The notes under the pieces: model-generated
What the model saw: only the letters and a program-made list of their open reading frames with translations
Told to the model about the DNA's origin: nothing
The model's database searches: none
NCBI GenBank assembly: GCA_963921825.1
Contig: OY997596.1
Coordinates: forward strand, 4,841,001 to 4,905,000
Reading direction: 5' to 3'
Length of the DNA stretch: 64,000 nucleotides
From: Erodium maritimum
Lineage: Eukaryota > Streptophyta > Magnoliopsida > Geraniales > Geraniaceae
Program-made: the position numbers and the translations under genes
Shown: piece by piece, positions 1-64,000 of the stretch
Position numbering within the stretch: the first letter of the stretch is position 1
Layout of the letters: each line of letters begins with the position of its first letter

Positions 1-64
1 CCCTTTGTTTCCGATGTGGGACAAGCAACAAAGCCAAAGGCTTTAAGAAGCCATTTCTCCAACA
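1..64 (-). repeat. 3' LTR of C1-1, partial
   Basis: The first 64 bases repeat the right-hand end of 4855-5542, including the stretch ending in CTCCAACA. They are the start of the 3' LTR on the minus strand. The rest lies outside the window. Confidence 0.9.
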
Positions 65-495
65 ATCCCCCACAAATGGCGACAAAAGCTGAAAAACACG
101 TGAAAAACAATTTTAAGTAAAAGAAGACACCACTGAAAGGTGCGGTACTTAAACATCAATATCTTTCGAGTTGAATTGATACATAGTGAGGTGTGATAAC
201 AACTTACTTAAAGTAAGTGAATAGAATCTTAACCTTACTTAGCTTCGGTTAATACGTCACACAACACATACCATACTTTAGATTCCACTGAATCCGCGAT
301 ACTATCAGAAACGCTATTAAAAGCCATGCGTATACCTTGCTTCTAATGAGTGCTCTAGGAAGACTTTGCCCAAAGTCTTTCATAGATGGCGGCCCACCAT
401 CACAAACACGTAGGTAACTCATCAAGTGCTTCTCACAAGCACCATCCCTATCGAGCCTGGAGTTATTAAGGACATAGAGTCCATCCTGTCAGCAG

Positions 496-650
496 AATCC
501 ATCAATTGCGTCTCTATAGCACCACCAAAACTAGTTATAGATTACAATCTATCAAATGCGTCTCACAAGCACCACCAATACTGGTTATAGATTATCAAAA
601 AGATCTATCAAGTGCGTCTCAAAGCACCACCAAAACTGGTTATAGATCAT
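496..650 (-). repeat. tandem repeats in the C1-1 3' untranslated region
   Basis: Three imperfect units of roughly 55-60 bp lie between the RNase H region and the polypurine tract. Each contains a piece like GCGTCTC-AGCACCACC-AA-ACTGGTTATAGAT. The same array, inverted, sits in the same place in C1-2 (60240-60390), so it is a family feature and not a local expansion. Confidence 0.75.
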
Positions 651-718
651 CACGCAGTACTATTGTCATGAGAATGAGAGATGTAGTGCATCAAGTCTTG
701 TATGGTTGCATTTGACCA

Positions 719-3700
719 CTAACACATGTCATTCATACTTTCTTGACATGTGGGCTTGAGCCCCATCCCTTCTGACAAAACAGATAGTATTCTCCTTGGT
801 AGACCCTTGGTTAAAGGATCATCAAGATTTCTTTCGGATCTCACAAATTCCAAAGAAATCACTCCATCTTTCAGGAGTTGTGTAACGACAGCGTGCCTTA
901 AACGAATGTGTCTCTTCTTACCATTGTACACATTATTCTTCGCAACGCAAATAGCCGCTTGCAAATCACAATGTATTGAGAAAAGCATTGCTTGCCTTCC
1001 CCACACAGGGACATCTGGTAACAAGTTCATCAACCAGTCTGCCTCTTGTCAAGCCAACTCAAGGGCAATAAACTCAGACTCCATGGTAGAGCTGACTATA
1101 CAAGTCTTCTTTGAAGACTTCCACGATATAGCACTTCCACCCAAGGTGAACACATAACCACTCGTCGAGCTGATCTCATCATTACCCGAAACTCAGTTTG
1201 CATCACAGTCCCCTTCCAAAACGTTAGGAAATGTACTGTAATGCATGGACCAACTCATAGTTCCTTTCAGGTACTTCAACAGACGACTTAAAGCACTCAA
1301 ATGCTCGTTGCTCGGGTTATGTGTATACTGACTCAACCTGCTTACCGTGTAAGCAATGTCTGGTCGAGTACAGTTCATGAGGAACATCACACTTCCTATA
1401 ATCTGGGCGTACTGAACTTGTGAAACGCTATCACTCAAGTTTTTTATTAAGTGTACGTTCGGATCATAGGGAGTCTTAGTAGATATAACGTCAAAGTGAT
1501 TGAATTTCTTCAACACTTTCTCAACGTAATGAGATTAACTCAAGGAGATGCCATTGGTGTTTCTAATACCCTTAACACCTAAAATGACATCAGCTTCTCC
1601 TAAGTCCTTCATCTCAAAATGTGATGACAAGAATTTCTTGGTAAGGTTCACTGTACCGATATTATCACCAAGAATCAACATGTCATCGACATAAAGAAAG
1701 ATAATCACACAAACCGATTCGTCATCTTCGAATACACATAGGAATCAGAATTGTTCACCTTGTATCCGTCAGTCAACAGAGTTCGATTGAACGTCTCATA
1801 CCATTGTTTAGGTGCTTGTTTCAGACCATACATAAACTTCTTTAGTTTACACACCTTGTTCTCTTGACAAGCGATTACAAACCCCTCGGGTTGAGACATA
1901 TAGATCTCTTCCTTTAGATCACCATTTAAAAAGGCGGTCTTGACATCCATCTGATGAATTATCAAGCCGTGAATGGCAGCTAAAACGACAAGAGACCTTA
2001 TCGTTGCAATCTTGGTCATAGGAGAATACGTGTCAAAGTAATCGACGTCTTTCCGTTGTGTAAAACCTCTAACCACGAGTCTCGCCTTGAACCGTTCTAT
2101 TATACCATCGGGTCTCAGCTTTCTCTTGAAGATCCACTTACTACTAATGGTTCTGGAACCTTTAGGTAAGTCTACTAGATCCCAAGTTTGATTCGATACA
2201 ATAGATACAAGTTCAACTTGGATAGCTTCTTTCCAGAGGTTAGAATCAATAGATCTCAAAGCCTCGCCATAGGTCTTTGGATCTTCTTCTAGCAGGAAGG
2301 CTGAAACAAACCCGTCTGAAACAACACCTTCAGGATCAAATTCAGATAGAAAGGAGGTGACGAAGTCTTCTCTGAAGTTCTTCTCAATCCTGGGTCTCTT
2401 ACTTCTCCTTGGTCCTTTATCTTGACCATGCGAAGTAGAGCTTTCGGCAACCCACCTATCTCGAAGAGAAGGAAAGGGGATAGTGGGTTCAACTAATTCA
2501 GCAACGACATTCCTCTTCAATGGAAATAGATGTTCGAAGAATTCATCATCTCTAGCCTCAGAAATTGAGCGGTCACCTAGAGACATGAAGCGATACGCCG
2601 CGCTGTTCTGAGCATAACCTATGAATACACAATCATAGGTCTTGGATCCGATAGTGGTTCTCTTAGGGTCAGTTAGGCCTACTTTCGCCAGACACCCCCA
2701 CACTTTGAGAAACCTTAGGTTAGGAGCATAACCCTTTCATAACTCGTAAGGAGTCTTATCAAGGTTCTTGTGCGGCACACGGTTAAGTATATGACAAGCG
2801 GGTAAGACAGCTTCCCCCCACATTTCATCAAGAAGGCCTGAACTTAGAAGCATCGCATTCAGCATGTTCTTTACCGTTTTGTTCTTGCATTCAGCTACTC
2901 CATTTTTTTGAGGCATGTATGCTGCACTTGTTTCATGAATGATTACATTGGATTCACAAACATCTTTCAAGAAGTTTGAGCCTTACTCTCCTCCTCTATC
3001 GTATCTAAATCTCTTGATTTTCCTCTCGAGTTGGTTTTCTACCTCATTCTTATATTTGATGAACATCTCTTCAGCTTCATCTTTTGTAGTAAGAAGATAA
3101 AATCTTGCAAACCTTGAGCAGTCGTCGATGAAGGTAACATAGTAATGTTTGCCTCCATTGCTCCTAGTGTTCTTGAAATCCGCAAGATCGGTGTGGATTA
3201 ATTCAAGAAGGCTTGTGTGTCTTGTTGTAACAAATTTGCAAGGTTTTTTTTAGAGAATTTAGCCTCTACGCAAATCTCACACTTCGAGAGTTTAGAGGTA
3301 GAAAAGGATGGTATAATAGACATATTTCTTAGTTATTTAATTGAGGCAACATTCACATGTCCTACTCTACCATGCCACAAATCAAGAGACTCAGTGATAT
3401 AAGCGGAAGCAGAAATTTTATTATTCAAAATAACATGATCAACATTGAAAAGGAAAAGACTCCCATAATAATACCCCTTCCCTACAAACTCTTTATTCTT
3501 AGTGAACACAACAATGTCATTCTCTATAACAGTCTTCATTCTAGCCTTCATCAGTAGGGGTCCAGAGACAAGGTTGCGTCGTAGAGTAGGGACACAAAGT
3601 GCATTATTGAGTACGAGTGTCTTCTCAGATGTTAGCTTCAACATGATCTTCCTGCTTCCAACAATCATTGTAGTAGATTCATTCCCCATATGAACCACTT

Positions 3701-3893
3701 CACCAGGTGCAGAGGCTTCAAACTCGTAGAAGAGTTCCTTGGAGTTGCAGAGATGACGGCTGGATGCGAAGTCCAACACCCAATCAACAGTGTTGTGAAC
3801 CAGCATGGCCTCAGCGACCACAGCAGCTACGATGTCATCATCTTCAGCAATGTAAGCTCTTGCATCATTCTTCTTGTAGTCTTGACGCTGCAT
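719..3893 (-). pseudogene. C1-1 pol remains (GAG-pre-IN, integrase, RT, RNase H)
   Basis: From right to left the domains are: GAG-pre-integrase (3333-3893, with the DLWHGRVGHVN type motif), integrase core end (2737-2970, with PQKNGVAE), reverse transcriptase (1705-2703, with MDVKTAFLNG and LYGLKQAP-like motifs), further RT sequence (1193-1516), and the RNase H end (719-1033, with the HCDLQAA and KNNVYNGKKRHI stretches). These motifs are typical of Copia polyproteins. The frame is interrupted several times, so it is called a pseudogene. It is part of the C1-1 element and not a host gene. Confidence 0.88.
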
Positions 3894-3896
3894 ACA

Positions 3897-4667
3897 CTAA
3901 TAGGCCTTGTATCCAGCTTGGCCGCAAACATAGCACAACATGTTCTGCTTCGGTTTCTGGATAGTAGAGGAGGGCTTCACATACTTTTTGCGGTTGTTGG
4001 GAGGTCCTCGCTTGGGATATTCCTTGTTCTTGGACTTGGGCTTCGGTTTGGGCTTAGCTTGACGAGACGACCTACCAGACTCCACGATGTTGGCCCTTGT
4101 CGTCAGAGGCGACAAAGGTGTTGGGAAGGAACTCAGAGCATCCTTCATACGGTTTGCTTCCTCGATCTTTATATGGCTAATGAGTTCTTGAAGCGTTAGA
4201 TCCTTCTCTCTATGCTTGAGGTAATTGCGGTAGTCATTTCAGGACGGTGGAAACTTCTCCAACAGTTCATGGGTGAGGAACACCTCGTCCATCGTTATTC
4301 CTTCGTTGACAATGGCAACGGACAAGTCCTCATAAACGTGGACTTGATCCATGATAGATCGGTTGTCCACCATCTGGAAGGCGAGCCACTTCCTCACGAT
4401 GTACTTCTTCTTGTCGGTGTCGTCAGCCTCATACTTTTTCTCCAAAGTCTCCCAAATAAATTTGGCGGACTTGTGAACGCACAATAGGTCAAACAGGGTG
4501 TTGGTGACAGAGCTAAGAATCTGGCACCGGGCAGTTTTATTATCCTTAGTAAATTTAAGGAGTTTGGCCTCATTGTCCATAACAATGGAGGCAACTACGG
4601 GACTAGCACCAGGGGTAGCAACTGCGGTAATGGGGGGATCATTAAGCAGTACATAGTCGATGCCCAT
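3897..4667 (-). pseudogene. C1-1 gag remains (UBN2-like gag and CCHC knuckle)
   Basis: The right part (4239-4667) encodes a 142-aa stretch with the Copia gag pattern, including IWETLEKKYE and a terminal LLEKFPP segment. The left part (3897-4148) encodes a basic Lys/Pro-rich linker followed by a zinc-knuckle region beginning CYVCGQAG. This is the normal Copia order, gag core then nucleocapsid knuckle. The gag start lies about 190 bp inside the 5' LTR. It is broken and presumably not expressed as a functional protein. Confidence 0.82.
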
Positions 4668-4854
4668 TTGTTATAAAAACATCAACAATTTTTGAGACCA
4701 GCGATGATAATTGGTACCGCCAAGTGGTTCAACAACATGCATAGTACGAGTAACAACAGCAGGCATATAATTCAGGTTTGTATTCATGTTTAGATTCATG
4801 TTCATGTTCATAACAGTTCACAATATATATAAATAATTGATATTGGTTTCAAAT

Positions 4855-5542
4855 TGTTGGGAATATATATGCAGAACTGATATTATCTGAAACATAATTA
4901 AACAAGCAAACAATTGAAAACTAGAAAGAACCAACCGGTTAGACGTGCAGAAATAGAGGAAGTTCTGGCGTGGCACACGATCACTGACTTGAAAGCAATA
5001 TTTCCAAGTGACCGAGGTGGCGATCAGCAGCAGTTGCTCCCCAAGGTTACACAGCTCTACCTAAGAAAGTGAAACTAGAAAATAGGAAAAACGGGTATAA
5101 TTATGGCTCTGTAAATCGTTGAAATCGTGTCTTACAAAAGAGGCTGAACCAGCTATTTATAGGTTCGAATTGCGCAAGAGTCAAAAGGTAAAAACGCCAA
5201 CGAATTAAGTACAAAAAACGTTCCAGTCATCAAACCATGGTTTAATTCAGTATCAAAACGTTACAACTTATTCAAATTCAAAAGGATTTGATTTTAAAGG
5301 AAATCAGATAAATCTTTTTCCCAACTTGCCTGCCCCGTAGGGGCTCCACCCGAACCCGGCCCGGCCCAGACGGACGAGGGCGGGCCTAAGGCCCATTCCG
5401 GCCCAACCTGCATAAGAAGCCCAAGAGATTTTTGAGCTAGGATAAGGGGTTGAGTTTATTAACTCAATCAACTCCCCTTTTTTTTTTTCCGATGTGGGAC
5501 AAGCAACAAAGCCAAAGGCTTTAAGAAGCCATTTCTCCAACA
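4855..5542 (-). repeat. 5' LTR of C1-1 (688 bp)
   Basis: The LTR begins (minus strand) TGTTGGAGAAATGG and ends CCCAACA. It is similar along its length to the LTR at 60833-61660 on the plus strand, notably a GGGGAGCAAC...GATCGCCACCTC segment near the 3' part. I could not find a canonical initiator-Met primer site right next to it. Confidence 0.85.
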
Positions 5543-6085
5543 ATGACCGTAGTAGATTTTGAAGACCGAGAGTTAGAGTGAATCAATTACAATTTATATT
5601 TTAAAATAAACAAAAAATAACGTTGAATACTCTTTGCATGAATTTATGAAAGGCCATGAACTATTTGATATGATCCTACTTCCAGTCCGGAGGTTATAGC
5701 TTGGATTGTTGTGCTTAATGTTAGATTCTGTGGCATGGTCCCAACTCAATTCTGATTTCCCCCCATAAAAAACGGAATAACCTTATTCGATCGACCTATA
5801 TCGATTTCCAAATAAATTTATTAATTAATATTTGCTATCCAGAATAAGAGAACTTTTTTGCTATCAGGCCAATCCAAGCAAATTGTTACCCATTGAATTG
5901 TTAATGATAAAAAGAACCAGAAGCTTGTCACCTCATGATCTGAGGCAAGAAGGTCTGATGTTCATGTTTAATACAGACCTTTATTTCAAAATAAAAACTC
6001 ACAAACCCTAACTTAACTTTTATTGTACTCTAGACCTCAAACCTATTCTAAGAAAACACAAAATTCATAACATAGAGATGTGCTA
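5543..6085 (-). other. 3' flank of the hydrolase gene
   Basis: AT-rich sequence between the C1-1 element and the stop codon of the hydrolase gene. The part near the gene is presumably 3' UTR. No ORF, repeat or other gene was recognised. Confidence 0.5.
5980..5985 (-). terminator. candidate poly(A) signal AATAAA of the hydrolase gene
   Basis: The plus strand reads TTTATT, which is AATAAA on the coding strand, about 100 bp after the stop codon at 6086-6088. This is a sensible distance for a plant 3' UTR. It rests on one hexamer only. Confidence 0.4.
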
Positions 6086-6221
6086 TTAGTGGCTCATTGC
6101 ATCCTCTTCATCAACAAGAAGTATTGATTTAAAGATGGCATTGTAGGCACAAGGTCGTTCCACATGCACAAGGTGTCCTGCTTTCTTTACTACCTGCATT
6201 CTTGCCTTGCTTCCAATTTGC
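6086..6221 (-). CDS. alpha/beta-hydrolase, exon 4 (last)
   Basis: The coding strand has an acceptor TGCAG at 6222-6226, then one base completing a split Glu codon, then 44 codons and a TAA stop (6086-6088). The peptide contains KKAGHLVHVERPCAYN, the C-terminal block of plant ABHD6-like alpha/beta-hydrolases, including the catalytic His (about residue 272 of 300). The incoming phase matches the two bases left over at the end of exon 3. The exon lies 3.7 kb from exon 3 because a TRIM element and an X retroposon occupy the intron. It was too short to show up as a long ORF and was found by motif. Confidence 0.85.
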
Positions 6222-6409
6222 CTGCATATACATGCTTGTATATATTTTTATCACAAATAATATATCATCATTTTAAATATAAATTATTTTTATTATGTAA
6301 ACTATGAACTCAGTGTTATTGTTAGAACCTATCATGCAATCACTTAGAACATCACAACAAATTGTTAGAACCTAACAATAATAAACATTTCTTTTATCAG
6401 TAACTTTTG

Positions 6410-6595
6410 TGTAAAATTCTGAAGTATAATTAATGAATACTTAATATTCTTGATGTTTCAATACAATGAGAGCACCCCTTTATATAGGATTTAACTCTAT
6501 GCGAAATAGGAAATACTAATACTAAACAACATAGGAAACCTAACTTAACTAGAATAGGAAATACTTGTAAACTGAAAATAAACTAAACTCTAACA
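6410..6595 (-). repeat. TRIM 3' LTR
   Basis: A 186-bp direct repeat of 7417-7600. It contains a TTTATATAGG segment that could serve as the TATA region. Confidence 0.85.
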
Positions 6596-6959
6596 CTCCC
6601 CCTCATGTGCAAATCGGATAACGAGTCTTACACGTGGACGAAGAATACATTTCAAATTTCTTCATGTTGTTGCTTCACCACTATGATGTTGTTGCCGAAG
6701 ACTAGATTTTTTTTTCAACACTCCCCCTCATGTGTAGGTATGATCTTCTACACGTGGGCCATAGCAAGTCTGAACATCTGCATATGTACCGGAGACCACA
6801 GGGTGGAGGTGACAAACGGGACGATACCCAATAACGGCTTTTTAAAGCCTAAGACGATCTGCAGCCATTGGCTCATACCCTGATTTTACGGACGCACGAT
6901 TTAGCTTCGAGCAATTACACCACGTGGGAGCAAAACATCTTCACGCAAATCGCATGCCG

Positions 6960-7095
6960 ATAATGCGAAACAACTTCAAGCAACTACGTCACATAAGTGA
7001 CTATGCAAACTTCTTCAAGCAACTACGTCTCATAAGGACGGTGCGAAACAATTTCAAGCAACTACGTCGACGGTGCGAAACAACTTCAAGTAAGC
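6960..7095 (+). repeat. minisatellite inside the TRIM
   Basis: About four imperfect copies of a unit containing TGCGAAACAACTTCAAGCAACTA. A second short array built on GATGAACAGTG follows at about 7200-7325. Both lie in the non-coding TRIM interior. Confidence 0.6.
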
Positions 7096-7403
7096 ACGAC
7101 AATAGTGCAAACTATGCTGATTTTACGGACGCCCACATTTATGTGATTTTTTTGAAGAATGGAGATGGAAGGAAACTGCTCGGCTGAATTTCAGCGCGTG
7201 AACAATGGCGGCGAATAGTAACCGGATGAACAGTGTCGGTGAACAGTTCGGATGAACAGTGATTCCATGAACAGTGAACACGTAAACAATGTCGCGGATG
7301 AACAATAGAAATTCCGAAGAACAATGTCTTGCCCACCCGCTAAATTATATATTAACGAGTGGGCAAAGCCATAGCCCACGAAAATCTAACCTAGGATCGA
7401 AGA

Positions 7404-7416
7404 GGCTCTGATACCA
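7404..7416 (-). other. tRNA-iMet primer-binding site of the TRIM
   Basis: The minus strand reads TGGTATCAGAGCC directly after the 5' LTR end, the standard plant initiator-Met primer site. Confidence 0.85.
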
Positions 7417-7600
7417 TGTAACATTCTGAAGTATAATTGATGAATACTTAATATTCTTGATGTTTCAATACAATGAGAGCACCCCTTTATATAGGGTTTA
7501 ACTCTATGCGAAATAAGAAATACTAATAATACAACATAGGAAACCTAACTTAACTAGAATAGGAAATACTTGTAAACTGAAAATAAACTAAACTCCAACA
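7417..7600 (-). repeat. TRIM 5' LTR
   Basis: A 184-bp direct repeat of 6410-6595, differing at only a handful of positions by eye. Confidence 0.85.
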
Positions 7601-7666
7601 GTTTATAAACCAAGTTTTTTAAAACAAAAAACAAGAAGAAGGGAAACCCTTCCACGAATGAGACTT

Positions 7667-9422
7667 TTGAATGAAAGGTGCAATTTTATTACTTAAAACG
7701 AACGCATAGCTGTGCATCGAGGAACAGGCTCCCCGACCACCACAAGGATAGCAAAAATGAGCAAAGGCTCACTGACCCTTTTGATCTCAGAACAGTCACA
7801 GAAGATATTTTGGCGCCTTATGGGCAAGGAAAAAAGTCGGAGAGGGCGAAAGGGGTATCGGAGATCCAGAGGGACCTCAACAGTAAAAGTGATGGTAGGA
7901 AGCAAAGCATCGTCTGGGGACCCCTCCCAGGGCCAGTCCCCGATGCTCAAGCGAGGTATCATTCCTCCCGACGGGGTCTCTTCCCCGCCTGTGCGTTGTC
8001 GCCCCACACGACTGCAACCGCTTCCCTCTTCGGAGCTTCAGCAATGTGTAGCCTTCCAGCCCCGGGCGCTGGAACTTCAACAGCTCGTGCTCCAGGTTGG
8101 GCGCGTCCTCTACCTCTAAACCCTCCACGCTCTAGAGGAGGGGGGGTTAGCAATCGAATCAGTAGAGAGTTGATCGTCCCTTGGCCCCCAGATCTTCTCG
8201 TGTACAAAAGGAGATGGGGGGTTCGGGCTGGTTCACCCAGGGTGGCCTGGCGCATGCAACTTGTTGGCAATCCAAGTGGGCAACCCGGGACCCGAATTAG
8301 GTATCGGGTTCATTGTTATGCCGGGTCCCCTAACTCGAGGCAACATGTCCTTAGGTATCGGGTCCAGTGTCAAAGAGTCTGCTTCCTCCAGTCTCCCGGC
8401 TCGGTTGCCGTCGTCCCCATTAGGTAACCCCAATTGCTGCCTTGGCCTCTGAGGACGAGGGCCCCTTGTCGGGTTATACCGGAGTAGAACCCTTTGATAT
8501 GCTGGCAGGTGATGTTGAGGATATCGTAGCGAGGGCACCAACCGAATTGGCCTCCGTACGACCCGAGAGTCTACAGCAGCCTCCCGGGTATGGGGAGGAG
8601 AAATGACCCTGCCGGGAGGGCTCTGGATCCATGTCCGCCTTCGTGCCCAACCGTGGTGCACCCTCACGGAGGAGACCTCCACCATGATCCGCTGCAGGCC
8701 AACCCGGTCACGGATCCTACATTGAGATTGAGCCCTCTCCTGCGTGAACGAGGCGGAGGCAGAGCACAACGTCTCCTCGTGGATCGTCCCCATCGACCGA
8801 CCGGGAGAGAGGTGTCGTCGAGGGTCGGCTCAAGACCCGACACCAGACATCCCAGCCACCAGAGAAAGGTCATGGTGAGCCTTGAGACATGGGCTAGGGT
8901 TCGGCCCACGGGGCGAGGACCTATAGCTTGAAGCAGAAGCTACCGAGAGCCGCCACACCCTACGACGACGCTCCCAATTCCGCCGACCAGAGAATCTTGG
9001 CGGTCCTAGAGAAGCCAAACCATAGTTTGAAGAGATCCTCGATGGGAGAGACATGGGCAATACGCACTGGAAACAACATGCCATCCGGAGCAGGGAGCCC
9101 AGACGACACCAACAAAAGGGTTCGGGGAATCATGGCGACAGGGTCGGGAGGCGACGAAACCGAAAGGGTCTGGGAGAAGAGAAGACGCCGGGGGTTGTGG
9201 AACACTCCTCCACTCCCATCCGTATTTAATCCCTACACAAGGTGTGGTCTGCGAGGATGTCAGTTGGATGGGATAGGCGAAAACGAGGACTGCGAAACCG
9301 ACAATCCCAGGCGGCGCAACAGTGGTGGTGGCAGACGGAAGCTCCATAGCAACTAGGACAGGCTAGGGCTAGAGTAGGCTCTCAAGGCTCGAGAGAGTTC
9401 CACTTCCAGTCTTCGAGGGTTT
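7667..9422 (-). mobile_element. X-family retroposon, copy X3
   Basis: A GC-rich, 1.75-kb insert in intron 3, flanked by a 17-bp imperfect target duplication (TTCCACGAATGAGACTT at 7650-7666 and TTCCACGAAGGAGACTT at 9423-9439). The length and sequence of the duplication fit LINE-type integration. Read on the minus strand it carries a peptide with repeated (T/M)-(D/N)-P-I-P-(K/N) motifs, then a GGFRGRGRA-like Gly/Arg segment, and a 3' end with GGGAGGGGTCCC followed later by AATAAAATTGCACC. The same parts recur in X1, X2 and X4. It has no reverse transcriptase, so it is probably a non-autonomous derivative of a LINE ORF1 region. The many overlapping ORFs in this stretch come from its high GC. Confidence 0.7.
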
Positions 9423-9439
9423 TTCCACGAAGGAGACTT

Positions 9440-9961
9440 ACTAACAAAGACAACTCCTAATGAGGCCTTTAGAGCAAATAAACCTTGTAGAGTAAGCACC
9501 TAAACAGAAACAAGGATGGGTCTAACAATCCTATATCCAGATATTCCGACCAAAAAGAAAATCTAACAACCGATCCTACAAAGATCTAACCAAAACAACA
9601 AATTATCATATAGAGATCAAAACAAAGCAAGGTCTAAAAACCCAAAATAAAACTAGTACGAGCTTAACCAGTGAAACTAAAAATAAGGTCTATAACCCGG
9701 ATATAACAACCATGAAGCTTGAGTAAAAAAAAACGATTTGAAACCTAGATTTTCTAACCTTTAAATCATTAGTTCCAATGATTTGCATTACTAATTCCCA
9801 TAGTTGTGTAATGGCCGTTCCAACACAATACTCAGACGAAAATGTGTTACAGATACCAACATTTTGTACGATAGATTTGAACAATAATACTAAATTCGTA
9901 GTTTGTACAATAAAAACGGTTTATATATATATATATTGGTTAGTACGAGAAGTATGCTTAC
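9440..9961 (-). other. intron 3, unique part
   Basis: AT-rich intron sequence between X3 and exon 3. No ORF, repeat or element was recognised. It includes the donor GTAAGC at 9956-9961. Confidence 0.5.
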
Positions 9962-10029
9962 TCTTTCGCCCGGTTGATGACCTCGAGGTTGAAAATCTTA
10001 TCGTTATCGCCGACCAAAAAGTACACATA
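9962..10029 (-). CDS. alpha/beta-hydrolase, exon 3
   Basis: A 68-bp exon between an acceptor (TTGGCAG, ending at 10030) and a donor (GTAAGC, 9961 downwards). It encodes YVYFLVGDNDKIFNLE and a short tail. This is the family block that carries the catalytic Asp, equivalent to the WGENDQIFNLE stretch of Arabidopsis relatives (Asp about residue 243). It starts in phase 0, matching exon 2, and leaves two bases that join the first base of exon 4 to make Glu. Confidence 0.85.
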
Positions 10030-10116
10030 CTGCCAAGGTTTCCATAAGTATATATACATTAAGACGCGATTCAATTGATATATTTATATGTTAGGCATCA
10101 GTGGAAGCAAGTAAAC

Positions 10117-10209
10117 CTGAGGGAAACAAGGAGGAGTGTGAGGCTCTGCATCGGGGCGGACAAGAGCCTCCAGAAGCTCGCTTCTCTCTCTTCTATTATC
10201 GAACATAGC
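10117..10209 (-). CDS. alpha/beta-hydrolase, exon 2
   Basis: A 93-bp exon (31 codons, phase 0 at both ends) between an acceptor (TATGACAG, ending at 10210) and a donor (GTTTAC, from 10116). It encodes MFDNRRERSELLEALV and a short tail, matching the family stretch MF-NRKER-E-LEAL-. Intron 2 (10030-10116) is only 87 bp and free of repeats, in contrast to introns 1 and 3. Confidence 0.85.
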
Positions 10210-10262
10210 CTGTCATAATTTATTATATTTGTAGTAAAATACATATGTGCAGTACGTGGGAC

Positions 10263-10622
10263 ATTCACTGAAATGATATGCTAAATATGGGTATGAGTGT
10301 GAGACTTAATCTTGTAATTGGTATAAGTAAGTTTATATTTTATATTGTTAGAACTAATAACGTGTTTGAAACCATGTTGTAGTTGTTAGCTATTCTTAAC
10401 AGATAAGATATTAGTGGGATAATGGGTTAGTTTAGAGGTAGTCATATTATATAGGGATTATGGAGCTATAGTTGTGGGATTGGGTGATCCTTTCTTCTAT
10501 TTTTGTACTAGGCTCTACCTATAAATTGAGTCTGATTAGAGCTTTTTAGATGCACCAATAACAAAACAATTTCCCTGAAATAATGCAATTCACTGAAATG
10601 ATATGCTAAATATGGGTATGAG
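10263..10622. repeat. solo-LTR-like insert bounded by 35-bp direct repeats
   Basis: A perfect 35-bp direct repeat, starting ATTCACTGAAATGATATG, lies at 10263-10297 and 10588-10622. The 290 bp between starts TGTGAG and ends ATGCA and contains a CCTATAAATTGAG TATA-like box about 75 bp before its right end, which suggests an LTR. However, a 35-bp flank is far longer than the 5 bp expected for an LTR element. It lies in intron 1 of the hydrolase gene. Confidence 0.5.
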
Positions 10623-10707
10623 CTCATAATTGAATCTTTGCTATACACACACTATTAAAAACCTTATGATTGCATGACTCTAATATGGCACATACTTTTA
10701 CGTAACT

Positions 10708-10848
10708 GTTCTGTTTGATGCAGTGCCAACCATGTCATGCCAACAGTGTCATAAGTGTATATATGGAACTGTTTGATGCAGAGCCCACCATGAATCCATG
10801 ATGCAGAGCCTACCCCATCATCCCAATAGTATCATAAGTGCATATATG
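10708..10848. repeat. imperfect tandem duplication in intron 1
   Basis: Two units begin CTGTTTGATGCAG and end with a CATAAGTG(T/C)ATATATGG segment. The second is longer by an internal repeat of GATGCAGAGCC. Confidence 0.55.
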
Positions 10849-11039
10849 GGCGGGTGAAGGGTTGCATTGAGATCCACTACCTTCCAACTATTTTTTAAAT
10901 TTGTAGATCTATTAACCAAGATCTCTATTCTATTTAGAGACACGCGTAGTGTGAAAAGGGATCACATAATGTGGTGGACGTATTTCATAGGCTACCAGTT
11001 CTCTAATACAATCCATTGTAAAAGGACCACATGAAACTC

Positions 11040-12420
11040 GACAAGACTGTTGACCTCACTTTCAGCGCTTTCGTGTGTCATCGCCTGTCCGATCGACCCA
11101 TGACCTTGCTCTGAGTTCTCTGACAAGCGACACGAGACGTGTAGGGCATCAGCTTCCGTCTTGGGCCTTGCCTCTATTTCCCTCGGCCTGGGTTTTCCCT
11201 CGGGGTCCGGGATTGGGGACGGCTTGGGTTGCACGCTGGGACTCCTCATCCACCACTACGGTGGCTCGGACTCGCCAGATTCACCGTACGGGCGGGGGAC
11301 TTCTCTCTCAATCGGTGATTTCCTCTTCCACCGCTGTCCGTAACTGGGCGTGGTTTCCTGGTGGTGCGCGGGGTAACCCTAGTATCGGTCGTTGCCATCC
11401 TTCTCTGTTGGAGGCTAGGCGGGATGCCCTTACCCCTGCATGCACACGGCGGGACGCTACACCGATTCGGAACCGGTACTCACACGATGATTTCCCGGTG
11501 GCCCGCAGGGGATTGCTATGGAGGTCTCCAGTGCGGGGACCTCGACCCTGTCCGCGGCGGCCGGTGGTGGCTCATATGGGATTGCCTCCTTCGTGGGCTC
11601 ACGACAGGGATGGGCTTGTAGGAAGGCGGGGCTTAGGGGAGGATCACCCGCCCCTGATGTCCATGGATCCGTTACCTAAGGCCGGGTTGTCTCGGGGGTT
11701 GGGAGATAGCGTTTCCATGGATCCGTTACCTAACCAGGGACCACGTTGTCTCACCCGGACAACCGGCCCCTTTGTACTAGAGGCCTCCTTGGGTGCTTGA
11801 AGTTGAGCTCCCCGGGTTTTGTACACGAGAAGATTCTTGGGGGACCAGAATGGGATCAACACTCTGCTGATTTGATTGTTGCGACCCCGGGGAGCTACTC
11901 TGGAGGGTTTGGTGGAAGAGGGCGTGCGAATCTGGAAGCACCTCTTGTTGAAGTTCCATCGCCCATCGCTGAGGGATATGGGAGATGCAGGCAGGCTAGA
12001 GCACTAAAGAGGGCAGCAGCAGAGGAGTGGGTTGGCCAGGATCGAGTCTCAATTCAGGCGAGGGCTGGGAAACAGCCCCGCCATACCACATGAGTCCGTA
12101 GACATGCCTCGGGGACAGGTTGAAGGAATCCCTGAGTATGGCCTGTTTTTCTTTCACCACTGACGAACATAGGTTCGGTTTTACATCAGAAGAAGAGCGT
12201 GGCCCTCGAATGACCCAGCGGTATTCAAACCCTACCTTGAGCAGGGTTCGTCAGTCGTTTTTAGATTTTGGTTTTCGTTTCAATATTGTTCTAGTTAATT
12301 CTAAGGGTAGTCTTCAAAACGTTTTTGACGTTTATTGGGCATCAGAGTTAGTGTGTTTTCCTGTCATGACCCAAAATATGTATTAGCTCTTTAAAAACGT
12401 AATGGGAAGTAACGTCTTAC
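11040..12420 (+). mobile_element. X-family retroposon, copy X1
   Basis: A GC-rich insert in intron 1, plus strand. It carries the family signature: two MDPLP(K/N) motifs separated by a Gly-rich stretch (about 11660-11745), then FVHEKILGG, SADLIV and GGFGGRGRA (about 11820-11930). It ends in an A-rich tail at about 12420, where the intron sequence shared with the duplicate begins. The left edge is approximate and I found no target duplication. It has no RT or other enzyme motifs. Confidence 0.55.
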
Positions 12421-12731
12421 TAAAAAAAGGACTATTTTCAATCATCCTATAAAACAAGATAGATGATCCATATTAAAAAAAAAATCAATAATGACCTTCA
12501 TTGTAACGTACAGAATTTTAAATTTGTTTTTATTGGTTAAAACCCTTAAAAATATGGGTAATTGAATTCTCTTAATCTAACGGTTCATAATAATTTTTAG
12601 ATTTTGTTATGAATATGATTTTTTAAGCTTATGAATATAATTTTTAATAAGATAATTTTCACCTCAATACTCTAACTATTAATTTTTAATACATAATACC
12701 CCTTTGTATACATTTATATATACACACGTGA
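12421..12731 (-). repeat. intron-1 block duplicated at 21781-21920 and 27386-27510
   Basis: AT-rich intron sequence repeated in the partial gene duplicate, where it is split by LINE 2. A 37-bp stretch (about 12648-12684) is missing from the duplicate, at a point where AATTTTTAAT is repeated, so one copy lost or gained a slippage segment. Confidence 0.8.
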
Positions 12732-15700
12732 TATTCTATTTCAAAAATGCTCTGTAAACCCTAGGGTTCTTCCACAACCCTCCGGGGTCCATCTCCACCG
12801 TCGCCGACGGTTTCCCCTCATCAGGGCTCTGCGATCTGGCGTCCCCGTATACTTCCGGTCGTCTTCATCTGGTCCGTTGAGGTTCGGGTCTCCGAGTCAC
12901 TGTTGCGGCGTTGTGATTCCTGTAAGCCTCAGATCGTTTTCTGTTCCGTGTGACGTTCTCCAGTGGTGCAGGACAACTGTGACTCAGTTGTAAGGCTCCG
13001 TTGTTTGCTATCGGGGCGAGACGATCACCACTACTCTTGTCTCGTGTCGCTTAGGTCACCGGCTACTTCTCCAGGCACAGCTTGGTGTTGGGGAAGGGAG
13101 GATCAGCCGCACGTCTCTCTCCGATCCGCCGTCCCTATTCCCTTTGCTGATCAGGTAATTCAACATTGTTTCGATTACTTTGTTTAGGGTTAGGGTTGGT
13201 GTCTTGTGTTCTATTTCGATGCCGATCATGCTGGCTTGGAACTGTCGTGGATTGGTTACGGATCATAATCGGCGAAAGTTGAAGGACCTGGTTGCCCAAT
13301 TTAAACCGGACCAGTTATTTCTCACGGAGACCCGTCACGTCGACGCTCGGAACTCTCGCTCCAGACTCACCATCCTGAAACGGACATTAGGATTTCGTGG
13401 GGGTACAGGAGTTCCGGGAGTTACCCCCCGGCGATCCTAGGTTCCCGTCGTCCTTCAATTAAAGGAGGGGTTATGTTGCTTTGGTCTGAGAACTGTGTGG
13501 TGGGCGTCCTTTCGGACGAGAAATCTCATATAGATGTGGTGGTAAGATTTGCTCAGGAGTTACTGATACGTTTTACATGAATCTGTGGGGAATCGGTTTG
13601 GGAGAACATGTATAGAACTTGGGCTAATCTATGTCACCTAGCTACGGTCACTGCTACTTCTGATTGGGTGCTCATGGGAGACTTCAATGGTATCCTTCGG
13701 CCCTCGGAGAAAAGGGGAGGTCAACTGTATCCTCTAGGTCTTATGCAGGGGTTCTAACACGCTAGCTCGGCCATTGGGGTCGAGAAATTCCCATTACAGG
13801 GCTATCAGTTCACGTGGCCCCGGGGACATGATCCAGAGGCACAGGTAGAGAGTCGACTGGATAGGGCCTTCATATCTCCTCAGATTAGAGCTCGATTTAG
13901 AGATGTGTCGCTGCATAATCAGGGAGTCTCGACCTCCGAACATATGCCCATTTTATTGCAGATACAAAAGGAACTTGTGGAACAAAGGCCAAGGCAATTC
14001 AGATTCGAGAATATGTGGTTGGAGCATCCTGAGTGTGGTACTCTGGTTCAAGTTGAGTGGGGGCAGCCGAGAGGTCGTCACATAAAAAACCACATCAAAG
14101 ACATTGGGCAGTCCTCAGATGCGTGAGGCCAGACTGTCTTCCAAGATAACATCAATCAGATTCGCTCTCTCTAGAGGAAACTGGCCGGGCTAAATGGTCG
14201 CACCGATAGACAAGGCATTAGACGCTGATTGGCACTGCAGAAACAGTATAACCGAGCCTTAGCCAAACAGGAACAGTTTTGGCGCCACGAATGAAACAAC
14301 ACTGGTTGGGAGAAGGGGACGGAAATACGAAGTTTTTTCAGAGGTCAGCCACGAAAAGGCAGGCAAGAAACAAACTGAAATCTTTGGTTAATGACGAGGG
14401 GGTGGAGTTGAAGTGGCATACGGGGATGAAGGAGCTGATTCATTCCTATTTTTTTAATATCTTTACTGCGGGAGAAATTGAGGATTATGATTTGCCTATG
14501 CCAGTTCCTCATATGATCACTCCTCACCAGAACTTACAACTGACGAAACGGGTATAAGACATGGAAGTGCGACATGCAGTATTTCAAATGGGACCATCTA
14601 AATCCCCGGGCCCAGATGGTCTCAATCCGAAATTCTTCCAACACTACTGGGATACCTCATCCTCGGAGGTTTTCGAGTTTGTCCGGGCTGTAGTGTCAAC
14701 ATGCAACATCGATCAAGACATCAACAAGACTACTTTGGTCCTGATTCCAAAGATACCGGGGGCGAGGAAGATCACATAATTCCGACCTATAGCTCTCTAC
14801 AACGTCATATTTAGAATCTTATCCGAAGTCTTGGCAAATCGTCTAAAACCGCTCCTGGACCCAATCATTTCTACCAATCAAGGAGCTTTTGTGCCATGGA
14901 GGCATATTCAGGATGATATTCTCATTTCGTACGAGATTTTTCATACACTCAGGCGCCGGACGCAAAGGCCAGAGGAGATACATGGCACTGAAACTGGATA
15001 TGAGCAAAGCCTACGATAGAGTGGAATGGTCTTTCCTCTTATTGATGATGGGAGCTTTTGGTTTTGATATAGGATGGAGGTCCTTGGTCCTAGCTTGTAT
15101 GTGATCTATCCAATACACGGTGAGCTCAGATGGGAAGCATACGGCCCCCTTCACAGTTGGGAGGGGGATCCGACAAGGTGATCCGCTGTCCCCATATCTT
15201 TTCCTATTTTGCATGGAAGGCCTCTCCCGTATGCTCAATCAAGCGGAGAGGAATGAGACGCTTCACGGGGTCTCGGTGGCTAGAGGAGCCCTGGTAGTTT
15301 CCCATATCTTTTTTGCAGATGATTGTTATATTTTCTGTAGGGCCGATCCAGATGAGACTGCACAATTGAATCACATTCTGCAATCATTCGGTTACCTTTC
15401 GGGTCAGGTTATTAATAAGAGCAAGTCGTCCATATTCTTCAGCACCAATACATCTCCAACACACAGGGCGGCATGTTGTGGAATTCTAGGGATCCAGGAG
15501 ATCTCAGGTCCGACTAAGTACCTAGGGGTCCCGAATATGCTGGGAAGGCGGAAAGGTCAGAGTCTTCAATTTCTGTGTGATCGGATTGTGGCCAAAATAG
15601 GTACGTGGGATGGTCAGATTCTATCTGAAGGGGAAAGGAGGTGATGATACGATTAGTACTTCAAGTTATGTCGCTCTACGGCATGAGTGTTTTCCTGTTA

Positions 15701-17357
15701 CCCCGGTAATCCATCCACAAGATCCATGTCGTGTTAGCCTGATACTGGTGGACGGGTAATCCTAGAGGCACCAAACCGATTATCTGGCAGGACTGGACGA
15801 AGCTCTATAGACCGAAGGAGGCGGGGGGAATGAGGTTCCCGGACATGAGAGATATGAACATAGCTTTGTTGGCCAAAATGGGTTGGAAGCTATTAACCCA
15901 ACCAGATAGCTTGGTCGCCCGTATTTTCAAGGAAAGGTACTACCCAAAAGATGAATTCCTAACGGTAGATGGAGGTAATAACCCCAGTCAGATCTGAACC
16001 TGCCTTCGGACCACACAGGGCCTGCTTAGGCAGAGATTGATTCAGACTATTGGGGACGGTTGCTCGACTATGGTGGAGGGATCTCCCTGGCTTCTAGGGA
16101 ATACCCCGGTCATCCCACTTCACACATGCCTAACTCCGAGAATGAGGGTGTCGGACTTAGCTGCGGAAAGTGGCCAGTCGTGGGACATTTCAAAACTTCA
16201 ACAGAATCTCCTTCCGGTCATTTTGGAAGACATACTGCAGGTGCCTCCGCCCCTCCCACGACACATAGACAAATGGTCCTGGAAGTACAATATTTGGGGA
16301 ATCTACTCGGTAAAGGAAGGATACAGAGCGCTATCCCGGGAGAATGGTCGATGACACGTTTCGAATTGCTCGACGGTTTGGACGGGCATTTGGGACCTGG
16401 ACATCCAACCACGTATTAAGGTGTTCCTCTGGCGGGCTTTGTCTAACACTTTACAAGTTGCAGTCAATCTTCGGACAAAATTTTTTCCGATTCTGGATAC
16501 TTGTCTAATGTGTCAGAGTAATTCGGAGACTACCGACCATCTCCTCCTCCACTGCCCTTTTGCCAGATCCGTTTGGGATCTCTCAGGGTTGCAGGTCTAT
16601 ATCCCTTCCTCAATTACATTACACGGCTGGTTATCTCTTTGCTGCAATTACCAGATATGTTGATAAAGAGTAAAACGAGCCTCTTACTTTGGGAGATTTG
16701 GAAAGCAAGGAATTGTAAGGTCTGAGACCATACTAATCCTACCCCACAGGGCATCCTCGCTATTGTACTTAGCAACCAATGTAGTTGGTCAGAAGCCCAG
16801 AATGGTCGACCCAAACCCACTGTTGTTCCCCACTGCAGGCAGACGAGCTGTACTCCGCCACCTCCAAATTGGTCCACTATCAATGTGGATGGAGCGACCT
16901 TTGCAGACTCAGGGCATTTTGGCTGAGGGTGGCTTTGTCGAACAGAGATGGGAATGGTTCTAGAAGGGAGGAGTGGTAGTGGGAGTAGCATGCTGGGCCC
17001 CGAATACTCTGAAGTCATGGCTGTTTATCAAGCTCTGCAATGTATTCAAACCTCGCACCTATCCAGGGTAATTATTCGTAGCGATACTCAGTACCTGGTA
17101 CACTTTATCCAAGGATCTCATCAGGTCTTTTCTCCTTTGGGCCGATTGGTTGACGAATGTTGAACCCTTCTAGCTGTTCTCGAGGATGTTAAACTCGAGT
17201 ATGTCTCCAGGTCAGCGAACGGAGCAGCCCACTGGATAGCTCGGGAAGCCCGTTCTATGCCTGCCCTTTCGTGGTCCGGATTTATTATTCCGGATGCACT
17301 CAAATGTATTTTGCAATAATTCAAGTAATAAATCCCGTTCTTCCGTTTCAAAAAAAT
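12732..17357 (+). mobile_element. LINE 1, L1-type non-LTR retrotransposon with RNase H
   Basis: A 4.6-kb element inserted in intron 1 in the antisense direction to the gene. Near-duplicate target sites ATATATACACACGTGA (12716-12731) and ATATATGTACACACATGA (about 17359-17376) flank it, and the duplicate intron at about 27510-27530 shows the unoccupied site. After about 480 bp of GC-rich leader (with no recognisable ORF1) comes ORF2: endonuclease, reverse transcriptase, a zinc-binding zf-RVT region and RNase H, then a short A-rich tail. ORF2 is split by several frameshifts and stops, so it is dead. Confidence 0.88.
13219..17320 (+). pseudogene. LINE 1 ORF2 remains (endonuclease, RT, zf-RVT, RNase H)
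   Basis: The ORF starts MPIMLAWNCRGL, the usual apurinic-endonuclease start of plant L1 ORF2. The RT core runs about 14561-15644, with SKSPGPDGLNPKFF, a LKLDMSKAYDRVEW block, GIRQGDPLSPYLF and a FFADDCYIF box whose two catalytic Asp residues are kept. The zf-RVT region follows at 16421-16663 (FLWRALSN and a CLMCQ...TDHLLLHCPFA pattern). RNase H spans about 16870-17320, with NVDGATFADS, EVMAVYQAL, IIRSDTQYLV and the SANGAAHWIARE end, and stops at 17318-17320. Frames change between these blocks and there are in-frame stops (for example near 14780 and 15105), so the frame is broken at least five times. Confidence 0.85.
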
Positions 17358-17629
17358 ATATATATGTACACACATGAATTAAAACGGAATACTTTAATAA
17401 TCTGATTACATTAATGTCAAGATAAAAAATATGATTAAACTCATAATTAATTATAATCTATATTTTGAGACTTAATTATTTTTTATTGGTTTCGACTTGG
17501 TTTTATGTGCACTTTTAACTTGTGTCAAATTTTATTTCAGTTCCACATGTAAAGTTTGGAAATTTTGTCTAATTTAAATTTCAGTCCTATCTTTAAAGTT
17601 TCATGTGTAGTTTTAAACTTTTAACTTAC
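17358..17629 (-). other. intron 1, part next to exon 1 (duplicated at 27510-27766)
   Basis: AT-rich sequence matching 27510-27766 closely. It includes the donor GTAAGT at 17624-17629. The duplicate has GTGAGT at 27761-27766. Confidence 0.75.
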
Positions 17630-18235
17630 CTCAAAATAGTGTCGGTAAACCCAATTGGGTAACGGGATCATCTTGTAAGTGCCAGCATCAATGAGCGCCT
17701 TCAACCCCTCCACGGTGGTCGGAAGCAAAAGCTCCGGCCACGACCGACATCGCAGCCGCTCCAGCACCGCACCGCTGATCGACTCCGTCAGCGCAACCAC
17801 CGCCCCGGATATAACCAACCTCCGCACCAACTTCGGGTACGTCTCGGCCATCCTGAACCCTACGAACCCTCCGTACGAGAACCCAACCACCGTGCACCGG
17901 TCGACTCCAAGCTTGCTCAGCCCCTCCGCCACACACTCCGCCTGGAACTCCGGCGACCGGTCCGGTCTGTTGGTAGACGACCCGCCGAAGAAGAGGAGGT
18001 CCGGGACGTAGAGTTGGTACTTCCGGGCCAGCGCCAGCGCCTGGAAAACCCACGTGATGGTTCCGTTTCCGGTGAAGCCGTGGAGGAACACGACGGCGGG
18101 GTTGGATCTCCACCGTTTTGGGACCCAGAAGTGCATGGTGGTGCCTGGCTCGATCTCCACCGTTTGGGATCGTAGACCGGCTAGTTTCATGAGCATGTTC
18201 AACAATGGGTTCACAACCACGAATAAGTTCATCAT
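17630..18235 (-). CDS. alpha/beta-hydrolase (ABHD6-like), exon 1
   Basis: This exon encodes the first 202 residues of a 300-aa serine hydrolase. The start is ATGATG; the second Met (18232) is the one kept in the duplicate and is the likelier start. Visible parts: an N-terminal hydrophobic stretch (residues 4-20) that may anchor the protein to a membrane, the oxyanion HGFTGNG (52-58), the GFSYGG nucleophile elbow with Ser at about 120, and the end YRHYFE followed by GTAAGT. Exons 2-4 supply the Asp and His of the triad, so all three catalytic residues are present. The closest known relatives are plant alpha/beta-hydrolases of unassigned substrate (the Arabidopsis At4g33180 type), usually annotated as lipase or monoacylglycerol-lipase-like. 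The substrate is unknown. The total of 300 aa equals the family's usual length. Gene span is 12 kb because of elements in introns 1 and 3. Confidence 0.9.
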
Positions 18236-18297
18236 TTTTTTTTCGTGATGTTCAAATGGGTGTAATCTCTAGTGGGAAGATAAATTGTTCGGATGAC

Positions 18298-18306
18298 ATT
18301 ATATAC
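18298..18306 (-). promoter_or_regulatory. candidate TATA box of the hydrolase gene
   Basis: The coding strand reads TATATAATG about 65 bp upstream of the start codon, in a context GTGTATATAATGTC. The duplicate has GCATATAATG at the same place (about 28446-28455), a weaker match. A TATA box here implies a 5' UTR of only about 30-40 nt. Confidence 0.45.
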
Positions 18307-18435
18307 ACAAAAGGAGATGCATGTGGTTGTTTGCTACGATAAATGTTCTTCACTTAAATATATTTTATTTTATTTATCAACTTTTTATTTGTTGTCATTT
18401 TGCTTTTGTTTCATGTAAGATTTATATTCTTTTTA

Positions 18436-18781
18436 GGGTAAATAATATGTACTTACTCAAATTTGTAGCGTTTAACTGATATATACTCTAAATTTTTTTA
18501 ATTGATACCTACTCTGATGTTTAGTTATATAACAAATATTGCAAACCGTCAACTAAAATGACGAAAATACCCTCAACTACACTTCAATAATTATTTAAAA
18601 AATATATTTAAAAATCGCTTTTGTTACATATATATATGTATATGCACTTTCATCATTTTAGCTGACAGTTTGGGCTATTTGTAATATAACTAAACATCGG
18701 AGTAGATATCAGTTAAAAAAAACTTTATGATAGGTATCAGTTAAACGTGACTAGTTAAGAGTAGATATTTGTAATTTACCC
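18436..18781. mobile_element. Mutator-type MITE upstream of the hydrolase gene
   Basis: A 346-bp insert with terminal inverted repeats starting GGGTAAAT and extending imperfectly over about 50 bp (both arms contain ACTC and GTTTAACTGATA). It is flanked by a 9-bp near-repeat, TTCTTTTTA and TTCTTTATA. The paralogous site at about 30255 reads TTCTCTATATTG with no insert, which proves the insertion and its limits. A 9-bp target duplication fits Mutator-like elements. The left half of a related copy lies at 33936-34106. Confidence 0.8.
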
Positions 18782-19076
18782 TTCTTTATATTGATATATC
18801 AAAGGTAATGATCAATATTTGTTTGTCCAATTCCATGTCATGTGATGATGCATCGTAGCTCTTCATTGTAACTGTTGATGAAAAGTTGCATGAAGAGAAT
18901 TATATAGACGAGTTGATTGATCCCCAAGTACATACAATATTCTCATTTATAAAATCTCATACACCATCAGATAGAGAGAGAAACAGTAGAAGGACTTCGA
19001 AGACCAGAATCATCAAAGGTGTTATGAAAATTAACAAGGTCTTCCGTTTACATGAAGTTAACAATGACTAAAGGTG
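18782..19076 (+). pseudogene. degraded copy of the conserved segment at 30246-30543
   Basis: This stretch matches 30246-30543, including an open stretch with IIKGVMKINKVF. In this copy the frame is closed by a stop (TAG near 18857) upstream of the region that is open in the other copy. I recognise no family. It lies upstream of the hydrolase first exon in both copies, so it belongs to the duplicated block. Confidence 0.45.
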
Positions 19077-20865
19077 AAATATGTGTAAGTAGAGCTTCTC
19101 TCTCTTCAGAGCTTCTCTCTCTTCAGAGCTTCTCTCTCTAGAGAAACCCCTATAGCTTCTCCGCCTTTTCGTCTTCTTCCATCGCCGGCAACACTCTGGC
19201 CTCCTCGGCCATGGCGTTGCTGGAGGTGGTTCACTTCTTCAACCCGTCCTCTTTTTCTCTTAAGCGCCCTTTTTCTTCCTTCTTCCCCCTTTTCGTCTCG
19301 CCTTCGCTCCAGATCCAAAAACTAGATGGGTTAGATGGCCTCTGTCACTTCGCCGGACACTCCGAAGGTCGTTGGATTGGTGTTGGCCACCATCGATTTT
19401 AGTGACAAGGGGGATTTGGGTGGCCGAAAACGGTGACCTTCATCGGTCTTTCGTCCTCTTTTTTCTCAGATCTGTGGTTCCTTCCGTTTCTTCTTTTTCT
19501 TCCTCTCCTTCGGCTCTTCTCGGCTTTCCTCCCCTGTAGCTTTTGCCTCCCCCTCTGTGGTGTTTCTCCTCTTTCGACGATGACAGATCCGATCTGTGTG
19601 GGACATTTTTTTCCCCTGTGGTGATGACGAGTTTTGGGTCCGTTTTCCGTTTTGTTTCTTGTCTTCTCCGGATCTCGTCTTCTCGAGGTGGTCTCCTTGC
19701 TCCAGATCCGTTACTTTTCCTCATCTGTTTCTCGGGGGTGTCCGGGCCTCGTCGGAGCGACGAGGGGTTTGGGTCAGTTTGGACTTGATGAGGTGGTTTC
19801 GGAGCTGTAGGAGGGATCATCCTCTTCGGGCAGTCAGATCTGGTTTTGCTGGAGCAGCTAGCTTTCATCCCTACGCGTCAAGGTTCTTGGAAGTGATTTT
19901 GTTAATCTCTTTTCTTCATATTTACTCCTCCCTGACCAAAGCTGTCTGCCTTGTCATCTTGGACTCGGTCTCTCCCCTTGGGTCGTCGGTTGGTGTAGGT
20001 CGCCGTCTGGATCTCGATGAGATCTGAGATTGATTGATCTGAATCACTTTCTTCCCTCTCTTATCCTCGAATCGGTTCATCCTCCTCTTCCGCTTTTACT
20101 AACTTCCTTCTCTCGTCTTCGATTCTGTGGACGAGGCTTAACATTTGGTGCTGGCCTTAGTTGGGTTTTGCCTAACGGTTGTTGGAAGTTATGTGATTAG
20201 GGATTAGGGGGCTTTGAAAAGATTTTGACTCGGTGAGGGTTAGATCTCCCGGTATACCCACTTGGGTACTGGATATAGGTTGGTGTATTGTGTGGAGGAA
20301 GGTTGGAATCACACTGCTGCAGATATCTTGGACCCGGGAGTGTATGGGGTGGAACTTTGGGAGTGGGAGCGTCTCTGTTGTTCTTTGGGGGTACCTTCTC
20401 GGTGGTGCCTCGTCACTCTTCCTTCTTTGGGCTCGTGTTTTGGGCCGGTGGTGTCCTTTGTCCGGCCGGTGGTGACCGGACGTGTTTCGATTCTTGGAGC
20501 TGGAAGGTGGATCGGAGCTGCCGCTGGTCGGCGTCAGGCTTGCGCGGGGTTTGAGTCTGGGTAGTTTTCCCTTGGTTGGGCCTAGGTTTTTAGTGTTTGG
20601 GCTGGGCTCGTGGTTGTTGGTTTCCCCTGTTGGGCCTTTTCTAATTGTTTGGTTGGGTTTGGCCCGTGTTGTAGTTGTCTTTAGGTTGCTGAATTTGTTT
20701 ATCTGGTTCTGAGACCGTTGGTTTAGTTTGATTCCCCTTGTTGGGTTTCTGTTTGAGGCTCCTGGCAAGTCTCTTGTTTGTAAGGTTGTACTGAGGGCTT
20801 GCCCTTGACCTTCAGCTACACTTTGTAGCTGTTTGGTTTTTAATAAAAAAAATTGTTGATAAAAA
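19077..20865 (+). mobile_element. non-autonomous retroposon with 17-bp target duplication
   Basis: Flanked by perfect repeats AACAATGACTAAAGGTG at 19060-19076 and 20866-20882. It ends in TTTTTAATAAAAAAAATTG and a run of seven A, so it was copied by a LINE-type mechanism. The 5' end has three copies of a 21-bp CT-rich repeat (AGCTTCTCTCTCTTCAG type, 19092-19142). The interior is pyrimidine-rich and has no enzyme motifs. The 3' end holds a small inverted repeat (GGGCTTGCCC) followed by CAGCTACACTTTGTAGC, which resembles the 3' end of LINE 2 (GGGGGCTTTATCCCC then CAGCTTTGTAAAC). It may therefore have used that LINE's machinery. Confidence 0.8.
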
Positions 20866-20882
20866 AACAATGACTAAAGGTG

Positions 20883-21780
20883 CATATGTTGCCGGAGGGG
20901 ATGGTGACTCTCTCCTTGTGACCTCAAGGATGGAGGCACTGCTGTGCTTCAACGCCGCACGAGGGTCTCTCCCTTGTGTCAAACGGCCGGATGGGGTGCT
21001 GCTGCGATTCTTCGGAGGGGCTAGTGGAGCTGGTGAGGCTTTGGGTTGGGGCAGGAGCTGGAGCCCCAACCCTGGTGACAATGGACCCGATACCTAAAGT
21101 TTGGTCATCTCGAGGGATGGGGACCGGGGTAACAATGGACACGGTACCTAATCCGGACCCCCGAGCCCTTACTAGGGATGCCGGTCAAGGGACTACGACA
21201 AGCCTCCCTGGGTGGTCCTATACGGGATCCCCGACTTTTGTACATGGGAACATCCGGCGAGCGGTGGATGGAGATCAGCCCTCTGCTGATTCGATTGTTG
21301 CCCTACAGTCGCGAGAGTGGGGTGGAAGTGGTGGTTGTGGTTGTACCCACCTAGGAGCGCGTGGTGGGAAGGCTCCGACGCCACTGGCTCAGAGGATTGT
21401 AGCTGCTGATGGATGGGGAGGAATGGTGAATGCGTCTGGCTGGCACGTCAACTCACAGGCAGGGGAGATGCCCCATTGTGAGGAATGAGGCATCAGTGGA
21501 GCATCAGGGACTGGCCTTAGGAGGGGTCCCTAGATTATGCATTGCCTCCCACCATCACTACTACTATCGAGGTCCTTCGGGATCTCCGTACCACGTTCCC
21601 CCTCCCCGCCTTCTTTCTTTGCCCATGGGGCGTCACAATACCGTCCATGATGGTTCTAGTACTAAAAAGGTATGTGAACCAATGTTCGCTTATACTGACC
21701 TTTCATGGTCGAGAAGCATGTTTCTCGACGCATTTCAATGTAATCGTTCACAATGATTAATAAAATTGCAATTCGTCGTT
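20883..21780 (+). mobile_element. X-family retroposon, copy X2
   Basis: Plus-strand GC-rich insert with the family signature: TMDPIPK and TMDTVPN separated by a Gly-containing stretch (about 21078-21155), a FVHGNI..SADSIV block, a Gly-rich segment, a GGAGGGGTCCCT box at about 21520 and an AATAAAATTGCAA tail ending in eight A at about 21790. It fills the space between the right edge of the first duplicated block and the left edge of the second. Confidence 0.6.
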
Positions 21781-21920
21781 AAAAAAAAGACCATTTTCAG
21801 TCGTTATATAAAACAAGATAGATGATCCATATTAAAAAAAATCAATAATGACCTTCATTGTAACATACCGAATTTTAAATTTGTTTTTATTGATTAAAAC
21901 CCTTAATAATATGGGTAATT
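21781..21920 (-). repeat. duplicated intron-1 block, left part
   Basis: Matches 12421-12550. It ends with AATATGGGTAATT (21908-21920), one copy of the LINE 2 target duplication. Confidence 0.8.
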
Positions 21921-22323
21921 TTTTTTTTGATAAATGATGTTTTATTCGAAGATTTGGAAATGAAAAGTTTACAAAGCTGAGGGGATAAAGCCCCCAAAAA
22001 TAACCTCCAAAGACAAAGAACAACCAAAGAAGATTAACTCCTGCGAGCACAAGTAAAACAAAGAGACGGAAAAGACATCCATAAGGATAAACTCGCCCCC
22101 TCGAGTAGGTCCCCTGCCATCTTGCAAACACTGAAGCTGTGTGTCTGCAACTTGAGAAAAGTTGCCTCAATAGACTCAAACTGCTGCCTGAATACTGCAG
22201 AATTTCTCTGCAGCCAAATGTGCCAAAAACATAAATAAGCCACTTGACCCAAACCTTCCACCATCTCTTACTACTAAGCCACCTCCAAGCGAACAAACAG
22301 GATACACAATCCCCCGGCATAGT

Positions 22324-25300
22324 CTAAACAATTGACCACCAAGCATAGACCTTCGACCATAACCGCCAAACAAACTTACAGTGAAGGAATAAATGAGAGG
22401 AATCCTCAAATATCATAGAGCATAAGCTGCATAACATGTCCTGAATCGAAACTCGTACACCCCTCTCCTCCAGAAAAACCTTAGTCGGAACAGCATTGTG
22501 AGCTAGTAACCAAACTAAGGAGCTGTACTTGGGCGGAAGGTTCTTGACCCAAAGAATACCGGCCCAAGAAACTGGAGACGGTTTAGAATCTGAAAGCAAA
22601 AGGTAAGCAGAAGCTAAGGAGAATCCTGCTTCCCTTTGCGACCAGGTTACCAAATCAGGGGAGTCCGGCCTAACCGATACCAAACTCAGAAGGTCCATGA
22701 ATAATGCCGATTCGTCCCACTCATAAGAGAAAAGGAAAGAGCGACGATAGAATAGAAGCCAGGTATCAGCAGACCACAGTTCACCGACTCGTAACCACTT
22801 CCCTGTGCAAATAAGATAAAGCCGAGGGAAGCGGTAACGGAGGGCCATAGGACCAACCCAAACGTCCTGCCAAAAAAGAATACGATCGCCTCTCCCAAGC
22901 TTCCAATGAAGACTCTGATTCCCGAAAAGGTTCCTGAAAGGCTGTTCTGCAGACAAAGCCATAATGTGACTGAAAAGAAAGGAGGAACCTGGTTTGTCTA
23001 GTGCAGTGAGGTCCCATTCACTCTGATCCCAACCGAACTTGGCGCGCAAAACCTGCTTCCAAAGAGAGTATTTTTCAGAAGCGCAACGCCCAAATCATTT
23101 TGCTAGCAGACTGTTATTCACCCTCTCCAGGCCTCGAATACCCAAGCCACCATCAGTCTTTGGCTTACAAAAAGAGGACCATCGAACCTTACAAAACACA
23201 CGGGTCCAAGATCTATTGTGCCAAAGGAACCGTCTTCTCCAGGCTTCCAATTCTCGTATGACTCCCTTGGGAGCCTTGAACAGCGACATAAAGAAAATGG
23301 GCAACGCTGAGAGAGTGGACTTGATCAGGACTAACCTCCCTGGCATGGAGAGATCATTTGTCTTCCACAAGGCAAGAGATTCCTTAAATTTTTTGATAAC
23401 AGGGTCCCAGAAAGACAATCGCCTTGGGTTTGCTCCCAAGTTAAAACCAAGGTATTTGATTGGTAACGAGCCAACCAGACACCCCAAAGAAGAAGCCAAA
23501 GAGTCTGAGCACAGGGTCCTAGCGTTCAAGAGAATGGCAGTGGACTTCTCAAAATTAATCTTCAGTCCCGAGCTGAACTGGAAGGTAAGAAGGGTGCTCT
23601 TAAGCCTCAGAAGGTCATTCACAGACCCTTGCACAAAAAGCAGAGTATCATGTGCGAACTGGAGGTGAGAAATGATAGGACCTGCAGAGCCAATCCGAAC
23701 TCCAGAAAACTCTCCCAACCTGATACCCTCTTCAAGAACCTGATGCAAACCCTCTGCAGCTATCAAGAAAATAAACGGGGAGAGGGGCAGCCTTGCCAAA
23801 TCCCATTAAGTATAGGGAAATCACGGCTAGGCGATCCATTCACCAGAACAGCTAAAAAAGCCCGAAAACAGGATGCCATCCAAGAACACCAGGTCGGCCC
23901 AAAATTCATAGCCACCATCACCTCCTCAATGTAATCCCAATTGACCTTGCCAAAAGTCTTCTCAAAGTCAAGTTTGAGGACAACCGTTTCCTCACCAGAA
24001 TGACGGACAATATCAATAACCTCCGAGGCAATCAGGACCCCATCAACTAGCTGTCTACCTGCAACAAAACCTGATTGAGGATCGCTGATAACATCATTCA
24101 GAACTTGACAGAGGCGATTAGATAGAACTTTTGCTAGGATCTTGTAAGGGCCTGAAATAAGACTTATAGGTCTGAAGTCCTGTATTCTGTCAACATTTCG
24201 GATCTTAGGGATCAAGGTGAGGAAGGTAGAATTCAGCCATTTTCCTATGGTACCTGAAACAAAGAATTCAGAGAACAATCGAAGCAAGTCATCCTTGATA
24301 ATATCCCAGCAGACTTTGTAAAAAAGCATAGAGAAACCATCAGGGCCAGGGGCCTTTTCAGGACCACAGTCACAAATAGCAGCATAGATCTCCTCAGATG
24401 AGAAAGGCTCTTCCAAAAAAAGACGACTGAAACCCAGAAAGCCTTGCGAAAGGTAGCTCTGGAAGTGGGACACGAACTCCTGCAGGTTTCGAAAAATGAA
24501 TGCTAAAGTGATCTCCAGCATGGTTCTGAATGCCAGTAGGCTCAGAAAGCATAACTGATCCCGAACAGAGCTGGTGAATTTTGTTCCTTGAAGCTCGGAG
24601 ATTAGCAATCTTATGATAAAAGCGGGAGCAAACATCTCCAAGTTTATGCCAACGTAAACGAGCCTTTTGACTCCAAATTCGAGCCAGCACCTTTTGCTTG
24701 CGGATCAAAGCTACCTGAACCAGCGACCGTGATAAACATTCCTCCCATGATAGCTCCCGGTCATATAGAACCTCATCAAAAGTATCGATCTCAGCTGCAA
24801 GAGCTTCGACCTCTAGGTCCACCCGTCCGAACACATCCTGGCTCCATCTCTGCAAGTCATTTCGCAGACACTTCAACTTGAACCAGAGAATATAACTCGC
24901 AGAACCTTGGCAGATATAAGAATTCCAAAAGGCCCGAACATCTGGCAAAAAGAATTTGTGCTCGGTCCAGACATTGAGGAATCTCCTAGGTTTAGGACCC
25001 CAGTTAACGTCAGTAGAAGACAAGGTGATCGGCCGGTGATCGGCCGGTGATCGGATAATGAGCGAGGATGGCTCTGTTGCGAAAGAGTTCCAAAGATGAT
25101 AAGAGCATAGGGGGATAGAACAAACCGATCGAGGCGCGAAGCCTTTGATCCACCACCATACCAGGTGTACTTCGAACTTGAGAGGTTAATATCGACAAGC
25201 TCCATACGCTGCAAAAAATCAGCAAACAGGGCACAATCTGAAACAGAAGAAGTGGAGTTGCGACGCTCCTCAGGGCATAGGACTGATTTGAAATCTCCCC

Positions 25301-25718
25301 CTGCTATTATGTCTTCATTGAGAGATGCTCTATCAGCAATCAACAATGCACAAAGAAAGTGGTGACCAGACGATGTCGAAGGACCATAGACATTGAGTAG
25401 TGTTAAAACAGAACCTGTGGGAAGGTAAGTGCCAGACCAAATTAAAGCAGTGCCGATCGGTTTGGAGGATGTGAGATGAAACACAAATGATTTCCATGCG
25501 GACAGGACCCCCCCTGAAGCACCATCAGATGGAATAAAGATGAATTCCCACCCTAAGAACAAGCCACAATCACGAAGAAACCCAGCCGAAATGTCAGTCG
25601 CCTTTGTTTCCTGAAGCATCACAAAATCAGGCCGGAGAAGAAGTACTCTTCTAATATCTCTCCTCTTATGAGGAGAGCCCGCTCCTCTCACGTTCCATGA
25701 GAGGAGCTTCATGTGCAA
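22324..25718 (-). pseudogene. LINE 2 ORF2 remains (endonuclease, RT, zf-RVT)
   Basis: The ORF starts MHMKLLSWNVRG. The endonuclease blocks LQETKA, GGDFKSV and SDHRPI are visible. A short repeat of GATCGGCCGGT (25026-25056) disrupts the end of this domain. RT follows: EKAPGPDGFSMLFYK, LTLIPK, FRPISL, LKLDFEKTFGKVNW, then FAHDTLLF where the usual FADD has His for its first Asp, which should abolish polymerase activity. The zf-RVT region at about 22324-22600 ends in a CSLCS...HLFLHC pattern. Unlike LINE 1 there is no RNase H. The C-terminal tail continues to about 21975. Confidence 0.85.
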
Positions 25719-25809
25719 TCCGAGTTATGAGGTGTGGAGGCAACCCGAAATGAAGTGCCACCACCGGAATCCACGCAGGGTCAGAAAAATCATTGTCCTC
25801 AAGTTGGAG

Positions 25810-27358
25810 TTACCCCGAGACCTCGGCGTCCAAGTTTTCAAATTGTTCCTTTACTTCTCCCCCAATTGCAAGTGCCTTAAAACCCAGTTCCTTAATGTAA
25901 TTCCATTTACCAGAACCAGATGGAGAAGGTTTCGTCGGGCTTGATACCTGAAAGAATTTTTGGGCAGAGGACGAACGTTTCCTGCGAGAAGATGGAGCGT
26001 CGTGCGTTCCATGCAAACCAGAGATCAAGGGTTTTGAGGCGAGATGTATTGCAGAAAGGCCCAACTCAGATTCAGGAACAATAACATTATCCCCAGAGCA
26101 CAAACAAGAGTCCTCATAATCTTGGAAACCTCTAGTGGATAGAGGAGATCGATCCAAATCAAATTCGGAATTCAAATTTTGAGCCTTATCGTCACGCGCT
26201 TCTGCAACAGGACTCACCGACAACGAATCTGATGATTCCGACGGTGATTCCGATGAAACGACTCTCCGGGGACACACGGGCAGAGGAACAAATGAGGCTT
26301 GGATTGCATCAACCCATAATTTGAAAGACTCGCCATTCAAGAAAAAAGGAACTGATTGTGCAGAGAGACGGGAGACAGAATGCACCAGAACAAAAAAAAC
26401 CCTCGAAATCCTTTCTTATAACCTGTAAAACATCCCCAAGAGTCTTTCCAATCGAAGTGAAATTCTCAAAGCTCCAACCTTGGACCGGCATTCCAGTAAT
26501 AGAGACCCATTGGAAGAAGCCTAGTTTTGTGAAGAGCTCACCAGAGGTACGAACAATGTCGAACCAAGGATTTAAAGAGGCCCAATCCACATCACATTCG
26601 GTGTGAAAGATCATAAAAACTCTGTTTCCAAAACTCTTGATCTCGAAGTTAAGAAGTCCTACAGAGTTCATAGCTTCTAAAAGAGCTTCAGTCGAGGAAA
26701 AAGAGTGTGAGATCCCAATGGCACTAGATAGGACTTTCAATTTCAAATCAGGGACCTCAACACCCACAATTGGAGCCAAGGGTTCATCGGGTTGAGGGGG
26801 AACGATGGTAGTAGGCTTCCAAGTGGACCGGGATTGACGATTTGGATCATGCCAAGCGGGAACCACAAGGAGCTTACGACCAGCAAAACGTTTGTTGTTC
26901 AATGAAGCAGTTATCCTAGAGAAATCCTCGGCCGAGTCAGAGTGAACAAAACAAAAGGGTCGGCCTGAAGCGATAGATCTCTGACTGAGATAAATGCCCG
27001 TGACGCTGCCATGCTCAGCGAAGATGCGATAGAGCCAAGGTTCCTTTGCGAGAGGGGGGAAGTTGCTGATAAAGAGTTTACAAGGATCTAACCGGCGTTG
27101 CTGATCAGAAGAGCGCGGAGGAGAAAGAGGGACAGAGGTTATGTTGAGAGCAATAATGGCCTGAGAAGCCCGAGCAGAAGATTCAAACCTGGTAATCAGG
27201 GACGCCACTTTTGGATTAGGAGGTTCTGAGAGAAACCTGTGAGAGGGGGTGGAGACGGAGCGGCCGGAGATGGTGCTTGCCGTCGAAGCCCAGGTCCCAG
27301 AGTCGTCGGATGAAGAGTCCCCTTCGGTTCGAACTCCTCTCAGAGAGAGAGAATCCAT
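25810..27358 (-). pseudogene. LINE 2 ORF1 (RRM type)
   Basis: The open part at 26309-27358 encodes 349 aa. A Ser-rich N-terminus is followed by an RRM fold (about residues 94-170) with RNP2 LFISNF and RNP1 GRPFCFVH, and then a second conserved region with FGNRVFMIFHTECDV. The frame shifts near 26340, and a Ser-rich C-terminal part continues in another frame to 25810. RRM-containing ORF1 proteins are the RNA-binding partner in plant L1 elements. It is separated from ORF2 by about 90 bp. Confidence 0.8.
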
Positions 27359-27385
27359 TTCTTTTGGCTCGAAGCGACTTAAAAA

Positions 27386-27766
27386 AATATGGGTAATTGA
27401 GTTCTCTTAATCTAACGGTTCATAATAATTTTCAGATTTTGTTATGAATATGATTTTTTTTAGCTTATAAATATAATTTTTAATACATAATACCCCTTTG
27501 TATACATTTATACATATACACACATGAATTAAAACGGAGTACTATAATAATCTGAATACATTAATAAGATAAAAATATGACCAAATACACAATTAATTAT
27601 AATCTATATTTTGAGACTTAATTATTTTTTATTGGTTTCGACTTGGTTTTATGCGCACTTTTAAATTGTATCAAATTTTATTTCAGTTCTGCATGTAAAG
27701 TTTGGAAAAAATTTCTAATTTAAATTTCAGTCCTATCTTTAAAGTTTTATTAAACTTTGAACTCAC
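27386..27766 (-). repeat. duplicated intron-1 block, right part
   Basis: Matches 12548-12731 and then 17358-17629, so it is the ancestral intron without LINE 1. It contains the donor GTGAGT at 27761-27766. Confidence 0.8.
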
Positions 27767-28381
27767 CTCAATATAGTGTCGGTAAACCCAATTGGGAAAC
27801 GGGATCATCGTGTTAGTGCCAGCATCAAAGAGCGCCTTCAACCCCTCCACGGTCGTCGGAAGCAAAAGCTCCGGCCACGACCGACACCGCAGCCGCTCCA
27901 GCACCGCACCGCTGATCGACTCCGTCAACGCAACCACCGCCCCAGATATAACCAACCTCCGCACCAACTTCGGGTACGTCTCGGCCATCCTGAACCCTAC
28001 GAACCCTCCGTACGAGAACCCAACCACCGTGCACCGGTCAACGCCCAACTTGCTCAGCCCCTCCGCCACACACTCCGCCTGGAACTCCGGCGACCGGTCC
28101 GGTCTGCTCGTGGCCGACCCGCCGAAGAAGAGGAGGTCCGGGACGTAGAGTTGGTATTTCCGGGCCAGCGCCAGCGCCTGGAAGACCCACGTGATGGTTC
28201 CGTTTCCGGCGAAGCCGTGGAGGAACACGACGGCTGGGTTGGGTGGTTTGTTCTTGGAGGTGGGTTTTGGGACCCAGAAGTGGATGGTGGTGCCGGGCTC
28301 GATCTCCACCGTTTGGGAACGTAGACCTGCTAGCTTCATGAGCATGTTCAACAATGGGTTCACAACCACGAATAAGTTCAT
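27767..28381 (-). CDS. alpha/beta-hydrolase, duplicated first exon
   Basis: 205 codons, close to the exon at 17630-18235 at nearly every residue. It has HGFAGNG, the GFSYGG nucleophile elbow, and an end YRHYIE followed by donor GTGAGT. It carries a longer linker (PTSKNKPPNP) where the other copy has RWRSNP. No match to exons 2-4 exists between it and 18.3 kb. It is therefore an orphan exon, an alternative first exon for the downstream exons of the other copy, or a 5' gene fragment. Read-through into the intron would add 27 unrelated residues and stop at 27683, leaving a protein without the Asp and His of the triad. The frame is fully open, which suggests either recent duplication or continued use. 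Confidence 0.75.
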
Positions 28382-28540
28382 CGTTCTTTTTTTTTTGTGA
28401 TGTTCGAATGGGTGTAATCTATATTAGGAAGATAATTTGTTCCATGACATTATATGCACAAAAGGAGATGCATGTAGTTGTTTGCTACCATAAATGTTTT
28501 CAATTTTCATTTAAATATTTTTTATTTTATTTTTAAAGTG
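28382..28540 (-). promoter_or_regulatory. upstream region of the duplicated first exon
   Basis: Matches 18236-18390, so the promoter was duplicated together with the exon. The candidate TATA lies at about 28446-28455 (GCATATAATG). The match stops at about 28540, where a 1.65-kb insertion begins, and resumes at about 30205. Confidence 0.5.
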
Positions 28541-28639
28541 CCCCACCGATTTGGAATGGGTTGGAAGATGTAAATAAGTCACGCCGTTTTATTATTGAAA
28601 TTTTTTTAGCTCTGCGATATGAGTTCTGCTAGCTAGGGT

Positions 28640-28865
28640 TTTAGAACCTGTAATCCATGCGATGGCTTTTTTCCAAGGTTGTTGTAGTTTCTCTCGACCT
28701 CAATACGGTACTGTTGCTCCATCGATATGGCGGCCATCCTCTTTACCCTCTCATGTTCGTCCACTGCCCACGAAGGTCATCACTACTCAATTCTCATCTT
28801 CCCCGATTTCCCCAATCTCTCCCCAACTCCCATCGCCACCGACATCGCCTGTCCCTTTCCCAATT

Positions 28866-28907
<42 letters not shown>

Positions 28908-29473
28908 CTCGTCTGCTACTGCCTCTTCCCCGATTGATATCAGAGGCAACTCTTTGAAGCCTCCACCGTCGTCTCCAAAGTCAAATCAATCGCCGTCTCT
29001 GGCACGTCCTTCTCCTTGGCCTCCACCACCGCACCCTCCTCGACCCCTTTCTCGATTCTGGATCTGACTAATCGAGTGTGTCTTTTTTATTTTATCTGAT
29101 TTCATTTTTGCAGGGTCAAAATTTAGTACGTAGAGATTCAGAGACTTGTGCTATAGGGAATGACCCTAGAAGGGGTCCCTTGGAAGAGCTCTGCCTCCCG
29201 AAGAAGTGGATGATAGCAGGTTCGGTCGTACTCTATTGTGCATGCAACGTTTATGCAAGACGTCGAGCAGTCGTAGTCAACTTCGTCTAGTTTTAGTGTG
29301 TCGCCTTTAAGGAATCATATCCAAGACCGTCAAGCACGGTCATGTTATGAAAAGATCAGCGAACATTGTCAGTTACCTATGCTTGTTCGTCGTGGTCAAA
29401 GAGTCTCTGATGCACTTTGTTGTTTTTGAAATTCTTGATTAATGAAAACTGCACCTTTTAGTATAAAAAAAAG
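28640..29473 (+). mobile_element. X-family retroposon, copy X4 (probable)
   Basis: The 3' part has a GACCCTAGAAGGGGTCCC segment at 29161 and GCTCTGCCTCCC, like the matching box in X2 and X3, and ends TAATGAAAACTGCACC followed by an A-rich tail at about 29473. The 5' part is Pro/Ser-rich in translation and contains the poly-G tract. The left limit is approximate. It is a weaker match than X1-X3. Confidence 0.4.
28867..28906 (+). repeat. T10-G30 homopolymer tract
   Basis: Ten T followed by thirty uninterrupted G. Such a run could form a G-quadruplex. It could equally be a sequencing or assembly artefact, so its exact length should not be trusted. Confidence 0.7.
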
Positions 29474-30245
29474 TCAGACCGTTTTTTTAACAACCGCAAA
29501 TAATCGCATGGAACAAATTATACATTACAATACTAGATAGGTTTAACTTATATGTTTCAAGTTTTTGTAATGCAAGATGTCGAGAGTCGATATAGTGATG
29601 TTCCTCAAGTTACACCTTCGAAGACAAGGTAATATATCATAAGAAGCTTCTTCCGCTCAGTTTCAAGATGGATCTAACTCTAATTGTCAATGGACAAACT
29701 CATTGGGGCCGGTCATCGGTGCTACTTGTTCCACGACATTGGTCTTGTCGAGTCGGAAGCCCCCCACCCTTTTAAAGGAAAAATCCGACCAAAACAACAT
29801 TACAGTTGTTGCACTGATAGAGAAGGGTAAGAAAAAGAGGGGAGTCACCGAGGTATTGTCACAATCTCGTGGACCTAGAAATGGTCAACACATAAGGGAA
29901 GATCATGATGGACTGAGATGTGGATAAAAGGCTTCTCATCCCACCTGCAACACTAGGGAGTACATGCTCATGATGAACATTGGGTCCATAGTTCGTGGTT
30001 ACCTTATGATGAGAACAAAGTTCGACGACGTAGATTCAAGAGAGATGTTGGCGCTTTGAACCAGTTAACTTCAGTACTATATAGAATTTGAAATTTTGTC
30101 TTACTTTATTTTCTTAGATTCTTTCCTTAATTACATGCATATGGTATTGTAGGATTTCATGTGTTTGTGTCTGAGTTACTTGTTTTTTCCAATGCATTTA
30201 GGATTTCTTTATTTCTTGTTATTTTGCTTGTGTTTCATGTAAGAT

Positions 30246-30543
30246 TTATATTCTCTATATTGATATATCTAAAGTATTGATCAATATTTGTTGGTCCAAT
30301 GTCATGTCATGTGATGATTCATCGTACATCTTCATTGTAACCATTGATAAAAAGTTGCATGAAGAAGGTTATATAGACAAGTTGATTGGTCCCCAAGTCC
30401 CAACATTCTCATTTACGAAATCTCATACACCATTAGATAGAGAGAGAAACAATGGGAGGACTTGGAAGACCAAAATCATCAAAGGTGTTCTAGAAATCAA
30501 CAAGGTCTTCAGTCTACTTGAAGTTAACAATGGCGGGAGGTAA
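30246..30543 (+). CDS. conserved open segment, possible exon, family unknown
   Basis: An open reading stretch of about 88 codons with no true ATG at its start (the first in-frame candidate is TTG at 30277). It ends at GGGAG followed by GTAAGTGC, a good splice donor. It contains DDSSYIFIVTIDKKLHEEGY and a basic IIKGVLEINKVFSLLEVNN end. The related stretch at 18782-19076 is closed by a stop. I do not recognise the family. An exon of an unknown or decayed gene is possible, as is a transposon fragment. Confidence 0.3.
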
Positions 30544-31079
30544 GTGCATCCTTTTTCTGCAATTCAAATTCTAACATGATTATAAATCACATGCTAGGAC
30601 TTACATTCATATAATATTGTGAAACTTTACAAGAGAGACTTAATAAAAACGTCTTCCAAATAAAGTATACATTGCCTAGATATTATGAAGACACAAGATT
30701 TGTATCGTTACATTCGTGTCATGGAGTTAGGTGTCCTCAGTATTTGAAAGACGCGGAAAATAAAGTTTCATCTTTCCAACTGCCATTACAGAGACACAGT
30801 TTCGATGTGTCGTATCAACACGTTCATTGTGTCTCTCGAGTATATCTGTTTGAAAACACAACTTTCAAATGTTTTTCTCTCACATGGGTGTACTTGGAAG
30901 AATGACTTAATATGTTTAATTTCCTAATGAGAGAAAATTAGAAGAAACAAATAGACATGTGAATCTCGCACCAATTCCACTTGTTGCCCAAATTGTACTT
31001 TGCAGTCAATTTAGAATTTCAATAATTCAAAATAATTATTAATAAATAATTCTTTCTAAAAATTTTATAAATAATGATT
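30544..31079. other. no recognised feature
   Basis: AT-rich sequence. A 78-codon ORF (30672-30905) has no recognisable motif. Confidence 0.4.
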
Positions 31080-31500
31080 TTATTAGGGATTGTGTATTCA
31101 GAGTACACGATCAAAAGGAAAAAAAACCCTTAGAGTACACGGTCAGAAGGAAACAACCCTCAAGAGACGTCCAAAACAAAGAAAAATACAATTTAGGTTA
31201 TAAAGAAAATCACTTCAAAGAACAAACAACCCAAAGAAAATCAACCAAGCTCCCAACAAGAAAATAAACAAGAGACAATCAACCAACTGATAGAATACGA
31301 ATATTAGAAGATGGGTCTTGAAGGAGTATTGAATCTTGTAAAACATAGTCAAGATTTTCATAATCCCTCTCAACAAGCTCTATTTTGTTTAAGTTAAATA
31401 TACCGCAAAGTTAAGTAGTCTACTTTAAACGACGACAAGGATAAGTCGGTGGTCAATAACAACCGAAACTTTAAAACCCTTAGAAACAGAATACTCCAGT
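31080..31500 (-). mobile_element. possible LINE 3'-end fragment
   Basis: The plus strand is A-rich, with CCCAAAGAAAATCAACCAAGC resembling the antisense of the LINE 2 end (CCAAAGAAGATTAACTCC). It would encode, on the minus strand, a degraded version of the hydrophobic C-terminal tail of L1 ORF2. The match is weak. Confidence 0.3.
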
Positions 31501-32757
31501 CTTTCATTTGATCGGGTAAATGATATTTTGGTGTACTATTCCTTCAATAATTGTACCAGTTTTGAAAACGTGTTTCAGTCGAAGAGACTTCAATTCTTCG
31601 TTGATTTGACGTTTCATGTGTTACTCAGAGTCACTAATTTCTGCTACAGCAGGCCAGACTGTCGTTTCTTCAAAATTCACCTTTTCGGTGTATACCCTAC
31701 CTCCTTATTAATGAGGCCAAATTTTATCAATAATATGAGTTATTGCTATACTTATTAATGAGCCAAATTTTAATTCTTACACATTGTGTCAATTTCAAAA
31801 TGCCTTAAAAAAGTCTTTTTTATAAATTTATTTCATAAAAAAAAATCAACAGGCACGTGGTGATAAGTAGAAACATGTTTGAAACCCAAATTTTTTTTTT
31901 TTGTTTTTTAATAAATAAAATATATAAAATATAGACCATGAGTTCCACCACCAAAAAAAAAATAGGTTATAGGGCTAATTGATTTCCTACACATCATATC
32001 ATGCCCGAGTCAATTCATTTTTATTTTATTTTATCGACAATATATTACTTTAACACATAATTTATCTATATAAATGTATAGTAATATTACATTATTCATA
32101 TTATATATATAAAAAATTAAATTGAACATTTTTGTTATATGGGGAGATTAACGAAAACAAGTACAAGGACACATGTAAGCAGTGGAGTCTCTTCCATATG
32201 TCTTCCGAGAAGCTCAATCCTGCAACAACAATGAACGATAGTCTCAACGGACGGCCAATCTCCGGCACCAGCACCGGTACGAGTGGTGCAAAGCCATCCC
32301 CAGCGACACTGGTCAAACCGTGGTAGCCATCTCAATCTCTTGATCCCCAGACATGTCAACCCTGCCACCTATTCTTGAGGTCTAAGCTTTACTTCAACGT
32401 CACAACCTCCATTTTCTCCTTCCTCACGTATCCAAAACTCTTCATGCTCAACAAACCCTAGTCTCTATCTTCAACATACGCCATCATAGACCAAGCCAAA
32501 CACCACCATGGAGATGTGGACCAACGTTAACCAATGAACAAGACATGTTTTTTTCGCGACCGTTTGCGAGCTGCCGGGGAAAAGAGGTAGTTGGTTCTCC
32601 GGTTCTACGTGTTGGCTTGTGATAGGACGGAGGCAGCGGCTCTAGTTCGGCGATTGAGGATCTGATTCCTGATAGAATGGCTAAGAAGCCGATGTGGGCT
32701 TGTGGACTCAACTTGATTGAATGGGAATCCATGTAATCCAAACATAGACAACGTGTA
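31501..32757. other. no recognised gene
   Basis: Mostly AT-rich. The 32150-32750 part is richer in GC and has short ORFs on the minus strand (32101-32316, 32135-32368, 32484-32741), none with a motif I recognise. It could be a decayed gene fragment. Confidence 0.35.
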
Positions 32758-33935
32758 TGTTAGATAAATTGGCGGTTAAGCCTTTGTTTGCTTTTGAAAG
32801 AATCCCACATCGAAAATACATGGATATGTTCAAAGGCCGATCCATGAAAGGTTCAGGGGGCACGTGCCCCCCTCAAATTCCTATTTAATCAATTAGTTAC
32901 TTAATTTTCAAAAGTTTCTTCTTCAAATTTTTCATATATCCTATTTGGTGCTCCCCTCAAATTCCCGTTTACTTAATTAGTTACTTTATTTTTTAAGGTT
33001 TCTACTTTCCATATTTTTATTTGGTGTCCCCCTCAGTTTTATTTAAAAATTGTCACTTAATGTCTTTAAATTTCCTTCATTAATTTCCATTTTTTTTCAA
33101 CTATGTTTTCCTATTTTCTTGATTATGTACCCTTAAAATTTTATTTTATTATATTATTTTTAAATTTCTTGATTGTCTTATATAATATATTACTTGGTTT
33201 CTTACGTCTAGTTAATGTGCCAAAGTATAATTATATTAAGATATTTTTTAAGGCTTGAAACGATTGGAAGTTTGAATTCTGAGTTTGGTTATCCTAACAA
33301 TTACTAGTGAGAGAGAGATACTTTAAAAAAATAATCTTACTCCATTAATCTAGATGAGAAAAAGAGAATCAAATAAGATAGAATTGGAGAAGTAATAGTA
33401 TGTTTGTATACATCGAGAAAAAGAGGAAATCGAATAATTTTTAATGTATTAACAAATTGTTTCACAACATTCTCAAAATATGAAATGACACCAGACATTG
33501 TAATAATAGTCATTAGTATGTTTTTATATGATTCTAAAATTATAATACATATTTTAACGTTTATGTTCCAGTTTATGTTTCTTTATGTTACAGAATTGTA
33601 AGGGTCTTGTTGCCAGACGGATCCCTAATTTCCTTGCTTATTTAAAAATATTGTCATTCCTCTCAAAAAAAAATTAAAAAAAATTTGGTACCCCCCTCGT
33701 TCTAAAAACTGGATCTGCCATTGGTTGTGTTTGTGAGTTGATAAAGGCTCCTCATCCTTTCCTGTTCAGAACGCTTATTTGGGCCTATGCTGGTTGGGCC
33801 GGAACGGGCATCGTCGTCGCCCGTCCAGGCGCGGACCCAGGTTCGGGTGGAGCCCCTGTGGGACGGGCAAAAATATGTTTTTGGACAAAATACTTTTTGA
33901 TTTTTCAGTTGATGACTTATTCAAATATTTTCAAG
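32758..33935 (+). mobile_element. C1-family LTR fragment (C1-3) with nested insertion
   Basis: The left end TGTTAGATAAATTGG and the segment CCTTTGTTTGCTTTTGAA..CCCACATCG match the start of the C1-2 LTR at 60833. After an insertion (about 32836-33722) the LTR resumes with GTTGATAAAGGCTCCTCATCC, and continues to ATATTTTCAA at 33935, where a MITE half begins. Only the first part of an LTR is present and no coding region adjoins it, so it is a solo LTR or fragment. Confidence 0.75.
32836..33722. mobile_element. DNA-transposon-like insertion inside the C1-3 LTR
   Basis: About 890 bp of AT-rich, non-coding sequence with ends resembling inverted repeats: GGCCGATCCATG...GGGGGCACGTGCC at the left, and CCCCCCTCG...ACTGGATCTGCCATTGG at the right. 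Three internal copies of a CCCCTCAAATTCC-like box followed by TTAATTAGTTACTTTAT occur at about 32868, 32950 and 33026. The end type is common in non-autonomous plant hAT-like elements. A target duplication was not clear. Confidence 0.45.
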
Positions 33936-34106
33936 GGTAAATTAAAAATACCTACGACAAACTTGTAGCGTTAAAATGATACCTACTCAAATGTTGAGTT
34001 ATATAATAAATAGCTCAAGCAGTCTAGTTAAAATGACAAAAATACCCTCAACTACACTTCAATAATTATTTTTAAAAAATATTTAAAAAATAACATTTGT
34101 TATATA
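33936..34106. mobile_element. left half of a Mutator-type MITE
   Basis: Matches the left half of the MITE at 18436-18781, beginning GGGTAAATTAAAAATACC and including AAAATACCCTCAACTACACTTCAATAATTATTT. It stops at the central (TA)n tract, where element Z1 begins. The right half is not found. Confidence 0.7.
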
Positions 34107-34291
34107 TATATATAGGGTTGGTATCAGGTACAAACCACCCCCTTGTTGTGCAAACTACGAACCAATCTGAGCCATAGGATCCCCCAAAGTGATGTCAGCA
34201 GAGCGCATCAGATGCTGACACGTGGACAATAAATATATAAAACATCGCACCTTATTGTGCAAACTACGAACTCACCAGGTGCTGACACGTG
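34107..34291. mobile_element. (TA)n-flanked MITE Z1, left part
   Basis: Begins after a (TA)n tract with GGGTTGGTATCAGGTACAAACC and contains TTGTGCAAACTACGAAC and CACCAGGTGCTGACACGTG. It continues at 52171, the 17.9 kb between being the Y1 nest. The same parts occur in Z2 (62791-63122). Confidence 0.75.
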
Positions 34292-35978
34292 TGTTGGTTC
34301 TCGAGGTAGGGTTGGAGATGAACCAACTCACAACGGAAAATCAATGAAAACCAAGAGACGATTAAAACCATGAAACAACTAACAAAGAATGGATTCACAG
34401 GAGAAAAATTCAGCACTAGTTCTTACCAAAACAAGAACACCGGGTAACGAATGATTGGCTTGAGTCTCCAAGACGCCTACATATCCACATGGGAATCAAA
34501 GCCACGTAGTTCATCTCTTTTGATGAATCAAGAACACAAAAATGGAGGTGGGAGCTTGCCAAACCCGAAATTGCAGGGGAAGGGGGAGAGAAGTTGTGTT
34601 TCCTATTCTTGTCTTGTGTTTGTTATGTTGAAAAAAGATGACTTAAACATAACAAAATCCATACTTGTCTAACTAAAGGCATGGGACAAGTATGGTGTCA
34701 AGTAAGGTGTAAATAGGACAAAGTATGGCAAGACAAGATTGGGTTAGGTGGTGAATCACCAACACCTTAATCCTTGTCTTGCTTACTTAGTACTAATTAA
34801 TCAAGACTTGATTAATTAGTTCCATGGGCCTTGGTTGCATGGGCCTTTCATGGGCCTCTTGGAACATGGCTTGTGGCCATTTCCAACGAGGTCCCGTGAT
34901 TCGCTCATCGCCTCCAAGCCTTCCATACCGGAAATGTCCAACATTATCCGACGCGATCAATCCCAAGACTCCAAGCCTTGTCTCGATCCATAAAGTCCTA
35001 TTCACTTACGGGCATATGACCCAAAACCCAGTTTTGGTCATGTCCCGAGACAACTCCCTTTTGGACATTCTCCATAAATGTGTCAATGAGTTTCATCCTC
35101 CGGTGTGACCCTTAGGTTTATGCATGTCAATAGACCAACGTAAAATCTCATTTTACTTGATCCTATTTAAGTGGAAACTAACGAGACTTTAGTATTGCCT
35201 GACACTGCATAACGAATCGACCCTGTTGATTCTAACCTTTCCGTCGTCCTTATCATTATCATTTTATCTCCGATATCCTGATTGAGATAAGGCATAGAGC
35301 CGTCATCCTTATTATTCTCAATCACTGTTCCTTAATATGTGAGATGACTGAATATATGATACCCAGTATCATGTGCATGGCCATGCTATTCTTTCAGTCA
35401 CTCTCGATCAAGCGGCCGAGAACCGATATCTTTCTCATACCTCAGTATGAGGGATAAATCCCTTAGCCGTCTTTCGTGTCACTCATGTAGCCCGTTCCCA
35501 AGCCAATCCTGGCCGTTATGGAAGCCCTGTTACGGAAAACGTTAGGCTCAGGTCAAACTCAGTTGTTGACTACATAGCGATCACAAAGACTCATTGGTCT
35601 AAGGATACATGACAAGCTACGACAATGAATATGTTCATGACTTGATCTATGACACATTAATGTCGGGTTGTCCAATATCATGTCCCACATGATATCTATG
35701 ATCAGACTCCGGAATCTCATTCCAATGACTAACAGAACGTAAGCCATAAAGAGCCATCTTTCATACTAGTCGCTTCTAGTGAAGCTTTGTTGACTAGGGA
35801 CCCATCGAGTGTGATCTATCTCGATCTATGGTTCTATTCGCATGGTGGGCATAGATCAGAGCACACATCGATATATTACTCCAACACATAAGTAATATAA
35901 AGCCGCTTTAATTTTATTGCTTACTATGATATATACATTTGGACATTTAGGATTGAACTACGGGTACTAAGACTAACA
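34292..35978 (-). repeat. Y1 3' LTR
   Basis: 1687 bp, bounded by TGTTGG and CTAACA on the plus strand. The polypurine tract, AAAGTGGGAGAT on the minus strand, abuts it at 35979-35990. Confidence 0.92.
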
Positions 35979-37337
35979 ATCTCCCACTTTCCCTAGTTCC
36001 AATCTAAACTTCAATATGTCCCCATCGACTTTACATGTCTAACATGTTTAGGCAGCGACAATGCCTTAGTCAAAGGGTTGGCTATGTTATCATCTGTTGC
36101 AATATAGGTTATCTTCACTTCACCTCAGTTCAGTATTTCTCTGATTAGGTGGATACGCCGTAGTACATGTTTGGAAATGTTATGCGATCTGGGCTTTTAG
36201 CTTGCGCAATGACCCTTCTGTTGTCGCAAAATGGATTCACCGGGCTGGATGGGTTTTTAATTACACCCAAACCTGCCGTGAATTTCCAAATCCACATAGC
36301 CGCCTTAGCTGCCTCTACAGCATCCATGTACTTGGCCTCTGTCGTAGATTCAGCATTGGTATCTTGTTTTACGCTCTACCAGCTAAAGCTCTGTCATTCA
36401 ACATAAACACATATCCTGACTGACTTCTAAAGTCATCTGGATTTGTCTTGGAAAACTAGCGTCTACTCATCCTTCGACGACTAGTTCAGCATCATCTTTC
36501 CCTTGGGTTAGACTGATGTCTACTGGTACAACATAAGGCTTACGAGACGTCCGGTCTCATACATGTCATGGAATATATGATCGATCCTGCCCCCAGGTGC
36601 ATAGGATTCTCATCATCCTTTTCAGCTCATCAAGTGTCTTAGGACACTGAGTATTACTGAGATGAATGCCATGACTAGTGGGTAAGAGTCCTTTCTTTGA
36701 ATCGAGCATTAAGAACCTACTCAATGCCTTCTTCACATAGGTTCCCTGACTTAAATCCAAGACCCTCTTGGTGCGATCTCTACATATCTTAATCCTTAAG
36801 ATATAAGAAGCATCACCTAAGTCCTTTATTGAAAAACACTTCCTCAACCAAGCTTTAGTCTCGTGCAAGGTTGGGATGTCGTTTTCAATGAGAACCAGAA
36901 AGGTAATCTTGCTCCCACTAGCCTTCTTATAAACGCAAGATTCATCCTCGTTCTTGATTTAAGACAAATCCAATTACAGCTTCATCAAAATGAAGGATCC
37001 AACTCCGAGAAGTTCGTTTCAATCCATAAATGGATTTCAACGACTTATAAATCTTTCCCTTATTCTTCGGATCGTCAAAACCTTTTGGCCGAGACATGCA
37101 AACGTACTCAGTCAAATTTCCATTTAGGAAAGCGGTTTTGACATCCACTTGCCATATCTCGTAATTATGATACGCAGTTATGTCAAGAAGAATTTGGAAC
37201 GATTTTGACCATAGCCACTAGGGAGAAGGTTTCCTCATAGTCAATCCATTGGATCTGCCTATAACCTTTCGCCACCAGTTGAGCTTTGTAGGTCAGAGGG
37301 TTGTCGTTTATGTCCATCTTCACCTTGAAGATCTATT
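35979..37337 (-). pseudogene. Y1 pol remains, RNase H and part of RT
   Basis: Contains the RNase H end (36145-36327, DAVEAAKAAMWIWKF and NPFCDN) and RT motifs including MDVKTAFLNG near 37140. It stops at the Y2 insertion point and continues at 45805. It is degraded in several places. Confidence 0.85.
37333..37337. repeat. Y2 target-site duplication CTATT, left copy
   Basis: CTATT precedes the Y2 5' LTR and recurs at 45800-45804, directly after the 3' LTR. Confidence 0.9.
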
Positions 37338-39025
37338 TGTTAGTCTTAGTGCCCGTAGTTCAATCCTAAATGTCCAAATGTATATATCATCGTTAGCAAT
37401 AAAATTAAAGCGGCTTTATATTACTTATGTGTTGGAGTAATATATCGATGTGTGCTCTGATCTATGCCCACCATGCGAATAGAACCATAGATCGAGATAG
37501 ATCACACTCGATGGGTCCCTAGTCAACAAAGCTTCACTAGAAGCGACTAGTATGAAAGATGGCTCTTTATGGCTTACGTTCTGTTAGTCATTGGAATGGG
37601 ATTCCGGAGTCTGATCATAGATATCATGTGGGACATGATATTGGACGACCCGCCCTGAATATGTGCCATAGATTAAGTCATGAACATATTCAGTGTTGTA
37701 GCTTGTCATGTATCCTTAGACCAAGGAGTCTTTGTGATCGCTATGTAGTCAACAACTGAGTTTGACCTGAGCCTAACGTTGTCCGTAACAGGGCTTCCAT
37801 AACGGCCAGGATTGGCTTGGGGACGGGCTACATGAGTGACACGAAAGACGGCTAAGGGATTTATCCCTCATACTAAGGTATGGGAAAGATATCGGTTCTC
37901 GGCCACTTGATCGAGAGTGACTGGAAGAATAGCATGGCCATGCACATGATACTGGGTATCATATCTTCAGTCATCTCACATATCAAGGAACGGTGATTGA
38001 GAATAATAAGGATGACGGCTCTATGCCTTATCTCAATCAGGATATCGGAGATAAAAGGATAATGACAGGGACGACGGAAAGGTTAGAATCGACAGGGTCG
38101 ATTCGCTATGCAGTGTCAGGCAATACTAAAGTCTCGTTAGTTGCCACTTAAATAGGATCAAGTAAAATGGGATTTTACGTTTATCTATTGACATGCATAA
38201 ACCTAAGGGTCACACCGGAGGATGAAACTCATTGACACATATATGGAGAATGGCCAAAAGGGAGTTGTCTCGGGACATAACCAAAACTGGGTTTTGGGTC
38301 ATGTGCCCGTAAGTGAATAGGACTTTACGGATCGAGACAAGGCTTGGAGTCTTGGGATTGATCGCGTCGGATAATGTTGGACATTTCCGGTATGGAAGGC
38401 TTGGAGGCGATGAGCGAATCACGGGACCTCGTTGGAAATGGCCACGGGCCATGTTCCAAGAGGCCCATGAAAGGCCCATGCAACCAAGGCCCATGGAACT
38501 AATTAATCAAGTCTTGATTAATTAGTACTAAGTAAGTAAGACAAGGATTAAGGTGTTGGTGATTCACCACCTAACCCAATCTTGTCTTGCCATACTTTGT
38601 CCTATTTACACCTTACTTGACACCATACTTGTCCCATGCCTTTAGTTGGACAAGTATGGGTTTTGTTATGTTTAAGTCATCTTTTTTCAACATAACAAAC
38701 ACAAGACAAGAATAGGAAACACATTTTCTCTCCCTCTTCCATGGCCATTTCGGGTTTGGCAAGCTCCCACCTCCATGTTTGTGTTCTTGAGTCCTCAAAG
38801 AGAAGAACTACGTGGCTTTGATTCCCATGTGGATACGTAGGCGTCTTGGAGACTCAAGCCAATCATTCGTTAACCGGTGTTCTTGTTTTGGTAAGAACTA
38901 GTGCTGAATTTTTCTCTTGTTAATCCATTCTTTGTTAGTTGTTTCATGGTTCTAATTGTCTCTTGGTTTTCATTGATTTTCCGCTGCGAGTTGGTTCATC
39001 TCCAACCCTACCTCGAGACCCAACA
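37338..39025 (+). repeat. Y2 5' LTR
   Basis: 1688 bp, TGTTAG to CCAACA, near-identical to 44112-45799. Confidence 0.93.
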
Positions 39026-39040
39026 GTGGTATCAGAGCCG
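39026..39040 (+). other. tRNA-iMet primer-binding site of Y2
   Basis: GTGGTATCAGAGCCG follows the 5' LTR, the standard initiator-Met primer complement. The Y1 counterpart is at 50471-50484. Confidence 0.88.
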
Positions 39041-40581
39041 TGCTACCTTCGGGATTCACAAGACGGTGTTCAAAGTTTCGGTTTTGCTTGAAAGTTTCGT
39101 TTTTGGCATGTTGTTTTGCTAAATTGTTTGATAACATGTTTTAAATTCTTGTTTATGGATTTAATGCATGTAAAATGAATTTTTGAAAATTATTTCAAAT
39201 CTGGAAATTTTGAAAAAAATTTGATTTTTTGGGTCTCGGGAGCGGGACTCTCGGGGAGCCGAAACCGGGACCGAACGGGGCTCCGTTGGACGGAGCTAGG
39301 CCAAGCATGACCATTGGATGGTTGATATGCCAAGGCTAAACCGTTTTGTTAGTTATGACGAGTTTGGAACCGTCATGACGAACTCGAAGATCAAATGTTC
39401 AAAAGTTTCATTTTTGAACGGTTTCGATAAACCGAGCATCAAAAAATTTCGAAACTTGGCTATTAATTAAAACCGGAAAATCACATGATGTTTGATAACA
39501 TGCTTTTTTGATAACACGATGTGTGATGTGATGTTGGCATGGTGTACATAATAGCCCCGAGCTCGATTTAATTATTTATCGCTTTTCGCGGCCTGCGAGC
39601 CGTTAGAGTTAGCGTGTAATTATTCTTTCAAGGTCTGGTCGTCGAACCACTTGTTTGTAATATTTATTTATTCCCGACCTGCGAGTCGTGTATTAAATTG
39701 TAATATTTTACTCAAGACGAAGAAAGGGCGAAAAGGTCATTTGGTGGCTTTTCGGGTGTTGGCATCGGCTTGGAGTCGGTGGAGCTCAAGAAGCTAGTGG
39801 GAGTTAGTTTAGGGGGCTATTATGTGCACATTTATCGCTTTATGCTTGGTTTAGTTTATGCATGATTAATTCTATGTGTTTTAGAATTGCATGCTTAACT
39901 TTATTTACCGAGCATATCACCTCACATGCAAAGATAAAATTGGAATTTTAATCCTTGTGTGTGAGCCCTTAGAATCGTCATTACATTGGATGTAGTTGAC
40001 GGGTTCGAAGGAAGAATTACATTGGATGTAATTTGAGGCATCATTGCATTTGGAATGTAGTTGATGTGCTCATCGCATCTAGGATGTGTCAAAGTTTTAA
40101 ACACAACCGGACAAGTAAAAGCGGGTCATGTCCGATACCTCCCAATTATCAACACCTTACTACCTCCCCGTCCTATGGGTGTCGTGCGCATTAGCGGAGC
40201 ATCCATGGGAAAGCGGGGTAGTAGGTTTGGACGACATATGTGGGTGTCGTGCGCATTAGCGGAGCACCTACATAGTGACGGGCCATAGTTGAAAATTGGT
40301 GGACCCGACTACGATTCTCAGCCTGAGGTTGAGCTAGGGTAACAGATAGGGTAAGCCGTGTACATAAGTGCATACCCTAGCCAAGAGTCACATTGGATGT
40401 GATTGGATGGAGTCCTACCTACATAGCTCGATTAAGTGGTGAGCATTAGTTCAGCTTAATCGAGTGAATCAAGGATCTTGGTTTCAGATTCTAAAGGTTT
40501 AGAATCGATTGTTGGTGTTTAAGCTTGATCTTCATAAAATTTATTCAGTTTACTGATTGAATTTTATCTGTTGTAGATCAA
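39041..40581 (+). other. long untranslated leader of Y2
   Basis: About 1.5 kb between primer site and gag with no long ORF. A 25-bp repeat beginning GGTGTCGTGCGCATTAGC occurs at about 40178 and 40241. The same leader is present in Y1 (about 48960-50470). Confidence 0.6.
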
Positions 40582-43500
40582 ATGGCAAATTCAGCGAACA
40601 TTAATAGTTTGTCATTAAAAACCATTCTTGACAGGGTCAAGCTAAATGGGACAAACTATTTGGACTGGTACAGAATTTTGAGGATAGTCCTCAAGTCTGA
40701 ACGCAAAGAATATGTCCTTGACAAGGCTGTCTCTAAGACCATATCAGAGTTACATGAAGTGTCATTAACTGTTGAGAAGAATATCTCAGGGATCTGGGAT
40801 CCAAGGATATTCTGATGGTCAACAAGGGAATTGGAAGTGGCAAGGGCTGGGCCCATGTGCACTTGGCAGGAAAGATGAGACACATGAGAATGTCTGCTTC
40901 TACTGCCAACAGCCTGGTCATTGGAACCGGGATTACAGGAAGTTCACGGCTGATCTGAAGAAGGGCAGTGGGACTGCGCCTTCATCAAATAGCCTGGATG
41001 ATCTGAAGAAGGGCAGTAGGACTGTGCCTTCATCAGGAAACCTGGATGATCTAAGGAAGGGCGGTGGGACCGTGCCTTCAATCGGTATTAACTCTATAGA
41101 GCTACATCTCTCTACTTCCAAAGATTCATGGGTATTAGATACCATGACTGAATCTCACACATGCACTAATATATGGTGGCTGAAAGTAGGAGAGATTTGG
41201 AAAGCACGAAATGGACCTCAGAGTTGTGGCAACTGCTGTAGGATCCATGAGTCTTGCTTTGCCAAGAGGCCTTGTCTTAGTACTGTATAATGTATATTGC
41301 ATACCTACTTTTAGTAGGAATATTATATCTGTATCCGTGTTTGACAAGGAAGGATATAATGTTAATATTGGAAATGGAGTTTTCAATGTTCTATGCAATG
41401 ATATGTTTTATACCAGTACTGACTTGGTTGGAGGATTGTACATATTAGATATGGGTAACAATGCCTCAAGTTCTATATATTCCGTTAATACCAAAAGGTC
41501 TAAATCCAACGATTTAAACCTAACTCTGTTATGGCACTGTCATTTATGTCGCATAAACAAGAAGCACCTATCAGCACTTCAGAAGTGCGGACTTTCAGGT
41601 TCATTCGAATTTCATTCGATCGATAGGTGCAAGGTTTGTTTGATGGCCAAAATGACTAAAGTGCCCTTTTATCGATCGCGATGAAAGGGCGGGTGAATTA
41701 TTGGGGCTGATACACTCGAATGTGTGTATACCAATAAGTTCACTTGCCAGGAGGGGTTTTAGCTACTTTATCACATTTACTGATGATTACAGTAAATATG
41801 GTTATGTCTATTCGGTGAGACATAAGTTTGAAGCTTTTGATAAATTCAAAGAGTTTAAGACTATAGTAGAAAACCAGCTCGACAAAGGTATTAAGGCACT
41901 TCGATTGGATCGAGGTGGAAAATACTTGACCACAGAGTTATTAGATCATCTAAAAGAGAATGGGATCCTTTTGGAATGGACTCCTCCTAGGTCACTGTAG
42001 TTGAAAGGTGTAGCCAAACGGAGAAATCGGACATTGTTAGACAATGGTCTGTTCCATGATTAGTTGGACTGATCTCCCAATCTCTTTTAGGGGTTTTGCT
42101 CTAGAGACGACCGCATTCATAGTGAATCGGGCTTCGACGAATGGTGTGGAAGGGACACCATTTTAAAAATGGTACGGGATGATGCCCGCTTTGTCCTTCC
42201 TAAAGATTTGTGGTTGCAAGGCTTATGTGAAACATTTGGTTTCGATTAAGCTCGAACCAAGATCTGAGATATGCACCTTCGTGTGGTATCCCAAAGAAAC
42301 AAGGGGATACTATTTCTACAATCCCAGTGAGAACATGGTGTTCGTCGCTTGGGGTGGGGTCTTTATGGAAAAGAAGTTTTGTTTCCAAAGACGTCATTGG
42401 GAGGACTGTGCATCTCGAAGAAATTCAGGATGGTACAGATCTGTCTAAACCAATTGGCAACCCAGTAGAAAGGAGCCAGAGATTGTCGTAGAGTAAGAAC
42501 CAATTCCTGTTACAATTCCGGAAGGTCCAAGGCGATTTGAAAGGATCAATCTTCCACCTCCAAGATATGGTATCCGGAGGTGACAATGAAGTCATGGTGG
42601 ATCACGATGATCCAGCCACCTTTCAGGAAGTCGTGGATGGGCCCAACTCCGAGTTATGGCTGGGAGCCATGAGGGAGGAAATGCAATCCATGTCGGACAA
42701 CCGAGTCTGGGAACCGGTTGATCCCATCAATGGTGTGAGGACCATAGGATGCAAATGGATCTTCAAGGTGAAGATGGACATGGACGGCAACCCTCTGACC
42801 TACAAAGCTCAACTGGTGGCGAAAGGTTATAGGCAGATCCAATGGATTGACTATGAGGAAACCTTCTCCTTAGTGGCTATGGTCAAAATCGATCCAAATT
42901 CTTCTTGACATAACTGCGTATCATAATTACGAGATATGGCAAGTGGATGTCAAAACCGCTTTCCTAAATGGAAATTTGACTGAGTACGTTTGTATGTCTC
43001 GGCCCAAAGGTTTTGACGATCCGAAGAATAAAGGAAAGATTTATAAGTTGTTGAAATCCATTTCTGGATTGAAACGAACTTCTCGGAGTTGGATCCTTCG
43101 TTTTGATGAAGCTGTAATTGGATTTGGCTTAATCAAGAACGAGGATGAATCTTGCGTTTATAAGAAGGCTAGTGGGAGCAATATTACCTTTCTGGTTTTC
43201 ATTGAAAACGACATCCCAACCTTGCACGAGATTAAAGCTTGGTTGAGGAAGTGTTTTTCAATAAAGGACTTAGGTGATGCTTCTCATATCTTAAGGATTA
43301 AGATATGTAGAGATCGCACCAAGAGGGTCTTGGATTTAAGTCAGGGAACCTATGTGAACAAGGCATTGAGTAGGTTCTTAATGCTCGATTCAAAGAAAGG
43401 ACTCTTACCCACTAGTCATGGCATTCATCTCAGCAAGACTCAGTGTCCTAAGACACCTGATGAGCTGAAAAGGATGATGAGAATCCTATGCGCCTGGGGG

Positions 43501-43990
43501 CAGGATCGATCATATATGCCATGACATGTATGAGACCAGACGTCTCGTAAGCCTTATATTGTACCAGTAGACATCATTCTAACCCGGGGGAAAGATGATG
43601 TTGAACTAGTCGTCGAAGGATGAGTAGACGCTAGTTTTCCAAGACAAATCCAGATGACTTTAGAAGTCAATCAGGATATGTGTTTACGCTGAATGGCAGA
43701 GCTTTAGCTGGGAAAGCGTAAAGCAAGATACCATTGCCGAATCTACGACAGAGGCCAAGTACATGGATGCTGCAGAGGCAGCTAAGGAGGCTATGTGGAT
43801 TTGGAAATTCATGGCAGGGCTGGGTGTAATTAAAAACCCATCCAGTCCGGTGAATCCATTTTGCGACAACACAAGGGCCATTGCGCAAGCTAAAACCCTA
43901 GATCGCATAACAAATCCAAACATGTACTGCGGCGTATCCACCTCATCAGATAAATACTGAACTGAGGTGAAGTGAAGATAACCGATATTG
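40582..43990 (+). pseudogene. Y2 gag-pol remains
   Basis: Gag start at 40582 (MANSANINSLSL, NGTNYLDWYRILR). The zinc knuckle follows at about 40892 (CFYCQQPGHWNRD) and the protease region at about 41125 (WVLDT). GAG-pre-integrase is at about 41500-41690 (LLWHCHLCRIN) and the integrase core at 41701-42000 (FITFTDDYSKYGYVY, LRLDRGG). RT spans 42537-43524 (IGCKWIFKVKMD, MDVKTAFLNG) and RNase H about 43740-43965 (EAKYMDAAEAAKEAMW, NPFCDN). The reading frame is interrupted several times. Confidence 0.88.
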
Positions 43991-44111
43991 CAACAGATGA
44001 TAACATAGCCAACCCTTTGACTAAGGCAGTGTCACTGCCTGAACATGTTAGACATGTAAAGTCGATGGGGACATATTGGAGTTTAGATTGGAACTAGGGC
44101 AAGTGGGAGAT

Positions 44112-45799
44112 TGTTAGTCTTAGTGCCCGTAGTTCAATCCTAAATGTCCAAATGTATATATCATCGTTAGCAATAAAATTAAAGCGGCTTTATATTACTT
44201 ATGTGTTGGAGTAATATATCGATGTGTGCTCTGATCTATGCCCACCATGCGAATAGAACCATAGATCGAGATAGATCACACTCGATGGGTCCCTAGTCAA
44301 CAAAGCTTCACTAGAAGCGACTAGTATGAAAGATGGCTCTTTATGGCTTACGTTCTGTTAGTCATTGGAATGGGATTCCGGAGTCTGATCATAGATATCA
44401 TGTGGGACATGATATTGGACGACCCGCCCTGAATATGTGCCATAGATTAAGTCATGAACATATTCAGTGTTGTAGCTTGTCATGTATCCTTAGACCAAGG
44501 AGTCTTTGTGATCGCTATGTAGTCAACAACTGAGTTTGACCTGAGCCTAACGTTGTCCGTAACAGGGCTTCCATAACGGCCAGGATTGGCTTGGGGACGG
44601 GCTACATGAGTGACACGAAAGACGGCTAAGGGATTTATCCCTCATACTAAGGTATGGGAAAGATATCGGTTCTCGGCCACTTGATCGAGAGTGACTGGAA
44701 GAATAGCATGGCCATGCACATGATACTGGGTATCATATCTTCAGTCATCTCACATATCAAGGAACGGTGATTGAGAATAATAAGGATGACGGCTCTATGC
44801 CTTATCTCAATCAGGATATCGGAGATAAAAGGATAATGACAGGGACGACGGAAAGGTTAGAATCGACAGGGTCGATTCGCTATGCAGTGTCAGGCAATAC
44901 TAAAGTCTCGTTAGTTGCCACTTAAATAGGATCAAGTAAAATGGGATTTTACGTTTATCTATTGACATGCATAAACCTAAGGGTCACACCGGAGGATGAA
45001 ACTCATTGACACATATATGGAGAATGGCCAAAAGGGAGTTGTCTCGGGACATAACCAAAACTGGGTTTTGGGTCATGTGCCCGTAAGTGAATAGGACTTT
45101 ACGGATCGAGACAAGGCTTGGAGTCTTGGGATTGATCGCGTCGGATAATGTTGGACATTTCCGGTATGGAAGGCTTGGAGGCGATGAGCGAATCACGGGA
45201 CCTCGTTGGAAATGGCCACGGGCCATGTTTCAAGAGGCCCATGAAAGGCCCATGCAACCAAGGCCCATGGAACTAATTAATCAAGTCTTGATTAATTAGT
45301 ACTAAGTAAGTAAGACAAGGATTAAGGTGTTGGTGATTCACCACCTAACCCAATCTTGTCTTGCCATACTTTGTCCTATTTACACCTTACTTGACACCAT
45401 ACTTGTCCCATGCCTTTAGTTGGACAAGTATGGGTTTTGTTATGTTTAAGTCATCTTTTTTCAACATAACAAACACAAGACAAGAATAGGAAACACATTT
45501 TCTCTCCCTCTTCCATGGCCATTTCGGGTTTGGCAAGCTCCCACCTCCATGTTTGTGTTCTTGAGTCCTCAAAGAGAAGAACTACGTGGCTTTGATTCCC
45601 ATGTGGATACGTAGGCGTCTTGGAGACTCAAGCCAATCATTCGTTAACCGGTGTTCTTGTTTTGGTAAGAACTAGTGCTGAATTTTTCTCTTGTTAATCC
45701 ATTCTTTGTTAGTTGTTTCATGGTTCTAATTGTCTCTTGGTTTTCATTGATTTTCCGCTGCGAGTTGGTTCATCTCCAACCCTACCTCGAGACCCAACA
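44112..45799 (+). repeat. Y2 3' LTR
   Basis: 1688 bp; the direct repeat of 37338-39025. An AAGTGGGAGAT purine tract precedes it. Confidence 0.93.
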
Positions 45800-47230
45800 C
45801 TATTTGCATCTGACGGTCCTCACACCATTGATGGGATCAACCGGTTCCCAGACTCAGTTGTCCGACATGGATTGCATTTCCTCCCTCATGGCTCCCAGCC
45901 ATAACTCGGAGTCGGGCCCATCCACGACTTCCTGAAAGGTGGCTGGATCATCGTGATCCACCATGACTTCATTGTCACCTCCGGATACCATATCTTGGAG
46001 GTGGAAGATTGATCCTTTCAAATCGCCTTGGACCTTCCGGAATTGTAACAGGAATTGGTTCTTACTCTACGACAATGTCTGGCTCCTTTTTACTGGGTTG
46101 TCAATTGGTTTAGACAGATCTGTATCATCCTAAATTTCTTCTAGATGCACAGTCCTCCCAATGACGTCTTTGGAAACAAAAATCCTTTTCCATAAAGACC
46201 TCACCCCAAACGACGAACACCATGTTCTCACTGGGATTGTAGAAGTAGTATCCCCTTGTTGCTTTGGAATACCACACGAAGGTGCATATCTCAGATCTTG
46301 GTTCGAACTTAGTCGAAACCAAATGTTTCACATAAGCCTCGCAACCACAAATATTTAGGAAGGACAAAGCGGGCATCATCCCGTACCATTTTTAAAATGG
46401 TGTCCCTTCCACACCCTTCGTCGAAGCCCGATTCACTATGAATGCGGTCGTCTCTAGAGCATAACCCCGGAAAGAGATTGGGAGATCAGTCCAACTAATC
46501 ATGGAACAGACAATTGTCTAACAATGTTCGATTTCTCCGTTTGGCTACACCTTTCAACTACAGTGTCCCAAGAGGAGTCCATTTCAAAAGGATCTCATTC
46601 TCTTTTAGATGATCTAATAACTCTGTGATCAAGTATTTTCCACCTCGATCCAATCGAAGTGCCTTAATACCTTTGTCGAGCTGGTTTTCTAATTTAGTCT
46701 TAAACTCTTTGAAGTTATCAAAAGATTCAGACTTATGTCTCACCGAATAGACATAACCATATTTACTGTAATCATCAGTAAATGTGATAAAGTAGCTAAA
46801 ACCCCTCCTGGCAAGTGAACTTATTGGTCTACACACATTCGAGTGTATCAGCCCCAATAATTCACCCGCCCTTTCATCGCGATCGATAAAAGGGCACTTT
46901 AGTCATTTTGCCCATCAAACAATCCTTGCAACTATCGATCGAATGGAATTCGAATGAACCTGAAAGCCCGCACTTCTGAAGTGCTGATAGGCGCTTCTTG
47001 TTTATGCGGCCCAAATGATAGTGCCATAACAGAGTTAGGTTTAAATCGTTGGATTTAGACCTCTTGGTATTAACGGAATATATAGAACTTGAGGCATTGC
47101 TACCCATATCTAATATGTACAATCCTCCAACCAAGTCAGTACTGGTATAAAACATATCATTGCATAGAACATTGAGAACTCCATTTCCAATATTAACATT
47201 ATATCCTTCCTTGTCAAACACGGATACAGA

Positions 47231-48195
47231 TTGGGGTGTGCAAATCATCCGTGACCCGAGACCCACCCGAAGATCCGACCGACCCGAGACCCGCTAATGA
47301 CTCATCCGATGGGTTTCGGATCGGGTCCGGGCCAAAAAAATCAAATCCGAGTATTTTTTGATGGATCTCGGATGAGACCAAGATGACCCGTCGGTCATCC
47401 GACCCACCCGAAAATATTAGTATATGGGCTTAAATATTGTCCAATATTAAAAGCCCATAACATTTAAGGGCAAAACCTTAACAAAAACAAGCCCAACACT
47501 ACACAATCAATGTCACCTTCCATATACACCACACAATCAGCCTTATCTCAATCAACCTTATCTCATATTCTACATCAACCACACAATCGGATACACACCA
47601 CTTTCCCTAAACAAGAAAAAATAATACAGATGCTCAAATAAACTCTAGCTTCTTCTCAATCTCACCTCTCATCCCTTTCTCGCGACATCCCTAAGCTAGC
47701 TTCTTCTCAATCCCACCTCTCATCCCTTTCTCGCGACATCCCCAACCCCAAGCCGTAGCTCGTTCGTTTCCCAAACAGTTGCAGATGGTTCGTACCTCAA
47801 ACGGTCGTAGATGTTCGTTCCACAGTTACGACGTACATTTTGTTCCACAAACTTCTCTCCTTGTCCCCTTCTCGTCACTATCTACTTGCCATGGTTGATT
47901 TCACATCCAACCATGTTTAAGCTTTAGGGATGACGAGCTCGTTGATTTCGTCGACCAGATCTGACGAGTGTTGTACTATGGTTTATGAGTTTGAGGCAAG
48001 GGTTTGGAGGGGATGGGGTTATAAGGTGCGGGTTTCGGATTTGGACCCGATCCGTCCGAAATCCGATCGGACAGATCTGCCTCCTAAAAATGTATCCGTG
48101 GTCGGATTTTGAAGTGAATGGATCTGATCCGTAAATGTGTGGTCGGGTCTAAATATGGACGGGTCGGATCGGTTATCCGACCGAGCACACTCCTA
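47231..48195. mobile_element. hAT-type non-autonomous transposon inside Y1
   Basis: 965 bp flanked by a perfect 8-bp duplication GATACAGA (47223-47230 and 48196-48203). The ends are imperfect inverted repeats, TTGGGGTGTGCAAAT and TAGGAGTGTGCTCGG, the plant hAT type that begins TAGGGGTGTGCA. The subterminal regions are rich in CCGA/CGGGT repeats on both sides. It encodes no transposase. Confidence 0.88.
47645..47745. repeat. tandem repeat inside the hAT-type element
   Basis: Two copies of a roughly 50-bp unit, AGCTTCTTCTCAATC(T/C)CACC to CGCGACATCCC, differing by a few bases. Confidence 0.7.
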
Positions 48196-50484
48196 GATAC
48201 AGATATAATATTCCTACTAAAAGTAGGTATGCAATATACATTATACAATACTAAGACAAGGCCACTTGGCAAAGCAAAACTCATGGATCCTACAACAGTT
48301 GCCACAACTCTGAGGTCCACTTCGTGCTTTCCAAACCTCTCCTACTTTCAGCCACCATATATTAGTGCATGTGTGAGATTCAGTTCTGGTATCTAATACC
48401 CATGAATCTTTGGAAGTAGAGAGATGTAGCTCTATAGAGTTAATACCGGATGAAGGCACGGTCCCACCGCCCTTCCTTAGATCATCCAGGTTTCCTGATG
48501 AAGGCGCAGTCCTACTGCCCTTCTTCAGATCATCCAGGCTATTTGATGAAGGCGCAGTCCCACTGCCCTTCTTCAGATCAGCCGTGAACTTCCTGTAATC
48601 CCGGTTCCAATGACCAGGCTGTTGGCAGTAGAAGCAGACATTCTCAGGTGCTCATATTTCCTGCCAAGTGCACATGGGCCCCGCCCTTGCCATTTCCAAT
48701 TCCCTTGTTGACCATCAGAATATCCTTGGATCCAAGATCCCTTATATATTCTTCTCAGTAGTTAATGACACTTCATGTAACTCTGATATGGTCTTAGAGA
48801 CAGCCTTGTCAAGGACATATTCAAAGCGTTCAGACTTGAGGATTATCCTCAAAATTCTGTATCAGTCCAAATAGTTTGTCCCATTTAGATTGACCTTGTC
48901 AAGAATGGTTTTTAATGACAAACTATTAATGTTCGCTGAATTTGCCATTTGATCTACAGCAAATAAAATTCAATCAGTAAACTGAATAAATTTTATAGAG
49001 ATCAAGCTTAAACACCAACAATCGATTCTAAATCTTTAGAATCTGAAACCAAGATCCTTGATTCACTCGATTAAGCTGAACTAATGCTCACCACTTAATC
49101 GAGCTATGTAGGTAGGACTCCATCCAATCACATTCAATATGACTCTTGGCTAGGGTATGTACTTATGTACACGGCTTACCCTATCTGTTACGCTCAACCT
49201 CAGGCTGAGAATCGTAGTCGGGTCCACCAATTTTCAACTATGACCCGTCACTATGTAGGTGCTCCGCTAATGCGCACGACACCCACATATGTCGTCCAAA
49301 CCTACTACCCAGCTTTCCCATGGATGCTCCGCTAATGCGCACGACACCCATAGGATGGGGAGGTAGTAAGATGTTGATAATTGGGAGGTATCGGACATGA
49401 CCCGTTTTTACTTGTCCGGTTGTGTTTAAAACTTTGACACATCCTAGATGCGATGAGCACATCAACTACATTCCAAATGAAATGATGCCTCAAATTACAT
49501 CCAATGTAATTCTTCCTTCGAACCCGTCAACTACATCCAATGTAATGACGATTCTAAGGGCTCACACACAAGGATTAAAATTCCAATTTTATCTTTGCAT
49601 GTGATGTGATATGCTCGGTAAATAAAGTTAAACATGCAATTTTAAAACACATAGAATTAATCATGCATAAAATAAACCAAGCATAAAGCGATAAATGTGC
49701 ACATAATAGCCCCATAAACTAACTCCCACTAGCTTCTTGAGCTCCACCGACTCCAAGCTGATGCCAACACCCGAAAAGCCACCAAATGACCTTTTCGCCT
49801 TTTCTTCGTCTTGAGTAAAATATTACAATTTAATACACGACTCGCAGGTCGGGAATAAATAAATATTACAAACAAGTGGTTCGACGACCACACCTTGAAA
49901 GAATAATTACACGCTAACTCTAACGGCTCGCAGGCCGTGAAAAACGATAAATAATTAAATCGAGCTCGGGGCTATTATGTACACCATACCAACATCACAT
50001 CACACATCGTGTTATCAAACATCATCTGATTTTACAGTTTTATTTAATAGCCAAGTTTCAAAATATTTTGATGCTCGGTTTATCGAAACCGTTCAAAAAT
50101 GAAACTTTTGAACATTTGATCTTCGAGTTCGTCATGACGGTTCCAAACTCGTCATAACTAACAAAACGGTTTAGCCTTGGAATATCAACCATCCAATGGT
50201 CATGCTTGGCCTAGCTCCGTCCAACGGAGCCCCATTCGGTCCCGGTTTCGGCTCCCCGAGAGTCCTGCTCCCGAGACCCGAAAAATAAAAAAAAATTCAA
50301 AATTTACAGATTTGAAATAATTTTCAAAAATTCATTTTACATGCATTAAATCTTTAAACAAGAATTTAAAACATGTTATCAAACAATTTAGCAAAACAAC
50401 ATGCCAAAAACGAAACTTTCAAGCAAAACCGAAACTTTGAACACCGTCTTGTGAATCCCAAAGGTAGCACGGCTCTGGTACCAC

Positions 50485-52170
50485 TGTTGGGTCTCGAGGT
50501 AGGGTTGGAGATGAACCAACTCGCAGCGGAAAATCAATGAAAACCAAGAGACGATTAAAACCATGAAACAACTAACAAAGAATGTATTCACAAGAGAAAA
50601 ATTCAGCACTAGTTCTTACCAAAACAAGAACACCGGGTAACGAATGATTGGCTTGAGTCTCCAAGACGCCTACGTATCCACATGGGAATCAAAGCCACGT
50701 AGTTCTTCTCTTTGAGGAATCAAGAACACAAAAATGGAAGTGGGAGCTTGCCAAACCCGAAATTGCAAGGGAAGGGGGAGAGAAGTTGTGTTTCCTATTC
50801 TTGACTTGTGTTTGTTATGTTGAAAAAAGATGACTTAAACATAACAAAACTCATACTTGTCAACTAAAGGCATGGGACAAATATGGTGTCAAGTAAGGTG
50901 TAAATAGGACAAATTATGGCAAGACAAGATTGGGTTAGGTGGTGAATCACCAACACCTTAATCCTTGTCTTGCTTACTTAGTACTAATTAATCAAGACTT
51001 GATTAATTAGTTCCATGGGCCTTGGTTGCATGGGCCTTTCATGGGCCTCTTGGAACATGGCCCGTGGCCATTTCCAATGAGGTCCCGTGATTCGCTCATC
51101 GCCTCCAAGCCTTCCATACCGGAAATGTCCAACATTATCCGACGCGATCAATCCCAAGACTCCAAGCCTTGTCTCGATCCGTAAAGTCCTATTCACTTAC
51201 GGGCACATGACCCAAAAACCCAGTTTTGGTCATGTCCCGAGACAACTCCCTTTTGGCCATTCTCCATAAATGTGTCAATGAGTTTCATCCTCCGATGTGA
51301 CCCTTAGGTTTATACATGTCAATAGATCAACGTAAAATCCCATTTTACTTGATCCTATTTAAGTGGCAACTAAAGAGACTTTAGTATTGCCTTACACTGC
51401 ATAACGAATCGACCCTGTTGATTCTAACCTTTCCGTCGTCCTTGTCATTATCCTTTTATCTCCGATATCCTGATTGAGATAAGGCATAGAGCCGTCATCC
51501 TTATTATTCTCAATCACTATTCCTTGATATGTGAGATGACTGAATATATGATACCCAGTATCATGTGCATGGCCATGCTATTCTTTCAGTCACTCTCGAT
51601 CAAGCGGCCGAGAACCGATATCTTTCTCATACCTCAGTATGAGGGATAAATCCCTTAGCCGTCTTTCGTGTCACTCATGTAGCCCGTCCCCAAGCCAATC
51701 CTGGCCGTTATGGAAGCCCTGTTACGGACAACGTTAGGCTCAGGTCAAACTCAGTTGTTGACTACATAGCGATCACAAAGACTCCTTGGTCTAAGGATAC
51801 ATGACAAGCTACGAAAATGAATATGTTCATGACTTGATCTATGACACATTAATGTCGGGTTGTCCAATATCATGTCCCACATGATATCTATGATCGGACT
51901 CCGGAATCTCATTCCAATGACTAATAGAACGTAAGCCATAAAGAGCCATCTTTCATACTAGTCGCTTCTAGTGAAGCTTTGTTGACTAGGGACCCATCGA
52001 GTGTGATCTATCTCGATCTATGGTTCTATTCGCATGGTGGGCATAGATCAGATCACACATCGATATATTACTCCAACACATAAGTAATATAAAGCCGCTT
52101 TAATTTTATTGCTACCTATGATATATACATTTGGACATTTAGGATTGAACTACGGGCACTAAGACTAACA
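50485..52170 (-). repeat. Y1 5' LTR
   Basis: 1686 bp, same family as the other three Y LTRs, with more scattered differences than between the two Y2 LTRs. Confidence 0.92.
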
Positions 52171-52435
52171 ACGTGTGCGCGCGCACAGTACTGATACTTT
52201 GCTAGCACGGTGATGATAGTTTGCGCGCACAGTGCTGATAGTTTGCATTTGTGCTAAACTATTAGCACCGTGCGCGCAAACTATCAGCACCGCGCGCGCG
52301 CGAAGCGGCCACGTCTCAGCATCGCGCGCGATTTACTGACATCACTTTGACCTCATCCTGTGGCTTAGATTGGTTTGTAGTTTACACAATAAGGGTGGTT
52401 TTTATTGGATAGCTACCATATATATATATATATAT
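52171..52435. mobile_element. (TA)n-flanked MITE Z1, right part
   Basis: Starts with ACGTG, the target duplication shared with 34287-34291, and ends GGATAGCTACCATATATATA, matching the inverted left end of Z2 (GGTAGCTATCCAGTAAAAACC). The interior holds several copies of TAGTTTGCGCGCAC and TATTAGCACCGTGCGCG as inverted repeats. Confidence 0.75.
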
Positions 52436-52441
52436 GTAGAG

Positions 52442-52750
52442 ACGGAATTTTTTGGTCACACGATTTTGTTAGTAAAAATAGACGTAATTTTCCATTCTGT
52501 TAGTCATATGACCTCAAGTGTCATATAATGGATGGTAAAATGATGTTTTTTGCCCTTAAGTATTTGACCTTTATATATTTTATAAGGAACAATAACGAGG
52601 GTACAATGGTAATGTTCCTTATAAAATGTGTAGAGGTCATATAATTAAGGGGAAATGTCATTTTACCATCCATTATATGACACTTGAGGTCATATGACTA
52701 ACGAAATGGAAAGTTCCGTCCATTTTTACTAACAAAATCGCGTGATCAAT
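52442..52750. mobile_element. foldback MITE
   Basis: Near-perfect palindrome of about 310 bp: the left arm contains GTTAGTCATATGACCTCAAG and TCATATAATGGATGGTAAAATGA, and the right arm their complements. The inner part is also self-complementary (CCTTATAAAATGTGTAGAGGTC). On the right, two copies of GGTAGTGTAGTGTTC follow to about 52800. No coding potential. Confidence 0.8.
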
Positions 52751-52840
52751 ACTTAAAGGTAGTGTAGTGTTCATTTTAAAACGCGGGTAGTGTAGTGTTC
52801 GTGACCAATACTTAAGAGTAAGTTTCGATGTTTAACCCTG

Positions 52841-53421
52841 AAATAATTATAACATAAAAGCTACTTACATCCTGTTTTGGATGTTGATGCAGGTGAAGCT
52901 CGTCAACTGCACAACCAATCCAAAATCTACAAGGCGAAGTTCAAATTGGAGGTGTTCGGTGGCTAACCCTTCATGAGCTCCTACGGCACCATCAATTTCT
53001 TGAGGGTCGAACTCGTCTATGACGACGAACCCGGTAGGTTTTGGAGATGACGAGAACCTCTCTGACGCGCCCAGACGGAATGACATAGTCCATCGGCGTG
53101 ACGCAGCGAGAGCAAGCATACCTGTCGCCGACGAAGCGTCACTGACGAGTTGCGAAACACGGCGAGTTGTGGCTAGAGAGTAACTAGGACGTGGTCCGGT
53201 AGAGAGAGGGGAGAGAAAGTGAAGGGCTAGAGATAGGGCAGTTAACGATACGGGGAAAGGACACCGTTGTCCTTGGTATTTATGAAATTACCTTTCAAAA
53301 TTGAAACTGATGGATATTTATCAAAATTACCATAACTAATCTTAACCATCCATATAAGGAAATCCGATGGTTGAAATTGATTTTTAAATATAATGAAACC
53401 TATAATTTCTAATTGATAATG

Positions 53422-53424
<3 letters not shown>
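52841..53424. other. low-copy stretch, function unknown
   Basis: A GC-richer piece (52861-53200) with an 84-codon minus-strand ORF (52865-53119) and, on the plus strand, a TTGATGCAG acceptor-like site followed by an open stretch QLHNQSKIYKAKFKLEVFGG. Neither is recognised. It could be a captured or decayed exon. Confidence 0.3.

Positions 53425-53474
<50 letters not shown>
53425..53474. repeat. (TA)25 microsatellite
   Basis: About 50 bp of uninterrupted TA, directly followed by the end of MITE V. Confidence 0.9.
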
Positions 53475-53477
<3 letters not shown>

Positions 53478-53711
53478 GTACAAACTTCTATCTTTCGTCA
53501 GAACGTAAAACTATCAATCTGGGCCCTTGTATCGTATAATTAAAGGCCCAGATTTAATGCATATCTTTTTAATTAATGCATATCTTGTAATTGATTTTGT
53601 AATCAATAACCCCCACCCCCCTGAATTTCGGTGGCCATCTGATTTGAGTAATCAATGGTCCAGATTAGTTCTACGTTTTGACCCGAAATAAGGTGTGTAC
53701 CCGAAAGCTCC
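53475..53711. mobile_element. (TA)n-flanked MITE V
   Basis: About 237 bp between two (TA)n tracts. The ends are imperfect inverted repeats of about 45 bp: TCAGGTACAAACTTCTATCT then TCAGAACGTAAAACTA at the left, and at the right the complement of CGGGTACACACCTTATTTCG then TCAAAACGTAGAACTA. No ORF. The left end shares ATCAGGTACAAAC with Z1. Confidence 0.7.
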
Positions 53712-53728
53712 TATATATATATATATAT
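53712..53728. repeat. (TA)n microsatellite between V and W
   Basis: A short TA run that forms the border of both MITE V and element W. Confidence 0.85.
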
Positions 53729-54160
53729 AGGGAGGCTTTCGGGTACAAAATTGATAACAACATGACACGTGTTGCGCTTAGAAATGCTCATCTTTTTTTT
53801 CCCACCAAGTTCATTAATTTAATTTTTCCCGCTTCGTTTCAACTCCGATTTATTTTATTTTTTGCGCCAATATTCTTATTTTTTTTCAAAAGCTTTCTAA
53901 CAAGTAGTGGATTGCATATATTTTGATGTGTTTTTGAATACGTGTATGAATGTGTGAATATGAGTGCGAAAAGTGTGATGTGTTTTTGCAAATTTAGTGT
54001 ATATGGTTTGCGGATTTAGTGTATATGGTTTGCGGATTTAGTGTATATGGTTTGCGAATTTAGTGTGTTTTGCAAATTTAGTGTATATGGTTTGCGGATT
54101 TAATGTATATGGTTTGCGGATTTAGTGTATATGGTTTGCGAATTTAGTGTAATTTTCACA
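53729..54160. mobile_element. MITE W, partial foldback element with minisatellite
   Basis: Starts GGGAGGCTTTCGGGTACAAA after (TA)n. The segment TTCCCGCTTCGTTTCAACTC matches an arm of the foldback element at 62194-62713. Only one arm is visible here. The right part is the minisatellite. Confidence 0.6.
53990..54151. repeat. 22-bp minisatellite, about seven units
   Basis: Unit GATTTAGTGTATATGGTTTGCG repeated seven times with few changes (one unit shortened). Confidence 0.85.
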
Positions 54161-54766
54161 CTTTTGTATGCAATAACCTTGGTCTTGGCCACCTGAATGT
54201 ATCCAACATTATAGATTGAGCAATAATGGGCAAAAATGGGATAACAAGTCAAACAGCGCCCACCGGGCCAACCAAAACTCCACAACACGCCCACCGGGCC
54301 CATCAACAACAATCACAATACGCCCACAGGGCCAATAAAAGTCAAACACAAACGCCCACGGCGTCAAACAACATCAAAACACGCCCATCGGGCCAACCAA
54401 TTTTTTAAAACTTTCTCCACTTTATTTTTAAAACCTCATACTTGACATCACGCAGTTACAACCCGGTCCAGGCGTCCCCGAACTACGTTGTACCGATTTG
54501 ATATCAGCACCGTCACGTTCGACTACAAGAGCGCTCCTTAGTCGAACCGCGACAGCTTAAAAAGGTTCACGCAGCAACAACAATCATCAAGCCAGCAAGA
54601 AAATACTGCACGTACACACAAACACAAGTAGGACTCAAAACACCACGGGTCTACACACGGTTCCCGACCTGCGTATCCAACGTACGACGAGACTCTACCG
54701 ACTCGACTCTCCCCACCTAATTGACGTACAGTCCGAGGTGTGAAACCTCGAGCTCTGATACCAAGC
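54161..54766 (-). mobile_element. internal start of a LARD-like LTR element
   Basis: Minus-strand interior next to the long LTR at 54767. A primer site TTGGTATCAGAGC (54752-54764) lies two bases from the LTR. The left part has five to six imperfect copies of a CGCCCACCGGGCC box (54255-54400). No gag or pol was found before the sequence runs into element W. Confidence 0.6.
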
Positions 54767-55339
54767 TGTCACGCCCCAATTTCAGTAAACCGAACTCGGG
54801 ACACGAACGTTTTAAAAACATAAAAAAAACACTTGAAACCTGTTTTCATTAAATCACTTTAAAATACCAGTTTAGTTCAATGAAATAATATTTACAACTT
54901 AAAATACGTCCCAACACGTGGACAAAAGTACAAGGTATCCGTCCTAGACTCAAAAGACAAAACCCGGACTCCGCTCCTAGCTCCACAAGCTTCGAGAGCT
55001 CACCTAGTCCGTCCCACGAACAATAATGTAGGAAAAGCAGCTAGGGGTGAGCGTTCGCTCACCACCACGGATAACAGACTGACTACGACATAATTAGCAG
55101 ACAAAGCAGGTAACACCAACAACAACTCAACACCGGGGAACACCCACCCCAACGCAAGTACTCTGACTGAACATACACCCACTGTTGCCTTCCCTGACCA
55201 ACTCAACACCCTGACACGTAAAGTAGACCCGACACAACCATTGACGACCTCTTCCAAGGACTCAAAAGAAAGTACGCAACACCAAACAAGATCACAAAGG
55301 ATCGCACACCAAACAAGATCACAAAGGATCGCAAACCAG

Positions 55340-55535
55340 CTGCCAAGAATGCTCACGCCCTCCCGAGACTCTAACTCGGTCAGGCCAACCCAAGAATGCT
55401 TGCAACTTACCGAGACTCTAGCTCGTAAGCCAGCCGGAAAATGCTTGCAACTTACCGAGACTCTAACTCGTAAGCCAGCCAAAGAATGCTTGCAACTTAC
55501 CGAGACTCTAACTCGTAAGCCAGCCAAAGTATGCT
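55340..55535. repeat. 45-bp minisatellite in the long LTR
   Basis: About four units of AATGCTTGCAACTTACCGAG followed by ACTCTAACTCGTAAGCCAGCC. Further copies lie at about 55950-56035. 45 bp is a multiple of three, so it yields long spurious ORFs in both directions. Confidence 0.8.
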
Positions 55536-56044
55536 CACAAACCCAAACCATACACGCGCGGCCAGGACCCCTTTATTGGCGGGCGGGCCCCCTACCCCGT
55601 CTGAACATGCAGACGCGTGTGCTCGTGGACCCCCGTTTCATGAAGCGGGCCCCCAACCTCAGGTAACCACAATCACAATCACAATCACAAACACAATCAC
55701 AAGTAAGTTCAACAACCAGTAACAACACAGGTTCAACACTCACAGGCACTCATGGCCACCAAGACACTGACAGTAAAACTCGGACTCAACAGCCCCACAG
55801 GCACGCACGGCGTCCCAAGACACACCAACAGTAAAACACGGACTCAACAGCCCCACAGACGCTCACGGCCTCCCAAGAAACCAAAGGTAAAGACACGTGT
55901 CCAACGACCCCACGGACACTCATGACCACCCAAACTCAACAATAAACCACGCTTGCAACTTACCGAGACTCTAACTCGTAAGCCAACTAAAGAATGCTTG
56001 CAACCCCCCGAGACTCTAACTCGGTCAGGCCAGCCAAAGACACC

Positions 56045-56205
56045 AACCTTAGTACACAGGCTCTCAAGGCCACCCAAACTCGACAATAAATAACACGGCT
56101 CTCAAGGCCACCCAAACTCAACAATAAATAGCACGGGCTCTCAAGGCCACCCATTCTCAACAATAAATAGCACGGGCTCTCAAGGCCACCCAAACTCGAC
56201 AATAA
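56045..56205. repeat. 39-40-bp minisatellite in the long LTR
   Basis: About four units of CACGGGCTCTCAAGGCCACC followed by CAAACTCAACAATAAATAG. Confidence 0.8.
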
Positions 56206-57995
56206 AAAAACGCACAACAACCTCCAACATAATCGATGCCTCCAACAGTCTTAAGATCACTAGTTTCACAAACAACCTCCGGGCATGGTCATATGCCTCC
56301 AGTAATTCAATTATCGTTAAGTTCTCTGATCCTACGACACTACTAAGTGTCATATGCTTTTCCGATAATTGCTAAGTTCCCGTAACATGCTTTTCTAATA
56401 TTCGATAACCTAAATAACCCACGACACCCCGGTGTCACATGCAATTCTACAGTTAACTTTCCCTAGTCAGGGCCGAGATCCGGCTACTTTTCCCTACCTC
56501 AACCGAAGAACACCCGCTACGCTTCCTAGCTGCTGACGTTCTGGCTCGCTACCTCTGGGCTTCACTTCGATCGAAGCCGGACGCTAAAGATAACACGAAA
56601 GCCATAAATTAGAGGCGGTTCCCAAGTTAATTTAAAGGTCACGATTATTCCAGTTTAAAACCGACAGTTGTCCTTTAAACTCGAGCGGGATAAAAGCGGG
56701 GTCACGGTGAATCGGGTTTGAGTACCCGTGCACCGAAACCGGTGCATGTTTCCGAGGCACGGTTCCCGAGGGACTGATTCAATGTTTCGCTTTCACTCCG
56801 TTCTAAGTCCGGTTACCAGTTCAAACCCGAACGTTCAACCGTTCAAAACCATTTTTAAACCCAACTTGATTTTAAACTCTCTCCACTTTAAAGCCCTTTT
56901 CTTTTCCATTTAAAACCCCTTTCTTTTCTTTTTCTTAAGGCTGACTTTTCATTTTAATACCTCTTTCCTTTCAATTTAAAACACGTGATTTTGATCCAAC
57001 CAAAATCCGATCCAAAGATTTTCTGTTACAAAACAGTCCCGATCAATAATAATTTTACGTCCAAAATACAAAGATCGAACTTTTATTTCAAATCTCGTTT
57101 TATTCTCTTCTCTGAAAGTACAATACTTCTTGTTGTTTTCAAAACCCTCAGATCCACAGCTCGGGGTAAAAACACAAAATCAACTTTTGAATTGAAACTC
57201 GTTTTAGTTTATTTTCCTTTTAACAAATTTGTTTCTTAAATTTCTCGACTCAAATCCGATTCCAAACACCCAGACAGAATCAAAGGGGTCGGTTTCAACA
57301 AAAAACCCAGATTTAACCGAAGTTCAAAAAAAAGCAATGAAAAGGGAGGGAGGGTCTCGGCCAGAATCCGAACGGTCACCGGCAGAAACGCCGGCGACCG
57401 TGGCCTCACCTTAGGGAACAAAGAAAGAGGCGGCGGTGCAGTCTAGAGGCGGCGGAGCACGGTGGCCTCTCGCCCGTCTCAGATCTGGGACGACGGGGCT
57501 CGGGTTCGAGGGTTCCGAAGACGAGAAGGGGAGGAGGCGGCGGACTCTCGGGAGAGAAGAGGACGGCGCCGGCAAGTCCGTCTCGGCTCTGGCCGTGCAC
57601 GGCGACGGCGTGGAGGCGCGACGGAGTTCGGGCGTTTGGTGGTGGTGTGAGAAGAGGAGGAGAGTGAACTCGGTGGCTCGGCGTAAGCGTGACGGAGGGG
57701 TGGAGCTTGGAGGCGGGTTGTGGCCGGGGAGCTCACCTGAGCGGCGAAGACGTGTGGGAGAGAGAAAGGGGATAGGGCTCGGTGAAGGTGGAGAGAGGGT
57801 GAGGGTCGGCAGATCGCAAAGGAAGGAGGGAGAGTGAGGAACAGCCGTAGAGGAGACGGACGGTCGAGGGGAAGCGGAGATGGAGGGGCTGTGTGAGGGA
57901 GTGGCGGCCGGAATCGTGTAGATGGGGTTCGGTTTCAGAGAGGCGAAGAGAAGACGAAGGTGGGAAGGAATTTGGGTTTCAGACCAAGAGACGTG

Positions 57996-58004
57996 CTTAT
58001 ATAG
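57996..58004 (-). promoter_or_regulatory. TATA box in the long LTR
   Basis: The minus strand reads CTATATAAG, in a GTGC-TATATAA-GCAC context, about 155 bp inside the presumed LTR start. Confidence 0.45.
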
Positions 58005-58178
58005 CACGGGCCGTACGCAACCAGGCCTGGCAGAGTTGGGCCGCCCGGCCCGATGCTAAGAGGGCTGGGCCTGCGGGTCTGGTCGGGTTGCTGGTCTGGC
58101 CGGGTTGCTGGTCGGGTCCGGTCCGACCCGGTCCGACCCAATAGTTTTTTTTTTCTTTTTTTCGAAGCGGTCTTCACA

Positions 58179-60170
58179 ACATGCCTCAACAAAACGGAGT
58201 AGCTGAACGTAAGAATCGAACGCTCAAGAACATGATGAATGCAATGGTTCTTAGTTCAGGCCTTCCTGCTGAAATGTGAGGGGAAGTCGTCTTATCTGCT
58301 TATCACATACTTAACTGTGTGCCACACAAGAACCTTGATACGACTCCCTATGCGTTATGGAAGGGTTATGCTCCTAACCTAGGGTTTCTCAAAGTGTGGG
58401 GGTGTTTGGCGAAAGTAGGCTTAACTGACCCCAAGAGAACCAATATCGGATCTAAGACTTATGATTGTGTGTTCATAGGCTATGCTCAGAACAGCGCGAC
58501 GTATCGCTTCATGTCTCTAGATGACCGCTCAATTTCTGAGGCTAGAGATGCTGAGTTCTTCGAAAACGTCTTTCCAATGAAGAGGAACGTCGTTGCTGAT
58601 CCGGTTGAACCCACTATCCCATTTCCTTTCCTTCGCTTCGTGATAGGTAGGTTACCGAAAGCTCTACTTCGCATGGTCAAGTTGAGGAACCAAGGAGAAG
58701 TAAGTGACCTAGGATTGAGAAGAACTTCAGAAAAGACTTCGTCACCTCCTTTCTATCTGAAGTTGATCCTGAATGTATTGTTTCAGACGAGTTTGTTTCA
58801 GCGTTCCTACTAGAAGAAGATCCAAAGACCTATGGAGAGGCTTTGAGATCTATTGATGCTAACCTTTAGAAAGAAGCTATACAGGCTGAACTTGATTCTA
58901 TTGTATTGAATCGAACTTGGGATCTAACAGACTTACCTAAAGATTCCAAAACCATTAGTAGTAAGTGGATCTTCAAGAGTAAGCTGAGACCCAATGGTAC
59001 AATAGAGCGGTTCAAGGCGAGACTCACAGTTAGAGGTTTTACACAACGGAAAGACGTCAATTACTTCGACACGCATTCTCCTGTGACCAAGATTGCAACG
59101 ATAAGGTCTTTTGTCATTTTAGCTGCCTTTCACGGCTTAATAATTCATCAGATGGATGTCAAGACCGCCGTCCTGAATGGTGATCTAAAGGAAGAGATCT
59201 ATATGTCTCAACCCGAGGGGTTTATGATCGTTGGTCAAGAGAACAAGGTGTGTAAACTGAAGAAGTCTCTATATGGTCTGAAACAAGCACCTAAACAATG
59301 GTATGAGAAGTTCGATCGAACTTTGGTCACTAACGGATACAAGGTGAACAACTCTGAATCTTGTGTGTACTAGAAGATGACATAATCGGGTTGTGTGATT
59401 ATCTGTCTTTATGTCGATGACATGTTGATTCTTGGTGATAATATTGGGGCAGTGAACCTTACCAAGAAATTCTTGTCATCACATTTTGAGATGAATGACT
59501 TAGGAGAAGCTGATGTCATTTTAGGTGTTAAGGTTATTAGAAACACCAATGGCATCTCCTTAAGTCAATCTCATTACGTTTAGAAAGTGTTGAAGGAATT
59601 CAATCACTTTTACGTTATACCTGTTAAGACTCCCTATGATCCGAACGTACGCTTAAAAAGAACTTGGTTGATAGTGTTTCACAAGTTGAGTACACCAAGA
59701 TTATAGGAAGTGTGATGTTTCTCATGGGTGGTTATGTGTTCACCTTGGGTGGAGGTCTTATATCATGGAAGTCTTCGAAGCATACGTGTATAACCCGCTC
59801 TACCATGGAGTCTGAGTTCATTTCCCTTGATTTGGCTAGACAAGAGACAGACTGGTTGAGGAACCTGTTAGCAGAGGTGCATGTGTGGGGAAGGCAAGCT
59901 GTGCCTGTGTCACTACACTGTGATTTGCAAGAAGTTGTTTACATTGCAAAGAATAATGTGTACAATGGTAAGAAGAGACACATTCGTATCAGGCACGGTG
60001 TTGTAAGACAACTCTTGAAAGATGAAGTGATTTCTTTGGAATTTGTTAGATCCGAAAGAAATCTCGCCGATCCTTTTACCAAGGGTCAACCAAGGAGAAT
60101 TCTCCATGATATGTCGAAAGGGATGTGGCTCAAGCCCATAGATCAAGAAAGCATGGATGACTCGTGTTAG
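58179..60170 (+). pseudogene. C1-2 pol remains (integrase end, RT, RNase H)
   Basis: Starts MPQQNGVAERKNRT (integrase end). RT at 58906-59373 has LRPNGTIERFKARL, MDVKTAVLNG and LYGLKQAPKQW. The ICLYVDDMLILG block lies at 59398, and RNase H at about 59730-60170 has ESEFISLDLARQETDW and KNNVYNGKKRHIR. It matches C1-1 domain for domain. Broken several times. Confidence 0.87.
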
Positions 60171-60239
60171 TTGTCATATGCAGTCATACTTGTCTTGATG
60201 CACTACATCTCCCATTCCTATGACATTTGTAGTGCTTGA

Positions 60240-60390
60240 TGATCTATAACCAGGTTTGGTGGTGCTTTGAGACGCACTTGATAGATCTTATTAAATCTAT
60301 AACCAGTATTGGTGGTGCTTGTGAGATGCACTTGATAGATTGTAATCCATAACCAATTTTGGGGGTGCTATAGAGACGCACTTGATGGAT
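60240..60390 (+). repeat. tandem repeats in the C1-2 3' untranslated region
   Basis: Three units of about 58 bp containing ATCTATAACCAG-TTTGGTGGTGCTT-GAGACGCACTTGATAGAT, the inverted equivalent of 496-650. Confidence 0.75.
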
Positions 60391-60832
60391 TCTACTAATA
60401 GGATGGACTTGATGTCCTTAATAGCTCCTGACCCGATTGAGATAGTGCTTGTGAGAAGCACTTGATGAGCTACCTACGTGTGTGTGATGGTGGTCCGCCA
60501 TCTATGAAAGTCTTGGGGCAAAATCTTCCTAGAACACTCATTAGAACCAAGGTATACTCATGACCTTTAATAGCGTCGATGATAGTTTCACGGGTTCAGT
60601 GGGATATGAAGTATGGTATGTGTTGTGCGGCGTATCAACCGAAGTTAAGTAAGTTCAAGGTTCTATTCACTTACTTTAAGTAAGTTGTTATCACACCTTA
60701 CGATGCATCAATTCAAATCGAATGATGTTGATGTTTAAGTACCGCACCTTCTAGTAACAGAACTCTTATGGTGTTTTCTTTTATTTAAATGTTTTTATGT
60801 TTTTCGGCGTTTATCGCCAATTTGTGGGGGAT

Positions 60833-61660
60833 TATTGGAAAAATTGGTTGTTAACCCTTTGTTTGCTTTTGAAGGAGTCCCACATCGGAAACACATGTTT
60901 TAAGTTTGTGGGTTGATAAAGGCTCCTCATCCTTTCCTGTTCAGAACACTTACCTGAGCCTATGCTGGTTGGGCCGGAATGGGCCTCGCGTGCACCGCCG
61001 CCGTCGTCCGTTCGGGTCAGGCTGGGCCGGGCGCGAGTTCGGGTTCGGGTGGAGCCAATGCGGGGCGGGAAAAAATTATATTTTTGGACAAAATACTTTT
61101 TGATTTTTCAATTGATGACTTATTCAAATATTTTCAAACTCCCTGATTAAGTCGTGCTTAGTGGCTCCGAATTTCCGTGGGTTTGACACAGTAGTGGAAT
61201 CGTTGGAACTGCCTGATCTCTGAAAATATGATGTCCTTTTACGTTTATACCCTACGTTTTTCAGCTATAAAAGCAGGCTCTGGTTCTCATTTCTTTTCAC
61301 GTTTTACACATCAGTTCCAGAGCCATAATTATACAGTTTTTGTTACTTTCAAAATTTATTCACCACACCCGAAGTTCTGTTCGTGTCTTGCTGCTTCCAC
61401 ATCTGGCAGAGCGAGTGGGCGCGCTACTGTGTAGAGTTGAGAGATCCTTGGGGAGCAACAGATGTTGATCGCCACCTCAGTCACGACGGAAATTTTGCTT
61501 TCTAGTCAGTGGACCTCTGTGCCACGCCTTAGCTATTTTTCTTCATTTTGCACGTCACACCTGTTGGTTTTTCCGTTTATCTGTTTTTGATTGCTTGTAT
61601 AATCTGTTCTATGTTTTGTTCTGCAATTCGTTTATCAGTTTACGCATATTAAAGCCAACA
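60833..61660 (+). repeat. C1-2 3' LTR
   Basis: 828 bp from TATTGGAAAAATTGG to AAAGCCAACA, preceded by TGTGGGGGAT. A GCTATAAAAGC TATA box lies at about 61263. Confidence 0.85.
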
Positions 61661-62138
61661 GTGTGCCGTGAAAGAGTTAAATGGAAACCAAGAAAGGTCA
61701 TGAAGCGGTCGTCCAAAGGAAGATTCATAGAGAGGATTGCGAAAATTTGATCTAGTGAGAACTAGTAAAGAACGATTATCTGCTCTAAATAATATGAAAA
61801 AGAACTCTTGTTATATCAATAGTAGCATCAAAAATGTATTTTATTATCTTAACCCCGACTAAGGAAGAAAAATATCATGTCATATTATAAAAGTATTAAA
61901 GTTATTAATTGAAGATGCCTCTCTTTCTAGGAGACCTTGTCGGTTTTAGGTCTTTACGGTGACATGGATGTTTTCTTTTACGGACATCGTCTCGGCCTCC
62001 TCCCTCCACTCCATCATTACCACCACCACCGTCTTCTTCATCTCCTCCTTCTTCTTCGATGATTAACCGGCCGTCATTAGTGCCTTCGCCGCCTCTGTCA
62101 CCGTTGCTGCCTTCGCCTCCTTCGTCGTCTCCACAGCC
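61661..62138. other. no recognised gene
   Basis: AT-rich up to about 61960, then Ser/Thr/Pro-type trinucleotide-rich sequence (CACCACCACC, CTTCTTC) that gives short low-complexity ORFs. Confidence 0.4.
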
Positions 62139-62189
62139 GATGCCTCTCTCGCATCATCTGATGCCTCTCTCGCATCATCTGATGCCTCC
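62139..62189. repeat. 21-bp tandem repeat
   Basis: GATGCCTCTCTCGCATCATCT twice, followed by a partial third unit. Confidence 0.8.
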
Positions 62190-62193
62190 TATA

Positions 62194-62713
62194 GCCATTG
62201 GATGATGACACATTGCAGCATCTTGGAGAGGGCATTTATTTTTTTTCCAAATTCTCTAATTTAATCATTCCCGCTTCGTTTTAACTCCGATTTTTTTATA
62301 TTCTTGCACCATTATTTTTATTTTTCCAAGATCTATCTATAGAGATGCATATTGAATATTTTTGGAGCACGAAAAATCAAAATACGAAAAGTCTTACGTA
62401 ATTACAGAAACAATATGTAATTATGCATAAATAAAATGTAATTACATTTTAATAACGCATATTTACATTTTATTTGTACAGATTTACATTTATGTGTTCA
62501 TCTGATTCAAATTACGTCAAACTTTTCCTATTTTTATTTCATGTGCTCCAAATATATTCAATATGTATATCTATAGATAGATCTTGGAAAAATAAAAATA
62601 ATGGTGCAAGAATAAAAAAATCGGAGTTAAAACGAAACGGAAATGATTAAATTAGCGAATTTGAAAAAAAAATACCTTCTCCAAGATGTTGCCATGTGTC
62701 ACTATCCAATGGC
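62194..62713. mobile_element. large foldback element
   Basis: Arms of about 180 bp: GCCATTGGATGATGACACAT at the left and its complement ending CCAATGGC at the right, with TCCAAGATCTATCTATAG and CTATAGATAGATCTTGG as the inner parts. The spacer of about 155 bp carries ATGTAATTAC repeats. Shares CCCGCTTCGTTT with element W. On the right, a tail to 62767 ends TTTGCACCCGAAACTAAACATATAT in a (TA)n tract. Confidence 0.8.
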
Positions 62714-62767
62714 TTGGGTTGGTTCACAAGTTCGCACCAATACTTGCGGTTTGCACCCGAAACTAAA

Positions 62768-62790
62768 CATATATATATATATATATATAT
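62768..62790. repeat. (TA)n microsatellite
   Basis: A TA run of about 22 bp that borders both the foldback element and Z2. Confidence 0.85.
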
Positions 62791-63122
62791 GGGTAGCTAT
62801 CCAGTAAAAACCATCCTTATTGTGCAAACTACGAACTCACCAGGTGCTGACACGTGGCACGTTTAGTGCTGATAGTTTACGCAGCACGGTGCTAATAGTT
62901 TGGGACTATTAGCACTGTGCGCCCAAACTATTAGCACTCTGCGCGCCACGTGTCAGCGCCTGGTGAGTTCGTAGTTTGCACAATAAGGTGCGGTGTTTTA
63001 TATATATATTGTCCACGTGTCAACATCTGGTGCGCTCTGCTGACATCACTTTGGGGGGATCCTGTGGCTCTCATGGGTTCGTAGTTTGCACAATAAGGGG
63101 GGTTTGTACCTGATACCAATCC
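62791..63122. mobile_element. (TA)n-flanked MITE Z2
   Basis: Begins GGGTAGCTATCCAGTAAAAACC and ends GTACCTGATACCAATCC, between (TA)n tracts. A strong hairpin at 62814-62990 contains ATTGTGCAAACTACGAACTC with CACCAGG and the complement. It is an uninterrupted relative of Z1 and defines its ends. Confidence 0.8.
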
Positions 63123-63369
63123 TATATATATATATATAAATAAATTAGCTATAGGGTTGGATTAGATAGAAAGATGAGAATAAAACACTCATTAATGGCA
63201 CAAATATAAATATAGAGAACTGTAAATCTATTAATGACATTTTATATGAAAGGGGTAAATCTGATTATTTACGTTTTGAAATATTTTTTAATAATTATTT
63301 TTAATCCGTTTTTTAATATTTTATTTTTGTCACGAATTTGTTCAAATATTCCTTTTTTTTTTCTAAACG

Positions 63370-63540
63370 ATATTATAGAATTTTATAGTTGATGTTACAG
63401 AATTTTATAGTTGATGTTACAGAGTAAACATCAATGTTACAAAATTTAAAAATCGATGTTACAGAATTTAAACATCGATATTACAAGATTTTAAAATCGA
63501 TGTTACAAAATTTAGATATCGATGCTACACATACTGCTAC
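63370..63540. repeat. tandem array with GATGTTACA units
   Basis: About seven imperfect units of 22-26 bp such as ATCGATGTTACAGAATTTAA. Confidence 0.7.
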
Positions 63541-63734
63541 ACAATTTTGATCCCAAAAACCTAACCAAACACAATTACACACACATTACAAAACATATAA
63601 TTCCCAAATTGAAAATGAAATTGCTTGGGCTCTTCACATCTTTCAGCAATACTTTTACGCCCCTATGCACATTGAGCAAATAAGAAAATCAATAATATTA
63701 CAAAAAAAATTAACTAATGAAACATTTAATCTGC

Positions 63735-63935
63735 AAAAATACAGTTTTTGTCAATCTTTGTTACAGTTTTTGTCAAACATTATTACAGTTTCTATAACAT
63801 TATGTTATAGTTTTTGACAGTCATTACTACAATTTTTGTCAAACATTATTACAGTTTCTATACCATTATGTTATAGTTTTTGTCAATCTTTGTTACAGTT
63901 TCTATAACATTATGTTACGGTGTTTGGCAACCATT
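63735..63935. repeat. tandem array with TTACAGTTT units
   Basis: Imperfect units alternating TTTTTGTCAAACATTATTAC and AGTTTCTATAACATTATG, about four of each. Confidence 0.7.
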
Positions 63936-64000
63936 ATTATATATTTTTTGTTAAACGTCCTCACCTATGGGTTAAAAAGTCTAAATCCGTTGGTAAAACA

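Follow-up and report, generated by a model that had tools for sequence, protein, structure and literature searches.

Duplicated first exons on a single gene body are an arrangement that is already known. In the flowering-time gene PEP1 of Arabis alpina, a tandem partial copy of about 2 kb supplies exons 1a and 1b ahead of one set of downstream exons, cDNAs from the accession Dor join both first exons to one exon 2, and 5′ RACE reveals separate start sites (PMC3527215). Its authors also cite other plant genes with related overlapping configurations and treat the partial copy as possibly derived from an array of full-length genes (PMC3527215). Human PGM1 is an older example in an enzyme (PMC7101342), and no further plant case of duplicated first exons was recognized by title among the matches listed. 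Here we describe a locus of Erodium maritimum, contained in a 64,000-nucleotide stretch of DNA (the window, all of which was analysed), in which two first exons stand before one set of exons 2-4. Our reading of the sequence, offered with moderate confidence, is that a partial tandem duplication of about 1.6 kb occurred and that the upper exon serves, or for a long time served, as an alternative first exon joined to exon 2. In this way a gene can acquire an additional promoter together with an additional isoform, and at a neutral divergence of about 0.11 enough time has passed since the duplication for constraint to show.

Two first exons and one downstream set

The upper exon 1 (27767..28381, minus strand; 615 bp, 205 codons) lies 10 kb upstream of the lower exon 1 (17630..18235, minus strand; 606 bp, 202 codons). 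Each copy starts with ATG, continues in one open frame and ends with GAG at the donor in equal phase (GAG/GTGAGT in the upper, GAG/GTAAGT in the lower), and the two are 91.7% identical in protein. The shared part of the gene, also on the minus strand, comprises exon 2 (10117..10209; 93 bp, with an AG acceptor and a GT donor, in frame), exon 3 (9962..10029; 68 bp) and exon 4 (6086..6221; 136 bp including the stop codon). The predicted spliced products are in frame and reach 300 aa from the lower exon 1 and 303 aa from the upper. A tblastn search of the whole window with exons 2-4 revealed no second copy of them (next match E=1.6). The preliminary description had claimed two open first exons with the same phase at GAG and good donors, a single set of exons 2-4, and products of 300 or about 303 aa; the frames, donor ranks and joined exons bear out each of these claims, with the single set established within the window. 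It had also placed the stop of an upper read-through near 27683, correctly, since the upper frame ends 27 codons past the donor; the lower ends after 2.

Donors were scored with a generic matrix and were ranked among the 3690 minus-strand GTs of the window. The lower exon 1 donor falls in the top 0.05% (score 7.6) and the upper in the top 0.14% (5.7). That the upper donor is intact counts for use of the upper exon as an alternative first exon, and that its score is below that of the lower counts against it. The donors of exon 2 and exon 3 are far weaker on the same matrix (0.2 and 0.9), so the boundaries of these two exons rest on frame and family alignment. Chance was ruled out as the source of the open frame in the upper exon, for only 15 of 20000 mononucleotide shuffles remained open.

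The predicted gene product is an alpha/beta hydrolase. The 300-aa form matches Pfam Abhydrolase_1 with 85.9 bits against a cutoff of 25.8, each exon 1 alone gives a match (upper 1.2e-19, lower 5.7e-20), and the product aligns over nearly its full length with PDB 6i8w (E 1.4e-11) among alpha/beta hydrolases of known structure. A GFSYGG nucleophile motif is located in exon 1, a GDND segment in exon 3 aligns with the GDRD segment of 6i8w, and an AGH segment in exon 4 aligns with its CGH segment. We take these three to be the catalytic triad segments of the product. Because the GDND and AGH segments sit in exons 3-4, exon 1 alone should not form a complete catalytic site. NCBIfam gave no match above cutoff (21 sub-cutoff matches for each isoform), and Rfam gave none at gathering thresholds.

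The duplicated unit and its later insertions

Self-comparison of the window returns five colinear homologous blocks, which lie on both sides of exon 1 as well (upper/lower): 21780-21920/12421-12563, 27383-27485/12548-12649, 27506-28532/17356-18375 (90%), 30208-30254/18384-18430 and 30251-30532/18782-19066. Together they describe a unit of about 1.6 kb made up of 492 bp upstream of the ATG, exon 1 and about 509 bp of intron 1. With later insertions included, the upper copy of the unit spans 21780..30548 and the lower 12421..20882, both on the minus strand; these limits come from the homology blocks, together with alignment for the right end of the upper copy and for the lower copy. In plus-strand order the locus reads exons 4-3-2, a retroposon (R1), the lower unit, a second retroposon (R2), the upper unit and native upstream sequence. 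The preliminary description had given the two exons different promoters. This is right in a particular sense: the two copies have in common an ancestral upstream sequence of about 0.5 kb, past which native sequence continues in the upper copy alone. The distal part of the native upstream region has stayed with the upper exon, the lower exon lies the shorter distance from exon 2, and neither copy is simply "the gene" with the other as "the extra."

Several elements interrupt one copy and leave the other intact. Lower intron 1 contains LINE1 (12730..17355, ends approximate; plus strand, antisense to the gene) with RT and zf-RVT domains, and its empty site in the upper copy lies near 27509-27526. 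Upper intron 1 contains LINE2 (21920..27384, ends approximate; minus strand, sense to the gene) with RT, endonuclease and zf-RVT domains, a target-site duplication of about 13 bp and an empty site at 12548-12563 in the lower copy. A sense LINE2 in the upper intron could end transcripts early, a point against the alternative exon. The lower promoter alone carries a MITE-like element (18435..18782, no strand assigned; 72% self-inverted match), the site of which is uninterrupted in the upper copy at 30251-30254, and the retroposon R3 (19081..20867, plus strand), found in the lower copy only, is bounded by a direct repeat of 16-17 bp. At each of these four sites the other copy is uninterrupted, so LINE1, LINE2, the MITE-like element and R3 were inserted after the duplication. 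The upper promoter alone contains a 1.7 kb stretch (28533..30207, no strand assigned) that begins 151 bp from the ATG and appears as a homology gap, 28532-30208 against 18375-18384; either the upper copy gained it or the lower copy lost it. Its position between the upper proximal promoter and the rest also counts against the alternative exon.

The two remaining retroposons border the units. R1 (11021..12420, plus strand) has an A-tail, and its 5′ end is placed only from a possible 8-bp target-site duplication, AAAAGGAC. R2 (20883..21779, plus strand; 5′ end approximate) has a poly(A) tail and lies at the junction of the copies. R1 occupies the same intron position in the lower copy as R2 does in the upper, and the two show patchy similarity of 71-75%. 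R2 also resembles 8372-7679 (67.6% over 710 columns), with similarity that begins only at 21076, about 190 bp inside R2.

Evidence for constraint on the upper exon and how it may be explained

In the non-coding parts of the two copies, 96 of 950 aligned sites show a difference and there are 10 gap events (K2P 0.109). Codons were compared at 197 aligned positions, leaving out the linker (8 codons in the upper copy, 4 in the lower) and the additional initial Met that the lower copy has. By path counting there are 16 synonymous and 10 non-synonymous differences, spread over 24 differing codons of which 9 are replaced. The resulting dN/dS between the first exons, a calculation suggested with the preliminary description, is 0.19 (dN 0.023, dS 0.118; bootstrap 0.08-0.39) as a pairwise value that pools both lineages. 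Non-synonymous differences are depleted relative to synonymous ones (Fisher P=5e-5) and to non-coding ones (P=2.8e-8). Homogenization of the exon by gene conversion was rejected, since synonymous sites are as diverged as non-coding DNA (P=0.77 for the difference). At substitution rates of 1.5e-8 to 4e-9, the duplication would be about 3.6-13.6 million years old.

Lack of constraint on one copy ever since the duplication should have brought the ratio to about 0.5 or more. A neutral simulation was set up in which one copy is unconstrained and all 10 replacement differences are assigned to it, with single hits, one rate for all sites, two-thirds of gap events treated as frameshifts and the lower copy taken as the one with the changed linker. 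The simulated free copy is expected to gain about 21 replacements, against the 10 observed, which gives P=0.0026 to 0.0037, varying with the starting copy, and 0.0065 once the uncertainty of K is included. Taken jointly with the absence of a stop and of a frameshift, again with K uncertainty, P falls to 0.0006; lack of a stop by itself is common (0.39). The 95% range of K is 0.087-0.131, and at a K of 0.07, below that range, the replacement count becomes unremarkable (0.15). The data would also fit a copy that was free for about half of the elapsed time (P 0.44 for the count, 0.09 jointly). These statistics, as judged from the two sequences, support the view that the upper exon was constrained at the protein level over much, and perhaps all, of the period following the duplication. 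The same signal would also be expected from an upper gene that was once complete, which is to be set against the alternative exon.

The preferred explanation for this constraint is use of the upper exon as an alternative first exon, which would account for it most simply. A tandem duplication of about 1.6 kb, taking in the proximal promoter (about 0.5 kb), the first exon and the start of intron 1, would have placed a second promoter and first exon inside the gene's own first intron. A transcript from the upper promoter could then omit the lower exon, because a first exon, though it has a donor, offers no acceptor, and would join upper exon 1 to exon 2 over a predicted intron of 17.6 kb, a length that counts against this explanation; in transcripts from the lower promoter, lower exon 1 would be joined to that exon 2 over 7.4 kb. 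All differences between the two proteins would lie in the part encoded by exon 1, among them a changed linker ahead of the first core strand and changes near the lid, and the proteins are predicted to have in common the exon 3-4 segments needed for catalysis.

The main rival is a whole-gene tandem duplicate in which a functional upper copy later lost exons 2-4, leaving exon 1 as a recent and undecayed relic. We regard this as unlikely, yet it deserves serious weight, for it predicts an intact frame and a dN/dS just as low, the data tolerate a lack of constraint over about half the period, and deletion breakpoints would match the edges at 20882 and 21780. It requires two events rather than one, however, and there is no trace near the upper copy of exons 2-4 or of 10030-11060, which holds exon 2 and the adjoining intron. 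A much less probable reading takes the upper exon as an orphan fragment that was never of use since the duplication. The interrupted promoter region and intron of the upper copy would suit an orphan, but 10 replacements where about 21 are expected would not, at the P values just given, and it is the ratio of 0.19 together with the simulation that favors alternative first exon use over an unconstrained orphan. The preliminary description had offered splicing of either exon to exon 2 or an orphan as the choices; the constraint disfavors the orphan, while a late-truncated full copy, absent from that pair, fits the same numbers.

Two further explanations carry very little weight. The 27 codons by which the upper frame runs beyond its donor would allow the upper exon to be expressed alone as a truncated 232-aa protein lacking the triad acid and histidine. 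Such read-through seems highly improbable given that a good donor is retained in both copies, that the extension is not common to both, as the lower frame ends so soon, and that divergence over the first 255 aligned sites of the intron (K2P 0.110) is on a par with that of other non-coding DNA. False duplication of two haplotypes by the assembler, a type of error that does occur in heterozygous plant genomes, is the least credible explanation of all. The window contains no N. At 10% of non-coding sites the two copies are not the same, and they are interrupted by different LINEs, retroposons and a MITE-like element, which together is more than would be expected of ordinary alleles.

The question of which copy changed can be approached through the linker, where the lower exon has RWRS and the upper has PTSKNKPP. 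The lower linker holds an 11-bp copy of sequence found 47 bp earlier in the same exon, which suggests a patch copied from that template, with the lower linker apparently the derived form. At the 9 replaced codons, an Arabidopsis relative presumably agrees with the upper exon at 5 (upper I33, A58, F185, F195 and I204) and with the lower at 1 (K at 191), with 3 undecided. If this match is right, the lower exon changes faster and the upper is the more conserved, which we offer as a lead. Bacterial relatives were dropped as a means of polarizing the changes: none of 12 candidate stretches was confirmed in one genome scan, another gave 3 loci from 60 stretches (35-38% identity), and the lid region of one of the loci, L001, is unlike ours by eye. 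PDB relatives (92 distinct sequences in one search and 86 in another, with E no higher than 0.001) are as distant as the bacterial ones, and the few alignments considered among the best 60 of each set did not settle the changed residues.

A possible origin at the junction and comparison with known systems

The position of R2 suggests how such pairs of first exons might arise. Its poly(A) tail immediately precedes the intron homology at 21780, its left end immediately follows the end of the upstream homology at about 20882, and it is directly bounded by both repeat copies, with the lower unit starting at the A-tail of R1 in the same intron position. As read from these coordinates, the layout is that of an element within its target-site duplication, but with a repeat of about 1.6 kb compared with 16-17 bp around R3. 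We tentatively propose that a single R2 insertion with an oversized target-site duplication may have made the second promoter and exon 1, kept by selection since, a possibility that we consider doubtful on balance. R2 would have inserted into intron 1, primed in the A-tail of an older retroposon, and resolved at a nick about 1.6 kb away, yielding a duplication that holds the promoter and first coding exon. If so, the two exon copies are the two halves of one target-site duplication. The layout may instead reflect an ordinary tandem duplication with R2 inserted where the copies meet, or a duplication of the full gene and a subsequent deletion. Had unequal crossing-over between two flanking retroposons produced the copies, the right edge near 30548 should carry a related element; a BLAST comparison of 30549-31400 with the window returned, apart from self, two short matches, and that origin was set aside. 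One match, of 24 bases, falls within R3 (E 0.045) and the other, of 23 bases, at 61534-61556 (E 0.16); both were judged to be chance.

Kilobase target-site duplications have been described for human L1 in excision-repair-deficient cells, most of them with normal tails and cut sites (PMC5223499), and a second paper likewise states that kilobase L1 duplications occur and found none in its CSA-deficient cells (PMC5717806). The Erodium junction is like the L1 insertions of the former study in having an element between direct repeats, some of which are 1-7 kb there, most with A-tails and typical endonuclease sites (PMC5223499). It is unlike them in being old and reconstructed by inference, while those are engineered L1 insertions in human cell lines, a minority of them at atypical sites (PMC5223499). 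Our literature search on kilobase target-site duplications found nothing with the word plant.

Among the systems compared, the closest parallel for the locus as a whole is PEP1, which likewise has a tandem copy with part of the promoter, exon 1 and part of intron 1 ahead of a single downstream exon set (PMC3527215). The suggestion that its partial copy came from an array of full-length genes parallels the late loss of exons 2-4 considered above. PEP1 is a MADS-box regulator with two products predicted to be identical in the accession Paj, whereas the gene described here is predicted to encode an alpha/beta hydrolase, with first exons that differ in 9 replaced codons and the linker and with several transposon insertions. 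The splicing of PEP1 was shown by cDNA; at the present locus it is predicted. The locus also resembles the type I alternative first exons of rice and Arabidopsis, which are mutually exclusive and have common downstream exons (PMC2174465); the main text of that paper is without the stems "duplicat" and "tandem," so duplicated first exons are not covered there under those words. The nearest enzyme counterpart is human PGM1, which like our locus has two paralogous coding first exons, two promoters and shared downstream exons (2-11 in PGM1), and in which both first exons encode part of the enzyme, although its first-exon segments, unlike ours, are only about 51% identical in protein (PMC7101342).

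Repeats within the introns

Self-comparison of the window revealed a direct repeat of 186 bp in intron 3 of the predicted hydrolase gene (6410-6595 and 7417-7600, 95.7% identity). The two copies enclose about 0.8 kb of the intron and are possibly the terminal repeats of a short element. Where intron 1 adjoins exon 2, there is an exact 35-bp direct repeat (10263-10297 and 10588-10622), and a second repeat of 51 bp lies nearby (10716-10766 and 10799-10849, 82%).

Promoter and MITE-like sequences

The 1.7 kb stretch exclusive to the upper promoter contains a run of 30 Gs at 28877-28906. Self-inverted (MITE-like) elements were found by window self-comparison at 18435-18782, 52452-52749, and 62193-62714, and the same comparison showed that 33971-34113 resembles part of the first of these.

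Copia-like elements

Two elements, copia-like as judged by eye from reading frames, occupy 34291-52171 and are inverted relative to each other. Window self-comparison identified repeats of 1689 bp (37337-39025 and 44111-45799) with 99.94% identity and an inverted match of 96% between 48196-52171 and 41335-37337. These elements look like a recent pair that has been rearranged or nested.
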